From Clostridia bacterium (GTDB lineage Bacteria; Bacillota; Clostridia; Oscillospirales; Acutalibacteraceae), in assembly GCA_017440965.1 (NCBI GenBank), contig JAFSGH010000040.1:1-46549 (forward strand): 46,549 nucleotides of DNA. Reading direction: 5' to 3'. The notes under the pieces were generated by a model, which did not search any database, had not been told where the DNA came from, and saw only the letters and a program-made list of their open reading frames with translations. This document shows positions 1 to 46,549 of this stretch, one piece after another (the first letter of the stretch is position 1; each line of letters opens with the position of its first letter). The position numbers were made by a program, and so were the translations under genes.

Positions 1-3
1 AAA

Positions 4-45
4 AAAGAGCTAACAGACTTTGTAACAAAAATCTGTTAGCTCTTT
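4..45. terminator. Bidirectional intrinsic terminator
   Basis: A perfect 14-bp inverted repeat (arms 4-17 and 32-45) is flanked by A-runs on the left, which read as U-runs on the minus strand, and by T-rich sequence on the right. It lies about 100 bp beyond the end of the minus-strand GMP synthetase gene and can end that transcript. It could also end a plus-strand gene lying outside the window. The 98 bp between it and the gene show nothing else I can support. Confidence 0.85.
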
Positions 46-143
46 ATTTATGAATAATCTGAAATTGTTGTCAAAACGTTGTCACGAGGCTTTTTCAAAC
101 CTCAAAAACCCAGTGTTTATGCGGGTTTTCAGCGTTTTTGGTA

Positions 144-1145
144 TTATTCCCACTCTATTGTTCCTGTGGGCTTGGGGGTTATGTCGTAGAGGACTCTGTT
201 TATGCCGGGGACTTCGTTTGTGATTCTTGCTGTTATTTTGTGAAGTACGGAGTAGGGGAGTTCTTCTATTGTTGCGGTCATTGCGTCTGTTGTATTGACT
301 GCTCTTATGATTGCGGGCCAGCCTTCATAGCGGCTGTCGTCCTTTACGCCTACGCTCTTCATATCGGGAACAACAACAAAATACTGCCATACCTTGCCTG
401 CAAGACCTGCTTTATCGAATTCCTCGCGGAGAATTGCATCAGCTTCTCTGAGTGCATGGAGTCTGTCGCGGGTGATCGCGCCGAGGCATCTTACGCCGAG
501 GCCGGGGCCGGGGAACGGCTGACGGTAAACCATTTCGTGGGGAAGTCCGAGAGCTTCGCCGACAACTCTTACTTCATCCTTGAAAAGCAACTTGATAGGC
601 TCAACGAGAGACATTTCCATATCCTCGGGGAGACCGCCTACATTGTGATGGGATTTTACAGCCTTTTTGCCTTCAGCCTGCTTGATGCTTTCGAGAATAT
701 CGGGATAGATAGTTCCCTGAGCAAGGAAGGATATTCCGTCAAGCTTTGCGGATTCCTCATCGAAAACATTTATGAATTCTGCACCGATAATTTTTCTTTT
801 CTGCTCGGGATCTGAAACATTTTCGAGCTTACCGAGAAAACGGTCTGTAGCGTCTACATAAACGAGATTTGCATCAAGTCTGTTTCTGAAAACCTCGATA
901 ACATTTTCGCTTTCGCCCTTACGCATAAGTCCGTGATTGACATGAACGCAGACGAGCTGCTTGCCTATAGCTTTTATAAGAAGAGCTGCAACGACAGATG
1001 AATCAACACCGCCTGAAAGAGCGAGAAGAACCTTTTTATCGCCGACCTGCTCTCTGACAGCCTTTATCTGTTCATCAATGAAAGCCTCAGCCAGCTCTTT
1101 TGTTGTTATACGAGCCATTGTGTCCGGTCTTTTGTTTGAATCCAT
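144..1145 (-). CDS. guaA: GMP synthetase, ATP-pyrophosphatase and dimerisation domains only
   Basis: The protein has 333 residues. It amidates XMP to GMP in cytosolic purine synthesis. The P-loop-like SGGVDSS motif of N-type ATP pyrophosphatases is near residues 44-50. The C-terminal dimerisation domain carries the typical RQPFPGPGLGVR segment and ends in KPTGTIEWE, the canonical GuaA terminus. Canonical bacterial GuaA is about 510 residues with an N-terminal class I glutamine amidotransferase domain. That domain is absent here, and the gene starts cleanly just before the ATPase domain after a good AGGAGG site. It is therefore like the archaeal-type subunit B and must use ammonia or a glutaminase subunit encoded elsewhere. 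The CofE-like gene lies upstream, separated by a hairpin. The function is secure; how ammonia is supplied is unknown. Confidence 0.93.
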   Translation of the reverse strand: MDSNKRPDTMARITTKELAEAFIDEQIKAVREQVGDKKVLLALSGGVDSSVVAALLIKAIGKQLVCVHVNHGLMRKGESENVIEVFRNRLDANLVYVDATDRFLGKLENVSDPEQKRKIIGAEFINVFDEESAKLDGISFLAQGTIYPDILESIKQAEGKKAVKSHHNVGGLPEDMEMSLVEPIKLLFKDEVRVVGEALGLPHEMVYRQPFPGPGLGVRCLGAITRDRLHALREADAILREEFDKAGLAGKVWQYFVVVPDMKSVGVKDDSRYEGWPAIIRAVNTTDAMTATIEELPYSVLHKITARITNEVPGINRVLYDITPKPTGTIEWE

Positions 1146-1180
1146 AAATATAATCCTCCTTAATTACGAATAATATCCGA

Positions 1181-1210
1181 AAAACGGGCAACAGAGTTCG
1201 TCACCCGTTT
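1181..1210 (-). terminator. Hairpin with T-run after the CofE-like gene
   Basis: On the minus strand the arms AACGGGTGAC and GTTGCCCGTT, with wobble pairs, enclose a 7-nt loop and run into TTT. It falls between the CofE-like gene and guaA, so it should reduce read-through. I saw no convincing separate guaA promoter in the remaining 35 bp, so partial read-through may feed guaA. Confidence 0.6.
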
Positions 1211-1218
1211 ACAGTTTT

Positions 1219-2418
1219 TTAGTTTGTATAGTTGTCGAAATAGCCCTGAACGAGAACTACGGGAGTACCCTTATCGCCTGAGCCGCTTGTAAGGTCACAA
1301 AGAGAACCGATGAGATCTGTGAGCTGACGGGGAGTTGTACCCTGAGAAGCCATATTACCGACAAGATTTTCACCCTTTGCCTTGATGGATGCGGAAATTG
1401 CCTCTCTGAGTTCTTCACCTGAAAGATCCTTGAAGTCATTGTCAGCAAGGTATTTAAGCTTTATCTCATTGGGAGTGCCGATAAGACCGTCTGTGAATGC
1501 AGGGGATACAACGGGATCTGCAAGCTCCCATATTTTTCCCTGGGGATCCTTGAATGCACCGTCGCCGTATACCATAACCTCTACATGCTTGCCTGTTGCA
1601 TCAAAGATCTTCTTCTGGATATCAAGAACAAGCTCCTTGCACTCCTTGGGGAAGAGCTTTATTGTGTCTTCTGTGGATTTGTTTGAGCCAAGAAGACCGT
1701 ACTTTGCATTATAGCCTCCACGCTTGCCGGGAGCGGTAAGTATATCATCAAGACCGACTGCTACTTTTGCACCTGCAGCCTTGAGAATTCTCTTGGTTCT
1801 CTGTCTTGTGTGAATATCGCAGGTAAGAACGCAGTCTGTGTAATCAAGAATAGTCTTTGCCTGATTTGCAAAGATTATCTCTACCTCAGCACCGCTTTCT
1901 CTGATGAGCTCTGCGTAATAATCAACATAATCAACACCTGTGAAGGGATGAAGGTTTGTGCCGAAAAGCTCTCTGTATTTTTCAAGCGTAAGAACATCCG
2001 AATAGGGATTTACACCTGCTTCATCTATTTTATCAAGGCTTACAAGTTCGTTACCGACTTCATCTGAGGGATAGGAGAGCATAAGAACAACTTTTTTTGC
2101 ACCCTTTGCAATACCTCTGAGGCAGATCGCAAAGCGGTTTCTTGAAAGAATCGGGAAGATAACACCGATAGTGCCGCCGCCGAGCTTTGCTTTTACATCC
2201 TCAGCAATATCGTCAACTGATGCATAGTTTCCCTGTGCACGGGCAACGATAGATTCTGTAATAGCGATTACATCACGGTCGCGCAGAGAAAATCCTTCTG
2301 CTTCAGCAGCCTCCAGAACACTGTCAGATACTATTTTCGCAAGGTCATCACCTTCGCGGATGATAGGACAGCGAATTCCTCTTGATACCGTGCCGACTTT
2401 TCTGATGTTTGTTTCCAT
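1219..2418 (-). CDS. CofE-like coenzyme F420-0:L-glutamate ligase family protein
   Basis: The protein has 399 residues with no signal peptide. The N-terminal half resembles the F420-0:gamma-glutamyl ligase fold (CofE/FbiB family): an N-terminal VGTVSRGIRCP strand, a DRDVIAITESIVARAQGN segment around residues 48-65, and a GGGTIGVIFPILSRNRF segment. CofE adds glutamate to F420 using GTP. Clostridia generally lack F420, and this family is common in them with unknown substrate, so the ligase reaction is inferred from the fold only. The start is supported by an AAGGAA site 10 nt upstream. Two minus-strand promoters can be read upstream (2485-2513 and 2598-2627). The next gene downstream is guaA, beyond a hairpin. 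Confidence 0.75.
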   Translation of the reverse strand: METNIRKVGTVSRGIRCPIIREGDDLAKIVSDSVLEAAEAEGFSLRDRDVIAITESIVARAQGNYASVDDIAEDVKAKLGGGTIGVIFPILSRNRFAICLRGIAKGAKKVVLMLSYPSDEVGNELVSLDKIDEAGVNPYSDVLTLEKYRELFGTNLHPFTGVDYVDYYAELIRESGAEVEIIFANQAKTILDYTDCVLTCDIHTRQRTKRILKAAGAKVAVGLDDILTAPGKRGGYNAKYGLLGSNKSTEDTIKLFPKECKELVLDIQKKIFDATGKHVEVMVYGDGAFKDPQGKIWELADPVVSPAFTDGLIGTPNEIKLKYLADNDFKDLSGEELREAISASIKAKGENLVGNMASQGTTPRQLTDLIGSLCDLTSGSGDKGTPVVLVQGYFDNYTN

Positions 2419-2439
2419 AATTTGTTGTTCCTTTCGTAT

Positions 2440-2455
2440 GGATCCCGAAGGATCC
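2440..2455 (-). other. UUCG-tetraloop hairpin in the 5' leader of the CofE-like gene
   Basis: On the minus strand GGATCC-TTCG-GGATCC forms a perfect 6-bp stem with the very stable UUCG tetraloop. It sits between the predicted transcription start (about 2478) and the ribosome binding site. A role in mRNA stability is plausible but not shown. Confidence 0.5.
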
Positions 2456-2484
2456 GGAATTTGTCACAAAAAATAATACATAAT

Positions 2485-2513
2485 ATTATATCGCAACAAG
2501 CAGATAAAAGCAA
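2485..2513 (-). promoter_or_regulatory. Sigma-A-type promoter for the CofE-like gene
   Basis: Minus strand TTGCTT (2513-2508), a 17-nt spacer, and a consensus TATAAT (2490-2485). A second, more distal candidate is TTGACA (2627-2622), an 18-nt spacer and TATAAC (2603-2598), which would give a leader of about 170 nt. The intergenic stretch 2419-2812 (about 390 bp) otherwise holds the hairpin at 2440-2455 and the ridA promoter. Confidence 0.65.
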
Positions 2514-2757
2514 TATTTTTTTATTATAAAAAAACAATAAATTCAATTGACCGCTGATCCGTTGGTTGGGGAAAAGGCTCAACTGAATTACATCTTTGTT
2601 ATAAAACTTTTTGTATGTTTTTGTCAATGTTATTATGCCAAAAAGTTAAGAGTTTTTTGAAAAAATTTTTGTATGAGAAAAACAAAAAACACAATATATA
2701 GTGTCTTAATGCCTGATTTGTATAAAAAACATCTTTTTGTTGTCTTTGATATATTGA

Positions 2758-2787
2758 TTGACATATATAAATGCTGAATGATATAAT
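2758..2787 (+). promoter_or_regulatory. Sigma-A-type promoter for ridA
   Basis: Consensus TTGACA (2758-2763), an 18-nt spacer and consensus TATAAT (2782-2787), ending about 25 bp before the ridA start. An ATG at 2771 lies inside this promoter, which argues against using it as the start codon. Confidence 0.8.
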
Positions 2788-2812
2788 CGAAAAAAACAGA
2801 AGGAGAAAAAAT

Positions 2813-3184
2813 ATGGATCACATAACAACAGACAAGGCGCCAAAGGCGATAGGTCCCTATTCTCAGGCAATTAAAATCGGAAATCTGCTTTATTCCTCAG
2901 GACAGATACCTCTTTCTCCGGAAAGCGGCGATATAGTCGGAGAGAATATATCGGAGCAGACGGAAAGGGTTTGTCTTAATCTTGAGGCGGTTTTGAAGGA
3001 AGCGGGTGCGGATTTTTCAAATGTGGTAAAGACAACCTGTTTTCTTGCTGATATGGCAGATTTTGCTGCCTTTAATGAGGTCTATGCAAAATACTTTATT
3101 TCGAAGCCGGCAAGAAGCTGTGTTGCCGTAAAGACACTTCCTAAAAATGCTTTGGTTGAAATAGAGGTTATAGCTCAGTTATAA
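2813..3184 (+). CDS. ridA: RidA/YjgF family enamine/imine deaminase
   Basis: The protein has 123 residues, the usual family length. RidA hydrolyses reactive 2-aminoacrylate and related enamines released by PLP enzymes in the cytosol. Family features seen are the N-terminal [13 protein letters not shown] segment, the SSGQIPL strand, the conserved catalytic arginine in the PARSCVAV segment (Arg101) and the C-terminal VEIEVIA strand. The open frame extends upstream to 2771, but the ATG at 2813 has an AAGGAG site at the right distance, and the longer start falls within the promoter, so 2813 is chosen. It is monocistronic: its own promoter upstream and a shared terminator downstream. Confidence 0.95.
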
Positions 3185-3290
3185 AAAGTGTGCTGCTTTA
3201 CCTGTTTTTTTGGATTGCGGTTGATAAAAAACTGTTTTTGTATGAGCAGAAGTCAAAGTACAGAGAGTAATTTTCTGTAAATAAAGCACT

Positions 3291-3322
3291 TTCCCCGTGC
3301 CTTTCGGTACGGGGAAATTTTT
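3291..3322. terminator. Bidirectional terminator between ridA and the histidine kinase gene
   Basis: The arms TTCCCCGT and ACGGGGAA (extended by further pairs) enclose a short loop and are followed by TTTTTA. The hairpin lies between convergent genes. Upstream A-rich sequence gives a weaker T-run for the minus strand. Confidence 0.8.
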
Positions 3323-3323
3323 A

Positions 3324-5849
3324 TCAGGGGGTATTAGCTTTGAGGGGAATGCGAAGGGTTACCTTGAACAGATCTCCGTCTATTGTAATATCAAGCTCAC
3401 TCCCGATGATCTTTGCAAGACTGTTTGCTATTGAAAGACCGAGTCCTGAGCCTTCCGTGTTTCTTGAAGTGTCGCCTCTTACAAATCGTTCGGTCAGAGA
3501 TTCAGGGGTAATATTCAGCTTTTCTCTTGATATGTTTCTGAATGAAATCACTGCGGAATTATCGGTTTTTTCAAGAGAAAGATAAACTCTTGTGCCGGGC
3601 ATTGAGTATTTGCAGATGTTACTCATAAGGTTATCGATGATTCTCCAGAGAAGGCGTCCGTCAGTTGAAACTGTGATTGCTTCATCCGGAATCTCAGCTA
3701 CAAGAAGAAGCTTTTTTTCTTCAAGTCTTTCAATATATTCGCCGCTTGTCTGCAGGAGAATAACATTGAGTGCGGTGTTTTCAAAGTGTACTTCAATATT
3801 TCCCGTTGCCGCCTTTGACGCTTCAACAATATCAATGGCAAGCTTTTTTAACCTTTGAGACTGTCGGTCTATTACTTCAATATATTCGTTAGCCTTAGGA
3901 TTATCTATTTCTTCCTTTTTCAGAAGATCAACATAATTCACAATTGAAGTAAGAGGAGTTTTTAAGTCATGGGAGACATTTGTAATAAGCTCTGTTTTGA
4001 GGCTCTCGCTTTTCATTCTTTCCTCAACGGCAGAATTTACTGCATCGTTTATACTGTTAAGGTATTCTGCGTGCTTTTTTATCGGTCCGAACAAAAGCGG
4101 ATTTCTGATCCTGTACTCAATATCGCCTTTTGATATAGCTTTTGCACCGCTGTGAACAGCTGTAAGTGTAATAAGCAGTAACAAAACTACAGGCAGCTCT
4201 AAAGCTCTTAAAATGAAAAGTATGGCACTGACCTCGTGATAATCGGGATTGAATGTGAATAAGAGTATTATTTCACAAACAGTGATGAATACAAAAAGGA
4301 CGATTGCCAATGCAATGACAAGCTTTGAGCCTGTGGCTTCATTCATCACTGCAGCTGCACTTTTTACAGCGGTAAAGAGCTTATATGTAACTGTGTTTTT
4401 TTTGAGTGTTGCCGTTCTGAGCCTTACGGTCATTGTATATAAAAGACCTATCAGAAGCAGTGCCCAGCCGATAAAACCGAGAACGACAAACAGCTCGTCT
4501 GAGGTGGATATTATTGCCAGACAGCCGACAGCACCTGCGGCAGTTAACAGAAGATAGAGATCAAACGGTATTCTGTGAAGTCCTCTTGCAACCGGCTCAT
4601 CTCTTCCGGGAATATATCCTGCCGACCAGAATATAAAGACAAATGAAAGAATGAACAGCAGAAAATCAAGTACGGTTATTGCAATTATATTGTCCATATA
4701 TATGATGCCGATATCTATCAGCTGTTCGGCATATCTGTAAATATCCTTGACCGAAGAGTTATACGGAACAAAAACCTCTACCTTTAATTGCACGCGGCTT
4801 TTCTGATAGTAGGACAGCTCTTTTGATGTGTCTGATGAGTTTTCGAGAATTAGAGAAGAAAGAGAAAGTCTGCTTTCAAATTCCTCAGGATAAAAGGAGC
4901 CGTTATAGGTATATGTTATGTCTGCTGTTTTGCCGTTACAATAGAGCTTTGTTGAGAAGCTTTTTGTCGGAACTGTGTCATCAGTAACATTAAATGACTG
5001 AGAAATGAAATAACCGTATTCATAATCCTCGTTATCGCCTACTGTATAGTCCTCCTGCCAGAAGCTTATTTCCGATATATTATGTGAAAGACCTTTTGCG
5101 ATATCCTTGCAATATTGGTATATCTTGAAATCCAAGGGAGCCTTGTGATAATAATATATCTTTGTGATATTATCTGAATTTATGTTAGTTACATTTGATT
5201 CCTCGCACTGATATTTTGTGGTGTCCGCAGGAGGAAGAGGTATTATATCTGAAATATCATCTTTTGTTTCCGTGACTGTTTCCTCTTTTGCAGTCATTGA
5301 CTCATCCTCTGCGGGCTCGCTTGTTTCAGGCTGTTGCACCTCGTTATTAAGCGTAGTCGGTGCACCGTTATATGAAGGGGCTGTTACGGCAGTTACTTTT
5401 TCGGAGTCGCTTTGCTGGAACCATTCAGAGCTGTACACCGTATTTGTTGCAAAGGTTGAAGAAAAGGAAATGCAACGGTCTGTTATGATATGCTCATTTT
5501 TTAACAGGATATTGCCTTGCTCATCCGTTATACGGAAAATTATATTTGAATTGTTCGCAGAATATTTTGAACGGTAAAGCTCTAATTCTGATGAGTTGTA
5601 ATTTCTGTACGCCTCATTATTTGACTGCATATCCTCTGCAATACTAAGATATCTCATCAGATCACTTGCCGTATAATCGTAAAGATAAGAATAAACCTTT
5701 TGCTGAAGAAGGTCACGGCCTGCATAATAAAGGTTTTCATCCATTATAAGAAAGGTTCCTGCTATGTTTGCTACAATAGCAACAGAAAGAAACAGAATGA
5801 GGATTCCTGCTATGAACTTTGAAAACCGTGAACGGCGGAATCTCCACAT
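3324..5849 (-). CDS. Membrane sensor histidine kinase of a two-component system
   Basis: The protein has about 841 residues. The N-terminal transmembrane helix (about residues 10-35) is followed by a large extracytoplasmic region (about 40-380) rich in Thr/Ser/Glu. A block of about five membrane helices (about 380-570) precedes a HisKA segment with the phospho-acceptor His near 627 (VSHDLKTPLTS). An HATPase domain follows, with an N-box (NLMSN) and the GSGLGLSI G-box near 790. The open frame begins at a GTG at 5858, but the ATG at 5849 is better placed relative to the GAGGTG site and lies 5 nt after the regulator stop. The multi-helix block between sensor and kinase is unusual compared with simple two-helix kinases. 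The ligand is unknown. It is translated after its cognate regulator. Confidence 0.93.
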   Translation of the reverse strand: MWRFRRSRFSKFIAGILILFLSVAIVANIAGTFLIMDENLYYAGRDLLQQKVYSYLYDYTASDLMRYLSIAEDMQSNNEAYRNYNSSELELYRSKYSANNSNIIFRITDEQGNILLKNEHIITDRCISFSSTFATNTVYSSEWFQQSDSEKVTAVTAPSYNGAPTTLNNEVQQPETSEPAEDESMTAKEETVTETKDDISDIIPLPPADTTKYQCEESNVTNINSDNITKIYYYHKAPLDFKIYQYCKDIAKGLSHNISEISFWQEDYTVGDNEDYEYGYFISQSFNVTDDTVPTKSFSTKLYCNGKTADITYTYNGSFYPEEFESRLSLSSLILENSSDTSKELSYYQKSRVQLKVEVFVPYNSSVKDIYRYAEQLIDIGIIYMDNIIAITVLDFLLFILSFVFIFWSAGYIPGRDEPVARGLHRIPFDLYLLLTAAGAVGCLAIISTSDELFVVLGFIGWALLLIGLLYTMTVRLRTATLKKNTVTYKLFTAVKSAAAVMNEATGSKLVIALAIVLFVFITVCEIILLFTFNPDYHEVSAILFILRALELPVVLLLLITLTAVHSGAKAISKGDIEYRIRNPLLFGPIKKHAEYLNSINDAVNSAVEERMKSESLKTELITNVSHDLKTPLTSIVNYVDLLKKEEIDNPKANEYIEVIDRQSQRLKKLAIDIVEASKAATGNIEVHFENTALNVILLQTSGEYIERLEEKKLLLVAEIPDEAITVSTDGRLLWRIIDNLMSNICKYSMPGTRVYLSLEKTDNSAVISFRNISREKLNITPESLTERFVRGDTSRNTEGSGLGLSIANSLAKIIGSELDITIDGDLFKVTLRIPLKANTP

Positions 5850-5854
5850 AAGCC

Positions 5855-6550
5855 TCACCTCGAAGTGTCGTCAATCTTATATCCCTGTCCCCATACAACC
5901 TTTATATATCTCGGCTGATTGGGGTTAATTTCAATCTTTTCTCTTAAGTGGCGTATATGTACAGCAACCGTAGCATCGGCTCCGTATGGCTCATCCTTCC
6001 AGACATTTCGATAAATATCGGTAGGGGAATAGACCTTGCCGGGATTCTGAGCAAGAAGCTTCAGTATTTCATATTCCTTAGGAGTCAGATTGACCTCCTT
6101 GCTGTCTACATATACAGATTTTGCATTATCGTCAATTGCAATTCCTGCAATGCTTATGGTCGAATCGGTAAAGCTGCCACCGCCGAGCTTTGTGTATCGG
6201 CGTATCTGTGAACGCACGCGTGCCAACAGCTCAACCGGATTGAACGGCTTTGTTATATAATCGTCTGCGCCGAGATTAAGTCCGAGAATTATATCGTTAT
6301 CCTCACTTTTAGCTGTTGTGAAAATTACGGGAGTGTTATATTTTTCACGGATCTTCATCAAAGCGGAAAGACCGTCAAGCTCAGGCATCATTATATCCAT
6401 CAGGATAAGATGTACCTCATTATTTTCAATTATATCAATAGCTTCCTTGCCGTTGAAGGCTTCAAGCACATTATAACCGTCTGAGGTCAGGTATATCTTC
6501 AGGGCGGAAACTATATCTCTTTCATCATCACAAACAAGTACGGTATACAT
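5855..6550 (-). CDS. OmpR/PhoB-family response regulator
   Basis: The protein has 231 residues. The N-terminal receiver domain has acidic residues Asp8-Asp9, phospho-acceptor Asp52 (LILMDIMMPELDG), and a Thr/Lys pair (FTTAK and ITKPF). The C-terminal winged helix contains LTPKEYEILKLLAQNPGKV and the closing WGQGYKI motif. The open frame could start at a GTG at 6562, but that GTG is part of the GTGAGG ribosome binding site of the ATG at 6550, which is chosen. It is the first gene of a two-gene operon with the kinase. A promoter and an 11-bp-spaced direct repeat lie upstream. Target genes are not evident from the window. Confidence 0.95.
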   Translation of the reverse strand: MYTVLVCDDERDIVSALKIYLTSDGYNVLEAFNGKEAIDIIENNEVHLILMDIMMPELDGLSALMKIREKYNTPVIFTTAKSEDNDIILGLNLGADDYITKPFNPVELLARVRSQIRRYTKLGGGSFTDSTISIAGIAIDDNAKSVYVDSKEVNLTPKEYEILKLLAQNPGKVYSPTDIYRNVWKDEPYGADATVAVHIRHLREKIEINPNQPRYIKVVWGQGYKIDDTSR

Positions 6551-6579
6551 AACTATCCTCACTTTCTTATCGTGATTAA

Positions 6580-6636
6580 ATTATTGCATAAATAATATTA
6601 ACAAACAACTGCGATATTCATTAAGATTTTCTTAAG
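6580..6636 (-). promoter_or_regulatory. Promoter and OmpR-type direct repeat upstream of the response regulator
   Basis: Minus strand TTGTTT (6608-6603), a 17-nt spacer and AATAAT (6585-6580). About 12 bp farther upstream CTTAAG (6636-6631) and CTTAAT (6625-6620) repeat with 11-bp periodicity, the spacing typical of PhoB/OmpR-family tandem binding sites. This suggests autoregulation by the downstream regulator, which is inference. Confidence 0.5.
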
Positions 6637-6640
6637 AATG

Positions 6641-7804
6641 TCAGCTTTTTATTATTTTTCCGCGTACTGAAACAAATGAAACCTCGATATCATCATCAAA
6701 AAGAATGATATCTTCATCATAGCCTTCTGCAATTTTACCTTTTATTTTGTCTGCTCCTATGACGGAAAGGGGAGTAAGGCTCGCCATTTTAACTGCATCA
6801 ACAAGCGGAATTCCTGCAACTTTATACATATTTCTTACAAGAATATTACTTGTAGCGACACTTCCTGCAAGGCAGGAACGGTCGCTGAGCTTCATTACAT
6901 TGTCCTCATATACAACCTCAAGACCGTTCTCCTGGAGAATGACTGTGCCTTCCTCCATATCAAGTGCCGAATATTCAAGTCCGTCGCTTATGGCGTAAGC
7001 CTTGTCTGCACCTTTTGCCTTGTAAATGAGCTTCAGCACACCGTAGGGCAGATGGCGGAGATCAGCAATAAACTGTGTTGTATATCCGTCAAGGGAAAGA
7101 CCTGCTTCAACCACACCGGCGTGACGGAAAATACCTATCTTTCTCATGCCGGAGCAGGCTGAATAAATATGAGTCACATCACTGTAGCCGTATTCAAGAG
7201 CCCTTTCTATATCGGAATAGTCACCGTCAGAATGTGCAACGGAAGCAACGATCCCTCTTTTTTTTGCCTCTTCGCCTACGATATGTCCGTTTTCAATTTC
7301 GGGAGCCGCACCGATTATTTTTATGATATCGGAGCTGTCCAGTAATTCCGTTACATTTTCTCTTGTGGGTACAAGAATATTATCGGGACTCTGAGCACCC
7401 TTCATTTTCATGGAGATAAAGGGACCTTCAAGATGAACTCCGAGAATATTGGAATCGGTACAGAGCTTTTGTGCTTCTTCTATATTTTTTATCACCTTTT
7501 TAAGCTGTGCAACGGGAGCTGCAAGGGTGGTCGGAAGAATAGAGGTTGTTCCTCTTAATGCGTGAGCTGTACACATTTTTACAACATCTTCAGCACTTCC
7601 CATTGCAGAATAACCGCCGCCGCCGTGAACATGAATGTCTGCAAAGCCGGGGGAGAGATATCTTCCGCCGCAATCTATGACCTTCGTTATACCGTCAGGG
7701 ACGGTATCTGTTATGGCTATGATCTTTCCGTTATCGGTAACAACATATTTGTTCTCAATTATGCTTTCGGGGGTGATGATTTTTGCGTTTTTATACAATC
7801 TCAT
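6641..7804 (-). CDS. nagA: N-acetylglucosamine-6-phosphate deacetylase (NagA-like)
   Basis: The protein has 387 residues, the family length. It removes the acetyl group from GlcNAc-6-P to give glucosamine-6-P. Amidohydrolase features seen are the HVHGGGG metal motif, the LEGPFIS segment with a metal-binding Glu, SVAHSD, a THIY His, and an SDG acid near residue 270 where NagA has its catalytic Asp. The THLFNAM motif of classical NagA is THIYSACSGM here, so it is a divergent member. The open frame reaches 7840 (TTG), but the ATG at 7804 has the GTGAGG site. It is divergent from the GH109/kinase/GH4 operon, which fits joint amino-sugar use. No glucosamine-6-P deaminase (nagB) lies in the window. 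Confidence 0.85.
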   Translation of the reverse strand: MRLYKNAKIITPESIIENKYVVTDNGKIIAITDTVPDGITKVIDCGGRYLSPGFADIHVHGGGGYSAMGSAEDVVKMCTAHALRGTTSILPTTLAAPVAQLKKVIKNIEEAQKLCTDSNILGVHLEGPFISMKMKGAQSPDNILVPTRENVTELLDSSDIIKIIGAAPEIENGHIVGEEAKKRGIVASVAHSDGDYSDIERALEYGYSDVTHIYSACSGMRKIGIFRHAGVVEAGLSLDGYTTQFIADLRHLPYGVLKLIYKAKGADKAYAISDGLEYSALDMEEGTVILQENGLEVVYEDNVMKLSDRSCLAGSVATSNILVRNMYKVAGIPLVDAVKMASLTPLSVIGADKIKGKIAEGYDEDIILFDDDIEVSFVSVRGKIIKS

Positions 7805-7830
7805 AGAATTGACCTCACTTTCTGTAATTG

Positions 7831-7859
7831 ATTTTATCAAAATACTCTATAAAGTTCAA
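7831..7859 (-). promoter_or_regulatory. Sigma-A-type promoter for nagA
   Basis: Minus strand TTGAAC (7859-7854), a 17-nt spacer and TAAAAT (7836-7831), about 27 bp upstream of the nagA start. The rest of the divergent region to 7942 must hold the plus-strand operon promoter, but I could not choose a convincing one. The ribosome binding site for the plus-strand gene is AAGGAAGG. Confidence 0.6.
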
Positions 7860-7942
7860 TAAAAATATAAATTTACTATGGAAATATTATTTTCTTTGTG
7901 ATAGAATATATCAGAATTATTCTCAAAAGGAAGGAATTGTTT

Positions 7943-9211
7943 ATGAGTACAGAAAAAAAAGTAAGAATTGGTGCTGTAGGCATCAGCGGAAGAGGCTCGG
8001 GAATGCTTGATCTTCTGCTTGCCGTTCCCGGAGTTGTTTGTCCTGCAGTATGTGATAAATATGAAGACAGGGCTGCTAACGGAATTGAGATAGTCAAGAA
8101 TTCCGAGAATTATGACGGATATGAAGTAAGATCGTATCTTGATTATGAAGAGATGCTTAAGAATGAGCAGCTTGATGCTCTTGTTGTTTTTACTACATGG
8201 ATCACTCATTCAAAGATTGCAATTGCAGGTATGAATGCAGGTCTTAATGTTGCAATGGAGGTCGGCGGTGCCGCTTCGATTGAGGAATGCTGGGAGCTTG
8301 TAAGAACAAGTGAAAGAACAGGTAAATTCTGTATGCTTCTTGAAAACTGCTGCTATGACAGAAATGAAATGGCTGTTTTCAATATGGTAAAGCAGGGACT
8401 TTTCGGTGAGATAATCCACTGTGAGGGCGGTTACAGACATGACCTTCGCGATGAGATCTGTCTTGGAAGAGAAAACCGCCACGGCAGACTCTTTAATTTC
8501 CAGAACAGAAACGGTGAGCTTTATCCTACACATCAGTTAGGACCTATCTCCAAGGTTCTCGGTATAAACAGAGGAAACCGCTTCCTTTCACTTGTTTCAA
8601 TGTCCAGTAAGTCCAAGGGGCTTAATCAGTGGATAAAGGATAATAAGGGTGAGGATTATGATATTTACGGATATGACTTTGCCTGCGGTGATGTTGTTAC
8701 AACTATCATAAAATGTGCTCACGGTGAGACGATTACTCTTACTCACGACTGTTGTCTTCCCCGTCCTTATACAAGAAACTATCTTGTGCAGGGAACAAAG
8801 GGTATCTTCTCTGATATTGACGATGCGGCAGCCTGTGCTATCGACGGTGTTACCGAAACCACACACGATTGGACAAAGTTTGAAACCATCAGAGAAAAGT
8901 ACGACCATCCACTCTGGGCTCAGTATGAAAAGGCCGGCGTCAAGGCAGGACACGGCGGTATGGACTATCTTGTTCTTTCCGCATTCGTTGAAGCCTGTAT
9001 GCACGGCTCACAGCCTCCCATTGATGTATATGATACTGCTGCATGGATGGCTATTACCTGCCTTTCAGAGCAGAGTGTAGCAATGGGCGGACTTCCCGTA
9101 CCCGTGCCGGATTTCACAAACGGTATGTGGATCGACCGTGAGCCCTACAGACGCGGTGTTTACTGTCTTGAAGAGGTATGTAATGACTTCTTTACCGACG
9201 AGGAGGAATAA
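7943..9211 (+). CDS. GH109-like Gfo/Idh/MocA family protein (putative alpha-N-acetylgalactosaminidase)
   Basis: The protein has 422 residues and is cytosolic. The N-terminal Rossmann fold begins IGAVGISGRGSGM and binds NAD(P). The middle and C-terminal parts match my recollection of GH109, enzymes that cleave alpha-GalNAc by an NAD-dependent redox mechanism: NGELYPTHQLGP (about residue 190), GHGGMDYLVL (about 345), and a C-terminal VYDTAAW...LSEQSVA...PDFTNG stretch. The open frame extends upstream to 7898, but the ATG at 7943 has an AAGGAAGG site 8 nt upstream. It is the first gene of the run with the kinase and GH4 genes, with 3 nt to the kinase. The Gfo/Idh/MocA family is secure; GH109 activity is likely but could be another glycoside-oxidising role. 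Confidence 0.8.
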   Translation: MSTEKKVRIGAVGISGRGSGMLDLLLAVPGVVCPAVCDKYEDRAANGIEIVKNSENYDGYEVRSYLDYEEMLKNEQLDALVVFTTWITHSKIAIAGMNAGLNVAMEVGGAASIEECWELVRTSERTGKFCMLLENCCYDRNEMAVFNMVKQGLFGEIIHCEGGYRHDLRDEICLGRENRHGRLFNFQNRNGELYPTHQLGPISKVLGINRGNRFLSLVSMSSKSKGLNQWIKDNKGEDYDIYGYDFACGDVVTTIIKCAHGETITLTHDCCLPRPYTRNYLVQGTKGIFSDIDDAAACAIDGVTETTHDWTKFETIREKYDHPLWAQYEKAGVKAGHGGMDYLVLSAFVEACMHGSQPPIDVYDTAAWMAITCLSEQSVAMGGLPVPVPDFTNGMWIDREPYRRGVYCLEEVCNDFFTDEEE

Positions 9212-9214
9212 TAT

Positions 9215-10150
9215 ATGAGCTTTTATATCGGTATTGACGGCGGCGGAACAAAAACTCAGTATGCTCTTTTCAATGAGAAAAAGGAAATGCTTTCAACCGT
9301 AAAAACTACGGGAAGCAATCACGAGAATCTTGAGGGTGCCATTCCTGAGGCTGCAGGAATCATAATGGGCGGTATCAATGACCTTCTCAATGAAAATAAG
9401 CTTGCTCTTTCTGATATCACACATATTCTTATGGCGCTTGCAGGTATAGATCATCAGTATCAGTGCGATGAAATGACAGAGGAGCTTAAAAAGCTCGGTC
9501 TTAATGTTCCATTCTCGATATATAATGACGGCTTTATCGTAGTTAAGGCAGGACTTACGGGAAAAGCAGGTATCGGCTATAACTGCGGTACGGGCACCTG
9601 CTGTAATTCTGTCGGCTCTGACGGAAAGCTTCTTCAGGTAGGCGGCTTCGGAGAGCTTTCAGGTGATGTCGGCGGCGGACACTGGATCGCAAGACAGACC
9701 TTCGGAAAGCTTTATGATGATATCTGTCTTAAGATCAAGCACACGGAAATGACAGATAAGATCGTTGAAAAATTCGGAATTACTCCCGACCGTGACGGTG
9801 TGCTGTCTCTTATAGCTCCTATGGAGGAGGAAGGCGACGAAATCGTCAGAGATATGCTTGATATATTCTTTGAGGCTCTTAACAACGGTGATGCTGCTGC
9901 TACTGAAATAGCAGATGTTATGGCTGAAAGAGGTGCACAGTTTATTTGTGCTCATATAAGAAATCAGGTTTTTGACGGAGATGTCATTCAGGTCGTGCTT
10001 TCAGGCTCAATGCACTGTAAGCTTCCTTCGGATGTTTATGTAAATAAGCTTATTGAAAGAACAAAGGAAATAAGCGGTAAGAATCTTGAATTTATAAAGC
10101 TTTCTGTTGCTCCCGTAATGGGCTGTATCAACTGGATGCTTGAGGAATAA
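9215..10150 (+). CDS. BadF/BadG-type N-acetylhexosamine kinase (NagK-like)
   Basis: The protein has 311 residues. ASKHA-fold ATPase features are the phosphate-1 loop IDGGGTKT at residues 7-14, the phosphate-2 loop NCGTGTCCN near 128-136, and an adenosine loop LSGSM near 265. This branch of the BadF/BadG/BcrA/BcrD family includes eukaryotic-type GlcNAc kinases. It lacks the cluster-binding Cys pair of the dehydratase activators, so sugar phosphorylation is the better reading. Its ribosome binding site GAGGAGG lies inside the 3' end of the GH109-like gene, indicating translational coupling. It would supply the 6-phosphate substrates of NagA and of the GH4 enzyme. Confidence 0.82.
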   Translation: MSFYIGIDGGGTKTQYALFNEKKEMLSTVKTTGSNHENLEGAIPEAAGIIMGGINDLLNENKLALSDITHILMALAGIDHQYQCDEMTEELKKLGLNVPFSIYNDGFIVVKAGLTGKAGIGYNCGTGTCCNSVGSDGKLLQVGGFGELSGDVGGGHWIARQTFGKLYDDICLKIKHTEMTDKIVEKFGITPDRDGVLSLIAPMEEEGDEIVRDMLDIFFEALNNGDAAATEIADVMAERGAQFICAHIRNQVFDGDVIQVVLSGSMHCKLPSDVYVNKLIERTKEISGKNLEFIKLSVAPVMGCINWMLEE

Positions 10151-10167
10151 TTGAGAGGAGAAAAGTT

Positions 10168-11451
10168 ATGAAAGAAATCAATGTAACCGTTATCGGCTCA
10201 GGCAGTACATATTGCCCCGAGCTTGTAGACGGATTTTTACAGAGACAGGACTCACTTAAGCTTAAGCGTCTTGTTCTTATGGATATCGATGACAGAAAAA
10301 GAAATATCGTAGGCTCACTTTGTGAGAGAATGATAAAGGCAGCGGGAATGGATACTGAGGTCGTTATGACTGATAATCTTGATGATGCACTTCCCGGAGC
10401 AGATTTTGTTGTAACTCAGATAAGAGTAGGAAAGCTTCCTTGCCGTTATCTTGACGAGTCAATTCCCGTAAAGTACGGACTTATCGGTCAGGAAACAACA
10501 GGTATCGGCGGTTTCTTCAAGGCATTAAGAACGATTCCCGTGATCGGAAATATCTGTAAAAAGATCGAAGAGCTCTGTCCCGATGCTTGGCTTATCAACT
10601 TTACCAATCCTTCAGGTATTATTACAGACTTTGTGCTTAACAATACAAATGTAAAGTGCATCGGTCTTTGCAATGTTCCTATTGATATGATCGACGATGT
10701 AAAAGAGGCTGTAGGCGAGGATGCTGATGTTACATATCTCGGTCTTAACCATCTCAGCTGGATCACTTCAGTTATGAAGGACGGCGAGGAGATGCTTTAT
10801 AAGCTCTTTGATGAAGGCTTTGCTCCCAAGGTTATGGCAAATATCGTTGATGACGGCTTTGATACCGACTGTCTTCGTGCCTGCGGCGGATGGCCCTCAT
10901 CCTATCTTCAGTATTATTATAACCGTGAGGATAAGCTCAAGCACCTCAGAGAGGATAAAAAGAGCCGTGCTCAGGTATGTATGGATATTGAAGAGCAGCT
11001 TCTTAAAATGTATCAGGATGAAGAGCTTTGCATAAAGCCTGCTCTTCTTGATAAGCGCGGCGGACATAAGTATTCACTTGCCGCCTGCTCTCTTATAGAT
11101 TCTATTGCAAACGATAAGAATGATGTACATGTTGTAAATGTTCTCAATAACGGAACGCTTCCTTTTATGAAGGATGATGATGTTGTTGAGGTTGCGGCTC
11201 GTATAGGTGCAGACGGTGCAAAACCCGTGCCCGTAAGAAAGACATGGAACCGTCATATAGAAGGTCTTATGACTGTTGTCAAGACTTATGAGAAATACAC
11301 TGTTGAAGCAGGTATGAACGGTGATGACAGAGCAGCTTATAATGCAATGATGGTGCATCCTCTTATCGGTGACTTCAAAAAGGCAAGAGATTGCTATGAG
11401 GAGATGAAGGATGCTCACAGAGAGTTTCTTCCCCAGTTCCTCGGAAAATAA
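10168..11451 (+). CDS. GH4 family 6-phospho-glycosidase (LicH/ChbF-like)
   Basis: The protein has 427 residues. GH4 enzymes cleave phosphorylated disaccharides using NAD+, Mn2+ and a redox-elimination mechanism. The N-terminal VIGSGSTYCPELVDGF is the GH4 dinucleotide site. VVTQIRVGKLPCRYLDE, GQETTGIGGFFKALRTIPV, INFTNPSG, the metal-binding Cys in CIGLCNVPI (about 171) and LNHLSW (His about 199) all follow the ChbF/6-phospho-beta-glucosidase pattern. The start has a GAGGAG site 6 nt after it would be expected. It is third in the operon, 17 nt after the kinase and followed by a terminator-like hairpin. The substrate could be a phosphorylated chitobiose-like or other hexosamine glycoside, inferred from its neighbours. 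Confidence 0.9.
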   Translation: MKEINVTVIGSGSTYCPELVDGFLQRQDSLKLKRLVLMDIDDRKRNIVGSLCERMIKAAGMDTEVVMTDNLDDALPGADFVVTQIRVGKLPCRYLDESIPVKYGLIGQETTGIGGFFKALRTIPVIGNICKKIEELCPDAWLINFTNPSGIITDFVLNNTNVKCIGLCNVPIDMIDDVKEAVGEDADVTYLGLNHLSWITSVMKDGEEMLYKLFDEGFAPKVMANIVDDGFDTDCLRACGGWPSSYLQYYYNREDKLKHLREDKKSRAQVCMDIEEQLLKMYQDEELCIKPALLDKRGGHKYSLAACSLIDSIANDKNDVHVVNVLNNGTLPFMKDDDVVEVAARIGADGAKPVPVRKTWNRHIEGLMTVVKTYEKYTVEAGMNGDDRAAYNAMMVHPLIGDFKKARDCYEEMKDAHREFLPQFLGK

Positions 11452-11460
11452 ATATTAACG

Positions 11461-11499
11461 CCTATCCGTCCGTTTTTCGGGCGGACAGGTGCTTTTTTT
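11461..11499 (+). terminator. Terminator between GH4 and the propeller fusion gene
   Basis: CCTATCCG (11461-11468) pairs with CGGACAGG (11482-11489) with one mismatch, and is followed by TGC and seven T. It may reduce expression of the next gene relative to the first three, or end the operon. Confidence 0.75.
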
Positions 11500-11524
11500 C
11501 AATATATAGTTTAGGAGAAGAGAG

Positions 11525-13627
11525 ATGAAAAATTATTCACTTAAAACAAAGGCAGTTCCTCAGAAAATAAGAACTCTTTTTGATACCTCTTCAGGACTTC
11601 CGTCCGCAAATATAACGGCTCTTTGTTACGGCAGTAACGGTACTTTATATGTGGGCACAAATAACGGTCTTGCATATTTTAACGGTACGGGCTTTGATGT
11701 GGTAGACGGTGTCTCAGGCTGTGTCGGTGCAGTTTTTTACGATAAAAACGGAACTTTATTTGCAGGTGCGGAAGAAAATGTATATTCTGTAGTTGACAAC
11801 AAAATTATCGGAAAGCAGACATTTTCTTCAAAGGTAGTAGATATAAAGGCTGACGATACAGGAAAAATATGGCTTGCTACGGTCAAGGAATGCTTTTATT
11901 ATGATACAGACAGATTTTTAAGACTTCAGGGCTTTGATTTTGAAAACACGCATTGTATGACCGCTTACGGTGACAGAGAGGTTTTTGCCGCTTGTGATAA
12001 GGCTCTTCTCGTGCTTCACGGTAAAAGACCGAGATGGAGCACTCTTATGCCCGGTATCAGCAATGCCCCGAGAAATATAAGAACTCTTGCAAGTGATTCT
12101 CTCGGTTATGTATGGGTAGGAACAGACTCAGGCGTGTATCTTTATGATGGAAGAAGTGAATGGGTGAAGCCTGATGAACTGGATTTCTTCCCGAAGTGTG
12201 CAATAAATAAAATAGTTTTCGGTACAGACGGAACCGTATATTTTGCAACTGAAATAGGTGTTTATGTCGTAAGCGGTGCAAAGACGAGATTCCTCGGAAA
12301 AGGCAGATATATTCCCTCTGACAGAGCAGTTGATGTGGCTGTCAGAAGCGATAACGGTGAGTATTGGATAGCTACCGATAACGGACTTTCCCGCATTGAG
12401 CTTAAGGAAATGACTCTTTCCGAAAAGGAAGCGTATTTTGACGGTATTATGAAGCATTATAACCGTGAAGATTTTTACACCGATGTGGTTGTTAAAAATT
12501 ATATGGATCCTTTGGAAAGCGGAACTCCCTGCATCACAGATAATGACGGACTCTGGTCTGCATTATATGTAGGCGCTTTATGCTTTAAGTATGCTGTAAC
12601 CAAGGATGAAGAAATAAGAGAAAGAACCGTAAAAGCAATGAGGGCACTCGTAAAGCTTCAGACTATGACGGGTATTTCAGGCTTTCCCGCCCGTGCTTAC
12701 CGCCGCCCCGGAGAGGACGGCTTCGGTAACGGTGATCCCGAATGGCATCTGACAAAGGATGAAAAAGGGGAGCTTGAATGGAAGGGTGAGACCTCCTCCG
12801 ATGAGCTTGTAGGACATTATTTTGCTGCTGCCTATTTCTGTGACCTTGTTGCAAATGAAGAGGAAAAGAAAGAGGTTGCAGATGCTGTAAAAACTGTAAC
12901 AGAGCATCTGATCGCTAATAATTTTACTCTTTGCGATACAGACGGTCTTCCCACCACATGGGCTCATTTCGGACCTGAGGCACTTAACGGAAATGAAATG
13001 TGGTGCTGGGAAAAGGGTATAAATTCTCTTGAATTAATGGCATTTATGAGAATTACTGAGCATATTACCGGTGAAAAGAGATACGGTGATATAGCAGATG
13101 AACTTCTTAAAAAACATCATTACGGAATGAATCTTCTTACCTACAAGAGATATGACAGCTATGCTAATCATATTGACGATCTTCTCGGTATATTATCCGT
13201 TTTACCCTTATGGGACTACGAGAAGAATGAGGCAATGAAAAAATATCTTCTTCTTGCTCTTCGCCGTCAGTTTGAATATGAAAAGATAGAGGCAAACCCC
13301 ATATACAATTTCATCTATGCATATTTTACCGGTGCACATGCAGATATCGAAAGTGCAATTGAAACACTTGAGGATCATCCTCTTGATATGTTTGAATACA
13401 AAACCGATAACTCGATCCGTCCCGATGTTGAAATTAACTACGGCCCCGTAGAGTTTGGTGACGGTCCTCAGGCATTAAAGGCACTTGCTGCCGACGAAAG
13501 AGGTCTCGGAAGACTCTCTTATGAGGCCTTCAATCTCAATAAAGGTAATGACATAAGCTACGCTCCGCCCTCAGAATGGCTCCTCGGCTATTGGCTCGGT
13601 GTTTATTACGGTATAATTGAAGAATAA
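11525..13627 (+). CDS. Cytosolic beta-propeller / alpha-toroid fusion protein, putative glycan-active enzyme
   Basis: The protein has 700 residues with no signal peptide or membrane helix. Residues about 1-300 carry repeated propeller blades of the two-component-regulator-propeller type: LYVGTNNGLAYFNG, VWVGTDSGVYLYDG, VYFATEIGVYVVSG and YWIATDNGLSRIE. Residues about 310-700 are helical with aromatic and acidic patches (DNDGLWSALYVGALCFKYA, GISGFPARAYRRPG, WAHFGPEALNG, EMWCWEKGINSLELMAF, PPSEWLLGYWLGVYYG). These look like an (alpha/alpha)6 toroid glycosidase or lyase, but I cannot name the family. The propeller is usually periplasmic and fused to sensor kinases, so a cytosolic fusion to a toroid is unusual. 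The AGGAGA site supports the start. It may end the amino-sugar operon or be transcribed separately. Confidence 0.8.
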   Translation: MKNYSLKTKAVPQKIRTLFDTSSGLPSANITALCYGSNGTLYVGTNNGLAYFNGTGFDVVDGVSGCVGAVFYDKNGTLFAGAEENVYSVVDNKIIGKQTFSSKVVDIKADDTGKIWLATVKECFYYDTDRFLRLQGFDFENTHCMTAYGDREVFAACDKALLVLHGKRPRWSTLMPGISNAPRNIRTLASDSLGYVWVGTDSGVYLYDGRSEWVKPDELDFFPKCAINKIVFGTDGTVYFATEIGVYVVSGAKTRFLGKGRYIPSDRAVDVAVRSDNGEYWIATDNGLSRIELKEMTLSEKEAYFDGIMKHYNREDFYTDVVVKNYMDPLESGTPCITDNDGLWSALYVGALCFKYAVTKDEEIRERTVKAMRALVKLQTMTGISGFPARAYRRPGEDGFGNGDPEWHLTKDEKGELEWKGETSSDELVGHYFAAAYFCDLVANEEEKKEVADAVKTVTEHLIANNFTLCDTDGLPTTWAHFGPEALNGNEMWCWEKGINSLELMAFMRITEHITGEKRYGDIADELLKKHHYGMNLLTYKRYDSYANHIDDLLGILSVLPLWDYEKNEAMKKYLLLALRRQFEYEKIEANPIYNFIYAYFTGAHADIESAIETLEDHPLDMFEYKTDNSIRPDVEINYGPVEFGDGPQALKALAADERGLGRLSYEAFNLNKGNDISYAPPSEWLLGYWLGVYYGIIEE

Positions 13628-13629
13628 TG

Positions 13630-13669
13630 AAAAAACTGTAAGTTGCATAGTCGCAACTTACAGTTTTTT
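13630..13669. terminator. Bidirectional terminator between convergent operons
   Basis: A perfect 17-bp inverted repeat (13630-13646 and 13653-13669) with a 6-nt loop carries six A at the left and six T at the right. It serves both the plus-strand propeller gene and the minus-strand rhamnosidase locus. Confidence 0.95.
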
Positions 13670-13684
13670 GTATATTGATTACAA

Positions 13685-15837
13685 TTATCTGACAGTAATT
13701 TCTCCCGTGATTTCTGAATTCACAAAACGATTCCCGTTTTTGTCTGTTTTAATTTCAACGATGATTTCGCCCCATTTTGTTTTCATTGAGCCCTTGACAT
13801 TTTTAAGTTCAGGGATATGAGCCGGTTCTATGATTATTTCCTCATAGCCTGCTTTGTCATTGAATCTTTTGATGCCCAGTATTTCAGAGAAAAAGTATTC
13901 AATGACAGCACCGAACATAGGATGACATCTTGAATCACAGCCGTCCCAGTTTTCCCAGAGTGTAGTAGCACCGTGCTTTTTCATATTATAGAAGGATGCC
14001 TCTTCTTCATTGATAAGAAGCTTGTATGCGATATCACCTCTGTCGAGAGTAAACAGCATTCTTATGAGCAGATCCGTTCCGAAAATACCTGTGTCAAAGG
14101 TGCCGAGCTTTTCGTATTTATCAATAAGATTTCTCTTTGTTGTTTCATTTCCGAGACCTATGTCAAGTGCGAATGCGTCAGCTCCCTGAACACCGTTGCA
14201 GAAGCTTGCGGTATCCTCATTATAATAGTGCTTTATGATCGCATTTTTGCTGTCCTCTGCAAGCTTATTATAAAATGCCTTATCATCCTCGAAGCCTAAA
14301 ACTTCAGCGGTTTCAGCTGTCATCTCTGCACATTTTGCAAGGAAATATGTGTTGACGAAGGCTTCGGGGATAGTGACCTTGTTATGAGGAGGACACCAGT
14401 CGCCGAGACACCAGCCGCCCTTTTCCTCGCTTGTAACAATTCCGTCCTCACAGTGATTTACCATATATTTAAGGTAAGCCTTCATTGATTCATAGGATTC
14501 CTCAAGAACGGTTTTGTCATTATAGAATTTATAATAGCGGTAGGGAACGATTACGGCAGCACCGCCCCAGCCTCCGGGACCTCCGCCTCCTCCGTAGAAG
14601 GGAGCCGTATGCTGAACATGACCGCCTGCCTTATCCTGACAGTCTCTTATATCAGCCATCCATTTTTTGTACATCTGACGGGCATCAAAGACGCTCATTA
14701 CTGCACCGCAGGTAAGCTGTCCGTCGCCTGTATAGCCGAGTCTTTCTCTGTGGGGACAGTCGGAGGGAATACAGCCGTGAATATTAGCGTTCTGAGTCTT
14801 TACATATGCATCAAATATCCACTGAAGTGTCTCGTTGTCACAAGAAAAATCGGAAATCTTATCAAGGTCAGTCTGAATAACTCTGTATTCGGTAAGGTGG
14901 CATATTCCCGTTACTTCAATATATCTTGCTGCGTGCCAGGTGAAGTGCGGATGAAAATCCCGGCCTTTTGCACGCATATCATATATAAACTGATCTCTCT
15001 GCATTCTTGATGTTCCGCCGGTATAGTGGAACTGAAGGCTTCCGTCGGCATTCAGCTCATCGGCATAACGAAGCACGGCTCGTTCATTGTTTCTTGCATG
15101 CTCTTCAAACTGAAGTACTGCATAGCCTGCCGCTAATTCACCGATATCATATATCTTCATATCGCCGAATTCGTAGATAAGCTTCGGCTCAAGAGTTCTT
15201 ATGACCTTATCGGAAGGGAAGAAGCATTCCTCTAAAACAGTATCAGGTGCAGTTCTACTTCTGAGTATTCCCATGCTGAATCATCAAAATCAGAGATCTT
15301 CCAGTTCTCGGGATAAAGCCTTGCATCATGATATTCACCGTAGTAAAGGCTTGTTTCAAGAATATAGCTCTTTCTGAATTTTGTATTCTCAGAGGAGGAA
15401 TTTATAAAAGTAATGTTTCCGTTTGTGTCGGTAAGCTTTATTGAAAATACAAGGGTGTTATCTCCCCAATAGGGCATACCCTCGTTGGGACTTTCGTGCT
15501 GACCGTACCATCCTGCACCTATATGTACGCCGAGAATGTTATTATCCTTGATTGAAGATGTTATATTATACTTATAATAATAGATTCTGTGCGAGAGAGT
15601 ATCGTATATCGGCATATGAATACCTGAAAGATCTCTCTTTTCGTAGTCTGTCATCGCAGGAATGAAATGCTCGTCGGATACCTTTTCTCCGTTTATAAAA
15701 GCTTCAAAATAACCGAGTGCCGTAATGTAAAGAACAGCCTCTTTTATATTGTCGGCGGTGAATGCAGTCCTTGTAAGAACTGCATCCATACCGGGATATG
15801 TAAGCCAAGTTGAATTGTTAAAAACCTCAGAACTCAT
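13685..15837 (-). pseudogene. GH78 alpha-L-rhamnosidase gene split by a frameshift
   Basis: Two minus-strand frames together make one GH78 enzyme. The N-terminal part (15837 to about 15256) holds the Bac_rhamnosid_N-type module (YPENWKISDFDDSAWEYSEV). The C-terminal part (about 15256 to 13685) holds the six-hairpin domain with the GH78 signature SDCPHRERLGYTGDGQL (acid residues) and ATTLWENWDG. At 15254-15258 the frames change: GAA GTA reads on into GAACTG, whereas the family-like continuation RTAPDTVLEE needs AGA ACT. One base, probably an A near 15256, is missing. The joined protein would be about 716 residues. The enzyme would release terminal alpha-L-rhamnose in the cytosol. As read, it is broken; a base-calling error is possible because both halves look otherwise intact. 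Five nt separate it from the upstream GH2 gene, so the two form an operon. Confidence 0.85.
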
Positions 15838-15841
15838 AGTT

Positions 15842-18800
15842 TTATCCTTTCGTAGGAATTATTGTGAAGCTGAACTCCATAACCTTATCAGCATTAAGTC
15901 TGAATTCCTCTCTTGTGTCGGGACCGCAGCTTGATGAGCCGATACCTCTTGTAAAGCCGTCAACCGTAAGGTATGTTGTGTTCATATCCTTTACATCCTC
16001 CTGATGCTCTGCTTTATTGATAGCAGACTGTGAGGTGTGATGGACACTGAAATTAAAGGGAGCATCGCCGTAAAGGGCAACTGTATTTTCACCGTCGGAA
16101 AGCTTCAGCCAGCGGGTGTCGCAGTGCATTCCGTTTTCCTGGGGGAATACATAAGGCTCGTACATATCCTTTATCTTAGCACTGTAAATTCCTACAGGTG
16201 ACTGTGCCTTGAAATCAGGCATGTTTTCAGCCTCACCTCTTCCGAAATACTGAGCAGTATCAAATGAACGGTCAAGCTCAAGTGTTACGCCGAAGCGGGG
16301 AATATCAGAAACTGCTTCGGGATTTATCTTTCTTAATGCAGTTTTTATTTCCATTGCACCGAGAGAAGAGATCACATATTTGATAAACCAGCTGTACATT
16401 GCCTTTCTCTTGTATTTCATTGAATAAAGCACATCAATTTCAATTTCGCCGTCTTCAATGGATGCTGAGAAATGCTCGAGATTCTTTTTAAGCTTATTAA
16501 GACCGCCCTCAGCCCACTTATCACGCATTCTTGCATCGTTATCGATAAGTGCTCTGTAAAGATTGAGATTTATACCGCGGCCTTCGGCAGGAGAAGTGTT
16601 TAGAAGCTCTTTTCCGTTTACGGTATAAGAGGTCAGTTCACCGGTATTGCCGTCAAAAACAGCCTTGCCGTTATCGTAAATAACTGTAAGGATACCGTTT
16701 TCGGATTCAGCAGAAATACGGCTACCTATCTCGATATCATATTCACAGTCAGATACAGCAAGCTCAATCTGTTCAACTGCGATCTCAAGACCTGTTTCTT
16801 TGTCGGTATAAGTGAAATTGATATAGCAGTCTGCACCTTCCTTGATCTTTACATCGGAAAGGGTAATTTCTGATGTTTTCATAGCATCGATATCAAGCTC
16901 AATTTCACCGTTCTTTTCCGTGATACCGTTTATCTGATAATCATACCTTATTGCGATATATGAGGAATTGCGGAAACGGTTTGTGTTTGTAAATGCGAAT
17001 ACTCCGTCCCCTTTATACTCGGCACGAACAGGTCTGTAAACTACCTTCATGCATTTAGCACCCGTATGGAGTCTTCTGTCTGCATACATAAGACCGTCAA
17101 CGCAGAAATGACCGTCGTGCTGCTTTTCGCCGTGATCTCCGCCGTAGGTATACTTATATTTGTATTTATCGCTGCCGTCGTGATAAACTGCGTGATCTGC
17201 CCATTCCCAGATGCATCCGCCCATAGAATTATCCCATTTATAGAATAAATCCCAATATTCTTCAAGATTGCCGGGGCCGACACCCATTGCGTGAGCATAT
17301 TCGCAGAGATAGAAGGGATACTTTGAATATTCCCTGCAAAGATAACTCTTGTCATCGTAATGTCTTATTCTTTTGCCCTTTATCATATTTTCAATTTCTT
17401 CAGTAGATGTATACATTTCGGAAATAACATCATAATGGAAACGCTTTGTTCTTACGACGCCCTCATAATGCACGGGAATCGGAGTGCCTGTGGATTTGAG
17501 GAACTGATAGCACTTATCGTGACACTTATATCCGCCTGCCTCATTGCCGAGAGACCACATAATGATCGAAGGATGGTTTCTGTCTCTGTAATACATTCTT
17601 TTTACTCTGTCAACATAATGCTTTGCCCATTTAAGATCGTGGCTTATGCGGCTTACATCGTCAAACATCTCGCCGCAGCCGTGAGTTTCAATATCTGCCT
17701 CGTCAATAACATAAAGGCCGTTGATATCACAGAGTGTAATGAAATAAGGATCGGGAGGGTAGTGAGATGTTCTGACGCCGTTACAGTTAAGCTCCTTCAT
17801 AAGACGGACATCTCTTTCCATATCCTCTAAGGACATAGAATATCCCTTATAAAGATCGGTATCGTGATGATTTACACCTTTAACCTTGATAGGCTTATCA
17901 TTTACATAGAAGATGCCGTTTTCAATTTTTATTGTTCTGAAGCCCATAAACTGTCTTACCGTCATCATTTCCTTGCCGTCTTTGATAACGGTAAGATAAA
18001 GAGCATAGCAGGTGGGAACCTCAGCATTCCATTCCGTAACGGAAAGGTCGCTGAAGCAGATATCCGCTTCCTTGTCCGCACAGCCTGAGGCCAAGAGATT
18101 TTTATTTCTGTCAAAAAGCTCTGCCTTTACGGTGCAGTCCTTGTCTTCACCCAGCACGGTTTTTACGGTAAGACTGTATGTATTGCCGGTTTTTTCGGTT
18201 ACTGCTTCAAAATCATAGAGATAGCCTTCAGGATAATTATAGAGAAGAACATCTCTGAAGATGCCGTTTTCTCTGAACATATCCTGACACTCAAGGAAGG
18301 TGCCGTTGCACCATTTGAACATTACAACGACTATTTCGTTTGTACCCTCAGAAAGAAGGGGAGTGATGTCAAATTCGGCAGTGTTATGGCTTCCCTCCGA
18401 ATAGCCTGCAAATTTTCCGTTTATATAAAGTGAAAGGTTATTGGAAACGCCGAGGAATGAGATTATATGCTTTGCCGACAGCTTTTCAATTACTATTGTT
18501 TTTCTGTATATACCGACAGGCATATCCTCAGGAATTGAGGGAGCAATGGTTTTTATCTCATAGGGGCAGTTGAGGTAAACGGGCTCCTGATAGCCTGTTC
18601 TCTGCCAGTCTGAGGGGATAGTTACCGTGTCAAATTTTGTTTTGATCGTATCAAGTCTGTCAGGTACATCATTGATGGATTTATAAAATCTGAAATTCCA
18701 TTCTCCCGAGAGAACACTTACGATATCCGAGGAGTAACGCTCTTTTTTATAGCAGGTGCTTTTAAGCAGTTCGGAATTCCCGTATGCAACCGCATAGGCT

Positions 18801-18871
18801 CTCGGAAGCAACTTATTCTTTTCAAAAACAGAAAAATTATTGTGGATATTTTTGATGATCTGATATTTCAC
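15842..18871 (-). CDS. GH2 beta-galactosidase (LacZ type)
   Basis: The protein has about 1009 residues, close to E. coli LacZ. It hydrolyses beta-galactosides in the cytosol; no signal peptide is seen. Domains in order are a sugar-binding jelly roll, an immunoglobulin-like domain, a TIM barrel, and a C-terminal Bgal_small-type domain. The acid/base Glu is in IIMWSLGNEAGG (about residue 441) and the nucleophile Glu in FYLCEYAHAMG (about 523). The frame is open up to 18961. I choose the GTG at 18871 because the AAAGGA site is 8 nt upstream; the ATG at 18880 abuts that site and is less likely. The downstream partner is the broken GH78 gene, suggesting use of a rhamnose- and galactose-bearing plant glycan. 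Confidence 0.9.
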   Translation of the reverse strand: MKYQIIKNIHNNFSVFEKNKLLPRAYAVAYGNSELLKSTCYKKERYSSDIVSVLSGEWNFRFYKSINDVPDRLDTIKTKFDTVTIPSDWQRTGYQEPVYLNCPYEIKTIAPSIPEDMPVGIYRKTIVIEKLSAKHIISFLGVSNNLSLYINGKFAGYSEGSHNTAEFDITPLLSEGTNEIVVVMFKWCNGTFLECQDMFRENGIFRDVLLYNYPEGYLYDFEAVTEKTGNTYSLTVKTVLGEDKDCTVKAELFDRNKNLLASGCADKEADICFSDLSVTEWNAEVPTCYALYLTVIKDGKEMMTVRQFMGFRTIKIENGIFYVNDKPIKVKGVNHHDTDLYKGYSMSLEDMERDVRLMKELNCNGVRTSHYPPDPYFITLCDINGLYVIDEADIETHGCGEMFDDVSRISHDLKWAKHYVDRVKRMYYRDRNHPSIIMWSLGNEAGGYKCHDKCYQFLKSTGTPIPVHYEGVVRTKRFHYDVISEMYTSTEEIENMIKGKRIRHYDDKSYLCREYSKYPFYLCEYAHAMGVGPGNLEEYWDLFYKWDNSMGGCIWEWADHAVYHDGSDKYKYKYTYGGDHGEKQHDGHFCVDGLMYADRRLHTGAKCMKVVYRPVRAEYKGDGVFAFTNTNRFRNSSYIAIRYDYQINGITEKNGEIELDIDAMKTSEITLSDVKIKEGADCYINFTYTDKETGLEIAVEQIELAVSDCEYDIEIGSRISAESENGILTVIYDNGKAVFDGNTGELTSYTVNGKELLNTSPAEGRGINLNLYRALIDNDARMRDKWAEGGLNKLKKNLEHFSASIEDGEIEIDVLYSMKYKRKAMYSWFIKYVISSLGAMEIKTALRKINPEAVSDIPRFGVTLELDRSFDTAQYFGRGEAENMPDFKAQSPVGIYSAKIKDMYEPYVFPQENGMHCDTRWLKLSDGENTVALYGDAPFNFSVHHTSQSAINKAEHQEDVKDMNTTYLTVDGFTRGIGSSSCGPDTREEFRLNADKVMEFSFTIIPTKG

Positions 18872-18954
18872 AACGAACATCCTTTCAAATATTATTAAAT
18901 ATATGCTACCATAATATTTTACCAATAACAACCACTTTTTAATAATTATTTTAT

Positions 18955-18983
18955 TTGACAAATGTATTTTTTTGTATAATAAT
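18955..18983 (+). promoter_or_regulatory. Promoter for the lipoprotein-HAD-GH127 run
   Basis: Consensus TTGACA (18955-18960), a 17-nt spacer and AATAAT (18978-18983). An overlapping TATAAT at 18975-18980 would leave only 14 nt. The frame start at 18955 is inside this promoter, supporting the later ATG at 19018. Confidence 0.65.
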
Positions 18984-19017
18984 GATAAGAGATAAACTAT
19001 ATTTCGGAGGTGCCGTG

Positions 19018-19767
19018 ATGATAAAAAGAAAGATCACAGCATTATTTTCAGCAGTATTTGTTTTATGTTCCCCTGTCTTCCTTTTCGGATGCGGTAAAGA
19101 GCCGTCGGAAACGGAGAGCAGCACAGGATATGAATATACTCCTTCGGGGCAGGAGAATACTACCTCGGAAGAACAGGTATCGGGAAATTATAAGGAGTTT
19201 ACCATAGATAATTCCTGGCATAAGAATTTCCATGTTGTATACAGCTATTATAATCCCGAGCAGAGCCTTACAACGATGAAGATTGAAGAGAAGCGCTCAC
19301 AGAATGCCTTTACCGTTGAATATCTTGATACTAAATCCGTGCTTTACTATAAGGCAAACGGTAAAAATACGGATTATTATGTCATTATTGATGATGAGAA
19401 TGAGCAGGTTCATTCTGTGCTTGAGGGCAAGTCCTTCGGCTCTCTTTCAAGCATGTTCATGAAGCTTTCGGCCGTAAATGCGGATCTTCCCTCAAAAAGC
19501 AATGTGCTTTATATGTATGATGAAAATGTTGCAGGCCGTGAATGTCATAAGTATATTCAGCGTGCATATACCGACGCAAAGCTTACGCAGTCGGTTTATG
19601 TATGGGTCGATGCTCAATACGGCTTTGCGGCAAAATGCGAAGCTTATGATGCCGATAATAATCTTACGGTCATGTGGGCTGTGGAGAGCTTTGAAACAGG
19701 TACACTTACCGATGAGAATGTATTTATTGATATTTCAGGATATAGCTTCAAGGAGGAAGTAGGATGA
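19018..19767 (+). CDS. Lipoprotein of unknown function
   Basis: The protein has 249 residues. A positively charged start (MIKRK), a hydrophobic core and FLFGC (Cys25) make a type II lipoprotein signal. The mature protein begins with a Ser/Thr/Glu-rich linker (about 26-60). Its folded part has alternating strand-like segments (VLYYKANGKNTDYYVII, VYVWVDAQYGFAAKCEAYD), faintly reminiscent of LolA-like carrier folds, which I cannot confirm. The start follows CGGAGG by 7 nt. Its last 4 nt overlap the HAD gene, so the two are probably translated together. It likely sits on the outer face of the membrane. The substrate is unknown. Confidence 0.85.
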   Translation: MIKRKITALFSAVFVLCSPVFLFGCGKEPSETESSTGYEYTPSGQENTTSEEQVSGNYKEFTIDNSWHKNFHVVYSYYNPEQSLTTMKIEEKRSQNAFTVEYLDTKSVLYYKANGKNTDYYVIIDDENEQVHSVLEGKSFGSLSSMFMKLSAVNADLPSKSNVLYMYDENVAGRECHKYIQRAYTDAKLTQSVYVWVDAQYGFAAKCEAYDADNNLTVMWAVESFETGTLTDENVFIDISGYSFKEEVG

Positions 19768-20333
19768 ATGTATATGATTTCGACAACACCATTTATGACG
19801 GAGAAAGCGTATTGCACTTTTTCTTCTTTTACATAAGAAAAACACCCTATCTTCTGAAATATATCCCGAAGGTCTTTTATGCCCTTATAAAATATAAGGC
19901 GGGTAAGGTAACCGTTGAGCAGGCACTTCAGGATTATGCCCCTTTTGTAGAGGATTATTTTAAGAATATTTCCGACATAAGAGCTGATTCGGTTGAATTC
20001 TGGGATAAGCATATGGACAGAATAAAGCCTTTTTATAAAGAAATTCAGCGGGAGGATGATGTTATTGTAACGGCTTCCCCCGAGATCACAATGGAGGAGA
20101 TCTGTAAAAGGCTCGGCATAAAGCATTGTGTCGGAAGTATCATTGAGGAAGACAGCGGAAAAATTACAAGACTTTGTATGCGCTCAAGAAAGGTGCCCGC
20201 TTTTCTTGAAGCCTTCCCTGATGCTCATATTGATAATTTTTATACGGATTCTCCGAAAAACGATTCCCCGCTGATAGAGCTTGCAGACAATGCCTTTCAG
20301 GTTAAAGGAAATAAGATAATTCGCATAAAATAA
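19764..20333 (+). CDS. HAD-superfamily phosphatase (PSP-like)
   Basis: The protein has 189 residues. HAD motifs are motif I DFDNTIYDG (nucleophile Asp5, acid Asp7), motif II VTAS (about 111-114), a motif III Lys in the RSRKVPAF region, and motif IV DSPKNDSPL (about 163-171). The cap is a short helical C1 insertion, as in the phosphoserine-phosphatase branch. It would dephosphorylate a small metabolite in the cytosol; the substrate is unknown. An AAGGAGG site lies inside the lipoprotein gene and the ATGA overlap couples the two. The GH127 gene follows after 12 nt. Confidence 0.85.
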   Translation: MNVYDFDNTIYDGESVLHFFFFYIRKTPYLLKYIPKVFYALIKYKAGKVTVEQALQDYAPFVEDYFKNISDIRADSVEFWDKHMDRIKPFYKEIQREDDVIVTASPEITMEEICKRLGIKHCVGSIIEEDSGKITRLCMRSRKVPAFLEAFPDAHIDNFYTDSPKNDSPLIELADNAFQVKGNKIIRIK

Positions 20334-20345
20334 GGCGGTGTTGAT

Positions 20346-22178
20346 ATGAAAAAGCTTGATGCAGTTTCTTTTGATAAGGTCAGTATATCCGACGGCTTCT
20401 GGTCTGACAGAATTGACCGGAATAAGAATGTGACTGTTTTTTCCGTCCGTGACCGATTCAAGGCAACAGGAAGATTTGAGGCGTTCAGATTTAACTGGAC
20501 AGAAGGCTCTGATATTCCGAAGCCCCATTATTTCTGGGATTCCGATGTTGCCAAGTGGATAGAAAGCGTTGCATATATTCTTAAGGATGAGCCTCAGCAC
20601 GAGTTAAGAAAAGAAGCTGAGGAGCTTATTGAACTGATGGAAAAAAATCAGTGTGAGGACGGATATTTCAATATTTATCACACTGTCGTTGCACCTCAGC
20701 TCAGATTCAAAAACAGAGACAATCACGAATTATACTGTCTCGGTCACTTTATTGAAGCGGCTGTTGCTTTCTTTGAGGCAACGGGAGACGGAAGGCTTCT
20801 TGAAATAACCGACAGATATATTGATCTTGTTATAAAAGTCTTCTGTGAGGAAAAAAGTGCCGATTTTGTAACCCCCGGACATGAAGAAATAGAGCTTGCA
20901 TTGATAAGGCTTTACAGACTTAAAAAGGATAAAAAATATCTTGAGCTTGCCCGATTCTTTATTGATCAGCGAGGACAAAAAGAGGAGCAGCTCTGCGATT
21001 GGTATAACAGCTCCTATAATCAGTCACATCTTCCCGTTAGACAGCAAAAAGAGGTAATGGGACACAGTGTCCGTGCCTGCTATCTTTATTCCGCTATGGC
21101 GGATCTTGCAAAGGAAACTGACGATGAGGAGCTGCTTGAAGCCTGCAGGGCATTATTTGATGATATTACGGAAAGAAAAATGTACATAACGGGAGGCGTA
21201 GGCTCAAGCTGTCACGGAGAAGCGTTCACCGTAAAGTATGATCTGCCTAATGATACTGCATATGCAGAGACTTGTGCGTCAATTGCTCTTATGATGTTTG
21301 CTGACAGAATGAAGGATATTGATCTTGATTCGAGGTATGGGGATATTGTAGAGAAAACAATATATAACGGTATCATATCGGGAATATCTCTTGACGGAAG
21401 ATCATTTTTCTATGAAAATCCTCTTGAGATCAATATTGCCGATCATTCGAGACACACATCCCTTGTCCGTCACGGCGAAAGACTGCCCATAACAAAACGC
21501 AAGGAGGTTTTTGACTGCTCCTGCTGTCCTCCCAATATGACGCGATTCTTAGCTTCTGTAGGCGGACATATCTTTTCCTGCAACGAAAAGGATATTTTTG
21601 TGCATCAGTTTATACCGTGTAATGCACAAATAAACGGTTCTTTTGTAAATATTGAGACTGAGTATCCGAAAAACGGAAAAGTCAGAATCAGTATAAAGGA
21701 CGCAGAAGGAAAACGGCTGTTTGTAAGAATACCCGCCTGGTGCAGAAACTTCAGCATATCTTCTGATTATGAAAAAATCAACGGATATGCCGTTATCGGC
21801 GTAACCGGTGATGACTTTGAAATTGAGCTTGATTTTAAGATGGAAGTGCGTTTTATAAAATGCTCTGAGCTTGTCAGAGCCAATGAAGGCAAATGTGCCG
21901 TGATGTGCGGCCCCGTTGTGTACTGTATGGAAAAAACAGATAATGATTTTGAGCATTATGAGATACAGCTTGATACGGCAAGTGATCCGCAGATATGCTT
22001 TTCAGAATACTTTAATGCAAATGTAATCAGGCTTAATGCATTCAGAAACAAAATTGATTGCGGACTTTACAGTGATATTTCTGACTTTGAAAAAGAAGCG
22101 GTCGAAGTCAGGCTGATTCCTTATTTCGGCTTTGCCAACAGAGGAGACAGCAGTATGGCGGTATGGCTCAGATACTGA
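20346..22178 (+). CDS. GH127 beta-L-arabinofuranosidase-type glycoside hydrolase
   Basis: The protein has 610 residues and no signal peptide. GH127 enzymes release beta-L-arabinofuranose with a catalytic Cys held by zinc. The features seen are the YFWDSDVAKWIES start of the (alpha/alpha)6 barrel, the DGYFNIY loop, YITGGVGSSCHGEAF, AYAETCAS (zinc-ligand-type Glu near 308 and Cys) and FDCSCCPPNMTR (Cys cluster near 390-393, including the likely nucleophile). The C-terminal part is a beta-sandwich. It is cytosolic and third in the run. The substrate would be plant arabinan or extensin-derived oligosaccharides, by family. Confidence 0.9.
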   Translation: MKKLDAVSFDKVSISDGFWSDRIDRNKNVTVFSVRDRFKATGRFEAFRFNWTEGSDIPKPHYFWDSDVAKWIESVAYILKDEPQHELRKEAEELIELMEKNQCEDGYFNIYHTVVAPQLRFKNRDNHELYCLGHFIEAAVAFFEATGDGRLLEITDRYIDLVIKVFCEEKSADFVTPGHEEIELALIRLYRLKKDKKYLELARFFIDQRGQKEEQLCDWYNSSYNQSHLPVRQQKEVMGHSVRACYLYSAMADLAKETDDEELLEACRALFDDITERKMYITGGVGSSCHGEAFTVKYDLPNDTAYAETCASIALMMFADRMKDIDLDSRYGDIVEKTIYNGIISGISLDGRSFFYENPLEINIADHSRHTSLVRHGERLPITKRKEVFDCSCCPPNMTRFLASVGGHIFSCNEKDIFVHQFIPCNAQINGSFVNIETEYPKNGKVRISIKDAEGKRLFVRIPAWCRNFSISSDYEKINGYAVIGVTGDDFEIELDFKMEVRFIKCSELVRANEGKCAVMCGPVVYCMEKTDNDFEHYEIQLDTASDPQICFSEYFNANVIRLNAFRNKIDCGLYSDISDFEKEAVEVRLIPYFGFANRGDSSMAVWLRY

Positions 22179-22216
22179 TCTTTTAAGCTTTTTGTTAAAT
22201 AAAAACATAAATTTAT

Positions 22217-22254
22217 CCCCTCGGCCCGTAAAAATAACGGGTCGGGGGGATTTT
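22217..22254. terminator. Terminator between convergent GH127 and gdhA
   Basis: A 12-bp stem with two wobble pairs (CCCCTCGGCCCG and CGGGTCGGGGGG) encloses a 9-nt loop and is followed by TTTT. It lies between two convergent genes. Confidence 0.85.
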
Positions 22255-22287
22255 CCGTATTCTTCTGAAATTTTATAGATCCTTTTA

Positions 22288-23631
22288 TCAGATGAGTCCC
22301 TGCTCAAGCATCGCCTGGGCTACTCTTTTGAAGCCTGCGATATTTGCTCCTGCAACAAGATCATATCCGAGTCCGTACTCCTCTGCACATTCAGCGGATA
22401 CATCGTGGATGTGAGTCATGATCTCGTGAAGCTTCTTGTCAACCTTTTCTGCGGACCATGTATATCTTGCAGAGTTCTGGCTCATTTCAAGAGCAGATAC
22501 GGCAACACCGCCTGCATTAACAGCCTTTGAGGGAGCTACAGCCTTACATCTCATCTGAAGATACTTAAGTGCATCGTTCTTTGTGGGCATATTTGAAACC
22601 TCAATGTAATACTGAGTGCCGTTTGCGACAATCTTTTTTGCCTCTGCAATATCAACCTCGTTTTGTGTTGCACAGGGCATAACAATGTCAGCCTTTACGC
22701 CCCAGGGCTTCTTATCAGGGATAAATTCAACACCGAATTTTTTTGCATATTCATCTACGGTAAGATTTTCTGCACGCATTTTAAGCATAAAATCTATCTT
22801 TTCGGGAGTTGAAACACCGTCGGGATCATAAATATATCCGGTGGGATCGGAAAGGGTGACTACCTTTGCACCTAACTCAGCCATCTTTTTTGCAACACCC
22901 CAGGCAACATTACCGAATCCCGAAATTACAACAGTCTTATCCTCAATGGTATCATTGAAGTGCTTTAATACCTCCTGAAGATAGTAAACAGCACCGTAGC
23001 CGGTTGCCTCGGGGCGGATAAGAGAGCCGCCGTAAGAGAGACCTTTACCGGTCAATACGCCGTTTTCAAAGGTTGCCTTTATTCTTTTATACTGTCCGAA
23101 CAGATAACCGATCTCTCTGCCGCCGACACCGATATCACCTGCAGGTACGTCAACATCGGGACCTACATATCTGTAAAGCTCTGTCATAAAGCTCTGACAG
23201 AAGCGCATTATTTCCGCATCGCTTTTTCCGATGGGATCAAAGTTTGCTCCGCCTTTGCCGCCGCCGATGGGAAGGCCTGTAAGAGAGTTTTTGAAGGTCT
23301 GCTCAAAGCCGAGGAATTTAATGATACCGGAATAAACACTGGGATGGAAACGAAGTCCGCCCTTATAAGGACCGATAGCGGAATTGAACTGATAACGATA
23401 GCCTCTGTTGACCTGAACCTTTCCGTTGTCATCTACCCATGTAACTCTGAAAGAGATAGCTCTGTCGGGCTCTGTCATTCTTGTGAGAATATCATTCTTT
23501 TCATATTCGGGATGAGCATCTACAAGAGGCTCTATCGATCTGAAGACCTCTTCTACAGTCTGTATAAATTCGGGCTCGTGTGCATTTCTTGTTTTTACGT
23601 GCTCAATTACACGCTCAATGTAAGCATTCAT
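22288..23631 (-). CDS. gdhA: NADP-type glutamate dehydrogenase
   Basis: The protein has 447 residues, the usual hexameric GDH length. It interconverts 2-oxoglutarate plus ammonia and glutamate. Features seen are the substrate segment PYKGGLRFHPSV, the catalytic Lys in LPIGGGKGGANFDP (about 120-135), the VPAGDIGVGGREIGY segment, and the nucleotide fold VVISGFGNVAWG (about 230-245). The start has a GGAGG site. It is monocistronic, with its own promoter and a leader of about 110 nt. The NADP preference is assumed from overall similarity to the clostridial/E. coli group. Confidence 0.96.
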   Translation of the reverse strand: MNAYIERVIEHVKTRNAHEPEFIQTVEEVFRSIEPLVDAHPEYEKNDILTRMTEPDRAISFRVTWVDDNGKVQVNRGYRYQFNSAIGPYKGGLRFHPSVYSGIIKFLGFEQTFKNSLTGLPIGGGKGGANFDPIGKSDAEIMRFCQSFMTELYRYVGPDVDVPAGDIGVGGREIGYLFGQYKRIKATFENGVLTGKGLSYGGSLIRPEATGYGAVYYLQEVLKHFNDTIEDKTVVISGFGNVAWGVAKKMAELGAKVVTLSDPTGYIYDPDGVSTPEKIDFMLKMRAENLTVDEYAKKFGVEFIPDKKPWGVKADIVMPCATQNEVDIAEAKKIVANGTQYYIEVSNMPTKNDALKYLQMRCKAVAPSKAVNAGGVAVSALEMSQNSARYTWSAEKVDKKLHEIMTHIHDVSAECAEEYGLGYDLVAGANIAGFKRVAQAMLEQGLI

Positions 23632-23747
23632 AAATTATAACCTCCGGAAAATCAGTTGCATCTATAAAAATAAGTTATAGGCAAATGTTGATAATATGAT
23701 ATTATTCTTACAATATATTATATCCTGCCAACAATAATTTAGTTAAT

Positions 23748-23776
23748 ACAATACTACTATGAAAGCTGAATGTCAA
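23748..23776 (-). promoter_or_regulatory. Sigma-A-type promoter for gdhA
   Basis: Minus strand TTGACA (23776-23771), a 17-nt spacer and TATTGT (23753-23748). The predicted start is about 110 nt upstream of gdhA. The 380-bp gap 23632-24011 holds this promoter and the candidate sigG promoter. The rest is A/T-rich with nothing I can name. Confidence 0.65.
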
Positions 23777-23946
23777 GCAATATTTTTAGATATTTTGTTG
23801 TAAATTTGATTAAAATTTGTAATGTAAAACATAGCAAAAATAATTTATTTTATTTGCATTATCAGACATATAAGCAATTATTTATGGCAGTCTTTTGTTT
23901 TTGAGCAAAGCATACAAAATAATTATGAGAGGCAATAAAATTATAG

Positions 23947-23974
23947 GCATTTTTTTGTTTTTTTAACCAATACT
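23947..23974 (+). promoter_or_regulatory. Candidate forespore-type promoter for sigG
   Basis: GCATT (23947-23951), a 16-nt T-rich spacer and CAATACT (23968-23974) resemble the GYATA / CATnnTA pattern of sigma-F and sigma-G promoters. No clear sigma-A promoter precedes sigG. The match is partial. Confidence 0.3.
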
Positions 23975-24011
23975 CTTTTTGTCCGTGAAAGTGAAAGAAA
24001 AGAGATGAAAA

Positions 24012-24776
24012 ATGCATTATTCAAAGGTTGAAATTACTGCAGTAAACACTTCAGGCTTAAAGGTACTGTCTGAAAAGGAGTGCACTGAGCTTCTCAGAAA
24101 AACAAAGGAAGGGGATAAAGCAGCCAGAGAAAAGCTTATAAAAGGTAATCTGCGACTTGTTCTGTCTGTGGTGCAAAGATTCAGAAACAGGGATGAGAAT
24201 CCCGATGATCTTTTTCAGGTCGGCTGTGTAGGACTTATTAAGGCATGTGATAATTTTGATATAACACAGCCCGTAAAATTCAGCACATATGCTGTTCCTA
24301 TGATAATAGGAGAGATAAAAAGATATCTGAGGGATAATACCTACCTCAGAGTTTCAAGATCCCTTCGCGATATAGCATATCATGCAATGCAGGTAAAGGA
24401 AGAGCTTACAAATCTGAATAACCGAGAGCCGACTCCGGAGGAAATTGCCGAAAGACTCGGGATAAGTGTGCATAAGGTGATAATTGCACTGGAATCCGTC
24501 GTTGAGCCGTTATCTTTGTATGAGCCGGTCTATAATGATAACGGAGATGCTTTGTATGTTGTTGATCAGTTAGGGGATTCCTCCTCGGACAGTGACTGGA
24601 TAGAGGAAATCAATATGCGTGAAGCCATCGGTAAGCTTGATAAAAGAGAAAAAATGATTCTTCATCAGCGCTTTATACTCGGAAAAACACAGACAGAGGT
24701 TGCTGAAGAGATCGGTATTTCTCAGGCTCAGGTCTCAAGACTTGAAAAGGGTGCAATGGGAAAAATCAAAGCATAG
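24012..24776 (+). CDS. sigG: RNA polymerase sporulation sigma factor SigG
   Basis: The protein has 254 residues. SigG directs late forespore transcription. The N-terminal KVEITAVNTSGLKVL matches the B. subtilis SigG start as I recall it. Region 2 contains NLRLVLSVVQRF, DDLFQVGCVGLIKA and KFSTYAVPMIIGEIKRYLRDN. Region 3 contains VSRSLRDIAYHAMQVKEEL. Region 4 has the helix-turn-helix TQTEVAEEIGISQAQVSRLEK. The first two features separate SigG from SigF. The ribosome binding site is weak (AGAGA region), so translation may be low. The ylmC-type gene follows after 47 nt, the same order as in B. subtilis (sigG ... ylmC). Confidence 0.95.
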   Translation: MHYSKVEITAVNTSGLKVLSEKECTELLRKTKEGDKAAREKLIKGNLRLVLSVVQRFRNRDENPDDLFQVGCVGLIKACDNFDITQPVKFSTYAVPMIIGEIKRYLRDNTYLRVSRSLRDIAYHAMQVKEELTNLNNREPTPEEIAERLGISVHKVIIALESVVEPLSLYEPVYNDNGDALYVVDQLGDSSSDSDWIEEINMREAIGKLDKREKMILHQRFILGKTQTEVAEEIGISQAQVSRLEKGAMGKIKA

Positions 24777-24823
24777 CACATTAATCACCGACAAGAGGAA
24801 TATACTTTTCTCGAGGTGTTAAT

Positions 24824-25114
24824 ATGAATTGCTGTATCGATGAGCTTTGTAATAAGGATGTAATATCTATTGAGACAGGCTGCAGGATCGGATATGTGTG
24901 CGATGTAGAGGTCGATACCGTATCGGGAAATATTGCAGCCTTGCTGGTTACTGAAAGGTCTGCAGGTTTTTCTTTGAAGAGATCCGATTGCTTCAGAATA
25001 GCCTGGTGCGATATCGTGGTGATGGGGGAAGAGACGATACTTGTAAGAAATATTCAGGTGCACAATGATGAACGGAAAAGTAGCAGGAGCATTTTTAATT
25101 TATTTTCAAAGTAA
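24824..25114 (+). CDS. ylmC: YlmC/YmxH family sporulation-associated PRC-barrel protein
   Basis: The protein has 96 residues. A PRC-barrel-like domain is suggested by IDELCNKDVISIETGCRIGYVCDVEVDTVSG and SDCFRIAWCDIVVMGEETILV. YlmC/YmxH proteins occur near sporulation genes, with no established biochemical role. This copy is rich in cysteine (six in the first 75 residues), which is notable. It starts after GAGGTG. Position directly after sigG supports the assignment. Confidence 0.85.
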   Translation: MNCCIDELCNKDVISIETGCRIGYVCDVEVDTVSGNIAALLVTERSAGFSLKRSDCFRIAWCDIVVMGEETILVRNIQVHNDERKSSRSIFNLFSK

Positions 25115-25182
25115 TACTTGCAAATGTGCGTATTATATTATAAACTATAATAAAATTATCCGAATACGGAGGGATATAAAAA

Positions 25183-28100
25183 ATGCTTAACGATAAACAG
25201 ATCGAAAGACTGCTCGGAAAGATGGAGAGATTTATTGCTCAGTTAGAGCCCCGTATTTTCGTTAAAGTCGGCGAACTCAATAATGTTGAAATGTGCCATG
25301 TTGATAAAAGATATCATTCTTTGCCTGAGCTTCCTTTTGTAAAGGCTGAAAAGGGCTGTGAATGGAAGGGTGAGGGAACATACTGCTGGTTCAAGGGTGA
25401 CTTTACTGTTCCTGCTGAGCTTGACGGCAGAACATTGTTCATTAAACCTCACATCGGAGGATATGAAGCTCTTTTATTTGTAAACGGAATGCCTTTCGGT
25501 ACATTTGCCTCAAAAATAGTTGTGACCTCTCACGGAAATCACTATTGCGATATGTTGAAATATGCTCCAAAGGCAGGAGAAAAACTTGATATTGCTCTTG
25601 AGTATTATGCAGGTCATTATGTGCCCGGTACCAGTCCTTTTGAGACAAACAGACTCAGTGATTTCAGATTTACATATAACGGAGCAGATATCTGCGTAAA
25701 GGATTATGAGGTTTCTGAATTCTATTTTGACCTCAAGACGATCTATCAGCTTTATATGAATCTTCCCGAAAAGAGCTTCAGAAGAGCAAAGGTCATAAAT
25801 GCACTTGTTGATATTTACAATAAGGTGCCTATGGCAACAGAGGATGTACCCTTTGAATGCGTGCTTGACGGTCTCAGAGATGCTAAAGATATAATTAAGG
25901 ATGTTCTTGCTGCAAAGAACGGTGATTCTGCTCCCAAGGCTGCAATTATCGGTCATTCCCATATGGATACAGCATGGTTATGGCATGTAGGTGAGACCGT
26001 AAAGAAATGTGCAAGAACATATGCTAATCAGCTGAGCCTTATGCAGCAGTATCCTGAGTATAAGTTCATTCAGTCCTCTGCTTGTCACAGCGATATGATA
26101 AGAAAATATTATCCTGAGCTTTTTGAGGAGATAAAGAAGGCTGTTGCAGAAGGCAGATATGAGCCCAACGGTGGTGTTTGGGTTGAATGTGACTGTAATA
26201 TCACATCGGGCGAATCTATGATAAGACAGTTCCTCTGGGGACAGAGATTTACCCGTAAGCATTTCGGATACACTTCAAATTGCTTCTGGCTTCCCGATAC
26301 CTTCGGTTATTCTGCTGCAATTCCTCAGATCATGAAGGGCTGTGCAGTTGATTATTTCCTTACAACTAAGATCAGCTGGAACGATACAAATGATTTCCCC
26401 TATGATACCTTCTATTGGCAGGGAATTGACGGCACAAAGGTATTTACTCATTTCAATACAACTCACCACGCTCCCGATGCTGAGGATGTTTACGACAGGA
26501 TCAATAACGGCATCAAGCAAAGAGGTGTTACCGATAAGAGAATGCTGACCTTCGGCTTCGGAGACGGCGGCGGCGGTCCCGAGTTCGAAATGATCGAAAT
26601 GGCAAGACGAATTGAGGACCTTGAGGGAGTTCCGAAGACGGAATATAAGCTTGTCGGCGATTTTATGAAGGAGCTTGAGGATACCTGTGTTTCTCCCAAT
26701 ACCTACAGAGGTGAGCTTTATCTTGAGCTCCACAGAGGAACTCTTACAAATCAGCATACGATCAAGAGAAACAACCGTAAGTCCGAGTATGCTCTCCGTG
26801 ATCTTGAATTTGTTACGGTCAACGATGCCGTAAGCCGGGACAAGGCGGCAGACAGCTGCGATATCGCTCCTCTTTATGAGACTCTTCTTCTTAATCAGTT
26901 CCATGATATCCTTCCCGGTACATGTATCAACAAGGCTCACAAGGAAAGCCGCGAGCAGACAACAGCTCTTATAAAGGAAGCCAAGGAAAAGACTGCAATG
27001 CTCATCAGGACAAATGATGACAACACGGTTACTGTTATTAATACTCTTTCCTTTGACCGTAACGATGTTCTTTTCCTCAATGTTCCCGAAGGACTCATGG
27101 TAGATGGAAGATACAAGCAGCAGAGATATGTTGATCTTGACGGAAATTCCATCCTTCTTGTAGGCGGTGTAAAGGTTCCCGCCTTCAGCAGTGTAACACT
27201 TACATTGAAGGAATATGATCTCAGATTCTCCAGCAATTTCCTTAAGGAGGGCAATAAGCTTTCCGCACCCTTGTACGAGGTAGAATTTGCTGAAAACGGC
27301 ACAGTATCATCATATTACGATAAGCGTGTCGGCAGGCAGATCGTAAACGGTGAAAACTTCAACACTCTTCTTATGGCTGAAGATGTACCCATGAGCTGGG
27401 ATAACTGGGATGTTGATGCAGACTATGAAAACAAGTTCAGAAATGTGTCGGAACTTATTTCAAGCGAAACAGTATCTGTCGGCAGAGTGGCATATATAAT
27501 AAGAAATAAATACCGCATCAGCGATGCATCAACAGTAACTCAGGATATGATGTTCTTTGCAGATTCCGCAGAGATACGTTTTGATACAATTATTGACTGG
27601 AACGACAATCACAAGTTCCTGAAAGTTGCTTTTGATACTGATGTATATGATGATTTTGCACGCCATGAGATCCAGTTCGGTTACGCAAAGCGTCCCACAA
27701 CAAGAAATACCTCTGAAGAGCAGGCTAAATTTGAGGTTCTTAACCATAAGTATTCCGATATTTCGGAAGCAAGATACGGTGTTGCAGTGCTTAATGACTG
27801 TAAGTACGGAATCAGTGCAAAGGACGGAAGTCTTCGTCTTTCACTTCATAAGGGCGGTAACCGTCCTGACCACGAGGGTGATACCGACGGTCTTCACAGA
27901 GTGGTTTATTCTGTTCTTCCTCACGATTCAGGCTTCGGTTCGGAAGCAGTTATCAAGCCCTCTTATATGCTTAATGTTCCCGTGCTTCAGGTAAACGGTT
28001 CTGCAGATATCAAGCCTCTTGTTACCGTAAATGCTGATAACTGTATAATTGAAACAATAAAGCCCTGCGAGGATACTCAGAAGGCATTTATTGCCCGTAT

Positions 28101-28272
28101 ATATGAAGCTGAGGGCGCATATGCAAAGACAAAGCTTAATGTATTTGAAGGAGCAAAGAAGGTTGCCCTTACAAATATGCTTGAAGAGGAAACTGAGGAA
28201 TTCGCAGATGTAAAATCTGTTGAGCTTACCTTCAGGCCCTTCGAGATAAAGACAGTTAAAGTATATTATTGA
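25183..28272 (+). CDS. GH38 alpha-mannosidase
   Basis: The protein has 1029 residues, without a signal peptide. GH38 enzymes are retaining, metal-dependent alpha-mannosidases. Features are an N-terminal beta-sandwich (about 1-240), zinc motif GHSHMDTAWLW (about 257-267), the nucleophile Asp in FWLPDTFGYSA (about 372), FGFGDGGGGP (about 465), LYLELHRGTLTNQ, and LLLNQFHDILPGTCI (about 570). C-terminal beta-domains follow. The start has CGGAGG. It acts on imported N-glycan or mannoside fragments in the cytosol. A membrane protein gene follows 31 nt downstream and may be co-transcribed. Confidence 0.96.
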   Translation: MLNDKQIERLLGKMERFIAQLEPRIFVKVGELNNVEMCHVDKRYHSLPELPFVKAEKGCEWKGEGTYCWFKGDFTVPAELDGRTLFIKPHIGGYEALLFVNGMPFGTFASKIVVTSHGNHYCDMLKYAPKAGEKLDIALEYYAGHYVPGTSPFETNRLSDFRFTYNGADICVKDYEVSEFYFDLKTIYQLYMNLPEKSFRRAKVINALVDIYNKVPMATEDVPFECVLDGLRDAKDIIKDVLAAKNGDSAPKAAIIGHSHMDTAWLWHVGETVKKCARTYANQLSLMQQYPEYKFIQSSACHSDMIRKYYPELFEEIKKAVAEGRYEPNGGVWVECDCNITSGESMIRQFLWGQRFTRKHFGYTSNCFWLPDTFGYSAAIPQIMKGCAVDYFLTTKISWNDTNDFPYDTFYWQGIDGTKVFTHFNTTHHAPDAEDVYDRINNGIKQRGVTDKRMLTFGFGDGGGGPEFEMIEMARRIEDLEGVPKTEYKLVGDFMKELEDTCVSPNTYRGELYLELHRGTLTNQHTIKRNNRKSEYALRDLEFVTVNDAVSRDKAADSCDIAPLYETLLLNQFHDILPGTCINKAHKESREQTTALIKEAKEKTAMLIRTNDDNTVTVINTLSFDRNDVLFLNVPEGLMVDGRYKQQRYVDLDGNSILLVGGVKVPAFSSVTLTLKEYDLRFSSNFLKEGNKLSAPLYEVEFAENGTVSSYYDKRVGRQIVNGENFNTLLMAEDVPMSWDNWDVDADYENKFRNVSELISSETVSVGRVAYIIRNKYRISDASTVTQDMMFFADSAEIRFDTIIDWNDNHKFLKVAFDTDVYDDFARHEIQFGYAKRPTTRNTSEEQAKFEVLNHKYSDISEARYGVAVLNDCKYGISAKDGSLRLSLHKGGNRPDHEGDTDGLHRVVYSVLPHDSGFGSEAVIKPSYMLNVPVLQVNGSADIKPLVTVNADNCIIETIKPCEDTQKAFIARIYEAEGAYAKTKLNVFEGAKKVALTNMLEEETEEFADVKSVELTFRPFEIKTVKVYY

Positions 28273-28303
28273 TCTACAGATAAATTTTAAGGAGGAAACG
28301 ATA

Positions 28304-28936
28304 ATGATAACTCAAAAAAAATACAGTGCATTGCCGGGACTTACCGGCTGTGCATTATCCCTGCTTCTTATCGTTTCCTTCTTTATTCCGAGAATCTGGG
28401 CAGATAATACAACAGCAGAATCATTCAATACGGTCCTTATCATTGTTATTCTCTGTATTGCAATTCATCTTGTCCGTAAGACTTCAGCATTGTTTTTTGA
28501 GCATGTTTGGCAGAATATAGGCTTTACTGTGCTGATAATGATTCCCATCTTTAATATAGTTGTGGCTGCGTGTCAGTTTATATGGGGAAATATTGCTCTT
28601 ATGCAGACGCCGTTGTTTACTGCATTTATGGTTATGTTTTCTCTTCCTGCCTTTTGCTGTTATTATTTTACGGTAATATGGCTGTTCTGTAAAAGAGACC
28701 GCAGACTTATGACAGGTGCTACTATACTGGATGCAGTCGGTCTGATATATTGTCTTATCCGTCTTGCCGATCGCGTGTTTTTACCTCTTGCTGTAAATGC
28801 AGGCAAGGAGATAACTGATTTTGTCTCTCAAATGTTTTCATTCAGTCCCTGGTTCTCTCTTGCTATGTATGTTCTGGCTTTTGTTAATTTTATAGTTTGT
28901 GCGAAGATATTTTCCGAATCTGCATCGAATAAATAA
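28304..28936 (+). CDS. Six-helix membrane protein of unknown function
   Basis: The protein has 210 residues. About six hydrophobic segments (for example LTGCALSLLLIVSFFIP, VLIIVILCIAIHLV, FTVLIMIPIFNIVVAAC, FTAFMVMFSLPAFCCYYF, FSLAMYVLAFVNFIVCA) with short charged loops suggest an integral membrane protein. I recognise no family. It starts after AAGGAGG and lies 31 nt after the GH38 gene, suggesting a shared transcript. A transport role is possible but unsupported. Confidence 0.75.
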   Translation: MITQKKYSALPGLTGCALSLLLIVSFFIPRIWADNTTAESFNTVLIIVILCIAIHLVRKTSALFFEHVWQNIGFTVLIMIPIFNIVVAACQFIWGNIALMQTPLFTAFMVMFSLPAFCCYYFTVIWLFCKRDRRLMTGATILDAVGLIYCLIRLADRVFLPLAVNAGKEITDFVSQMFSFSPWFSLAMYVLAFVNFIVCAKIFSESASNK

Positions 28937-28983
28937 GCAAATATAAAAACAGTAAAAATGTTTAAAAAATTATAAAAAAGTGC

Positions 28984-29012
28984 TTGACAAAGTCATATTG
29001 ATGATGTATAAT
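28984..29012 (+). promoter_or_regulatory. Consensus promoter for tRNA-Gln
   Basis: TTGACA (28984-28989), a 17-nt spacer and TATAAT (29007-29012): a perfect sigma-A promoter, ending 25 bp before the tRNA. Confidence 0.92.
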
Positions 29013-29037
29013 TCAATTCGTTCCGCAAACAGAATAT

Positions 29038-29111
29038 AGAGGTATAGTGTAACGGTAACACTCCGGACTCTGACTCCGTCATTTAAGGTTCGAATCCTTA
29101 TACCTCTGCCA
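29038..29111 (+). tRNA. tRNA-Gln (anticodon CTG)
   Basis: A cloverleaf of 74 nt is seen. The acceptor stem is AGAGGTA/TACCTCT, the D stem GTGT/ACAC, the anticodon loop CTCTGAC with CTG at 29070-29072, and the T stem TAAGG/CCTTA with loop TTCGAAT. The 3' end is GCCA, so CCA is encoded. The first anticodon-stem pair is a C-T mismatch. A consensus promoter precedes it and a terminator follows directly. Confidence 0.95.
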
Positions 29112-29147
29112 AAAAATTCGACAAGTTTCGACTTGTCGAATTTTTTT
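29111..29147 (+). terminator. Terminator of tRNA-Gln
   Basis: The arms ATTCGACAAG and CTTGTCGAAT around a 6-nt loop are followed by a run of T, beginning right at the CCA end of the tRNA. Confidence 0.93.
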
Positions 29148-29150
29148 ATC

Positions 29151-29333
29151 CAAGCCACAGGCTTGGCATATCATCGCCGCGCGAAGCGAGGTGTATATCA
29201 TCAAGGGCGGCGAGCCGCCCTTGTATCTCATCACGCGCCAGCGTGCATTTTCCTGCGGCTTGATGAGATGCAACACTGCGTGTTGATGATATGCAATTCC
29301 TGCGGAATTGATGATATACAAGGCTTCACCTTG
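29151..29333. repeat. Mosaic array of short hairpins with GATGATATR linkers
   Basis: At least six perfect or near-perfect small palindromes with different stems occur in a row: CAAGC (29151-29165), CAAGGGCGG (29202-29223), CACGC (29232-29245), AACAC (29272-29284), CAATTCC (29294-29310) and CAAGG (29319-29333). Near-constant linkers separate them: CATATCATC-like in the left half (29167, 29194, 29224) and GATGATATG-like in the right half (29262, 29285, 29310), so the two halves are in opposite orientation. The unit length is about 23-30 bp. I see no credible coding frame. It may be a mobile or structured intergenic element placed after a tRNA gene. Confidence 0.7.
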
Positions 29334-29443
29334 ATTTATGTGAGGGTTCAAATTCATACGCAAAACCAGCAAAAATATCTTTTTTGTAGCCCATAGACAG
29401 AAAAACGGTTTTTCGTAAGTGTTTGAAGCTGCTTTTCGTTATA

Positions 29444-29473
29444 ACACTTTTGCACTTAAAAACGACACTTTTG
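29444..29473 (+). promoter_or_regulatory. LytTR/AgrA-type direct repeat upstream of the small peptide gene
   Basis: The 9-bp repeat ACACTTTTG occurs at 29444-29452 and 29465-29473, with a 12-bp gap (21 bp start to start). This is the geometry known for AgrA-type LytTR regulators. It ends 19 bp before a TTGACA box. A near-identical pair occurs at 31716-31745. The LytTR regulator encoded at 29722 is the obvious candidate binder (inference). Confidence 0.65.
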
Positions 29474-29492
29474 AATAATAATTAAATGCTTG

Positions 29493-29521
29493 TTGACAAA
29501 GAAATAACTGATTGCTAAAAT
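29493..29521 (+). promoter_or_regulatory. Strong promoter for the small peptide gene
   Basis: TTGACA (29493-29498), a 17-nt spacer and TAAAAT (29516-29521). The predicted start is near 29528. Together with the terminator at 29656 it defines a transcript of about 155 nt. Confidence 0.8.
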
Positions 29522-29552
29522 ATTAAAAAATATTAAAAGGCGGGTGGATAAA

Positions 29553-29627
29553 ATGACTAACAGCAGAGATAATGTAAATCAGCTTGTATTGATCCGAGAT
29601 GTCGTTTTGTCTGCTTTGATAAGTTGA
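29553..29627 (+). CDS. 24-residue leaderless peptide, candidate signal or PSM-like peptide
   Basis: The peptide has 24 residues. It begins MTNSRDNVNQ and ends VVLSALIS: a polar N-terminal third and a hydrophobic, potentially amphipathic C-terminal helix with Arg15 and Asp16. There is no Cys, no Gly-Gly leader and no AgrD-like acidic tail. A GGTGG site lies 5 nt upstream. It has its own consensus promoter, an upstream LytTR-type repeat and its own terminator. LytTR regulator, GHKL kinase and two ABC exporter genes follow. By analogy with staphylococcal phenol-soluble modulins (leaderless, AgrA-controlled, ABC-exported) it could be an exported peptide or pheromone. It could also be a non-coding transcript with a chance frame. 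Confidence 0.5.
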   Translation: MTNSRDNVNQLVLIRDVVLSALIS

Positions 29628-29655
29628 CTTAATATATTTTGTTTTGTTTATTTCG

Positions 29656-29687
29656 ACACTTCCGGATTGTGCGGAAGTGTTTTTTTG
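29656..29687 (+). terminator. Terminator of the small peptide transcript
   Basis: ACACTTCCG (29656-29664) pairs perfectly with CGGAAGTGT (29672-29680) and is followed by seven T. It separates the short transcript from the regulator-kinase genes, which may be expressed by read-through; I saw no clear second promoter in the 40 bp before the regulator. Confidence 0.92.
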
Positions 29688-29721
29688 ATTTATGTAAGAT
29701 TTGTTCTTGAAAGGAGCTTAT

Positions 29722-30429
29722 ATGAAGATCTGCATTTGTGATGATGACATTTTTACGGTAAAGGAGATCAGAAATCTGCTTTTACCGTTTCAGACAGAAG
29801 ACGGTTTTGAAATTTCCGAATTATACAGCGGAGAAGAACTGCTTGAACATTATGAAAGCGGCAACAGCTTTGACATTATTTTTCTTGACATAGAAATGCA
29901 GGATATTAACGGTATTGAGGCTGCAGAGCGGATAAGACAACTGTCTGCCGATACAATTATAATTTTTGTTTCCGCGCATCAGAATTATATTTTTGACGCA
30001 TTCAGAGCGGAAGCTCTCCATTTTCTTGTAAAGCCTGTTAAGGAAAAAGAGTTTTCTGAAGTTTTTAACAGAGCTATGAAGAAATATGCAACGGTAAATT
30101 CAGATATAGTGCTGAAATGGGAAAGCACGAGAAACAGGATCTCGGTAAATAAGATAAGCTATGTTGAAGGTTATCGCAGACACCTGACTGTTCATACATC
30201 TGAAGGGATATTTGAGTCTGTCGGAAAGATATCAGAGATATATGAGCTTCTGAGACCTCACGGTTTTGTTCGTGTTCATCAGGGCTTTATAGTTAATATG
30301 AATCGTATTAAACACTTCAGAACTAATGAGATTGAGCTTGTTGACGGCTCAAGAGTTGCTGTCAGTGTAAGAAAAAAACAAGAGGCTTTGAAGACCTATG
30401 ATATTTTTATAAGAAAGTGCGGTTGGTAA
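29722..30429 (+). CDS. LytTR-family response regulator (AgrA-like)
   Basis: The protein has 235 residues. The receiver domain contains CDDD (about residues 6-9), phospho-acceptor Asp56 (IIFLDIEMQDING), and the VSAHQ and FLVKPV switch residues. The C-terminal LytTR domain contains RISVNKISYVEGYRRHLTVHT, FVRVHQGFIVNMNRI and a final ELVDGSRVAVSVRKK strand. The start at 29722 has an AAAGGAG site; the frame from 29701 lacks one. The kinase gene begins 1 nt after its stop. It likely controls the repeats at 29444 and 31716, and so the peptide gene and the ABC genes. Confidence 0.95.
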   Translation: MKICICDDDIFTVKEIRNLLLPFQTEDGFEISELYSGEELLEHYESGNSFDIIFLDIEMQDINGIEAAERIRQLSADTIIIFVSAHQNYIFDAFRAEALHFLVKPVKEKEFSEVFNRAMKKYATVNSDIVLKWESTRNRISVNKISYVEGYRRHLTVHTSEGIFESVGKISEIYELLRPHGFVRVHQGFIVNMNRIKHFRTNEIELVDGSRVAVSVRKKQEALKTYDIFIRKCGW

Positions 30430-30430
30430 A

Positions 30431-31732
30431 ATGATAAGAGTTATTGCTTATATTCTTTTTGCTTGTGTTGAGATATACACTATGGATATGCTGTTTAAGA
30501 ATATGTCAAAAAAGAAGCTTACGGGAATAATACTTCCTGTTTTTATGTTAACGGCTGTAACAGTCAATACTGTTGTTTCATATTTTTTTGCGGGGACAGG
30601 TGTGATGCTTCTGGGATTAGGTGTTATCACAGCATTTGTATTTGCTCTGGTGTATAGTGTAAAGATACATTTTGCGATCATCAGCAGTGTTCTTTTCGTT
30701 ATGATACAGGCAGGCTTTGAAACTGTCATAACCCTTCTTACAAGTCTGTTTATCGGAACCGGAACAATTAATTTTCTGCAAAATGATTATATCTTTCTCG
30801 GAATGGGCTTGATATGTAAGTTTGCGGCATTTATGTTCATCTTTTTCGTTTCAAAAAAAGTCGGAAAGGTTGATTTAGGAATTTCAAAGGGTATTTCAGC
30901 TCTTCTGATGATTCAGCCGATTGCAACCGTTTTTGTTACATTGGTGATGCTTAAATGTAATTACGGACTTGAAAGTATTCCCGCTGTTTTGTTTTCTGCT
31001 GTCGCAGTTTTGATGATAGCCTCAAACCTTGTTACACTGTTTCTTATTTACAGACAAAAAGATTATATAGAGGCAAAGGAACGGCTCAGCTTTGCAAACG
31101 AACAGATAAAAAATCAGCTTGCTCACTATGAAGAGCTTTACCGCTATCAGAATGAAATCAGAGCTTTCAGGCACGATATTAAAAATAAAATGCTGTCTGT
31201 TGCAGGACTTATTGCAGACGGTCAGATCGAAAAAGCCGCGGAAGCAGTAAAGGGAGAGGCAGATTTCCTTGATGAAGCGAATAACAGTGTAATAAACTCG
31301 GGAAATCCTGCAATTGATGCTGTTTTGCAGTCAAAGCTTGTAACGGCTGAAAAGAAAAACATCAGGCTTGATTTTACCGTAAGACTTTCCGAAGAACTAT
31401 ATGCGGATGTTCTTGAACTCGGTGTTATTATCGGTAATGCACTTGACAATGCAATTGAAGCAACCGAGGCTATCGGAAAAGACAGAGACAAAACGATTTT
31501 TGTGAAAATCCTGTCTATGGGCGGCAGAATAGTTATTTCCGTTGAAAATCCTGTAAAAGCTGAGGTTGATACAAAGCATATTGGAACTGTTAAGGCAGAT
31601 AAACTAAACCACGGATACGGACTCAAGAGTATTAAGACGATTGTCCAAAAATATGACGGCGATGTTTTTGTTTCCTGTGAAAGAAATGTATTCACAACAA
31701 GCATCAACATCTGTAACACTTTTGCACATTAA
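30431..31732 (+). CDS. GHKL-domain sensor histidine kinase (AgrC/ComD-like)
   Basis: The protein has 433 residues. About six membrane helices occupy residues 1-205. A coiled linker carries the phospho-acceptor His248 (IRAFRHDIKNKM). A GHKL ATPase follows with the N-box ALDNAIEA and the G-box GYGLKSI near the end. This polytopic layout is that of peptide-pheromone receptors. It is translated with the LytTR regulator. Its last codons overlap the second LytTR-type repeat (31716-31724). The ligand is inferred to be the upstream peptide, not shown. Confidence 0.93.
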   Translation: MIRVIAYILFACVEIYTMDMLFKNMSKKKLTGIILPVFMLTAVTVNTVVSYFFAGTGVMLLGLGVITAFVFALVYSVKIHFAIISSVLFVMIQAGFETVITLLTSLFIGTGTINFLQNDYIFLGMGLICKFAAFMFIFFVSKKVGKVDLGISKGISALLMIQPIATVFVTLVMLKCNYGLESIPAVLFSAVAVLMIASNLVTLFLIYRQKDYIEAKERLSFANEQIKNQLAHYEELYRYQNEIRAFRHDIKNKMLSVAGLIADGQIEKAAEAVKGEADFLDEANNSVINSGNPAIDAVLQSKLVTAEKKNIRLDFTVRLSEELYADVLELGVIIGNALDNAIEATEAIGKDRDKTIFVKILSMGGRIVISVENPVKAEVDTKHIGTVKADKLNHGYGLKSIKTIVQKYDGDVFVSCERNVFTTSINICNTFAH

Positions 31733-31745
31733 AAAAACACTATTG
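31716..31745 (+). promoter_or_regulatory. Second LytTR/AgrA-type direct repeat, upstream of the ABC exporter genes
   Basis: ACACTTTTG (31716-31724) and ACACTATTG (31737-31745) have the same 21-bp start-to-start spacing as at 29444. The first copy shares the 14-base string TAACACTTTTGCAC with the other site. It lies across the 3' end of the kinase gene. Confidence 0.65.
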
Positions 31746-31754
31746 CAGAACATA

Positions 31755-31783
31755 TTTAAATCGTTTCATTTTTGATCTATTAT
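31755..31783 (+). promoter_or_regulatory. Probable activator-dependent promoter of the ABC genes
   Basis: TTTAAA (31755-31760), a 17-nt spacer and TATTAT (31778-31783). The -35 is poor, as expected of an activated promoter. The distance from repeat to -10 is 10 bp, or one helical turn, shorter than at the peptide promoter. Confidence 0.45.
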
Positions 31784-31794
31784 GAATCCGAAGC

Positions 31795-31826
31795 GGCGAA
31801 GGCTATGCTTTCGCCTTTATTTTTTT
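31795..31826 (+). terminator. Terminator-like hairpin after the kinase gene and at the start of the ABC transcript
   Basis: GGCGAAGGC (31795-31803) pairs with GCTTTCGCC (31807-31815) with one wobble and is followed by TTTATTTTTTT. It should end the kinase transcript. RNA starting from the promoter just upstream (about 31790) would begin within this hairpin and carry it as a 5' stem. Confidence 0.8.
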
Positions 31827-31870
31827 CGGCAGATAAAAGATGACGAACAGTAAAAAGGAGATGAAATGAT

Positions 31871-33688
31871 TTGAATGTAAAAAGAAAAAAATACAGTTAC
31901 ATAAGTAATCTAAGCTTTATGCTGAAAGAGCATTGGAGGTTTGATAAGTCTTATGTTATTACGCAGGCTGTATTGACACCGTTGGGAGCATTGACATCGG
32001 TTATTGCAGCATATTTACCGAAGATAGTTCTTGATTGCGTTGAGAACCGATCAACAGCCGGTGATATGATCATTAAGGTCAGCATTATGTCTGTTTTTTT
32101 GATGATATTCAGCTTTATGCAGGGAGGAGCGCAAACAAAAATACATCAGGGAAACAGGCTGACAAGAGATGTTATGCTTCATAAACTCATTTGCGACAAG
32201 ATCATGGATATGGATTATAACAATTATATCTATAATGAGACCCGTCTTTTACGAGAAAAAGCCTGGAACGGTGCCAGAAGCTGGGAAAGCAGTGTTGCAA
32301 GATTTCTTGAATACAACTGTACGCTTGCATCTTCGGTGTTTGGCTTTTCTGCATTCACGGTAATAATTGTTGAATGTAACCCGTGGTTTATTCCTATTCT
32401 TGTCATCAGCTACGGCATAAGCATGCTCGGATGGTTACTGCTGATGAAGTGGAAGGACAAAATGAAAGACAAGGTCGCTGAGATATTCCTTCGTTTGCAC
32501 TATGTGACATACCGTTCAAAGGATTTTTCAAATGCAAAGGATGTAAGAATATATAATATGTCCGATTTTCTTATGAGAAAGCTTGATAAGCATCTTGAGG
32601 ATGTTACCGGATGGAATATTGCAAGAAACAACGGACATTATTACAACTGTATGCTTGAAGATGTGCTGAAATTCGCCATAAGTGTCGGAGCATATGTTTA
32701 TCTTATTTATCTTAAGATCAATTCTGATATGACTCTCGGTGATTTCTCCCTTTATTTCGGTGCAATAACCGGTTTCGGACAGTGGATAGCAAGGCTTGTT
32801 GATTCAATAGCAGAAATGCTCACAAGTGCACATAATGTCAGTGATTTCAGAAGCTTTCTTGATATTGAAGATAAGATGAATAAGGGAAAAGGTGAAAAGC
32901 TTCCCTCGGAAAATGCTTTGCCCTGTGAGATCGAGCTTAAAAACATCACTTTTGCTTATGATGAAGCAGAGAAGGCAACAGTTGAGAAATTTTCATTGAA
33001 AATAAATAAGGGTGAAAAAATTGCAATAGTCGGGGTAAACGGTGCCGGAAAGTCAACTCTTGTCAAGCTTATCTGCGGTCTGTTTATTCCGCAGGAAGGT
33101 CAGATACTTATAAACGGTACAGACAGCCGGCTTTTCAACCGAGATGAATATTACAGATTGTTTTCAACTCTCTTTCAGGATTGTTCACTTCTTCCTGCAA
33201 CAATTGCAAAAAATATTGCTCTCTGCGAAGAAGAAAAAATTGACCGCGCAAGACTTTATGAGTGTATGCGTCTTGCGGGAATTCTTGAAAAGGTCAATTG
33301 TCTTGAGCTAAAGGAGAATACTTTGCTTGTGCGGGAGGTTCACGAGGGAGCGGTAGCTTTTTCGGGCGGTGAGCTTCAGAGACTTCTTCTTGCGAGAGCT
33401 CTTTATAAAGATGCCCCTGTGATCATACTTGATGAGCCTACTGCGGCGCTGGATCCTATAGCTGAAAATGATATGTATATGAAATACAGTGAGCTTACAA
33501 GGGATAAAACAGCAATCTACATTTCGCACAGGCTTTCCTCAACACGCTTTTGTGACAGAATAATCCTTCTTGATAATGCTGAGATCGTAGAATCGGGAAC
33601 TCACGAGGAATTGATATCTCTCGGCGGCAAGTATGCTGAAATGTTTGAAACTCAAAGCAAGTATTACAGAGAGGAGGCGGTAATATGA
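31871..33688 (+). CDS. ABC exporter half-transporter 1 (membrane and ATPase domains)
   Basis: The protein has about 605 residues. Six membrane helices (about 30-320) are followed by a nucleotide-binding domain with Walker A GVNGAGKST (about 389-397), Q-loop FQD, signature SGGELQR (about 497), Walker B VIILDEPTAALDP (about 520) and H-loop ISHRLSS. There is no N-terminal C39 peptidase. The start is TTG at 31871, 10 nt after AAGGAG; no ATG in frame is better placed before residue 17. Its last 4 nt overlap the second half-transporter, so the two probably form a heterodimer that exports a peptide or lipid. Both ATP sites look intact. Confidence 0.92.
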   Translation: MNVKRKKYSYISNLSFMLKEHWRFDKSYVITQAVLTPLGALTSVIAAYLPKIVLDCVENRSTAGDMIIKVSIMSVFLMIFSFMQGGAQTKIHQGNRLTRDVMLHKLICDKIMDMDYNNYIYNETRLLREKAWNGARSWESSVARFLEYNCTLASSVFGFSAFTVIIVECNPWFIPILVISYGISMLGWLLLMKWKDKMKDKVAEIFLRLHYVTYRSKDFSNAKDVRIYNMSDFLMRKLDKHLEDVTGWNIARNNGHYYNCMLEDVLKFAISVGAYVYLIYLKINSDMTLGDFSLYFGAITGFGQWIARLVDSIAEMLTSAHNVSDFRSFLDIEDKMNKGKGEKLPSENALPCEIELKNITFAYDEAEKATVEKFSLKINKGEKIAIVGVNGAGKSTLVKLICGLFIPQEGQILINGTDSRLFNRDEYYRLFSTLFQDCSLLPATIAKNIALCEEEKIDRARLYECMRLAGILEKVNCLELKENTLLVREVHEGAVAFSGGELQRLLLARALYKDAPVIILDEPTAALDPIAENDMYMKYSELTRDKTAIYISHRLSSTRFCDRIILLDNAEIVESGTHEELISLGGKYAEMFETQSKYYREEAVI

Positions 33689-35559
33689 AAAAGATTTTTT
33701 CAGGAATAAAGGAAGATTACGAAATTGTAAAGCAGGGCTTGAGACTTGTTAAAATATATCTCGGTAAAAACTACTTTTTGCTTAATCTTATTGTTAAGAT
33801 CTTGCGTGCTGTTTCACCTTACATAGCTATTTATTGCACCGGACTTGTTATTACTGCACTTAGTGAGAAGCAAAGCTTCAGACAGATAGTAATGTATGTT
33901 CTTGTTGCTACTGTTTCCACTCTTGTAATTGATATCGTCATCCGCACTGTTAACAGAAAGGCTCTTATAATGCTCAACAGCTGTTATGAAAAGCATTCAG
34001 CTCTTCTTTCAAGAAAAGCATTAGAGCTTGATTATGCAAAAGCAGAAAGCTCTTCAGTGCAGGAGCTTCGCGGCAAGATCGAAGAAAATGCCAACAACGG
34101 AAACGGTCTTACATGGGTGGCTGAATGTGTAGCGGAAATGATCTCCAATATATTTTCCGTTGCTGTTGCCGTCGGTATGATTTCCGGAATGGTCTTCAGT
34201 CGATCAAAAGCACAGCTCACAGGCTTTATGGCGTTTGTTGATTCACCATGGCTTGCAATTATGCTTATTGTTTTTTGCATAATTGCGATCGTTATTTCTG
34301 TCAGGTATCAGGAGCTGAGCGAAAAAAAGAAATTTGATATTTTTAACAGAGCTGTTAAGTTTAATCCGATCCTCGATTATTATAATCAGAAATATCTCAA
34401 CGAAAATGAAAGCGGTAAGGATGTCAGAATTTTTGATGTCAAGGCTCTTATCAAGGAAGAAATTGATGAGAAGATATATAAGCCGATCATAAGCATGAGA
34501 AGAGATGTGTTCAGATTATGGGCAACAATAGGGCAGATCAGTAACATTTCTGCCAACTTCCTGGGCGGCCTCGTTTATCTTTTTGTAGGTCTTAAGGCTC
34601 TTGCAGGTGCATTTGGGGCCGGAAAGATCGTTGAATACTATGGTGCAATAACTAAGCTTATCTCATCCTGTACAACTATTGCGGGCGATGCAGGTTACCT
34701 TCGTGCAAATAATATTCAGCTTAAGCAAGAGCTCGAATATCTTAATCTTGTTTCTGATATGAAAAACGGAACAAGAAAGGTTGATGGGATAGATCCCTCC
34801 GATTCAGTTTTTGAGTTTCGCAATGTTTCCTTTACCTATCCGGAAACAGAGACAATGATCCTTAAGAATTTCAGCATGAGAATTGAATCGGGTGAGCATC
34901 TTGCTGTTGTCGGTATGAACGGAAGCGGAAAATCCACAATGATAAAGCTGCTCTGCCGTCTTTATGATCCTACAGAGGGTATGATCACGCTTAACGGTAT
35001 TGATATCCGTGAATTCGATTATTCCGAATACCTGAAGCTGTTTGCTATCGTTTTTCAGGATTTTAAGCTTCTTGCGTTTCCGGTTGGTGAAAATGTTGCC
35101 TGCTCGGATGAATATGATGAGGAAAGAGTCTGGCGGTGTCTTGAAATGGCAGGCATCAGAGAAAGAGTGGAGGAGTTTCCAAAAAAACTGAAGCAATCAA
35201 TATATAAGCTGTATGAAAAGGACGGAATAGATCTTTCGGGAGGCGAGGAACAGAAGATAGCTATTGCAAGGGCACTTTATAAGGATGCTCCGTTTGTTAT
35301 TCTTGATGAACCGACCGCCGCGCTTGATCCTATCGCGGAGAGTGAAATATATTCAAGATTCAATGAAATTGCAGGTAATAAAACAACTGTTTATATTTCT
35401 CATAGACTTTCTTCCTGTCGTTTCTGCAGCAGAATCGTTGTGTTTGACAACGGTACGGTTATTCAGGAGGGAACACACGAGGAATTGCTGAGCTTTCCTG
35501 ACGGCAAATACAGTGAGCTCTGGAATGCTCAGGCACAGTATTATAACAATGAAAAATAA
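33685..35559 (+). CDS. ABC exporter half-transporter 2 (membrane and ATPase domains)
   Basis: The protein has 624 residues with the same layout: a membrane domain (about 20-330) and an ATPase with Walker A GMNGSGKST (about 410-418), signature LSGGEEQK (about 517), Walker B FVILDEPTAALDP and ISHRLSS. The start overlaps the first exporter gene by ATGA and has GAGGCGG upstream. It lacks a peptidase domain. Its substrate is most simply the small peptide at 29553, given the shared LytTR-type operators (inference). A terminator follows. Confidence 0.92.
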   Translation: MKKIFSGIKEDYEIVKQGLRLVKIYLGKNYFLLNLIVKILRAVSPYIAIYCTGLVITALSEKQSFRQIVMYVLVATVSTLVIDIVIRTVNRKALIMLNSCYEKHSALLSRKALELDYAKAESSSVQELRGKIEENANNGNGLTWVAECVAEMISNIFSVAVAVGMISGMVFSRSKAQLTGFMAFVDSPWLAIMLIVFCIIAIVISVRYQELSEKKKFDIFNRAVKFNPILDYYNQKYLNENESGKDVRIFDVKALIKEEIDEKIYKPIISMRRDVFRLWATIGQISNISANFLGGLVYLFVGLKALAGAFGAGKIVEYYGAITKLISSCTTIAGDAGYLRANNIQLKQELEYLNLVSDMKNGTRKVDGIDPSDSVFEFRNVSFTYPETETMILKNFSMRIESGEHLAVVGMNGSGKSTMIKLLCRLYDPTEGMITLNGIDIREFDYSEYLKLFAIVFQDFKLLAFPVGENVACSDEYDEERVWRCLEMAGIRERVEEFPKKLKQSIYKLYEKDGIDLSGGEEQKIAIARALYKDAPFVILDEPTAALDPIAESEIYSRFNEIAGNKTTVYISHRLSSCRFCSRIVVFDNGTVIQEGTHEELLSFPDGKYSELWNAQAQYYNNEK

Positions 35560-35634
35560 CAGAAAAATATTATTAAAAGCAATAAATTCCTGTGTTTTTT
35601 TTTCAAAACAAAGGCTTTAATGAAATTAACCTTA

Positions 35635-35670
35635 ACTCCGGCGGCTTGATTTTGCTGTCGGAGTATTTTT
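35635..35670 (+). terminator. Terminator of the ABC exporter operon
   Basis: ACTCCGGCGGC pairs with GCTGTCGGAGT (wobble pairs included) around an 8-nt loop and is followed by ATTTTTG. It separates the exporter genes from the metallo-cluster operon. Confidence 0.85.
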
Positions 35671-35704
35671 GTTTATAACAGATGTAATGAAACCTCATTT
35701 GCTG

Positions 35705-35733
35705 TTGAATTTTTCTTTTTATATTGTTATAAT
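35705..35733 (+). promoter_or_regulatory. Sigma-A-type promoter of the metallo-cluster operon
   Basis: TTGAAT (35705-35710), a 17-nt spacer and consensus TATAAT (35728-35733), about 30 bp upstream of the first gene. Confidence 0.85.
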
Positions 35734-35765
35734 TAATTTATCATTTATTTAAGGGGATATTTTTT

Positions 35766-36530
35766 ATGGAAAATAATGCAAAGATAATTGCGTTGTCCGG
35801 AAAGGGCGGTGTCGGTAAGACATCTGTTTCGGCGGCAATAGTCAAATTGTTGGTTGAAGCATATCCCGATAAGAAGATACTTGCAATAGATGCCGATCCT
35901 GCAGTCGGTCTTTCGACCGCTTTGGGTATAGAGGTTGAAACAACTCTCGATGATATCCGTAAGGAGATCGTGGCTACTGTCGAGGACGGAAACACAAAGG
36001 CTGCTATAGAGCTTCTCGGTGATGCAAGATATAAGATATTTGATGCTCTTGTTGAAACAGACGGCTTTGCATTTATTGCGGTCGGCCGTCCTGAGAGTGC
36101 AGGCTGTTATTGTAAAATAAATGCTTATCTCAAAGAGGTCATAAGCCTTCTTTCTGCAGATTTTGATTATGTCGTTATAGACGGTGAGGCAGGAGTTGAG
36201 CAGATAAACCGAAGGGTAATGGAGAAGGTCACACATCTTTTATTGATAACCGATGCCAGTAAAAAGGGAACACAGGTCATCTCAACAATAAAAAGCGTCG
36301 CAGATGAGCTTGTTATGTACAAGAAGCTTGGGGCAATAGTAAACAGAATACCCGATAAAAGCATTATTGAGCATATCAATACTAACGGTATTCCTGTTCT
36401 TTCTTATATAGAATCTGATAATAATCTTGCTTTTTTCGATATTGAAGGAAAAAATATCATGGAGCTTCCCGAGGATTCCAATATCGTAAAAGGTGTAAGA
36501 CAGGCACTTCAAGAGCTTGAAATATTATAA
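35766..36530 (+). CDS. CooC-type nickel-insertion ATPase (MinD/ParA fold)
   Basis: The protein has 254 residues. The deviant Walker A GKGGVGKTS is at residues 12-20, the switch IDADPAVGL at 41-49, and Walker B DYVVIDGEAGVE near 135-146. The motif CYC at Cys114 and Cys116 matches the CxC pair that in CooC binds nickel at the dimer interface. CooC loads nickel into CO dehydrogenase, and AcsF into acetyl-CoA synthase. Here no CO dehydrogenase gene is nearby, and the last operon gene resembles part of acetyl-CoA synthase. It starts after AAGGGG and is the first gene of the operon, 12 nt before the next. Confidence 0.9.
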   Translation: MENNAKIIALSGKGGVGKTSVSAAIVKLLVEAYPDKKILAIDADPAVGLSTALGIEVETTLDDIRKEIVATVEDGNTKAAIELLGDARYKIFDALVETDGFAFIAVGRPESAGCYCKINAYLKEVISLLSADFDYVVIDGEAGVEQINRRVMEKVTHLLLITDASKKGTQVISTIKSVADELVMYKKLGAIVNRIPDKSIIEHINTNGIPVLSYIESDNNLAFFDIEGKNIMELPEDSNIVKGVRQALQELEIL

Positions 36531-36542
36531 AGGAGAAAAAGT

Positions 36543-37748
36543 ATGAAGGATCTTAAGCATCTTTACGAGTTTGAAAAGCTTTTGCAGGAAGCAAATAATG
36601 AGCTTGTTCAGAAGGCAAAAAAAGACGGCAAAATTGCACTGGGATATACCTGCTATCATATTCCTGAAGTGCTGCTCAATTGCGGAAACTGCTTCTCTGT
36701 AAGACTCAGAGCCCCCCGTACTGGCTCAATGGATATAGCAACCTATTATATGAGTAATTTCCTTTGCGGATATTCAAAGGCTATTCTTGAAAGGGCAATT
36801 GAAGGGGGATATAATTTCCTTGATGCATATCTTGCATCTGAGACCTGCTCGGAAATGAACAGAACGGCAGAGCATTTTGAGCTTCTGAAGCTTGTTGAGA
36901 ATGATAAATTTTTCCTGTCATTCCTTGATATGCCTTTTAAGATAGAAGAGCATACCGTTAAGCATTATGTCAATCAGACGAGAACAAAAATACTCGATAA
37001 GCTGAGTGAGGTCTACGGAGTCGATACATCAGATGAGGCTCTTCTCAAGGCCGTTGAGGAGCATAATGAGGTATGCAGACTTATGACAGAGATAGGGGAG
37101 TACCGAAAAGAGGAGAATCCCAGAATAACGGGATATGAGTATCATATTCTTAATCTTGTTACATATTGCTGTCCGAAAGCTCTTATTCTTCCTTCTCTCA
37201 GGGAAACTGCCGAGGAGCTCAGAACAAGAGAGGCAGACGAAAAGAAGAGCTACAGAGCAAAGATCGTTGTTGTAGGCTCTGAAATGGATGATCCTGACTT
37301 TACCTCCCTTATAGAAGACAGCGGTGCTCTGGTGGTTGCCGACAGATATTGCTTTGGTGCATTGCCCGGAAGACAGGAGATAAAAATATCCGAAAACGAG
37401 GATGTGCTTACCGCAATTTGTCTTCATTACCTTAAGACAAGTCAGTGTCCCAGATTTATGAGCCACGAAAAGGTGCAGGAAAGACGGGACTATGTAAAGA
37501 AGCTTGTTGAGGAGTATAATGCAGACGGAGTAATGTACGAGCAGCTGAAATTCTGTGAGTACTGGGGATATGAAAGAGCACTGGCATCCTATGTTATGAC
37601 AAATGACTACGGTGTACCTACAGCAGCTGTTGACCGTCAGTATACGGCTTCTGCTTCGGGACAGCTCAGGACGCGTGTACAGGCTTTTGTAGAAAGTCTT
37701 GAAATCAAAAAGATACAAAAGGAAAGGGAGGCGAAGAAGAATGGATAA
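36543..37748 (+). CDS. 2-hydroxyacyl-CoA dehydratase family (HgdB/BcrC-type) subunit, smaller
   Basis: The protein has 401 residues. The family fold is suggested by GKIALGYTCYHIPEVLL (about 30-45), a Cys in NFLCGYSKAILE (Cys75), a Cys in LASETCSEMNR (Cys102), and a later Cys in EQLKFCEYWGYER (about 337), the usual places for ligands of a [4Fe-4S] or double-cubane cluster. Extra Cys37, Cys47 and Cys50 are near the N-terminus. Canonical members dehydrate 2-hydroxyacyl-CoA or carry out other low-potential reductions after ATP-driven electron delivery. No CoA-transferase is nearby, so the usual substrate is doubtful. Its 3' end overlaps the next gene by 8 nt. Confidence 0.85.
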   Translation: MKDLKHLYEFEKLLQEANNELVQKAKKDGKIALGYTCYHIPEVLLNCGNCFSVRLRAPRTGSMDIATYYMSNFLCGYSKAILERAIEGGYNFLDAYLASETCSEMNRTAEHFELLKLVENDKFFLSFLDMPFKIEEHTVKHYVNQTRTKILDKLSEVYGVDTSDEALLKAVEEHNEVCRLMTEIGEYRKEENPRITGYEYHILNLVTYCCPKALILPSLRETAEELRTREADEKKSYRAKIVVVGSEMDDPDFTSLIEDSGALVVADRYCFGALPGRQEIKISENEDVLTAICLHYLKTSQCPRFMSHEKVQERRDYVKKLVEEYNADGVMYEQLKFCEYWGYERALASYVMTNDYGVPTAAVDRQYTASASGQLRTRVQAFVESLEIKKIQKEREAKKNG

Positions 37749-39270
37749 TTACGGCAGACTTTATAAAGAGCATACAGCTTTATTGAAGCACAGAGAATGG
37801 CGCGGATTTAAGGATACGATGTATGATTATTACCGCTGGCTTGTGACCTGGAAAGATATGATAGTTATGGTGCTCAAGGCTCCCGTATCTACGGTAAAGG
37901 GTATCTGGCGTTACCGTTGGATGTCATCTTATCTTTCCGCTCCTTCCTTTATTGACAGACATGTGGCAGGCCTTACGGGACCTCAGCTTCGTATGGCTCA
38001 TCTTCATTATAATATGATAGTTAAGCATACGACAAAGCTTATCAATATCTCTCTCAAGGCAGACGAGAAGATAAATCCCGACAACAAGCTTTCAAAAAGA
38101 ATAGTTCTGATGGATGAGATAGTTCCTAATGAAGTATTTACAGGCTTTCCGAATCTGATTCCTATGCCTCTGCAGACTCTTCCCATTTTCCTTTCATCTA
38201 TGGTAGATCAGCAGATAACTCCTCCTTATCTTGAGGTTACGGAAAGCTTTGGTGTACCTGCTGATGTATGTCCTCTTCCCAGTGCGGAAGCAGGAGTTGC
38301 CATTGAAGATGATTATCCGAAAATGGGCTGCTGTATGATCGGTACCAATATGCCCTGCGACGGATCAATAATGAATTCATCCTTCCTTGACAGAAGATTA
38401 CAGCTTCCCACTCACTGCTTCGGAGTGCCTCTTCGTTATGACGGAGATGATGTTCAGGAGTACGCTGTTGAGGAGATAAGATCTCTTATAAAATTTGTCG
38501 AGGAGCAGACGGGTGAGAAGTTCAACTGGGATGCATATTTTTCCCGTATGAAGGATTATAACAAGCAGCTTGAATATGAGCGTCAGAAATGGGATATCAA
38601 TAAAACGCCTTATCCGCAGATGACAGGTGCCTGCTTCTGGCTTTACCGCATCTTTTACTTTAATCTCTCGGGTGGCTCAAATGAGAAATTCCTGAAGGTT
38701 GATGAAAAGGTAAATAAGATAATGCTTAAGGCATATGAGAAAAAGACTCCCGTATCAAAGGAAATGCGTCACCGTGCCGTTGTTTGGTCCTGTCCTGCAA
38801 ATTATTACACATCCTTTGCCAACTGGCTTGAAAACTGCTGGGGTATGAATGTTGTTATGGATATGGAAACAATGATCTCTTATCTTGAAATTGATACTGA
38901 GGATAAGGAGCAATCGCTGAAGGATCTTGCAAAAACATATCAGCGTTCCATTATGAGAAAGCATACCAAGGGCGGCTACCGCCATGTTGTTGATGAGCTG
39001 TGGCGTATCGTTGAGGAATATAATGCTGATACGGTCATTATGTATGATCAGATATCCTGTAAGGGTATGGACGGTCTTACGGGTATTTTTGACGATCAGG
39101 CAAGAGAAAAAGGCATTAATTTTATCTGGGTCCGTCAGGATCTTATGGATCCGAGAACTATATCAAGAAGAGAAATGCGCGATCAGGTAAATAAATATAT
39201 GCAGACGGTTCTTCAGGAAGAGCCTCTTGATGCTTCTCTCGTTGATTTTGAAGATGATTTAGCGTGGTAA
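37741..39270 (+). CDS. 2-hydroxyacyl-CoA dehydratase family (HgdA/B-type) subunit, larger
   Basis: The protein has 509 residues. It is a longer relative of the preceding subunit: SKRIVLMDEIVPNEVFTGF (about 118-136), a Cys-rich stretch with Cys177, Cys197, Cys198 and Cys206 (PKMGCCMIGTNMPCDGS), SCPANYYTSFANW in the middle, and DTVIMYDQISCKGMDGL near the C-terminus. The two subunits likely form a heterodimer with Fe-S clusters. The start at 37741 has GGGAGG; the frame from 37699 lies inside the previous gene. The N-terminal 110 residues are Trp/Arg-rich and not typical of the family. I cannot assign a substrate. Confidence 0.83.
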   Translation: MDNYGRLYKEHTALLKHREWRGFKDTMYDYYRWLVTWKDMIVMVLKAPVSTVKGIWRYRWMSSYLSAPSFIDRHVAGLTGPQLRMAHLHYNMIVKHTTKLINISLKADEKINPDNKLSKRIVLMDEIVPNEVFTGFPNLIPMPLQTLPIFLSSMVDQQITPPYLEVTESFGVPADVCPLPSAEAGVAIEDDYPKMGCCMIGTNMPCDGSIMNSSFLDRRLQLPTHCFGVPLRYDGDDVQEYAVEEIRSLIKFVEEQTGEKFNWDAYFSRMKDYNKQLEYERQKWDINKTPYPQMTGACFWLYRIFYFNLSGGSNEKFLKVDEKVNKIMLKAYEKKTPVSKEMRHRAVVWSCPANYYTSFANWLENCWGMNVVMDMETMISYLEIDTEDKEQSLKDLAKTYQRSIMRKHTKGGYRHVVDELWRIVEEYNADTVIMYDQISCKGMDGLTGIFDDQAREKGINFIWVRQDLMDPRTISRREMRDQVNKYMQTVLQEEPLDASLVDFEDDLAW

Positions 39271-39282
39271 AGGAGAATTGAT

Positions 39283-40083
39283 ATGAAATATTTTGGCGGC
39301 TGTGATGTAGGCTCAACTTATACGAAATGTGTTATTCTTGATGAAAACGGAAAAATGGTTGCCGCGGTTACAAACAGAAGTAAAATAAATCCTGTTGCAA
39401 GTGCACAGATAGCTCTTGATGATGCTGTTTCTCAGGTGGAAGGACTCAGCTCCGCTGAACAGCTTTCTTATCTTATCGGTACGGGATACGGCAGAAATAA
39501 GGTTCCCTTTGCTGATGAGAATATCTCTGAGATCAGCTGTCACGCAATGGGTGTTCATGTAACCAATCCTGAGGTAAAGGCAATAATTGATATCGGCGGT
39601 CAGGATGTAAAGGGAATTTCCATTGATACTGACGGTACTGTTAAAAACTTTGCTATGAATGATAAATGTGCTGCAGGCACGGGAAGATTCTATGAAGCAA
39701 TGGCAAATGCCTTCGAAATGTCACTGCCTGAGTTTTCAAAGCTTTCTCTTGAAGCAAAGAATACGATTCCGATAACTGCGCAGTGCACGGTCTTTGCCGA
39801 AAGTGAGGTTATTTCTCTTGTCGGTGAGGGAAAGCCTATGGATGAGATCGCTGCAGGCATTCAGCTTGCTGTTGCAAAGCGTTGCTTTGTTATGGCAAAG
39901 AAGGCTGGTGCAACAGACAGTATTACTCTCACGGGCGGATGTGCAAAAAATGACGGTCTGAAAAAAGCAATTGAAAAGGTGCTTAAGATAAAGGTTGTGG
40001 AGCTTGATACCGATCCTCAGCTTATGGGTGCTCTCGGTGCGGCAGAGTATGCAAGACAGAAAGGGCTCGCAAGGGTGAAGTAA
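39283..40083 (+). CDS. HgdC/BadF-type ATP-dependent Fe-S activator
   Basis: The protein has 266 residues, the size of HgdC. ASKHA features are GGCDVGSTYTKCVI (about 5-18), IIDIGGQDVKGI (about 101-112) and LTGGCAKNDG. The two cluster Cys occur in NDKCAAGTGRF (Cys129) and AQCTVFAESEV (Cys168), matching the pair that binds the bridging [4Fe-4S] cluster of the homodimer. It uses ATP hydrolysis to inject a low-potential electron into the dehydratase-type partner. It starts after AAAGGAG, 12 nt after the large subunit. Confidence 0.93.
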   Translation: MKYFGGCDVGSTYTKCVILDENGKMVAAVTNRSKINPVASAQIALDDAVSQVEGLSSAEQLSYLIGTGYGRNKVPFADENISEISCHAMGVHVTNPEVKAIIDIGGQDVKGISIDTDGTVKNFAMNDKCAAGTGRFYEAMANAFEMSLPEFSKLSLEAKNTIPITAQCTVFAESEVISLVGEGKPMDEIAAGIQLAVAKRCFVMAKKAGATDSITLTGGCAKNDGLKKAIEKVLKIKVVELDTDPQLMGALGAAEYARQKGLARVK

Positions 40084-40084
40084 T

Positions 40085-40243
40085 ATGAATGTAATTCTTA
40101 TAATTCTCGGCGTTCTTCTCGGCTTGTTCGTTGTAACCTTCGCGATATACTGGTTTAATCTTGATATGAAGCTTGTTAGAGTTGTTTACGACTGGCTCTG
40201 GAAGAACCGCTATGATAAAATGAAAAGGGATAAGAAGCTGTAA
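40085..40243 (+). CDS. 52-residue single-helix membrane protein in the metallo-cluster operon
   Basis: The protein has 52 residues. It begins MNVILIILGVLLGLF, one membrane helix (about residues 3-22), and continues with WFNLDMKLVRVVYDWLW and a basic tail KMKRDKKL. Its ATG comes 1 nt after the activator stop, and its TAA overlaps the next ATG (TAATG), so it is translationally coupled on both sides, which supports a real gene. It could tether the complex to the membrane. No family is recognised. Confidence 0.7.
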   Translation: MNVILIILGVLLGLFVVTFAIYWFNLDMKLVRVVYDWLWKNRYDKMKRDKKL

Positions 40244-40935
40244 TGGATTTTTTTGATTCCCTAATAAATGATGTATATTCTGCTCTGAATGACCTGCCGC
40301 AAAAGACATATGAGCATTCAGTTAAAGACTGTTGGACAGATATAGGCTACAATCAGGTAATACTTCAGAGGGATACTGCATTTCAGTTAAGCGGTACGGG
40401 TTTTAATCTTATAACTACCTCTGATATCAGGAATCAGATCATTGTTATCGGTGATGATCTGCAGAATATCAGGGATGACAGGCCTTTTGCAAGGATTTCT
40501 CTTGTTCAGATCGATGATGAAAATGATGAGCAGTCTGCATATGAGCTTATCCGCAAGATAGAGTATGTAAAGTATCATTATTTTCCTGACGGATTTATGC
40601 TGAGGACTTCTTCAAGATCGCATAAGGAGGCTGTACGCGTTGCAAAAACTGCTGTCAGAGACGGTATCAGCTTTCAGAAAACGGGAAGTCTTCTGATTGA
40701 AGGATATATGAAGATTCCTTCCGTTAAGGGCGTTTGTGTGATCTATGTTACTTATCCTGAAATCGATTATTCCGCTTTTGAAAAGCTTGCAGAAAAAAAC
40801 AATCGTATTACCGAAACGCTGAATCATATTGTAAACAGCGTGAATTTTGATTGCAGTACATGTAATCTCAAGGCAGTGTGTGATGAGGTTGAGGGAATGA
40901 AGGAGCTTCATTTCAAAATGAACGGTATGAAATAA
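40243..40935 (+). CDS. Acetyl-CoA synthase beta (AcsB/CdhC) middle-domain-like protein with Cys cluster
   Basis: The protein has 230 residues. From memory, the order of elements parallels the A2 region of acetyl-CoA synthase and the first A-cluster ligands: IIVIGDDLQNI (about 65-75), RISLVQI, a helix LIRKIEYVKYHYFPDGFMLR, GISFQKTGSLLIEGYMKIPSV, VCVIYVTYPE, and FDCSTCNLKAVCDEV near the end. AcsB has CxxCx8C at this place; here it is CxxCx5C, with the large catalytic C-terminal domain missing. A nickel or Fe-S site is plausible given the CooC-type gene in the operon. The start overlaps the preceding stop by TAATG. Known ACS proteins exceed 400 residues, so this is an orphan fragment or a distinct family. 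Confidence 0.65.
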   Translation: MDFFDSLINDVYSALNDLPQKTYEHSVKDCWTDIGYNQVILQRDTAFQLSGTGFNLITTSDIRNQIIVIGDDLQNIRDDRPFARISLVQIDDENDEQSAYELIRKIEYVKYHYFPDGFMLRTSSRSHKEAVRVAKTAVRDGISFQKTGSLLIEGYMKIPSVKGVCVIYVTYPEIDYSAFEKLAEKNNRITETLNHIVNSVNFDCSTCNLKAVCDEVEGMKELHFKMNGMK

Positions 40936-40969
40936 GAATAATATACAGCAGAATCGCTTTAAAAAATAG

Positions 40970-41010
40970 GACCGCTACGGCACTGTAAATTGCCGTAACG
41001 GTCTTTTTTT
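40970..41010. terminator. Terminator between the metallo-cluster operon and rsmF
   Basis: The 13-nt arms GACCGCTACGGCA and TGCCGTAACGGTC (one mismatch) are followed by seven T; the left flank is A-rich, so it can serve both convergent units. Confidence 0.92.
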
Positions 41011-41017
41011 CGGTTTT

Positions 41018-42382
41018 TTACCAGGTGATGTTTTTAAGTCTTAAGCCCTTAGGATAGTGATTTTTTGCTTTTCCGTTGCTGACCTTGATGCCGCCTATAG
41101 GACAGCCCTCTACCGTAATTACGGCCCAGCCGTTTTCACAGTCAACATCAATTTCTTCACCGTGAAGATATCTGAGAATATCGGATGAATCAGCCTTAAG
41201 GTCGATCTTTCGTCTGAAGCATTTACCCATGGCGGAGAAAAACTGATGGTGGGGGAGAATATAGTTCTTTTTTATTTCTCCTATAGTGACACCGCAGGAA
41301 AACGCAGTGCCTTTTGCAAATTCTGTAACAGGGGTCAGGTATACGGGATTTCCGTTGTATAAGGTCACACAGCTTTTATCATAAGCAATAAGTGTGTCAT
41401 CAAGAAAATCGGTAATAGTCTTATCGATTTTTACGCTTTTAATTGACGAAGAACAGTTTTCGGCATAAGCTGAGGTATTATGTAATACGGCCATAAACTG
41501 ACCTTCTCCCTTTGCTGTGTGAGGATAAAATCTTCTCGTAAAGGATATATTTTCGGTCTGACAGCCTTCAAAGAAAATTCCCGGCATTGTATAAGGCTTG
41601 ATCCTTTCGTTGACATCAATAAGCTCAAAATCCTTGTGCTGTTGTAAAAAGCTGTCTATCAGCATTTCATTCTCTTCAAGAGAAAATGTACAGGTAGCAT
41701 AAATGATATAGCCGCCGTTTTTCAGAAGCTGTACGGCATTTTCAAGAATTTCAGCCTGTCTTTCGGCGCACATCCTGACATTTTCCTCGCTCCATTCTTC
41801 TATTGCCGTATCATCCTTTCGGAACATTCCTTCTCCCGAGCAAGGTGCATCACACATAATGAGATCAAAGAACGCGGGGAAGTGGCGGATCAGCTTATTT
41901 GTGTCCATGCAGGTGGTTACGGTGTTTTTAAGACCGAGTCTTTCAATGTTTCCTGTAAGGATCTTGCATCTTGAGGAGATTATCTCATTTGATACAAGAA
42001 GTCCGCTTTCTCCGAGCTTATTTTTCAGCTGTGTGCTTTTTCCGCCCGGAGCGGCACACATATCCAAAATCTTCCACTGGGGATCAATATCTATGCATTC
42101 TGCGGGAGCCATTGCGGCAGGCTCCTGAATATAGATCATTCCTGCGTGGTGGTACGGATGATTGCCTGCTTTTTCATAGTTAAGATAATAGCCGTTTTCA
42201 ACATAAGGTATTTTTTCTTTTCCGAAAATGTTTATTTTTTCGAATTCCGCAAGGGAAATTTTATCAGTGTTAACTCTGAAGCCTTTGATCGGTTCAGCTG
42301 ATAAGGCTTCAATAAAGCTGTCGTAATTGTCTGACAGCAGTTGTTTCATTCTGTTATTGAATGCTTCAGGTATTTTTTTCAT
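41018..42382 (-). CDS. rsmF: RsmF/RsmB-type rRNA cytosine-C5 methyltransferase
   Basis: The protein has 454 residues. It transfers methyl from SAM to C5 of rRNA cytosine. Motifs are KILDMCAAPGGKSTQL (SAM loop), FDLIMCDAPCSGEGMFRK with the two-Cys type PC dipeptide, and YATCTFSLEENE with the catalytic TC. A C-terminal PUA-like RNA-binding domain follows (EEIDV, AVITVEGCPIGGIK). The frame extends to 42424, but the ATG at 42382 has GGAGGG and overlaps the rsmE stop (ATGA), so it is chosen. It is the second gene of the operon with rsmE. The exact rRNA position is not decided from sequence. Confidence 0.9.
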   Translation of the reverse strand: MKKIPEAFNNRMKQLLSDNYDSFIEALSAEPIKGFRVNTDKISLAEFEKINIFGKEKIPYVENGYYLNYEKAGNHPYHHAGMIYIQEPAAMAPAECIDIDPQWKILDMCAAPGGKSTQLKNKLGESGLLVSNEIISSRCKILTGNIERLGLKNTVTTCMDTNKLIRHFPAFFDLIMCDAPCSGEGMFRKDDTAIEEWSEENVRMCAERQAEILENAVQLLKNGGYIIYATCTFSLEENEMLIDSFLQQHKDFELIDVNERIKPYTMPGIFFEGCQTENISFTRRFYPHTAKGEGQFMAVLHNTSAYAENCSSSIKSVKIDKTITDFLDDTLIAYDKSCVTLYNGNPVYLTPVTEFAKGTAFSCGVTIGEIKKNYILPHHQFFSAMGKCFRRKIDLKADSSDILRYLHGEEIDVDCENGWAVITVEGCPIGGIKVSNGKAKNHYPKGLRLKNITW

Positions 42383-43134
42383 ATGCTTTCTCCCTCCGAA
42401 TACATTTCCGAATGAAGCATACACATCGCTACAGCTGTAATTGCAGCTGTTTCCGTACGAAGAATCCTTTTTCCGAGGGATATGACCTTTCCGTTGTGCC
42501 TTATAGCTGCCTCTATTTCCTTGGGATCAAACCCGCCTTCGGGTCCTATGAAAATTGCAATACTCTCTGATTTTAATATTTCAGGCATTGCTGAGCGGGT
42601 GCTTTCCATTCCGTTTTCTGCTTCATAGGGGATAAGTATTGCATCAAGCTTTTCTGCCATAGAAAGAGCTTCCTTGAAAGAAATGATGCTGTGAACCTCA
42701 GGAATTATATTTCTTTTGCTTTGCTTTGCGGCACTTTCCGAAATAGCCTGCCAACGATCTGTCTTATTCTTCTTTTTCTTTTCCTCAATTTTCACTACGC
42801 ATCTGCTCATTTCAACAGGAACAATACAATATACACCCAGTTCAACGGTCTTTTGAATGATCAGTTCCATCTTGTCACTTTTCGGAAGTCCCTGAAATAA
42901 ATATATTTTAAGAGGCAGCTCCGTTGACTGATAATCCTCTTCGATTATTTTTGCAGTGACGGATGTTGGTGTGAGCTCTGTAATCTGACAGAGATTGCTC
43001 TTGCCGCTTTCACTTACAAGAAAAGTGTCTCCGACCTGCATGCGAAGAACATTCTTAATATGGTTATGATCGTTTCCGCTTAAATAATAACAGTCATTTA
43101 CCCGTGAATCTGATGAAGTAAAAAAATTAAACAT
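42379..43134 (-). CDS. rsmE: 16S rRNA m3U1498 methyltransferase
   Basis: The protein has 251 residues. It methylates U1498 of 16S rRNA. It has an N-terminal PUA-like part (YYLSGNDHNHIKNVLRMQVGD) and a SPOUT domain with LPKSDKMELIIQKTVELGV, IGPEGGFDPKEI and LGKRILRTETAA, the trefoil-knot SAM site. The frame reaches 43164, but the ATG at 43134 has GGTGG 5 nt upstream and matches the usual N-terminus. It is the upstream partner of rsmF with a 4-nt overlap. Confidence 0.95.
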   Translation of the reverse strand: MFNFFTSSDSRVNDCYYLSGNDHNHIKNVLRMQVGDTFLVSESGKSNLCQITELTPTSVTAKIIEEDYQSTELPLKIYLFQGLPKSDKMELIIQKTVELGVYCIVPVEMSRCVVKIEEKKKKNKTDRWQAISESAAKQSKRNIIPEVHSIISFKEALSMAEKLDAILIPYEAENGMESTRSAMPEILKSESIAIFIGPEGGFDPKEIEAAIRHNGKVISLGKRILRTETAAITAVAMCMLHSEMYSEGESI

Positions 43135-43206
43135 TTTTGCCACCGTCGATATTAAATAATACATATAATATATACTATTTTATAAATTACCGCAATATCT
43201 TTTTTG

Positions 43207-43236
43207 TTGACAGAAATATTTATATTGGTATATTAT
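43207..43236 (+). promoter_or_regulatory. Promoter of the unknown membrane protein gene
   Basis: Consensus TTGACA (43207-43212), an 18-nt spacer and TATTAT (43231-43236), about 32 bp before the start at 43269. Confidence 0.75.
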
Positions 43237-43268
43237 AAAATCAGAAAAACGAAATGGTAGGAATATTT

Positions 43269-44234
43269 ATGAACGCTAATAAAGCAAGTACCGTAAAAGA
43301 GAATTCATCGGCTTTCCCGTTGAAGACGCTGATGTTTCTGATCATTCTTATTGCTGTTCAGGTTATGCTTTGTATTTTCGCAATAAGCTATGAGCCTTCT
43401 CCCGCCTGTAGTATAACGGATTACAGCTTGGTTCTTGCACCTGAAGAGGACGGCTGTCTGAAGGCTGATTATTATTTTTGCGGATATGTCAGCAAAAAAT
43501 ATTCTGAAATTGATGCTATTGAAATAGTTATGCCTGATATGAATTATGAGGTTGATGATACAAGCTTATCGTCAAATATCGGTAATTTCAAGAAAATAAC
43601 AGATAATAAAGGATATTGCTCCTTGCTGTTGAATTTCAATGACGAATATGCGTCAGGTGAAGAATTTGTTTTTTCTTTTTCGCTGGTACATAAGGATCAG
43701 TATCATTACAGGAAAGGTACTGCTTATTATAATTTTACAGCGCCGTGGTTTAATCTTTTGCCTGTTGAAAGCTATATGTTTACTTGGAATGAAGGCTACG
43801 GATTTGTTTCAAATGCAGATGACTGTTCTGACGGAGTGCATATCTGGAAGGGAAAGCTTGATTTCGGAGAATACAGGCTTCTTACTGTTTCCTCCGGTGA
43901 TGAACTCATTGATACGGAAGGTGAATTGAGAGAGCCCGGTGCCTATAATGCGATGATTAGAAAAAAGAGTGCTGCAATAAATCTTACGGCTGTTATTGAG
44001 CTTATTCTGATTAGTGTATTTATCATCCTTATTGATTGTATTATTTCGTATTTCAAGGGACACGGTATTTTCAGAGTCAGAAATATCTATATGCACATTG
44101 ACGGGAGAACGAATCCTTCCTATTTGCTGTTTTCAAGAATCAATGCTCCGGTTTCGGTAAAAATCAATTTTTTCGGCAGACCGCGTAAAGGGCCCAGTAT
44201 TGTTGAGATATATGACAAAAAAAATGATAATTGA
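43269..44234 (+). CDS. Membrane-anchored protein of unknown function with two helices
   Basis: The protein has 321 residues. One helix is near residues 20-42 (LMFLIILIAVQVMLCIFAI) and one near 237-258. Between them is an extracytoplasmic domain rich in aromatic and acidic residues (DYYFCGYVSKKYSEI, MYTF-type strands). A basic cytoplasmic tail of about 60 residues follows. The start at 43269 has TAGGAA; the frame from 43254 lacks a site. I recognise no family. It has its own promoter, and a promoter for the next gene follows. Confidence 0.75.
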   Translation: MNANKASTVKENSSAFPLKTLMFLIILIAVQVMLCIFAISYEPSPACSITDYSLVLAPEEDGCLKADYYFCGYVSKKYSEIDAIEIVMPDMNYEVDDTSLSSNIGNFKKITDNKGYCSLLLNFNDEYASGEEFVFSFSLVHKDQYHYRKGTAYYNFTAPWFNLLPVESYMFTWNEGYGFVSNADDCSDGVHIWKGKLDFGEYRLLTVSSGDELIDTEGELREPGAYNAMIRKKSAAINLTAVIELILISVFIILIDCIISYFKGHGIFRVRNIYMHIDGRTNPSYLLFSRINAPVSVKINFFGRPRKGPSIVEIYDKKNDN

Positions 44235-44282
44235 ATAAATATAAATTGCAAAAAATTGTCTTCCTTTTTGTGAATAAAAGTT

Positions 44283-44311
44283 TTGCTTTTTGTAGTATTG
44301 TGTGATATAAT
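44283..44311 (+). promoter_or_regulatory. Promoter of the GPH transporter gene
   Basis: TTGCTT (44283-44288), a 17-nt spacer and consensus TATAAT (44306-44311), about 32 bp before the start at 44343. Confidence 0.75.
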
Positions 44312-44342
44312 AAATCAGATAAATTGTAAAGGCGGTGTACAA

Positions 44343-45851
44343 ATGGCAGATAATAAAAGCAGCGTAGCAGTTTCTCCTGTGACAAATTCCTTTGCGGAAA
44401 GGCGTTTTGTCAGCAAAAAAGAGACTATTGCTTATGTGCTTAATGATGCTTCTTACAGTCTTAATATTAATGATTTTAAAGATCGTTACATCTTTGATGT
44501 CGTAAAGATCGATTTTGATTTTCTTGCGGCTCAGAATCTTATTTCAACAATATGGGATACTATCAATGATACGTTTATCGGTGTTATTGTTGAAAAAACA
44601 AGAACCAGATGGGGTAAATTCAGACCGTATCTGCTCCTCGGAGAATTTCCGCTTACGATTCTCGGAATGTGGTATTGGCTGATTCCCTTTATTTTCCCCG
44701 ATACCCCCGAAAATCACTTGCCCAAGCTTATAATGTATTTTGTAATGTCTATTATTACCGAGACTGCAGGTACATTTACTGCAATTGCAAAATCGGGCTT
44801 CCTGTCTACGATAACCCCGTCACCTATGGAACGATCGAGACTTATAGCTCTTGCAAATGTTGTAACTCATATTTTTGAAGATATACCGAAGCAGGTATTC
44901 GGAATTATATATGACCTTGTTATCAGCAAGAAGATCAATATCAAACTTCCGTATCTTTTCTCCGTGTTCGGTATGAGCTGTGCGCTGTTCTCAGCCGCCC
45001 TTGCAGTATATTTCTTCTGGGTATCGAAGGAGCGTGTTGCTCAGACTATTTCCAAGCCTAAGGTCAAGCACAGTATCAAGTCGGTTATCAACAACAAGCC
45101 TATGCTTATAAGCCTTATATCCTCATTCCTTGCAGGATTTTCTATCGGACAGAGCAGAACTAACTTCTACATAGATGTTATCGGTTCTATTACCTGGAAG
45201 ACAATTGTCGGTATCCCCGCTTTCCCGATCAAGTTTATAAGCTACAGCTTTGTAAAGCCCTTAAGAAAGCGCTTCTCAACTAAGGCACTCTGGATACTTG
45301 AGGATGCATGGACCGATATGCTGTGGCTGATAGTCTTCGGTATCGGCTCAATAAATAATAATTTCCAGAAAAAGCATATTATTCTTCCTCTTATGGGTAT
45401 AGAAGAGATCTTTGAAATGTGCGTTTACGGATTAAGACGTGTAATTCCTGCCGAAATCAGCAATGAGTCAATGGACTATTGCGAATGGAAAAACGGTTAC
45501 CGCTCAGAAGCTATGACAGGTGTTACCACATCCATTATCTCAAAGCTTCAGCAGGCAGTAATGGGAAGTATTAACAGTATCGTTATGAAGCGTATCGGTT
45601 ACATTCAGGGTAAGGAGATCGGCACACAGACAGATTTCACAAAGTGGTGGATATTTGCTCTAGGAACAGGTATTCCGATCATTTCTTCAAGCCTTGGTAT
45701 CATTCCCAAATTCTTCTATCCTCTTTCTGCTGCTAAGAGAACTCAGATGTATGAAGAGCTTTATGAGCGCAGAAGCAAGAAGGCAGAAATGGTTCAGAAT
45801 GCATCTGCTGAGGAGCTTGCAAATATCGCGGGACATGAATTTGATGATTAA
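44343..45851 (+). CDS. GPH-family (glycoside-pentoside-hexuronide) cation symporter
   Basis: The protein has 502 residues with about 12 membrane segments. The family signature after the second helix, DTINDTFIGVIVEKTRTRWGKFRPYLL (shown in parts: DTINDTFIGV and RWGKFRPYLL), is typical of GPH/MelB-type sugar symporters. The start at 44343 follows GGCGG; the earlier frame lacks a site. It is the only recognisable sugar transporter in the window and lies far from the glycosidase operons. The sugar is unknown. The HD-domain gene follows after 11 nt. Confidence 0.88.
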   Translation: MADNKSSVAVSPVTNSFAERRFVSKKETIAYVLNDASYSLNINDFKDRYIFDVVKIDFDFLAAQNLISTIWDTINDTFIGVIVEKTRTRWGKFRPYLLLGEFPLTILGMWYWLIPFIFPDTPENHLPKLIMYFVMSIITETAGTFTAIAKSGFLSTITPSPMERSRLIALANVVTHIFEDIPKQVFGIIYDLVISKKINIKLPYLFSVFGMSCALFSAALAVYFFWVSKERVAQTISKPKVKHSIKSVINNKPMLISLISSFLAGFSIGQSRTNFYIDVIGSITWKTIVGIPAFPIKFISYSFVKPLRKRFSTKALWILEDAWTDMLWLIVFGIGSINNNFQKKHIILPLMGIEEIFEMCVYGLRRVIPAEISNESMDYCEWKNGYRSEAMTGVTTSIISKLQQAVMGSINSIVMKRIGYIQGKEIGTQTDFTKWWIFALGTGIPIISSSLGIIPKFFYPLSAAKRTQMYEELYERRSKKAEMVQNASAEELANIAGHEFDD

Positions 45852-45862
45852 GGAGAATGAAG

Positions 45863-46372
45863 GTGTCATTTTCTGAAAGATATCTGAATGCTTTGAATTT
45901 TGCTGCTGAAAAACATAAGGGACAGATTCGTAAAGGCGGTGAGCCTTATATTACGCATCCGAAGGCTGTTGCAGAATATCTTTGCAAAAAAGGCTATTCG
46001 GAAGATTATCAGCTTGCAGGGTTGTTTCATGATCTTCTTGAAGATACTGATGCAACGGAAGAGGAGATACTCTTTTATTCAAGCCGTGAAGTTCTTAAAT
46101 GCGTGAAATTGCTTACAAAGAAGCCGGGATATGATCAGAAACAATATGTTCAGTGCATAAAAAACGATCCTATGGCTTTTGAGGTAAAAGCAGCAGACAG
46201 AATTCATAATCTGAGCTGTGCATATGAAGCAAGTGAAGAATTCAGAATTAAATATATCAGAGAGTCCGTTCAGTGGTATCTTGATTTTTCTCCTGAGATT
46301 CTTATCTTGCTGAAAGAATTAGCTTCAACCTTAAGTATAGAGCTTTCGGAATTTCCTTTCTTGTATGATTAA
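45863..46372 (+). CDS. Small HD-domain protein, putative (p)ppGpp hydrolase
   Basis: The protein has 169 residues. The HD fold of the RelA/SpoT hydrolase type is marked by KGQIRKGGEPYITHPKAVAEYL (metal His), LAGLFHDLLEDTDAT (HD and ED), and VKAADRIHNLS near residue 110. There is no synthetase, TGS or ACT domain, so it resembles stand-alone small alarmone hydrolases. The ATG at 45857 touches the AGGAG site; the GTG at 45863 is 7 nt away and is chosen. It probably shares a transcript with the GPH transporter. Alarmone hydrolysis is by family; other nucleotides are possible. Confidence 0.85.
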   Translation: MSFSERYLNALNFAAEKHKGQIRKGGEPYITHPKAVAEYLCKKGYSEDYQLAGLFHDLLEDTDATEEEILFYSSREVLKCVKLLTKKPGYDQKQYVQCIKNDPMAFEVKAADRIHNLSCAYEASEEFRIKYIRESVQWYLDFSPEILILLKELASTLSIELSEFPFLYD

Positions 46373-46373
46373 T

Positions 46374-46414
46374 AAAATGCCTTGTAAACAGTGTGGGTTT
46401 ACAAGGCATTTTTT
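46374..46414. terminator. Terminator of the GPH-HD operon
   Basis: A 16-bp perfect inverted repeat (46374-46389 and 46397-46412) is followed by T-rich sequence and preceded by A-rich sequence; it starts 1 nt after the HD-gene stop. Confidence 0.95.
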
Positions 46415-46463
46415 CCCTCTTCACGGAAAGTTGGGGAATCATATTACTCACTTTAATCATTTT

Positions 46464-46528
46464 GTGCTTCGCACTTGGGAACCCCCGGCGAGGGTTCCCA
46501 ACGAAAAACAGTCCACCGGACTGTTTTT
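46464..46528. repeat. Three consecutive hairpins at the window edge
   Basis: Perfect stems occur at 46464-46474 (GTGC/GCAC), 46475-46501 (TTGGGAACCC/GGGTTCCCAA) and 46504-46528 (AAAAACAGTCC/GGACTGTTTTT). No open frame is apparent. It resembles in style, not in sequence, the array at 29151. It may continue beyond the window. Confidence 0.7.
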
Positions 46529-46549
46529 CTCCCCTCCTGCGCTATTGCA

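Follow-up and report, generated by a model that had tools for sequence, protein, structure and literature searches.

A six-gene operon of Clostridia joins a predicted low-potential reductase to a co-varying CooC/acetyl-CoA synthase-derived protein pair

Six genes on the + strand (A to F, 35766–40935) of the window, the 46,549 nt stretch of contig JAFSGH010000040.1 analysed here, encode proteins whose parts are recognisable but whose combination looks unstudied. The explanation we favour, to which we give about an even chance of being right, is an ATP-driven, membrane-tethered reductase of very low potential, belonging to the BCR-I/HAD/DCCP superfamily and equipped with an insertion pair formed by A and F. 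Gene product D would hydrolyse ATP to drive single electrons into B, where a predicted [8Fe-9S] double cubane would store them; they would then move to C and its predicted open-iron [4Fe-4S] cluster, where the substrate would be reduced, and E would tether the complex to the membrane. A and F may have been recruited from acetyl-CoA synthase (ACS) biology as a pair dedicated to inserting a metal or a cluster. In that role A, a CooC/AcsF-like ATPase, would act on F or by way of it; F is an ACS A2 domain in which the beginning of the A-cluster ligand motif is preserved. The preliminary description of this DNA had suggested an uncharacterised low-potential metalloenzyme with an unusual gene combination, and the analysis supports that view.

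The six genes are closely packed or overlapping, as first described, with gaps of at most 12 bases (A/B 12, C/D 12, D/E 1) and overlaps of 8 bases (B/C) and 1 base (E/F). Gene E, too short for the cut-off of the open reading frame list, was taken directly from the sequence. A terminator-like hairpin with T-runs on both strands follows gene F (40970–41003), agreeing with the terminator reported earlier. The promoter reported with it is present as a weak + strand site at 35705–35733 (TTGAAT-17-TATAAT, the second hexamer being preceded by TG), but promoter-like matches were no commoner than in shuffled sequences (12 found against 13.9, sd 4.0), so that a single promoter is unproven. Directly upstream of the operon (29701–35559), genes for a LytTR-like response regulator, a sensor-kinase-like protein and two ABC-exporter-like proteins were read from the open reading frames, and on that reading look like a peptide signalling or export unit.

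Genes B, C and D place the operon in the BCR-I/HAD/DCCP superfamily. B (36543–37748, +) and C (37741–39270, +) score 311 and 159 bits against Pfam HGD-D (PF06050, cut-off 28.4), and D (39283–40083, +), an activase of the acyl-CoA dehydratase/benzoyl-CoA reductase type, scores 216.8 bits against TIGR00241 (cut-off 125.4) and 194 bits against Pfam BcrAD_BadFG. In an alignment of B, a BzdN/DCCP-like subunit, six invariant cysteines (37, 75, 102, 270, 302 and 338) match residue by residue the double-cubane ligands of BzdN as listed in the accessible part of PMC11971306. The earlier assignment of B and C as a dehydratase-type pair is hereby sharpened: B carries the six-ligand set of a Bzd-type benzoyl-CoA reductase and not that of a plain dehydratase. 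C, which resembles BzdO, MbdO and HadB, has exactly three invariant cysteines (177, 206 and 440), all aligned with cysteines of MbdO and HadB, and an N-terminus about 80 residues longer than that of BzdO. Judged by these predicted clusters, the enzyme would work like a Bzd-type reductase while lying outside that equivalog. Two results count against the favoured explanation: the predicted structure of C has a mean pLDDT of only 77, and neither B nor C reaches any of the equivalog cut-offs. The 52-residue product of gene E (40085–40243, +) reads as a hydrophobic N-terminal segment followed by a conserved basic tail and is likely a membrane anchor; homologs at more than 80% coverage occur in 67 of the best 80 of 177 related loci. 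No second HGD-D pair was found in the genome.

Gene A (35766–36530, +) encodes a MinD-type ATPase (Pfam CbiA/ParA type) with the P-loop GKGGVGKT and a CxC pair, Cys114/Cys116. Its best PDB match is CooC (3kje, E 7e-20), with the CYC motif aligned, and the likeness to CooC seen earlier is thereby confirmed. The deviant P-loop and the CxC are invariant in 12/12 aligned A proteins, in which no cysteine other than Cys114 and Cys116 is invariant; no second CooC was found in the genome. Gene F (40243–40935, +) encodes 230 residues that match ACS residues 316–495 and are predicted to fold as the A2 domain, with a C-terminal Cx2Cx5C motif (Cys204, 207 and 213) whose third cysteine lies 17 residues before the end. 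In a joint alignment Cys204 and Cys207 coincide with the first and second cysteine of the ACS motif (30/30 ACS, 17/17 F proteins), which we take to be A-cluster ligands, and Arg132 of F is Arg in 30/30 ACS, corresponding to Arg429 of the M. thermoacetica ACS chain when counted by hand from the alignment. The label of acetyl-CoA-synthase-like protein is correct for the A2 domain, but F holds no more of ACS than this and a short Cys tail, and its match to the Pfam CdhC profile falls below the cut-off (18.5 bits against 24). As stated in the preliminary description, none of the six genes encodes a CO dehydrogenase (CODH), a complete ACS or a CoA-transferase.

Relatives were collected by a pattern-and-tblastn scan of the genome contig collection with the C alignment, and the best 80 of 177 were examined; nearly all are labelled Clostridia, and many come from ruminant guts. 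Of these 80 loci, 61 contain the complete set of six genes, a grouping that exceeds chance and goes against the possibility, raised at the outset, that they are not co-conserved. The order is ABCDEF in 52 of the complete loci, BCDEAF in seven and ADEFBC in one, and in the last (L041) an extra AFBC set precedes ABCDEF. One or more genes are missing from 19 of the 80 loci, many of which end at contig edges. Against the favoured explanation, however, two loci of about 17.5 kb (L072 and L093) have B, C, D and E with no A or F at the locus, and a third of that length (L086) has B, C, E and F with no A or D. Occurrence is patchy. Within the genus of the window F was found in 10/26 genomes and C in 9/26, with L025 and L026 showing the order A-F-D-B-C-E in full and other loci, at contig ends, showing part of it, and F was present in 0/33 genomes outside the genus, in 2/398 genomes of the phylum (own genome included) and in 5/295 of the order (own included, one true ACS left out). 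No general conserved neighbour that would name a substrate was seen among the 80 loci.

Several features of individual loci were also recorded. The tandem sets of L041 (1074–11203), the first of which has A, F, B and C without D or E, are arranged as if one activase served two reductases. Two operons (L057, L078) lie on contigs labelled as Erysipelotrichaceae and Bacteroides MAGs, by transfer or mis-binning. In 16/80 loci the operon is closely flanked, on either side and strand, by a gene for a class I SAM methyltransferase of about 195 aa (e.g., L049, 11204–11776; L066, L104 and L058; Pfam-confirmed for two); the window operon showed no such neighbour.

Partial correlations of pairwise distances were calculated for 55 operons (54 loci and the window). 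Two pairs, B-C (+0.69) and A-F (+0.66), stand out; B-F reaches +0.34 and the remaining pairs at most +0.26, with C-F at −0.17. In a set of 50 operons of ABCDEF order, in which A comes first and F last, the strongest of the 15 correlations is that of A-F (+0.75) and B-C gives +0.66, values each reached by 0/2000 permutations. The pairs BE, BF, CD, CE and DE (+0.20 to +0.29) were likewise reached by 0/2000, the permutation removing phylogeny only in part. By this covariation A and F behave as one pair. The weak link of F to B (+0.27 to +0.34) and the slightly negative one to C count against the favoured explanation. The A and F proteins of L042 and L044 are 26% and 62–64% different from those of the window, compared with 8–10% for C and 6% for D. 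In these two loci and in L043, A and F appear to have diverged jointly while C and D stayed near the window versions (measured in L042 and L044), possibly a joint replacement of the pair.

Short F proteins extend beyond these relatives. In another class of the phylum the F model finds matches in 69/97 genomes, almost always in ACS frames of full size, and six genomes have short F proteins in frames of 240–277 aa. Among these six loci, L153, L185 and L189 extend far enough to be read and carry two acyl-CoA-dehydrogenase-like genes (confirmed by Pfam in L185 only), one or two unknown genes, B, C, two activases, F and A; the remaining three end early, with D-F-A visible. In L185 this operon is BCR-like; an additional B, C, D set, closer to the window type, comes after it, and two proteins of this locus (2948–16703) match no Pfam family at E 0.01. 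F queries recovered 20 distinct short F proteins, and for all 20 a D gene lies next to the F gene or is separated from it by E. The Pfam CdhC model matched 112/398 genomes, in frames of at least 360 aa except for the F protein of G217; at that threshold the window's own genome gave no match.

Among the alternatives the best placed, though unlikely, is that A inserts nickel or another heterometal into F, which would then be the working Ni-Fe-S subunit and not a maturation factor. AcsF reportedly inserts Ni into ACS, A keeps the CxC of CooC and co-varies with F, and F retains the two ACS cysteines described above; against this, F lacks the rest of the ACS A3 domain and stops soon after its third cysteine. 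The Prismane/CODH domain (PF03063) was found in 0/16 genus genomes, own included, and [NiFe]-hydrogenase and CbiM each in 0/26, several being incomplete; no ACS client was found in the window's own assembly (2.28 Mb, 86% complete), and Rfam scans covering the window and eight loci found no family beside the operon. The nickel proposed in the preliminary description thus has few grounds, and is kept as a rival and not as the main reading. A nickel riboswitch was rejected, the Rfam scans having yielded tRNA and 6S RNA only, as were other CooC clients, none appearing in searches for CODH, ACS and [NiFe]-hydrogenase. A related and rather unlikely possibility is a heterometal double-cubane reductase, in which A would load Ni or another metal through F, either into B's double cubane or next to it; if true, this would be a new metallocofactor reducing a small molecule at the membrane of herbivore-gut Clostridia.

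It is less likely still that the operon is an ordinary variant of an acyl- or aryl-CoA dehydratase or reductase in which A and F are incidental passengers. B, C and D are members of that superfamily and the related operons of the other class adjoin acyl-CoA dehydrogenase genes, but A and F stay with B, C and D across two classes and through changes of gene order, and a reading of the open reading frames next to the window operon, without family searches, revealed no CoA-transferase gene and none for hydroxyacids or aromatic acids. BzdO has His131 three residues past its second cluster cysteine, where C has Ser209 (13/13 rows). This absence was dropped as proof against benzoyl-CoA chemistry, and the position is not decisive, because MbdO, an aryl-CoA reductase, has Phe there, which slightly raises the likelihood of an ordinary CoA enzyme. 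We regard as improbable a NifH-like second ATP-driven input of electrons or energy, feeding B via F from a cluster shared at the CxC of A: A is of MinD type with a CxC and F-B shows some correlation, but D is already an ATP-dependent activase, Cys114/Cys116 are the sole invariant cysteines of A, and the CooC1 crystal is said to have bound a metal ion and not a cluster.

The favoured explanation, a reductase with its own insertion pair, has to accommodate that, to our knowledge, BCR, HAD and DCCP systems function without CooC or F, so that A and F need not serve maturation. We know of no other BCR-I/HAD/DCCP member with a co-evolving ACS/CooC-derived pair. The operon is a recurrent two-subunit relative of this superfamily with such a pair in herbivore-gut bacteria, and raises the questions of what a CooC-like ATPase does where CODH/ACS was not found and of whether an enzyme with a double cubane can depend on a system for metal insertion.

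The open-access literature yielded no report pairing CooC with an acyl-CoA dehydratase activase or HgdC, though an earlier mention is possible. The mlp/MtaA clusters were rejected as the known home of the operon, a term search of PMC10418091 giving no CooC, dehydratase or acetyl-CoA synthase, and the isoprene reductase operon, in the accessible part of PMC10134865, has different genes. Excerpts of PMC7306483 report DCCP genes and not the six-gene operon, and those of PMC12176620 and PMC10269723 hold nothing bearing on it.

The Bzd class I benzoyl-CoA reductase consists of BzdNO with BzdPQ (PMC11971306, accessible part), whereas the window operon has one activase and adds the longer N-terminus of C, the membrane peptide and the CooC and ACS-A2 proteins. 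B scores 95.3 bits against TIGR03190 (bzdN, cut-off 453.8) and C has no match to TIGR03191 (bzdO); the cluster ligands of BzdO are Cys95, Cys128 and Cys380, and it is with cysteines of MbdO and HadB that the three of C align. In the DCCP:DCCP-R system (NF040772; 6eno, 7yyl), DCCP aligns with B with six cysteines kept and the ATPase is of the same kind as D, but B (147.8 bits) and C (54.6) fall below the cut-off of 350. DCCP is described in the same part of PMC11971306 as a homodimer whose two chains each hold a double cubane, unlike B, whose partner C has three invariant cysteines. In HadBC dehydratases with their activator the double cubane is lost (same source and part), whereas B keeps all six cysteines. 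F shares the A2 domain with ACS/CdhC but is without A1 and a complete A3, and its third cysteine is spaced differently. Although the genome revealed no CODH or ACS client of the kind served by CooC/AcsF, A shares their P-loop and CxC and co-varies with an ACS-derived domain.
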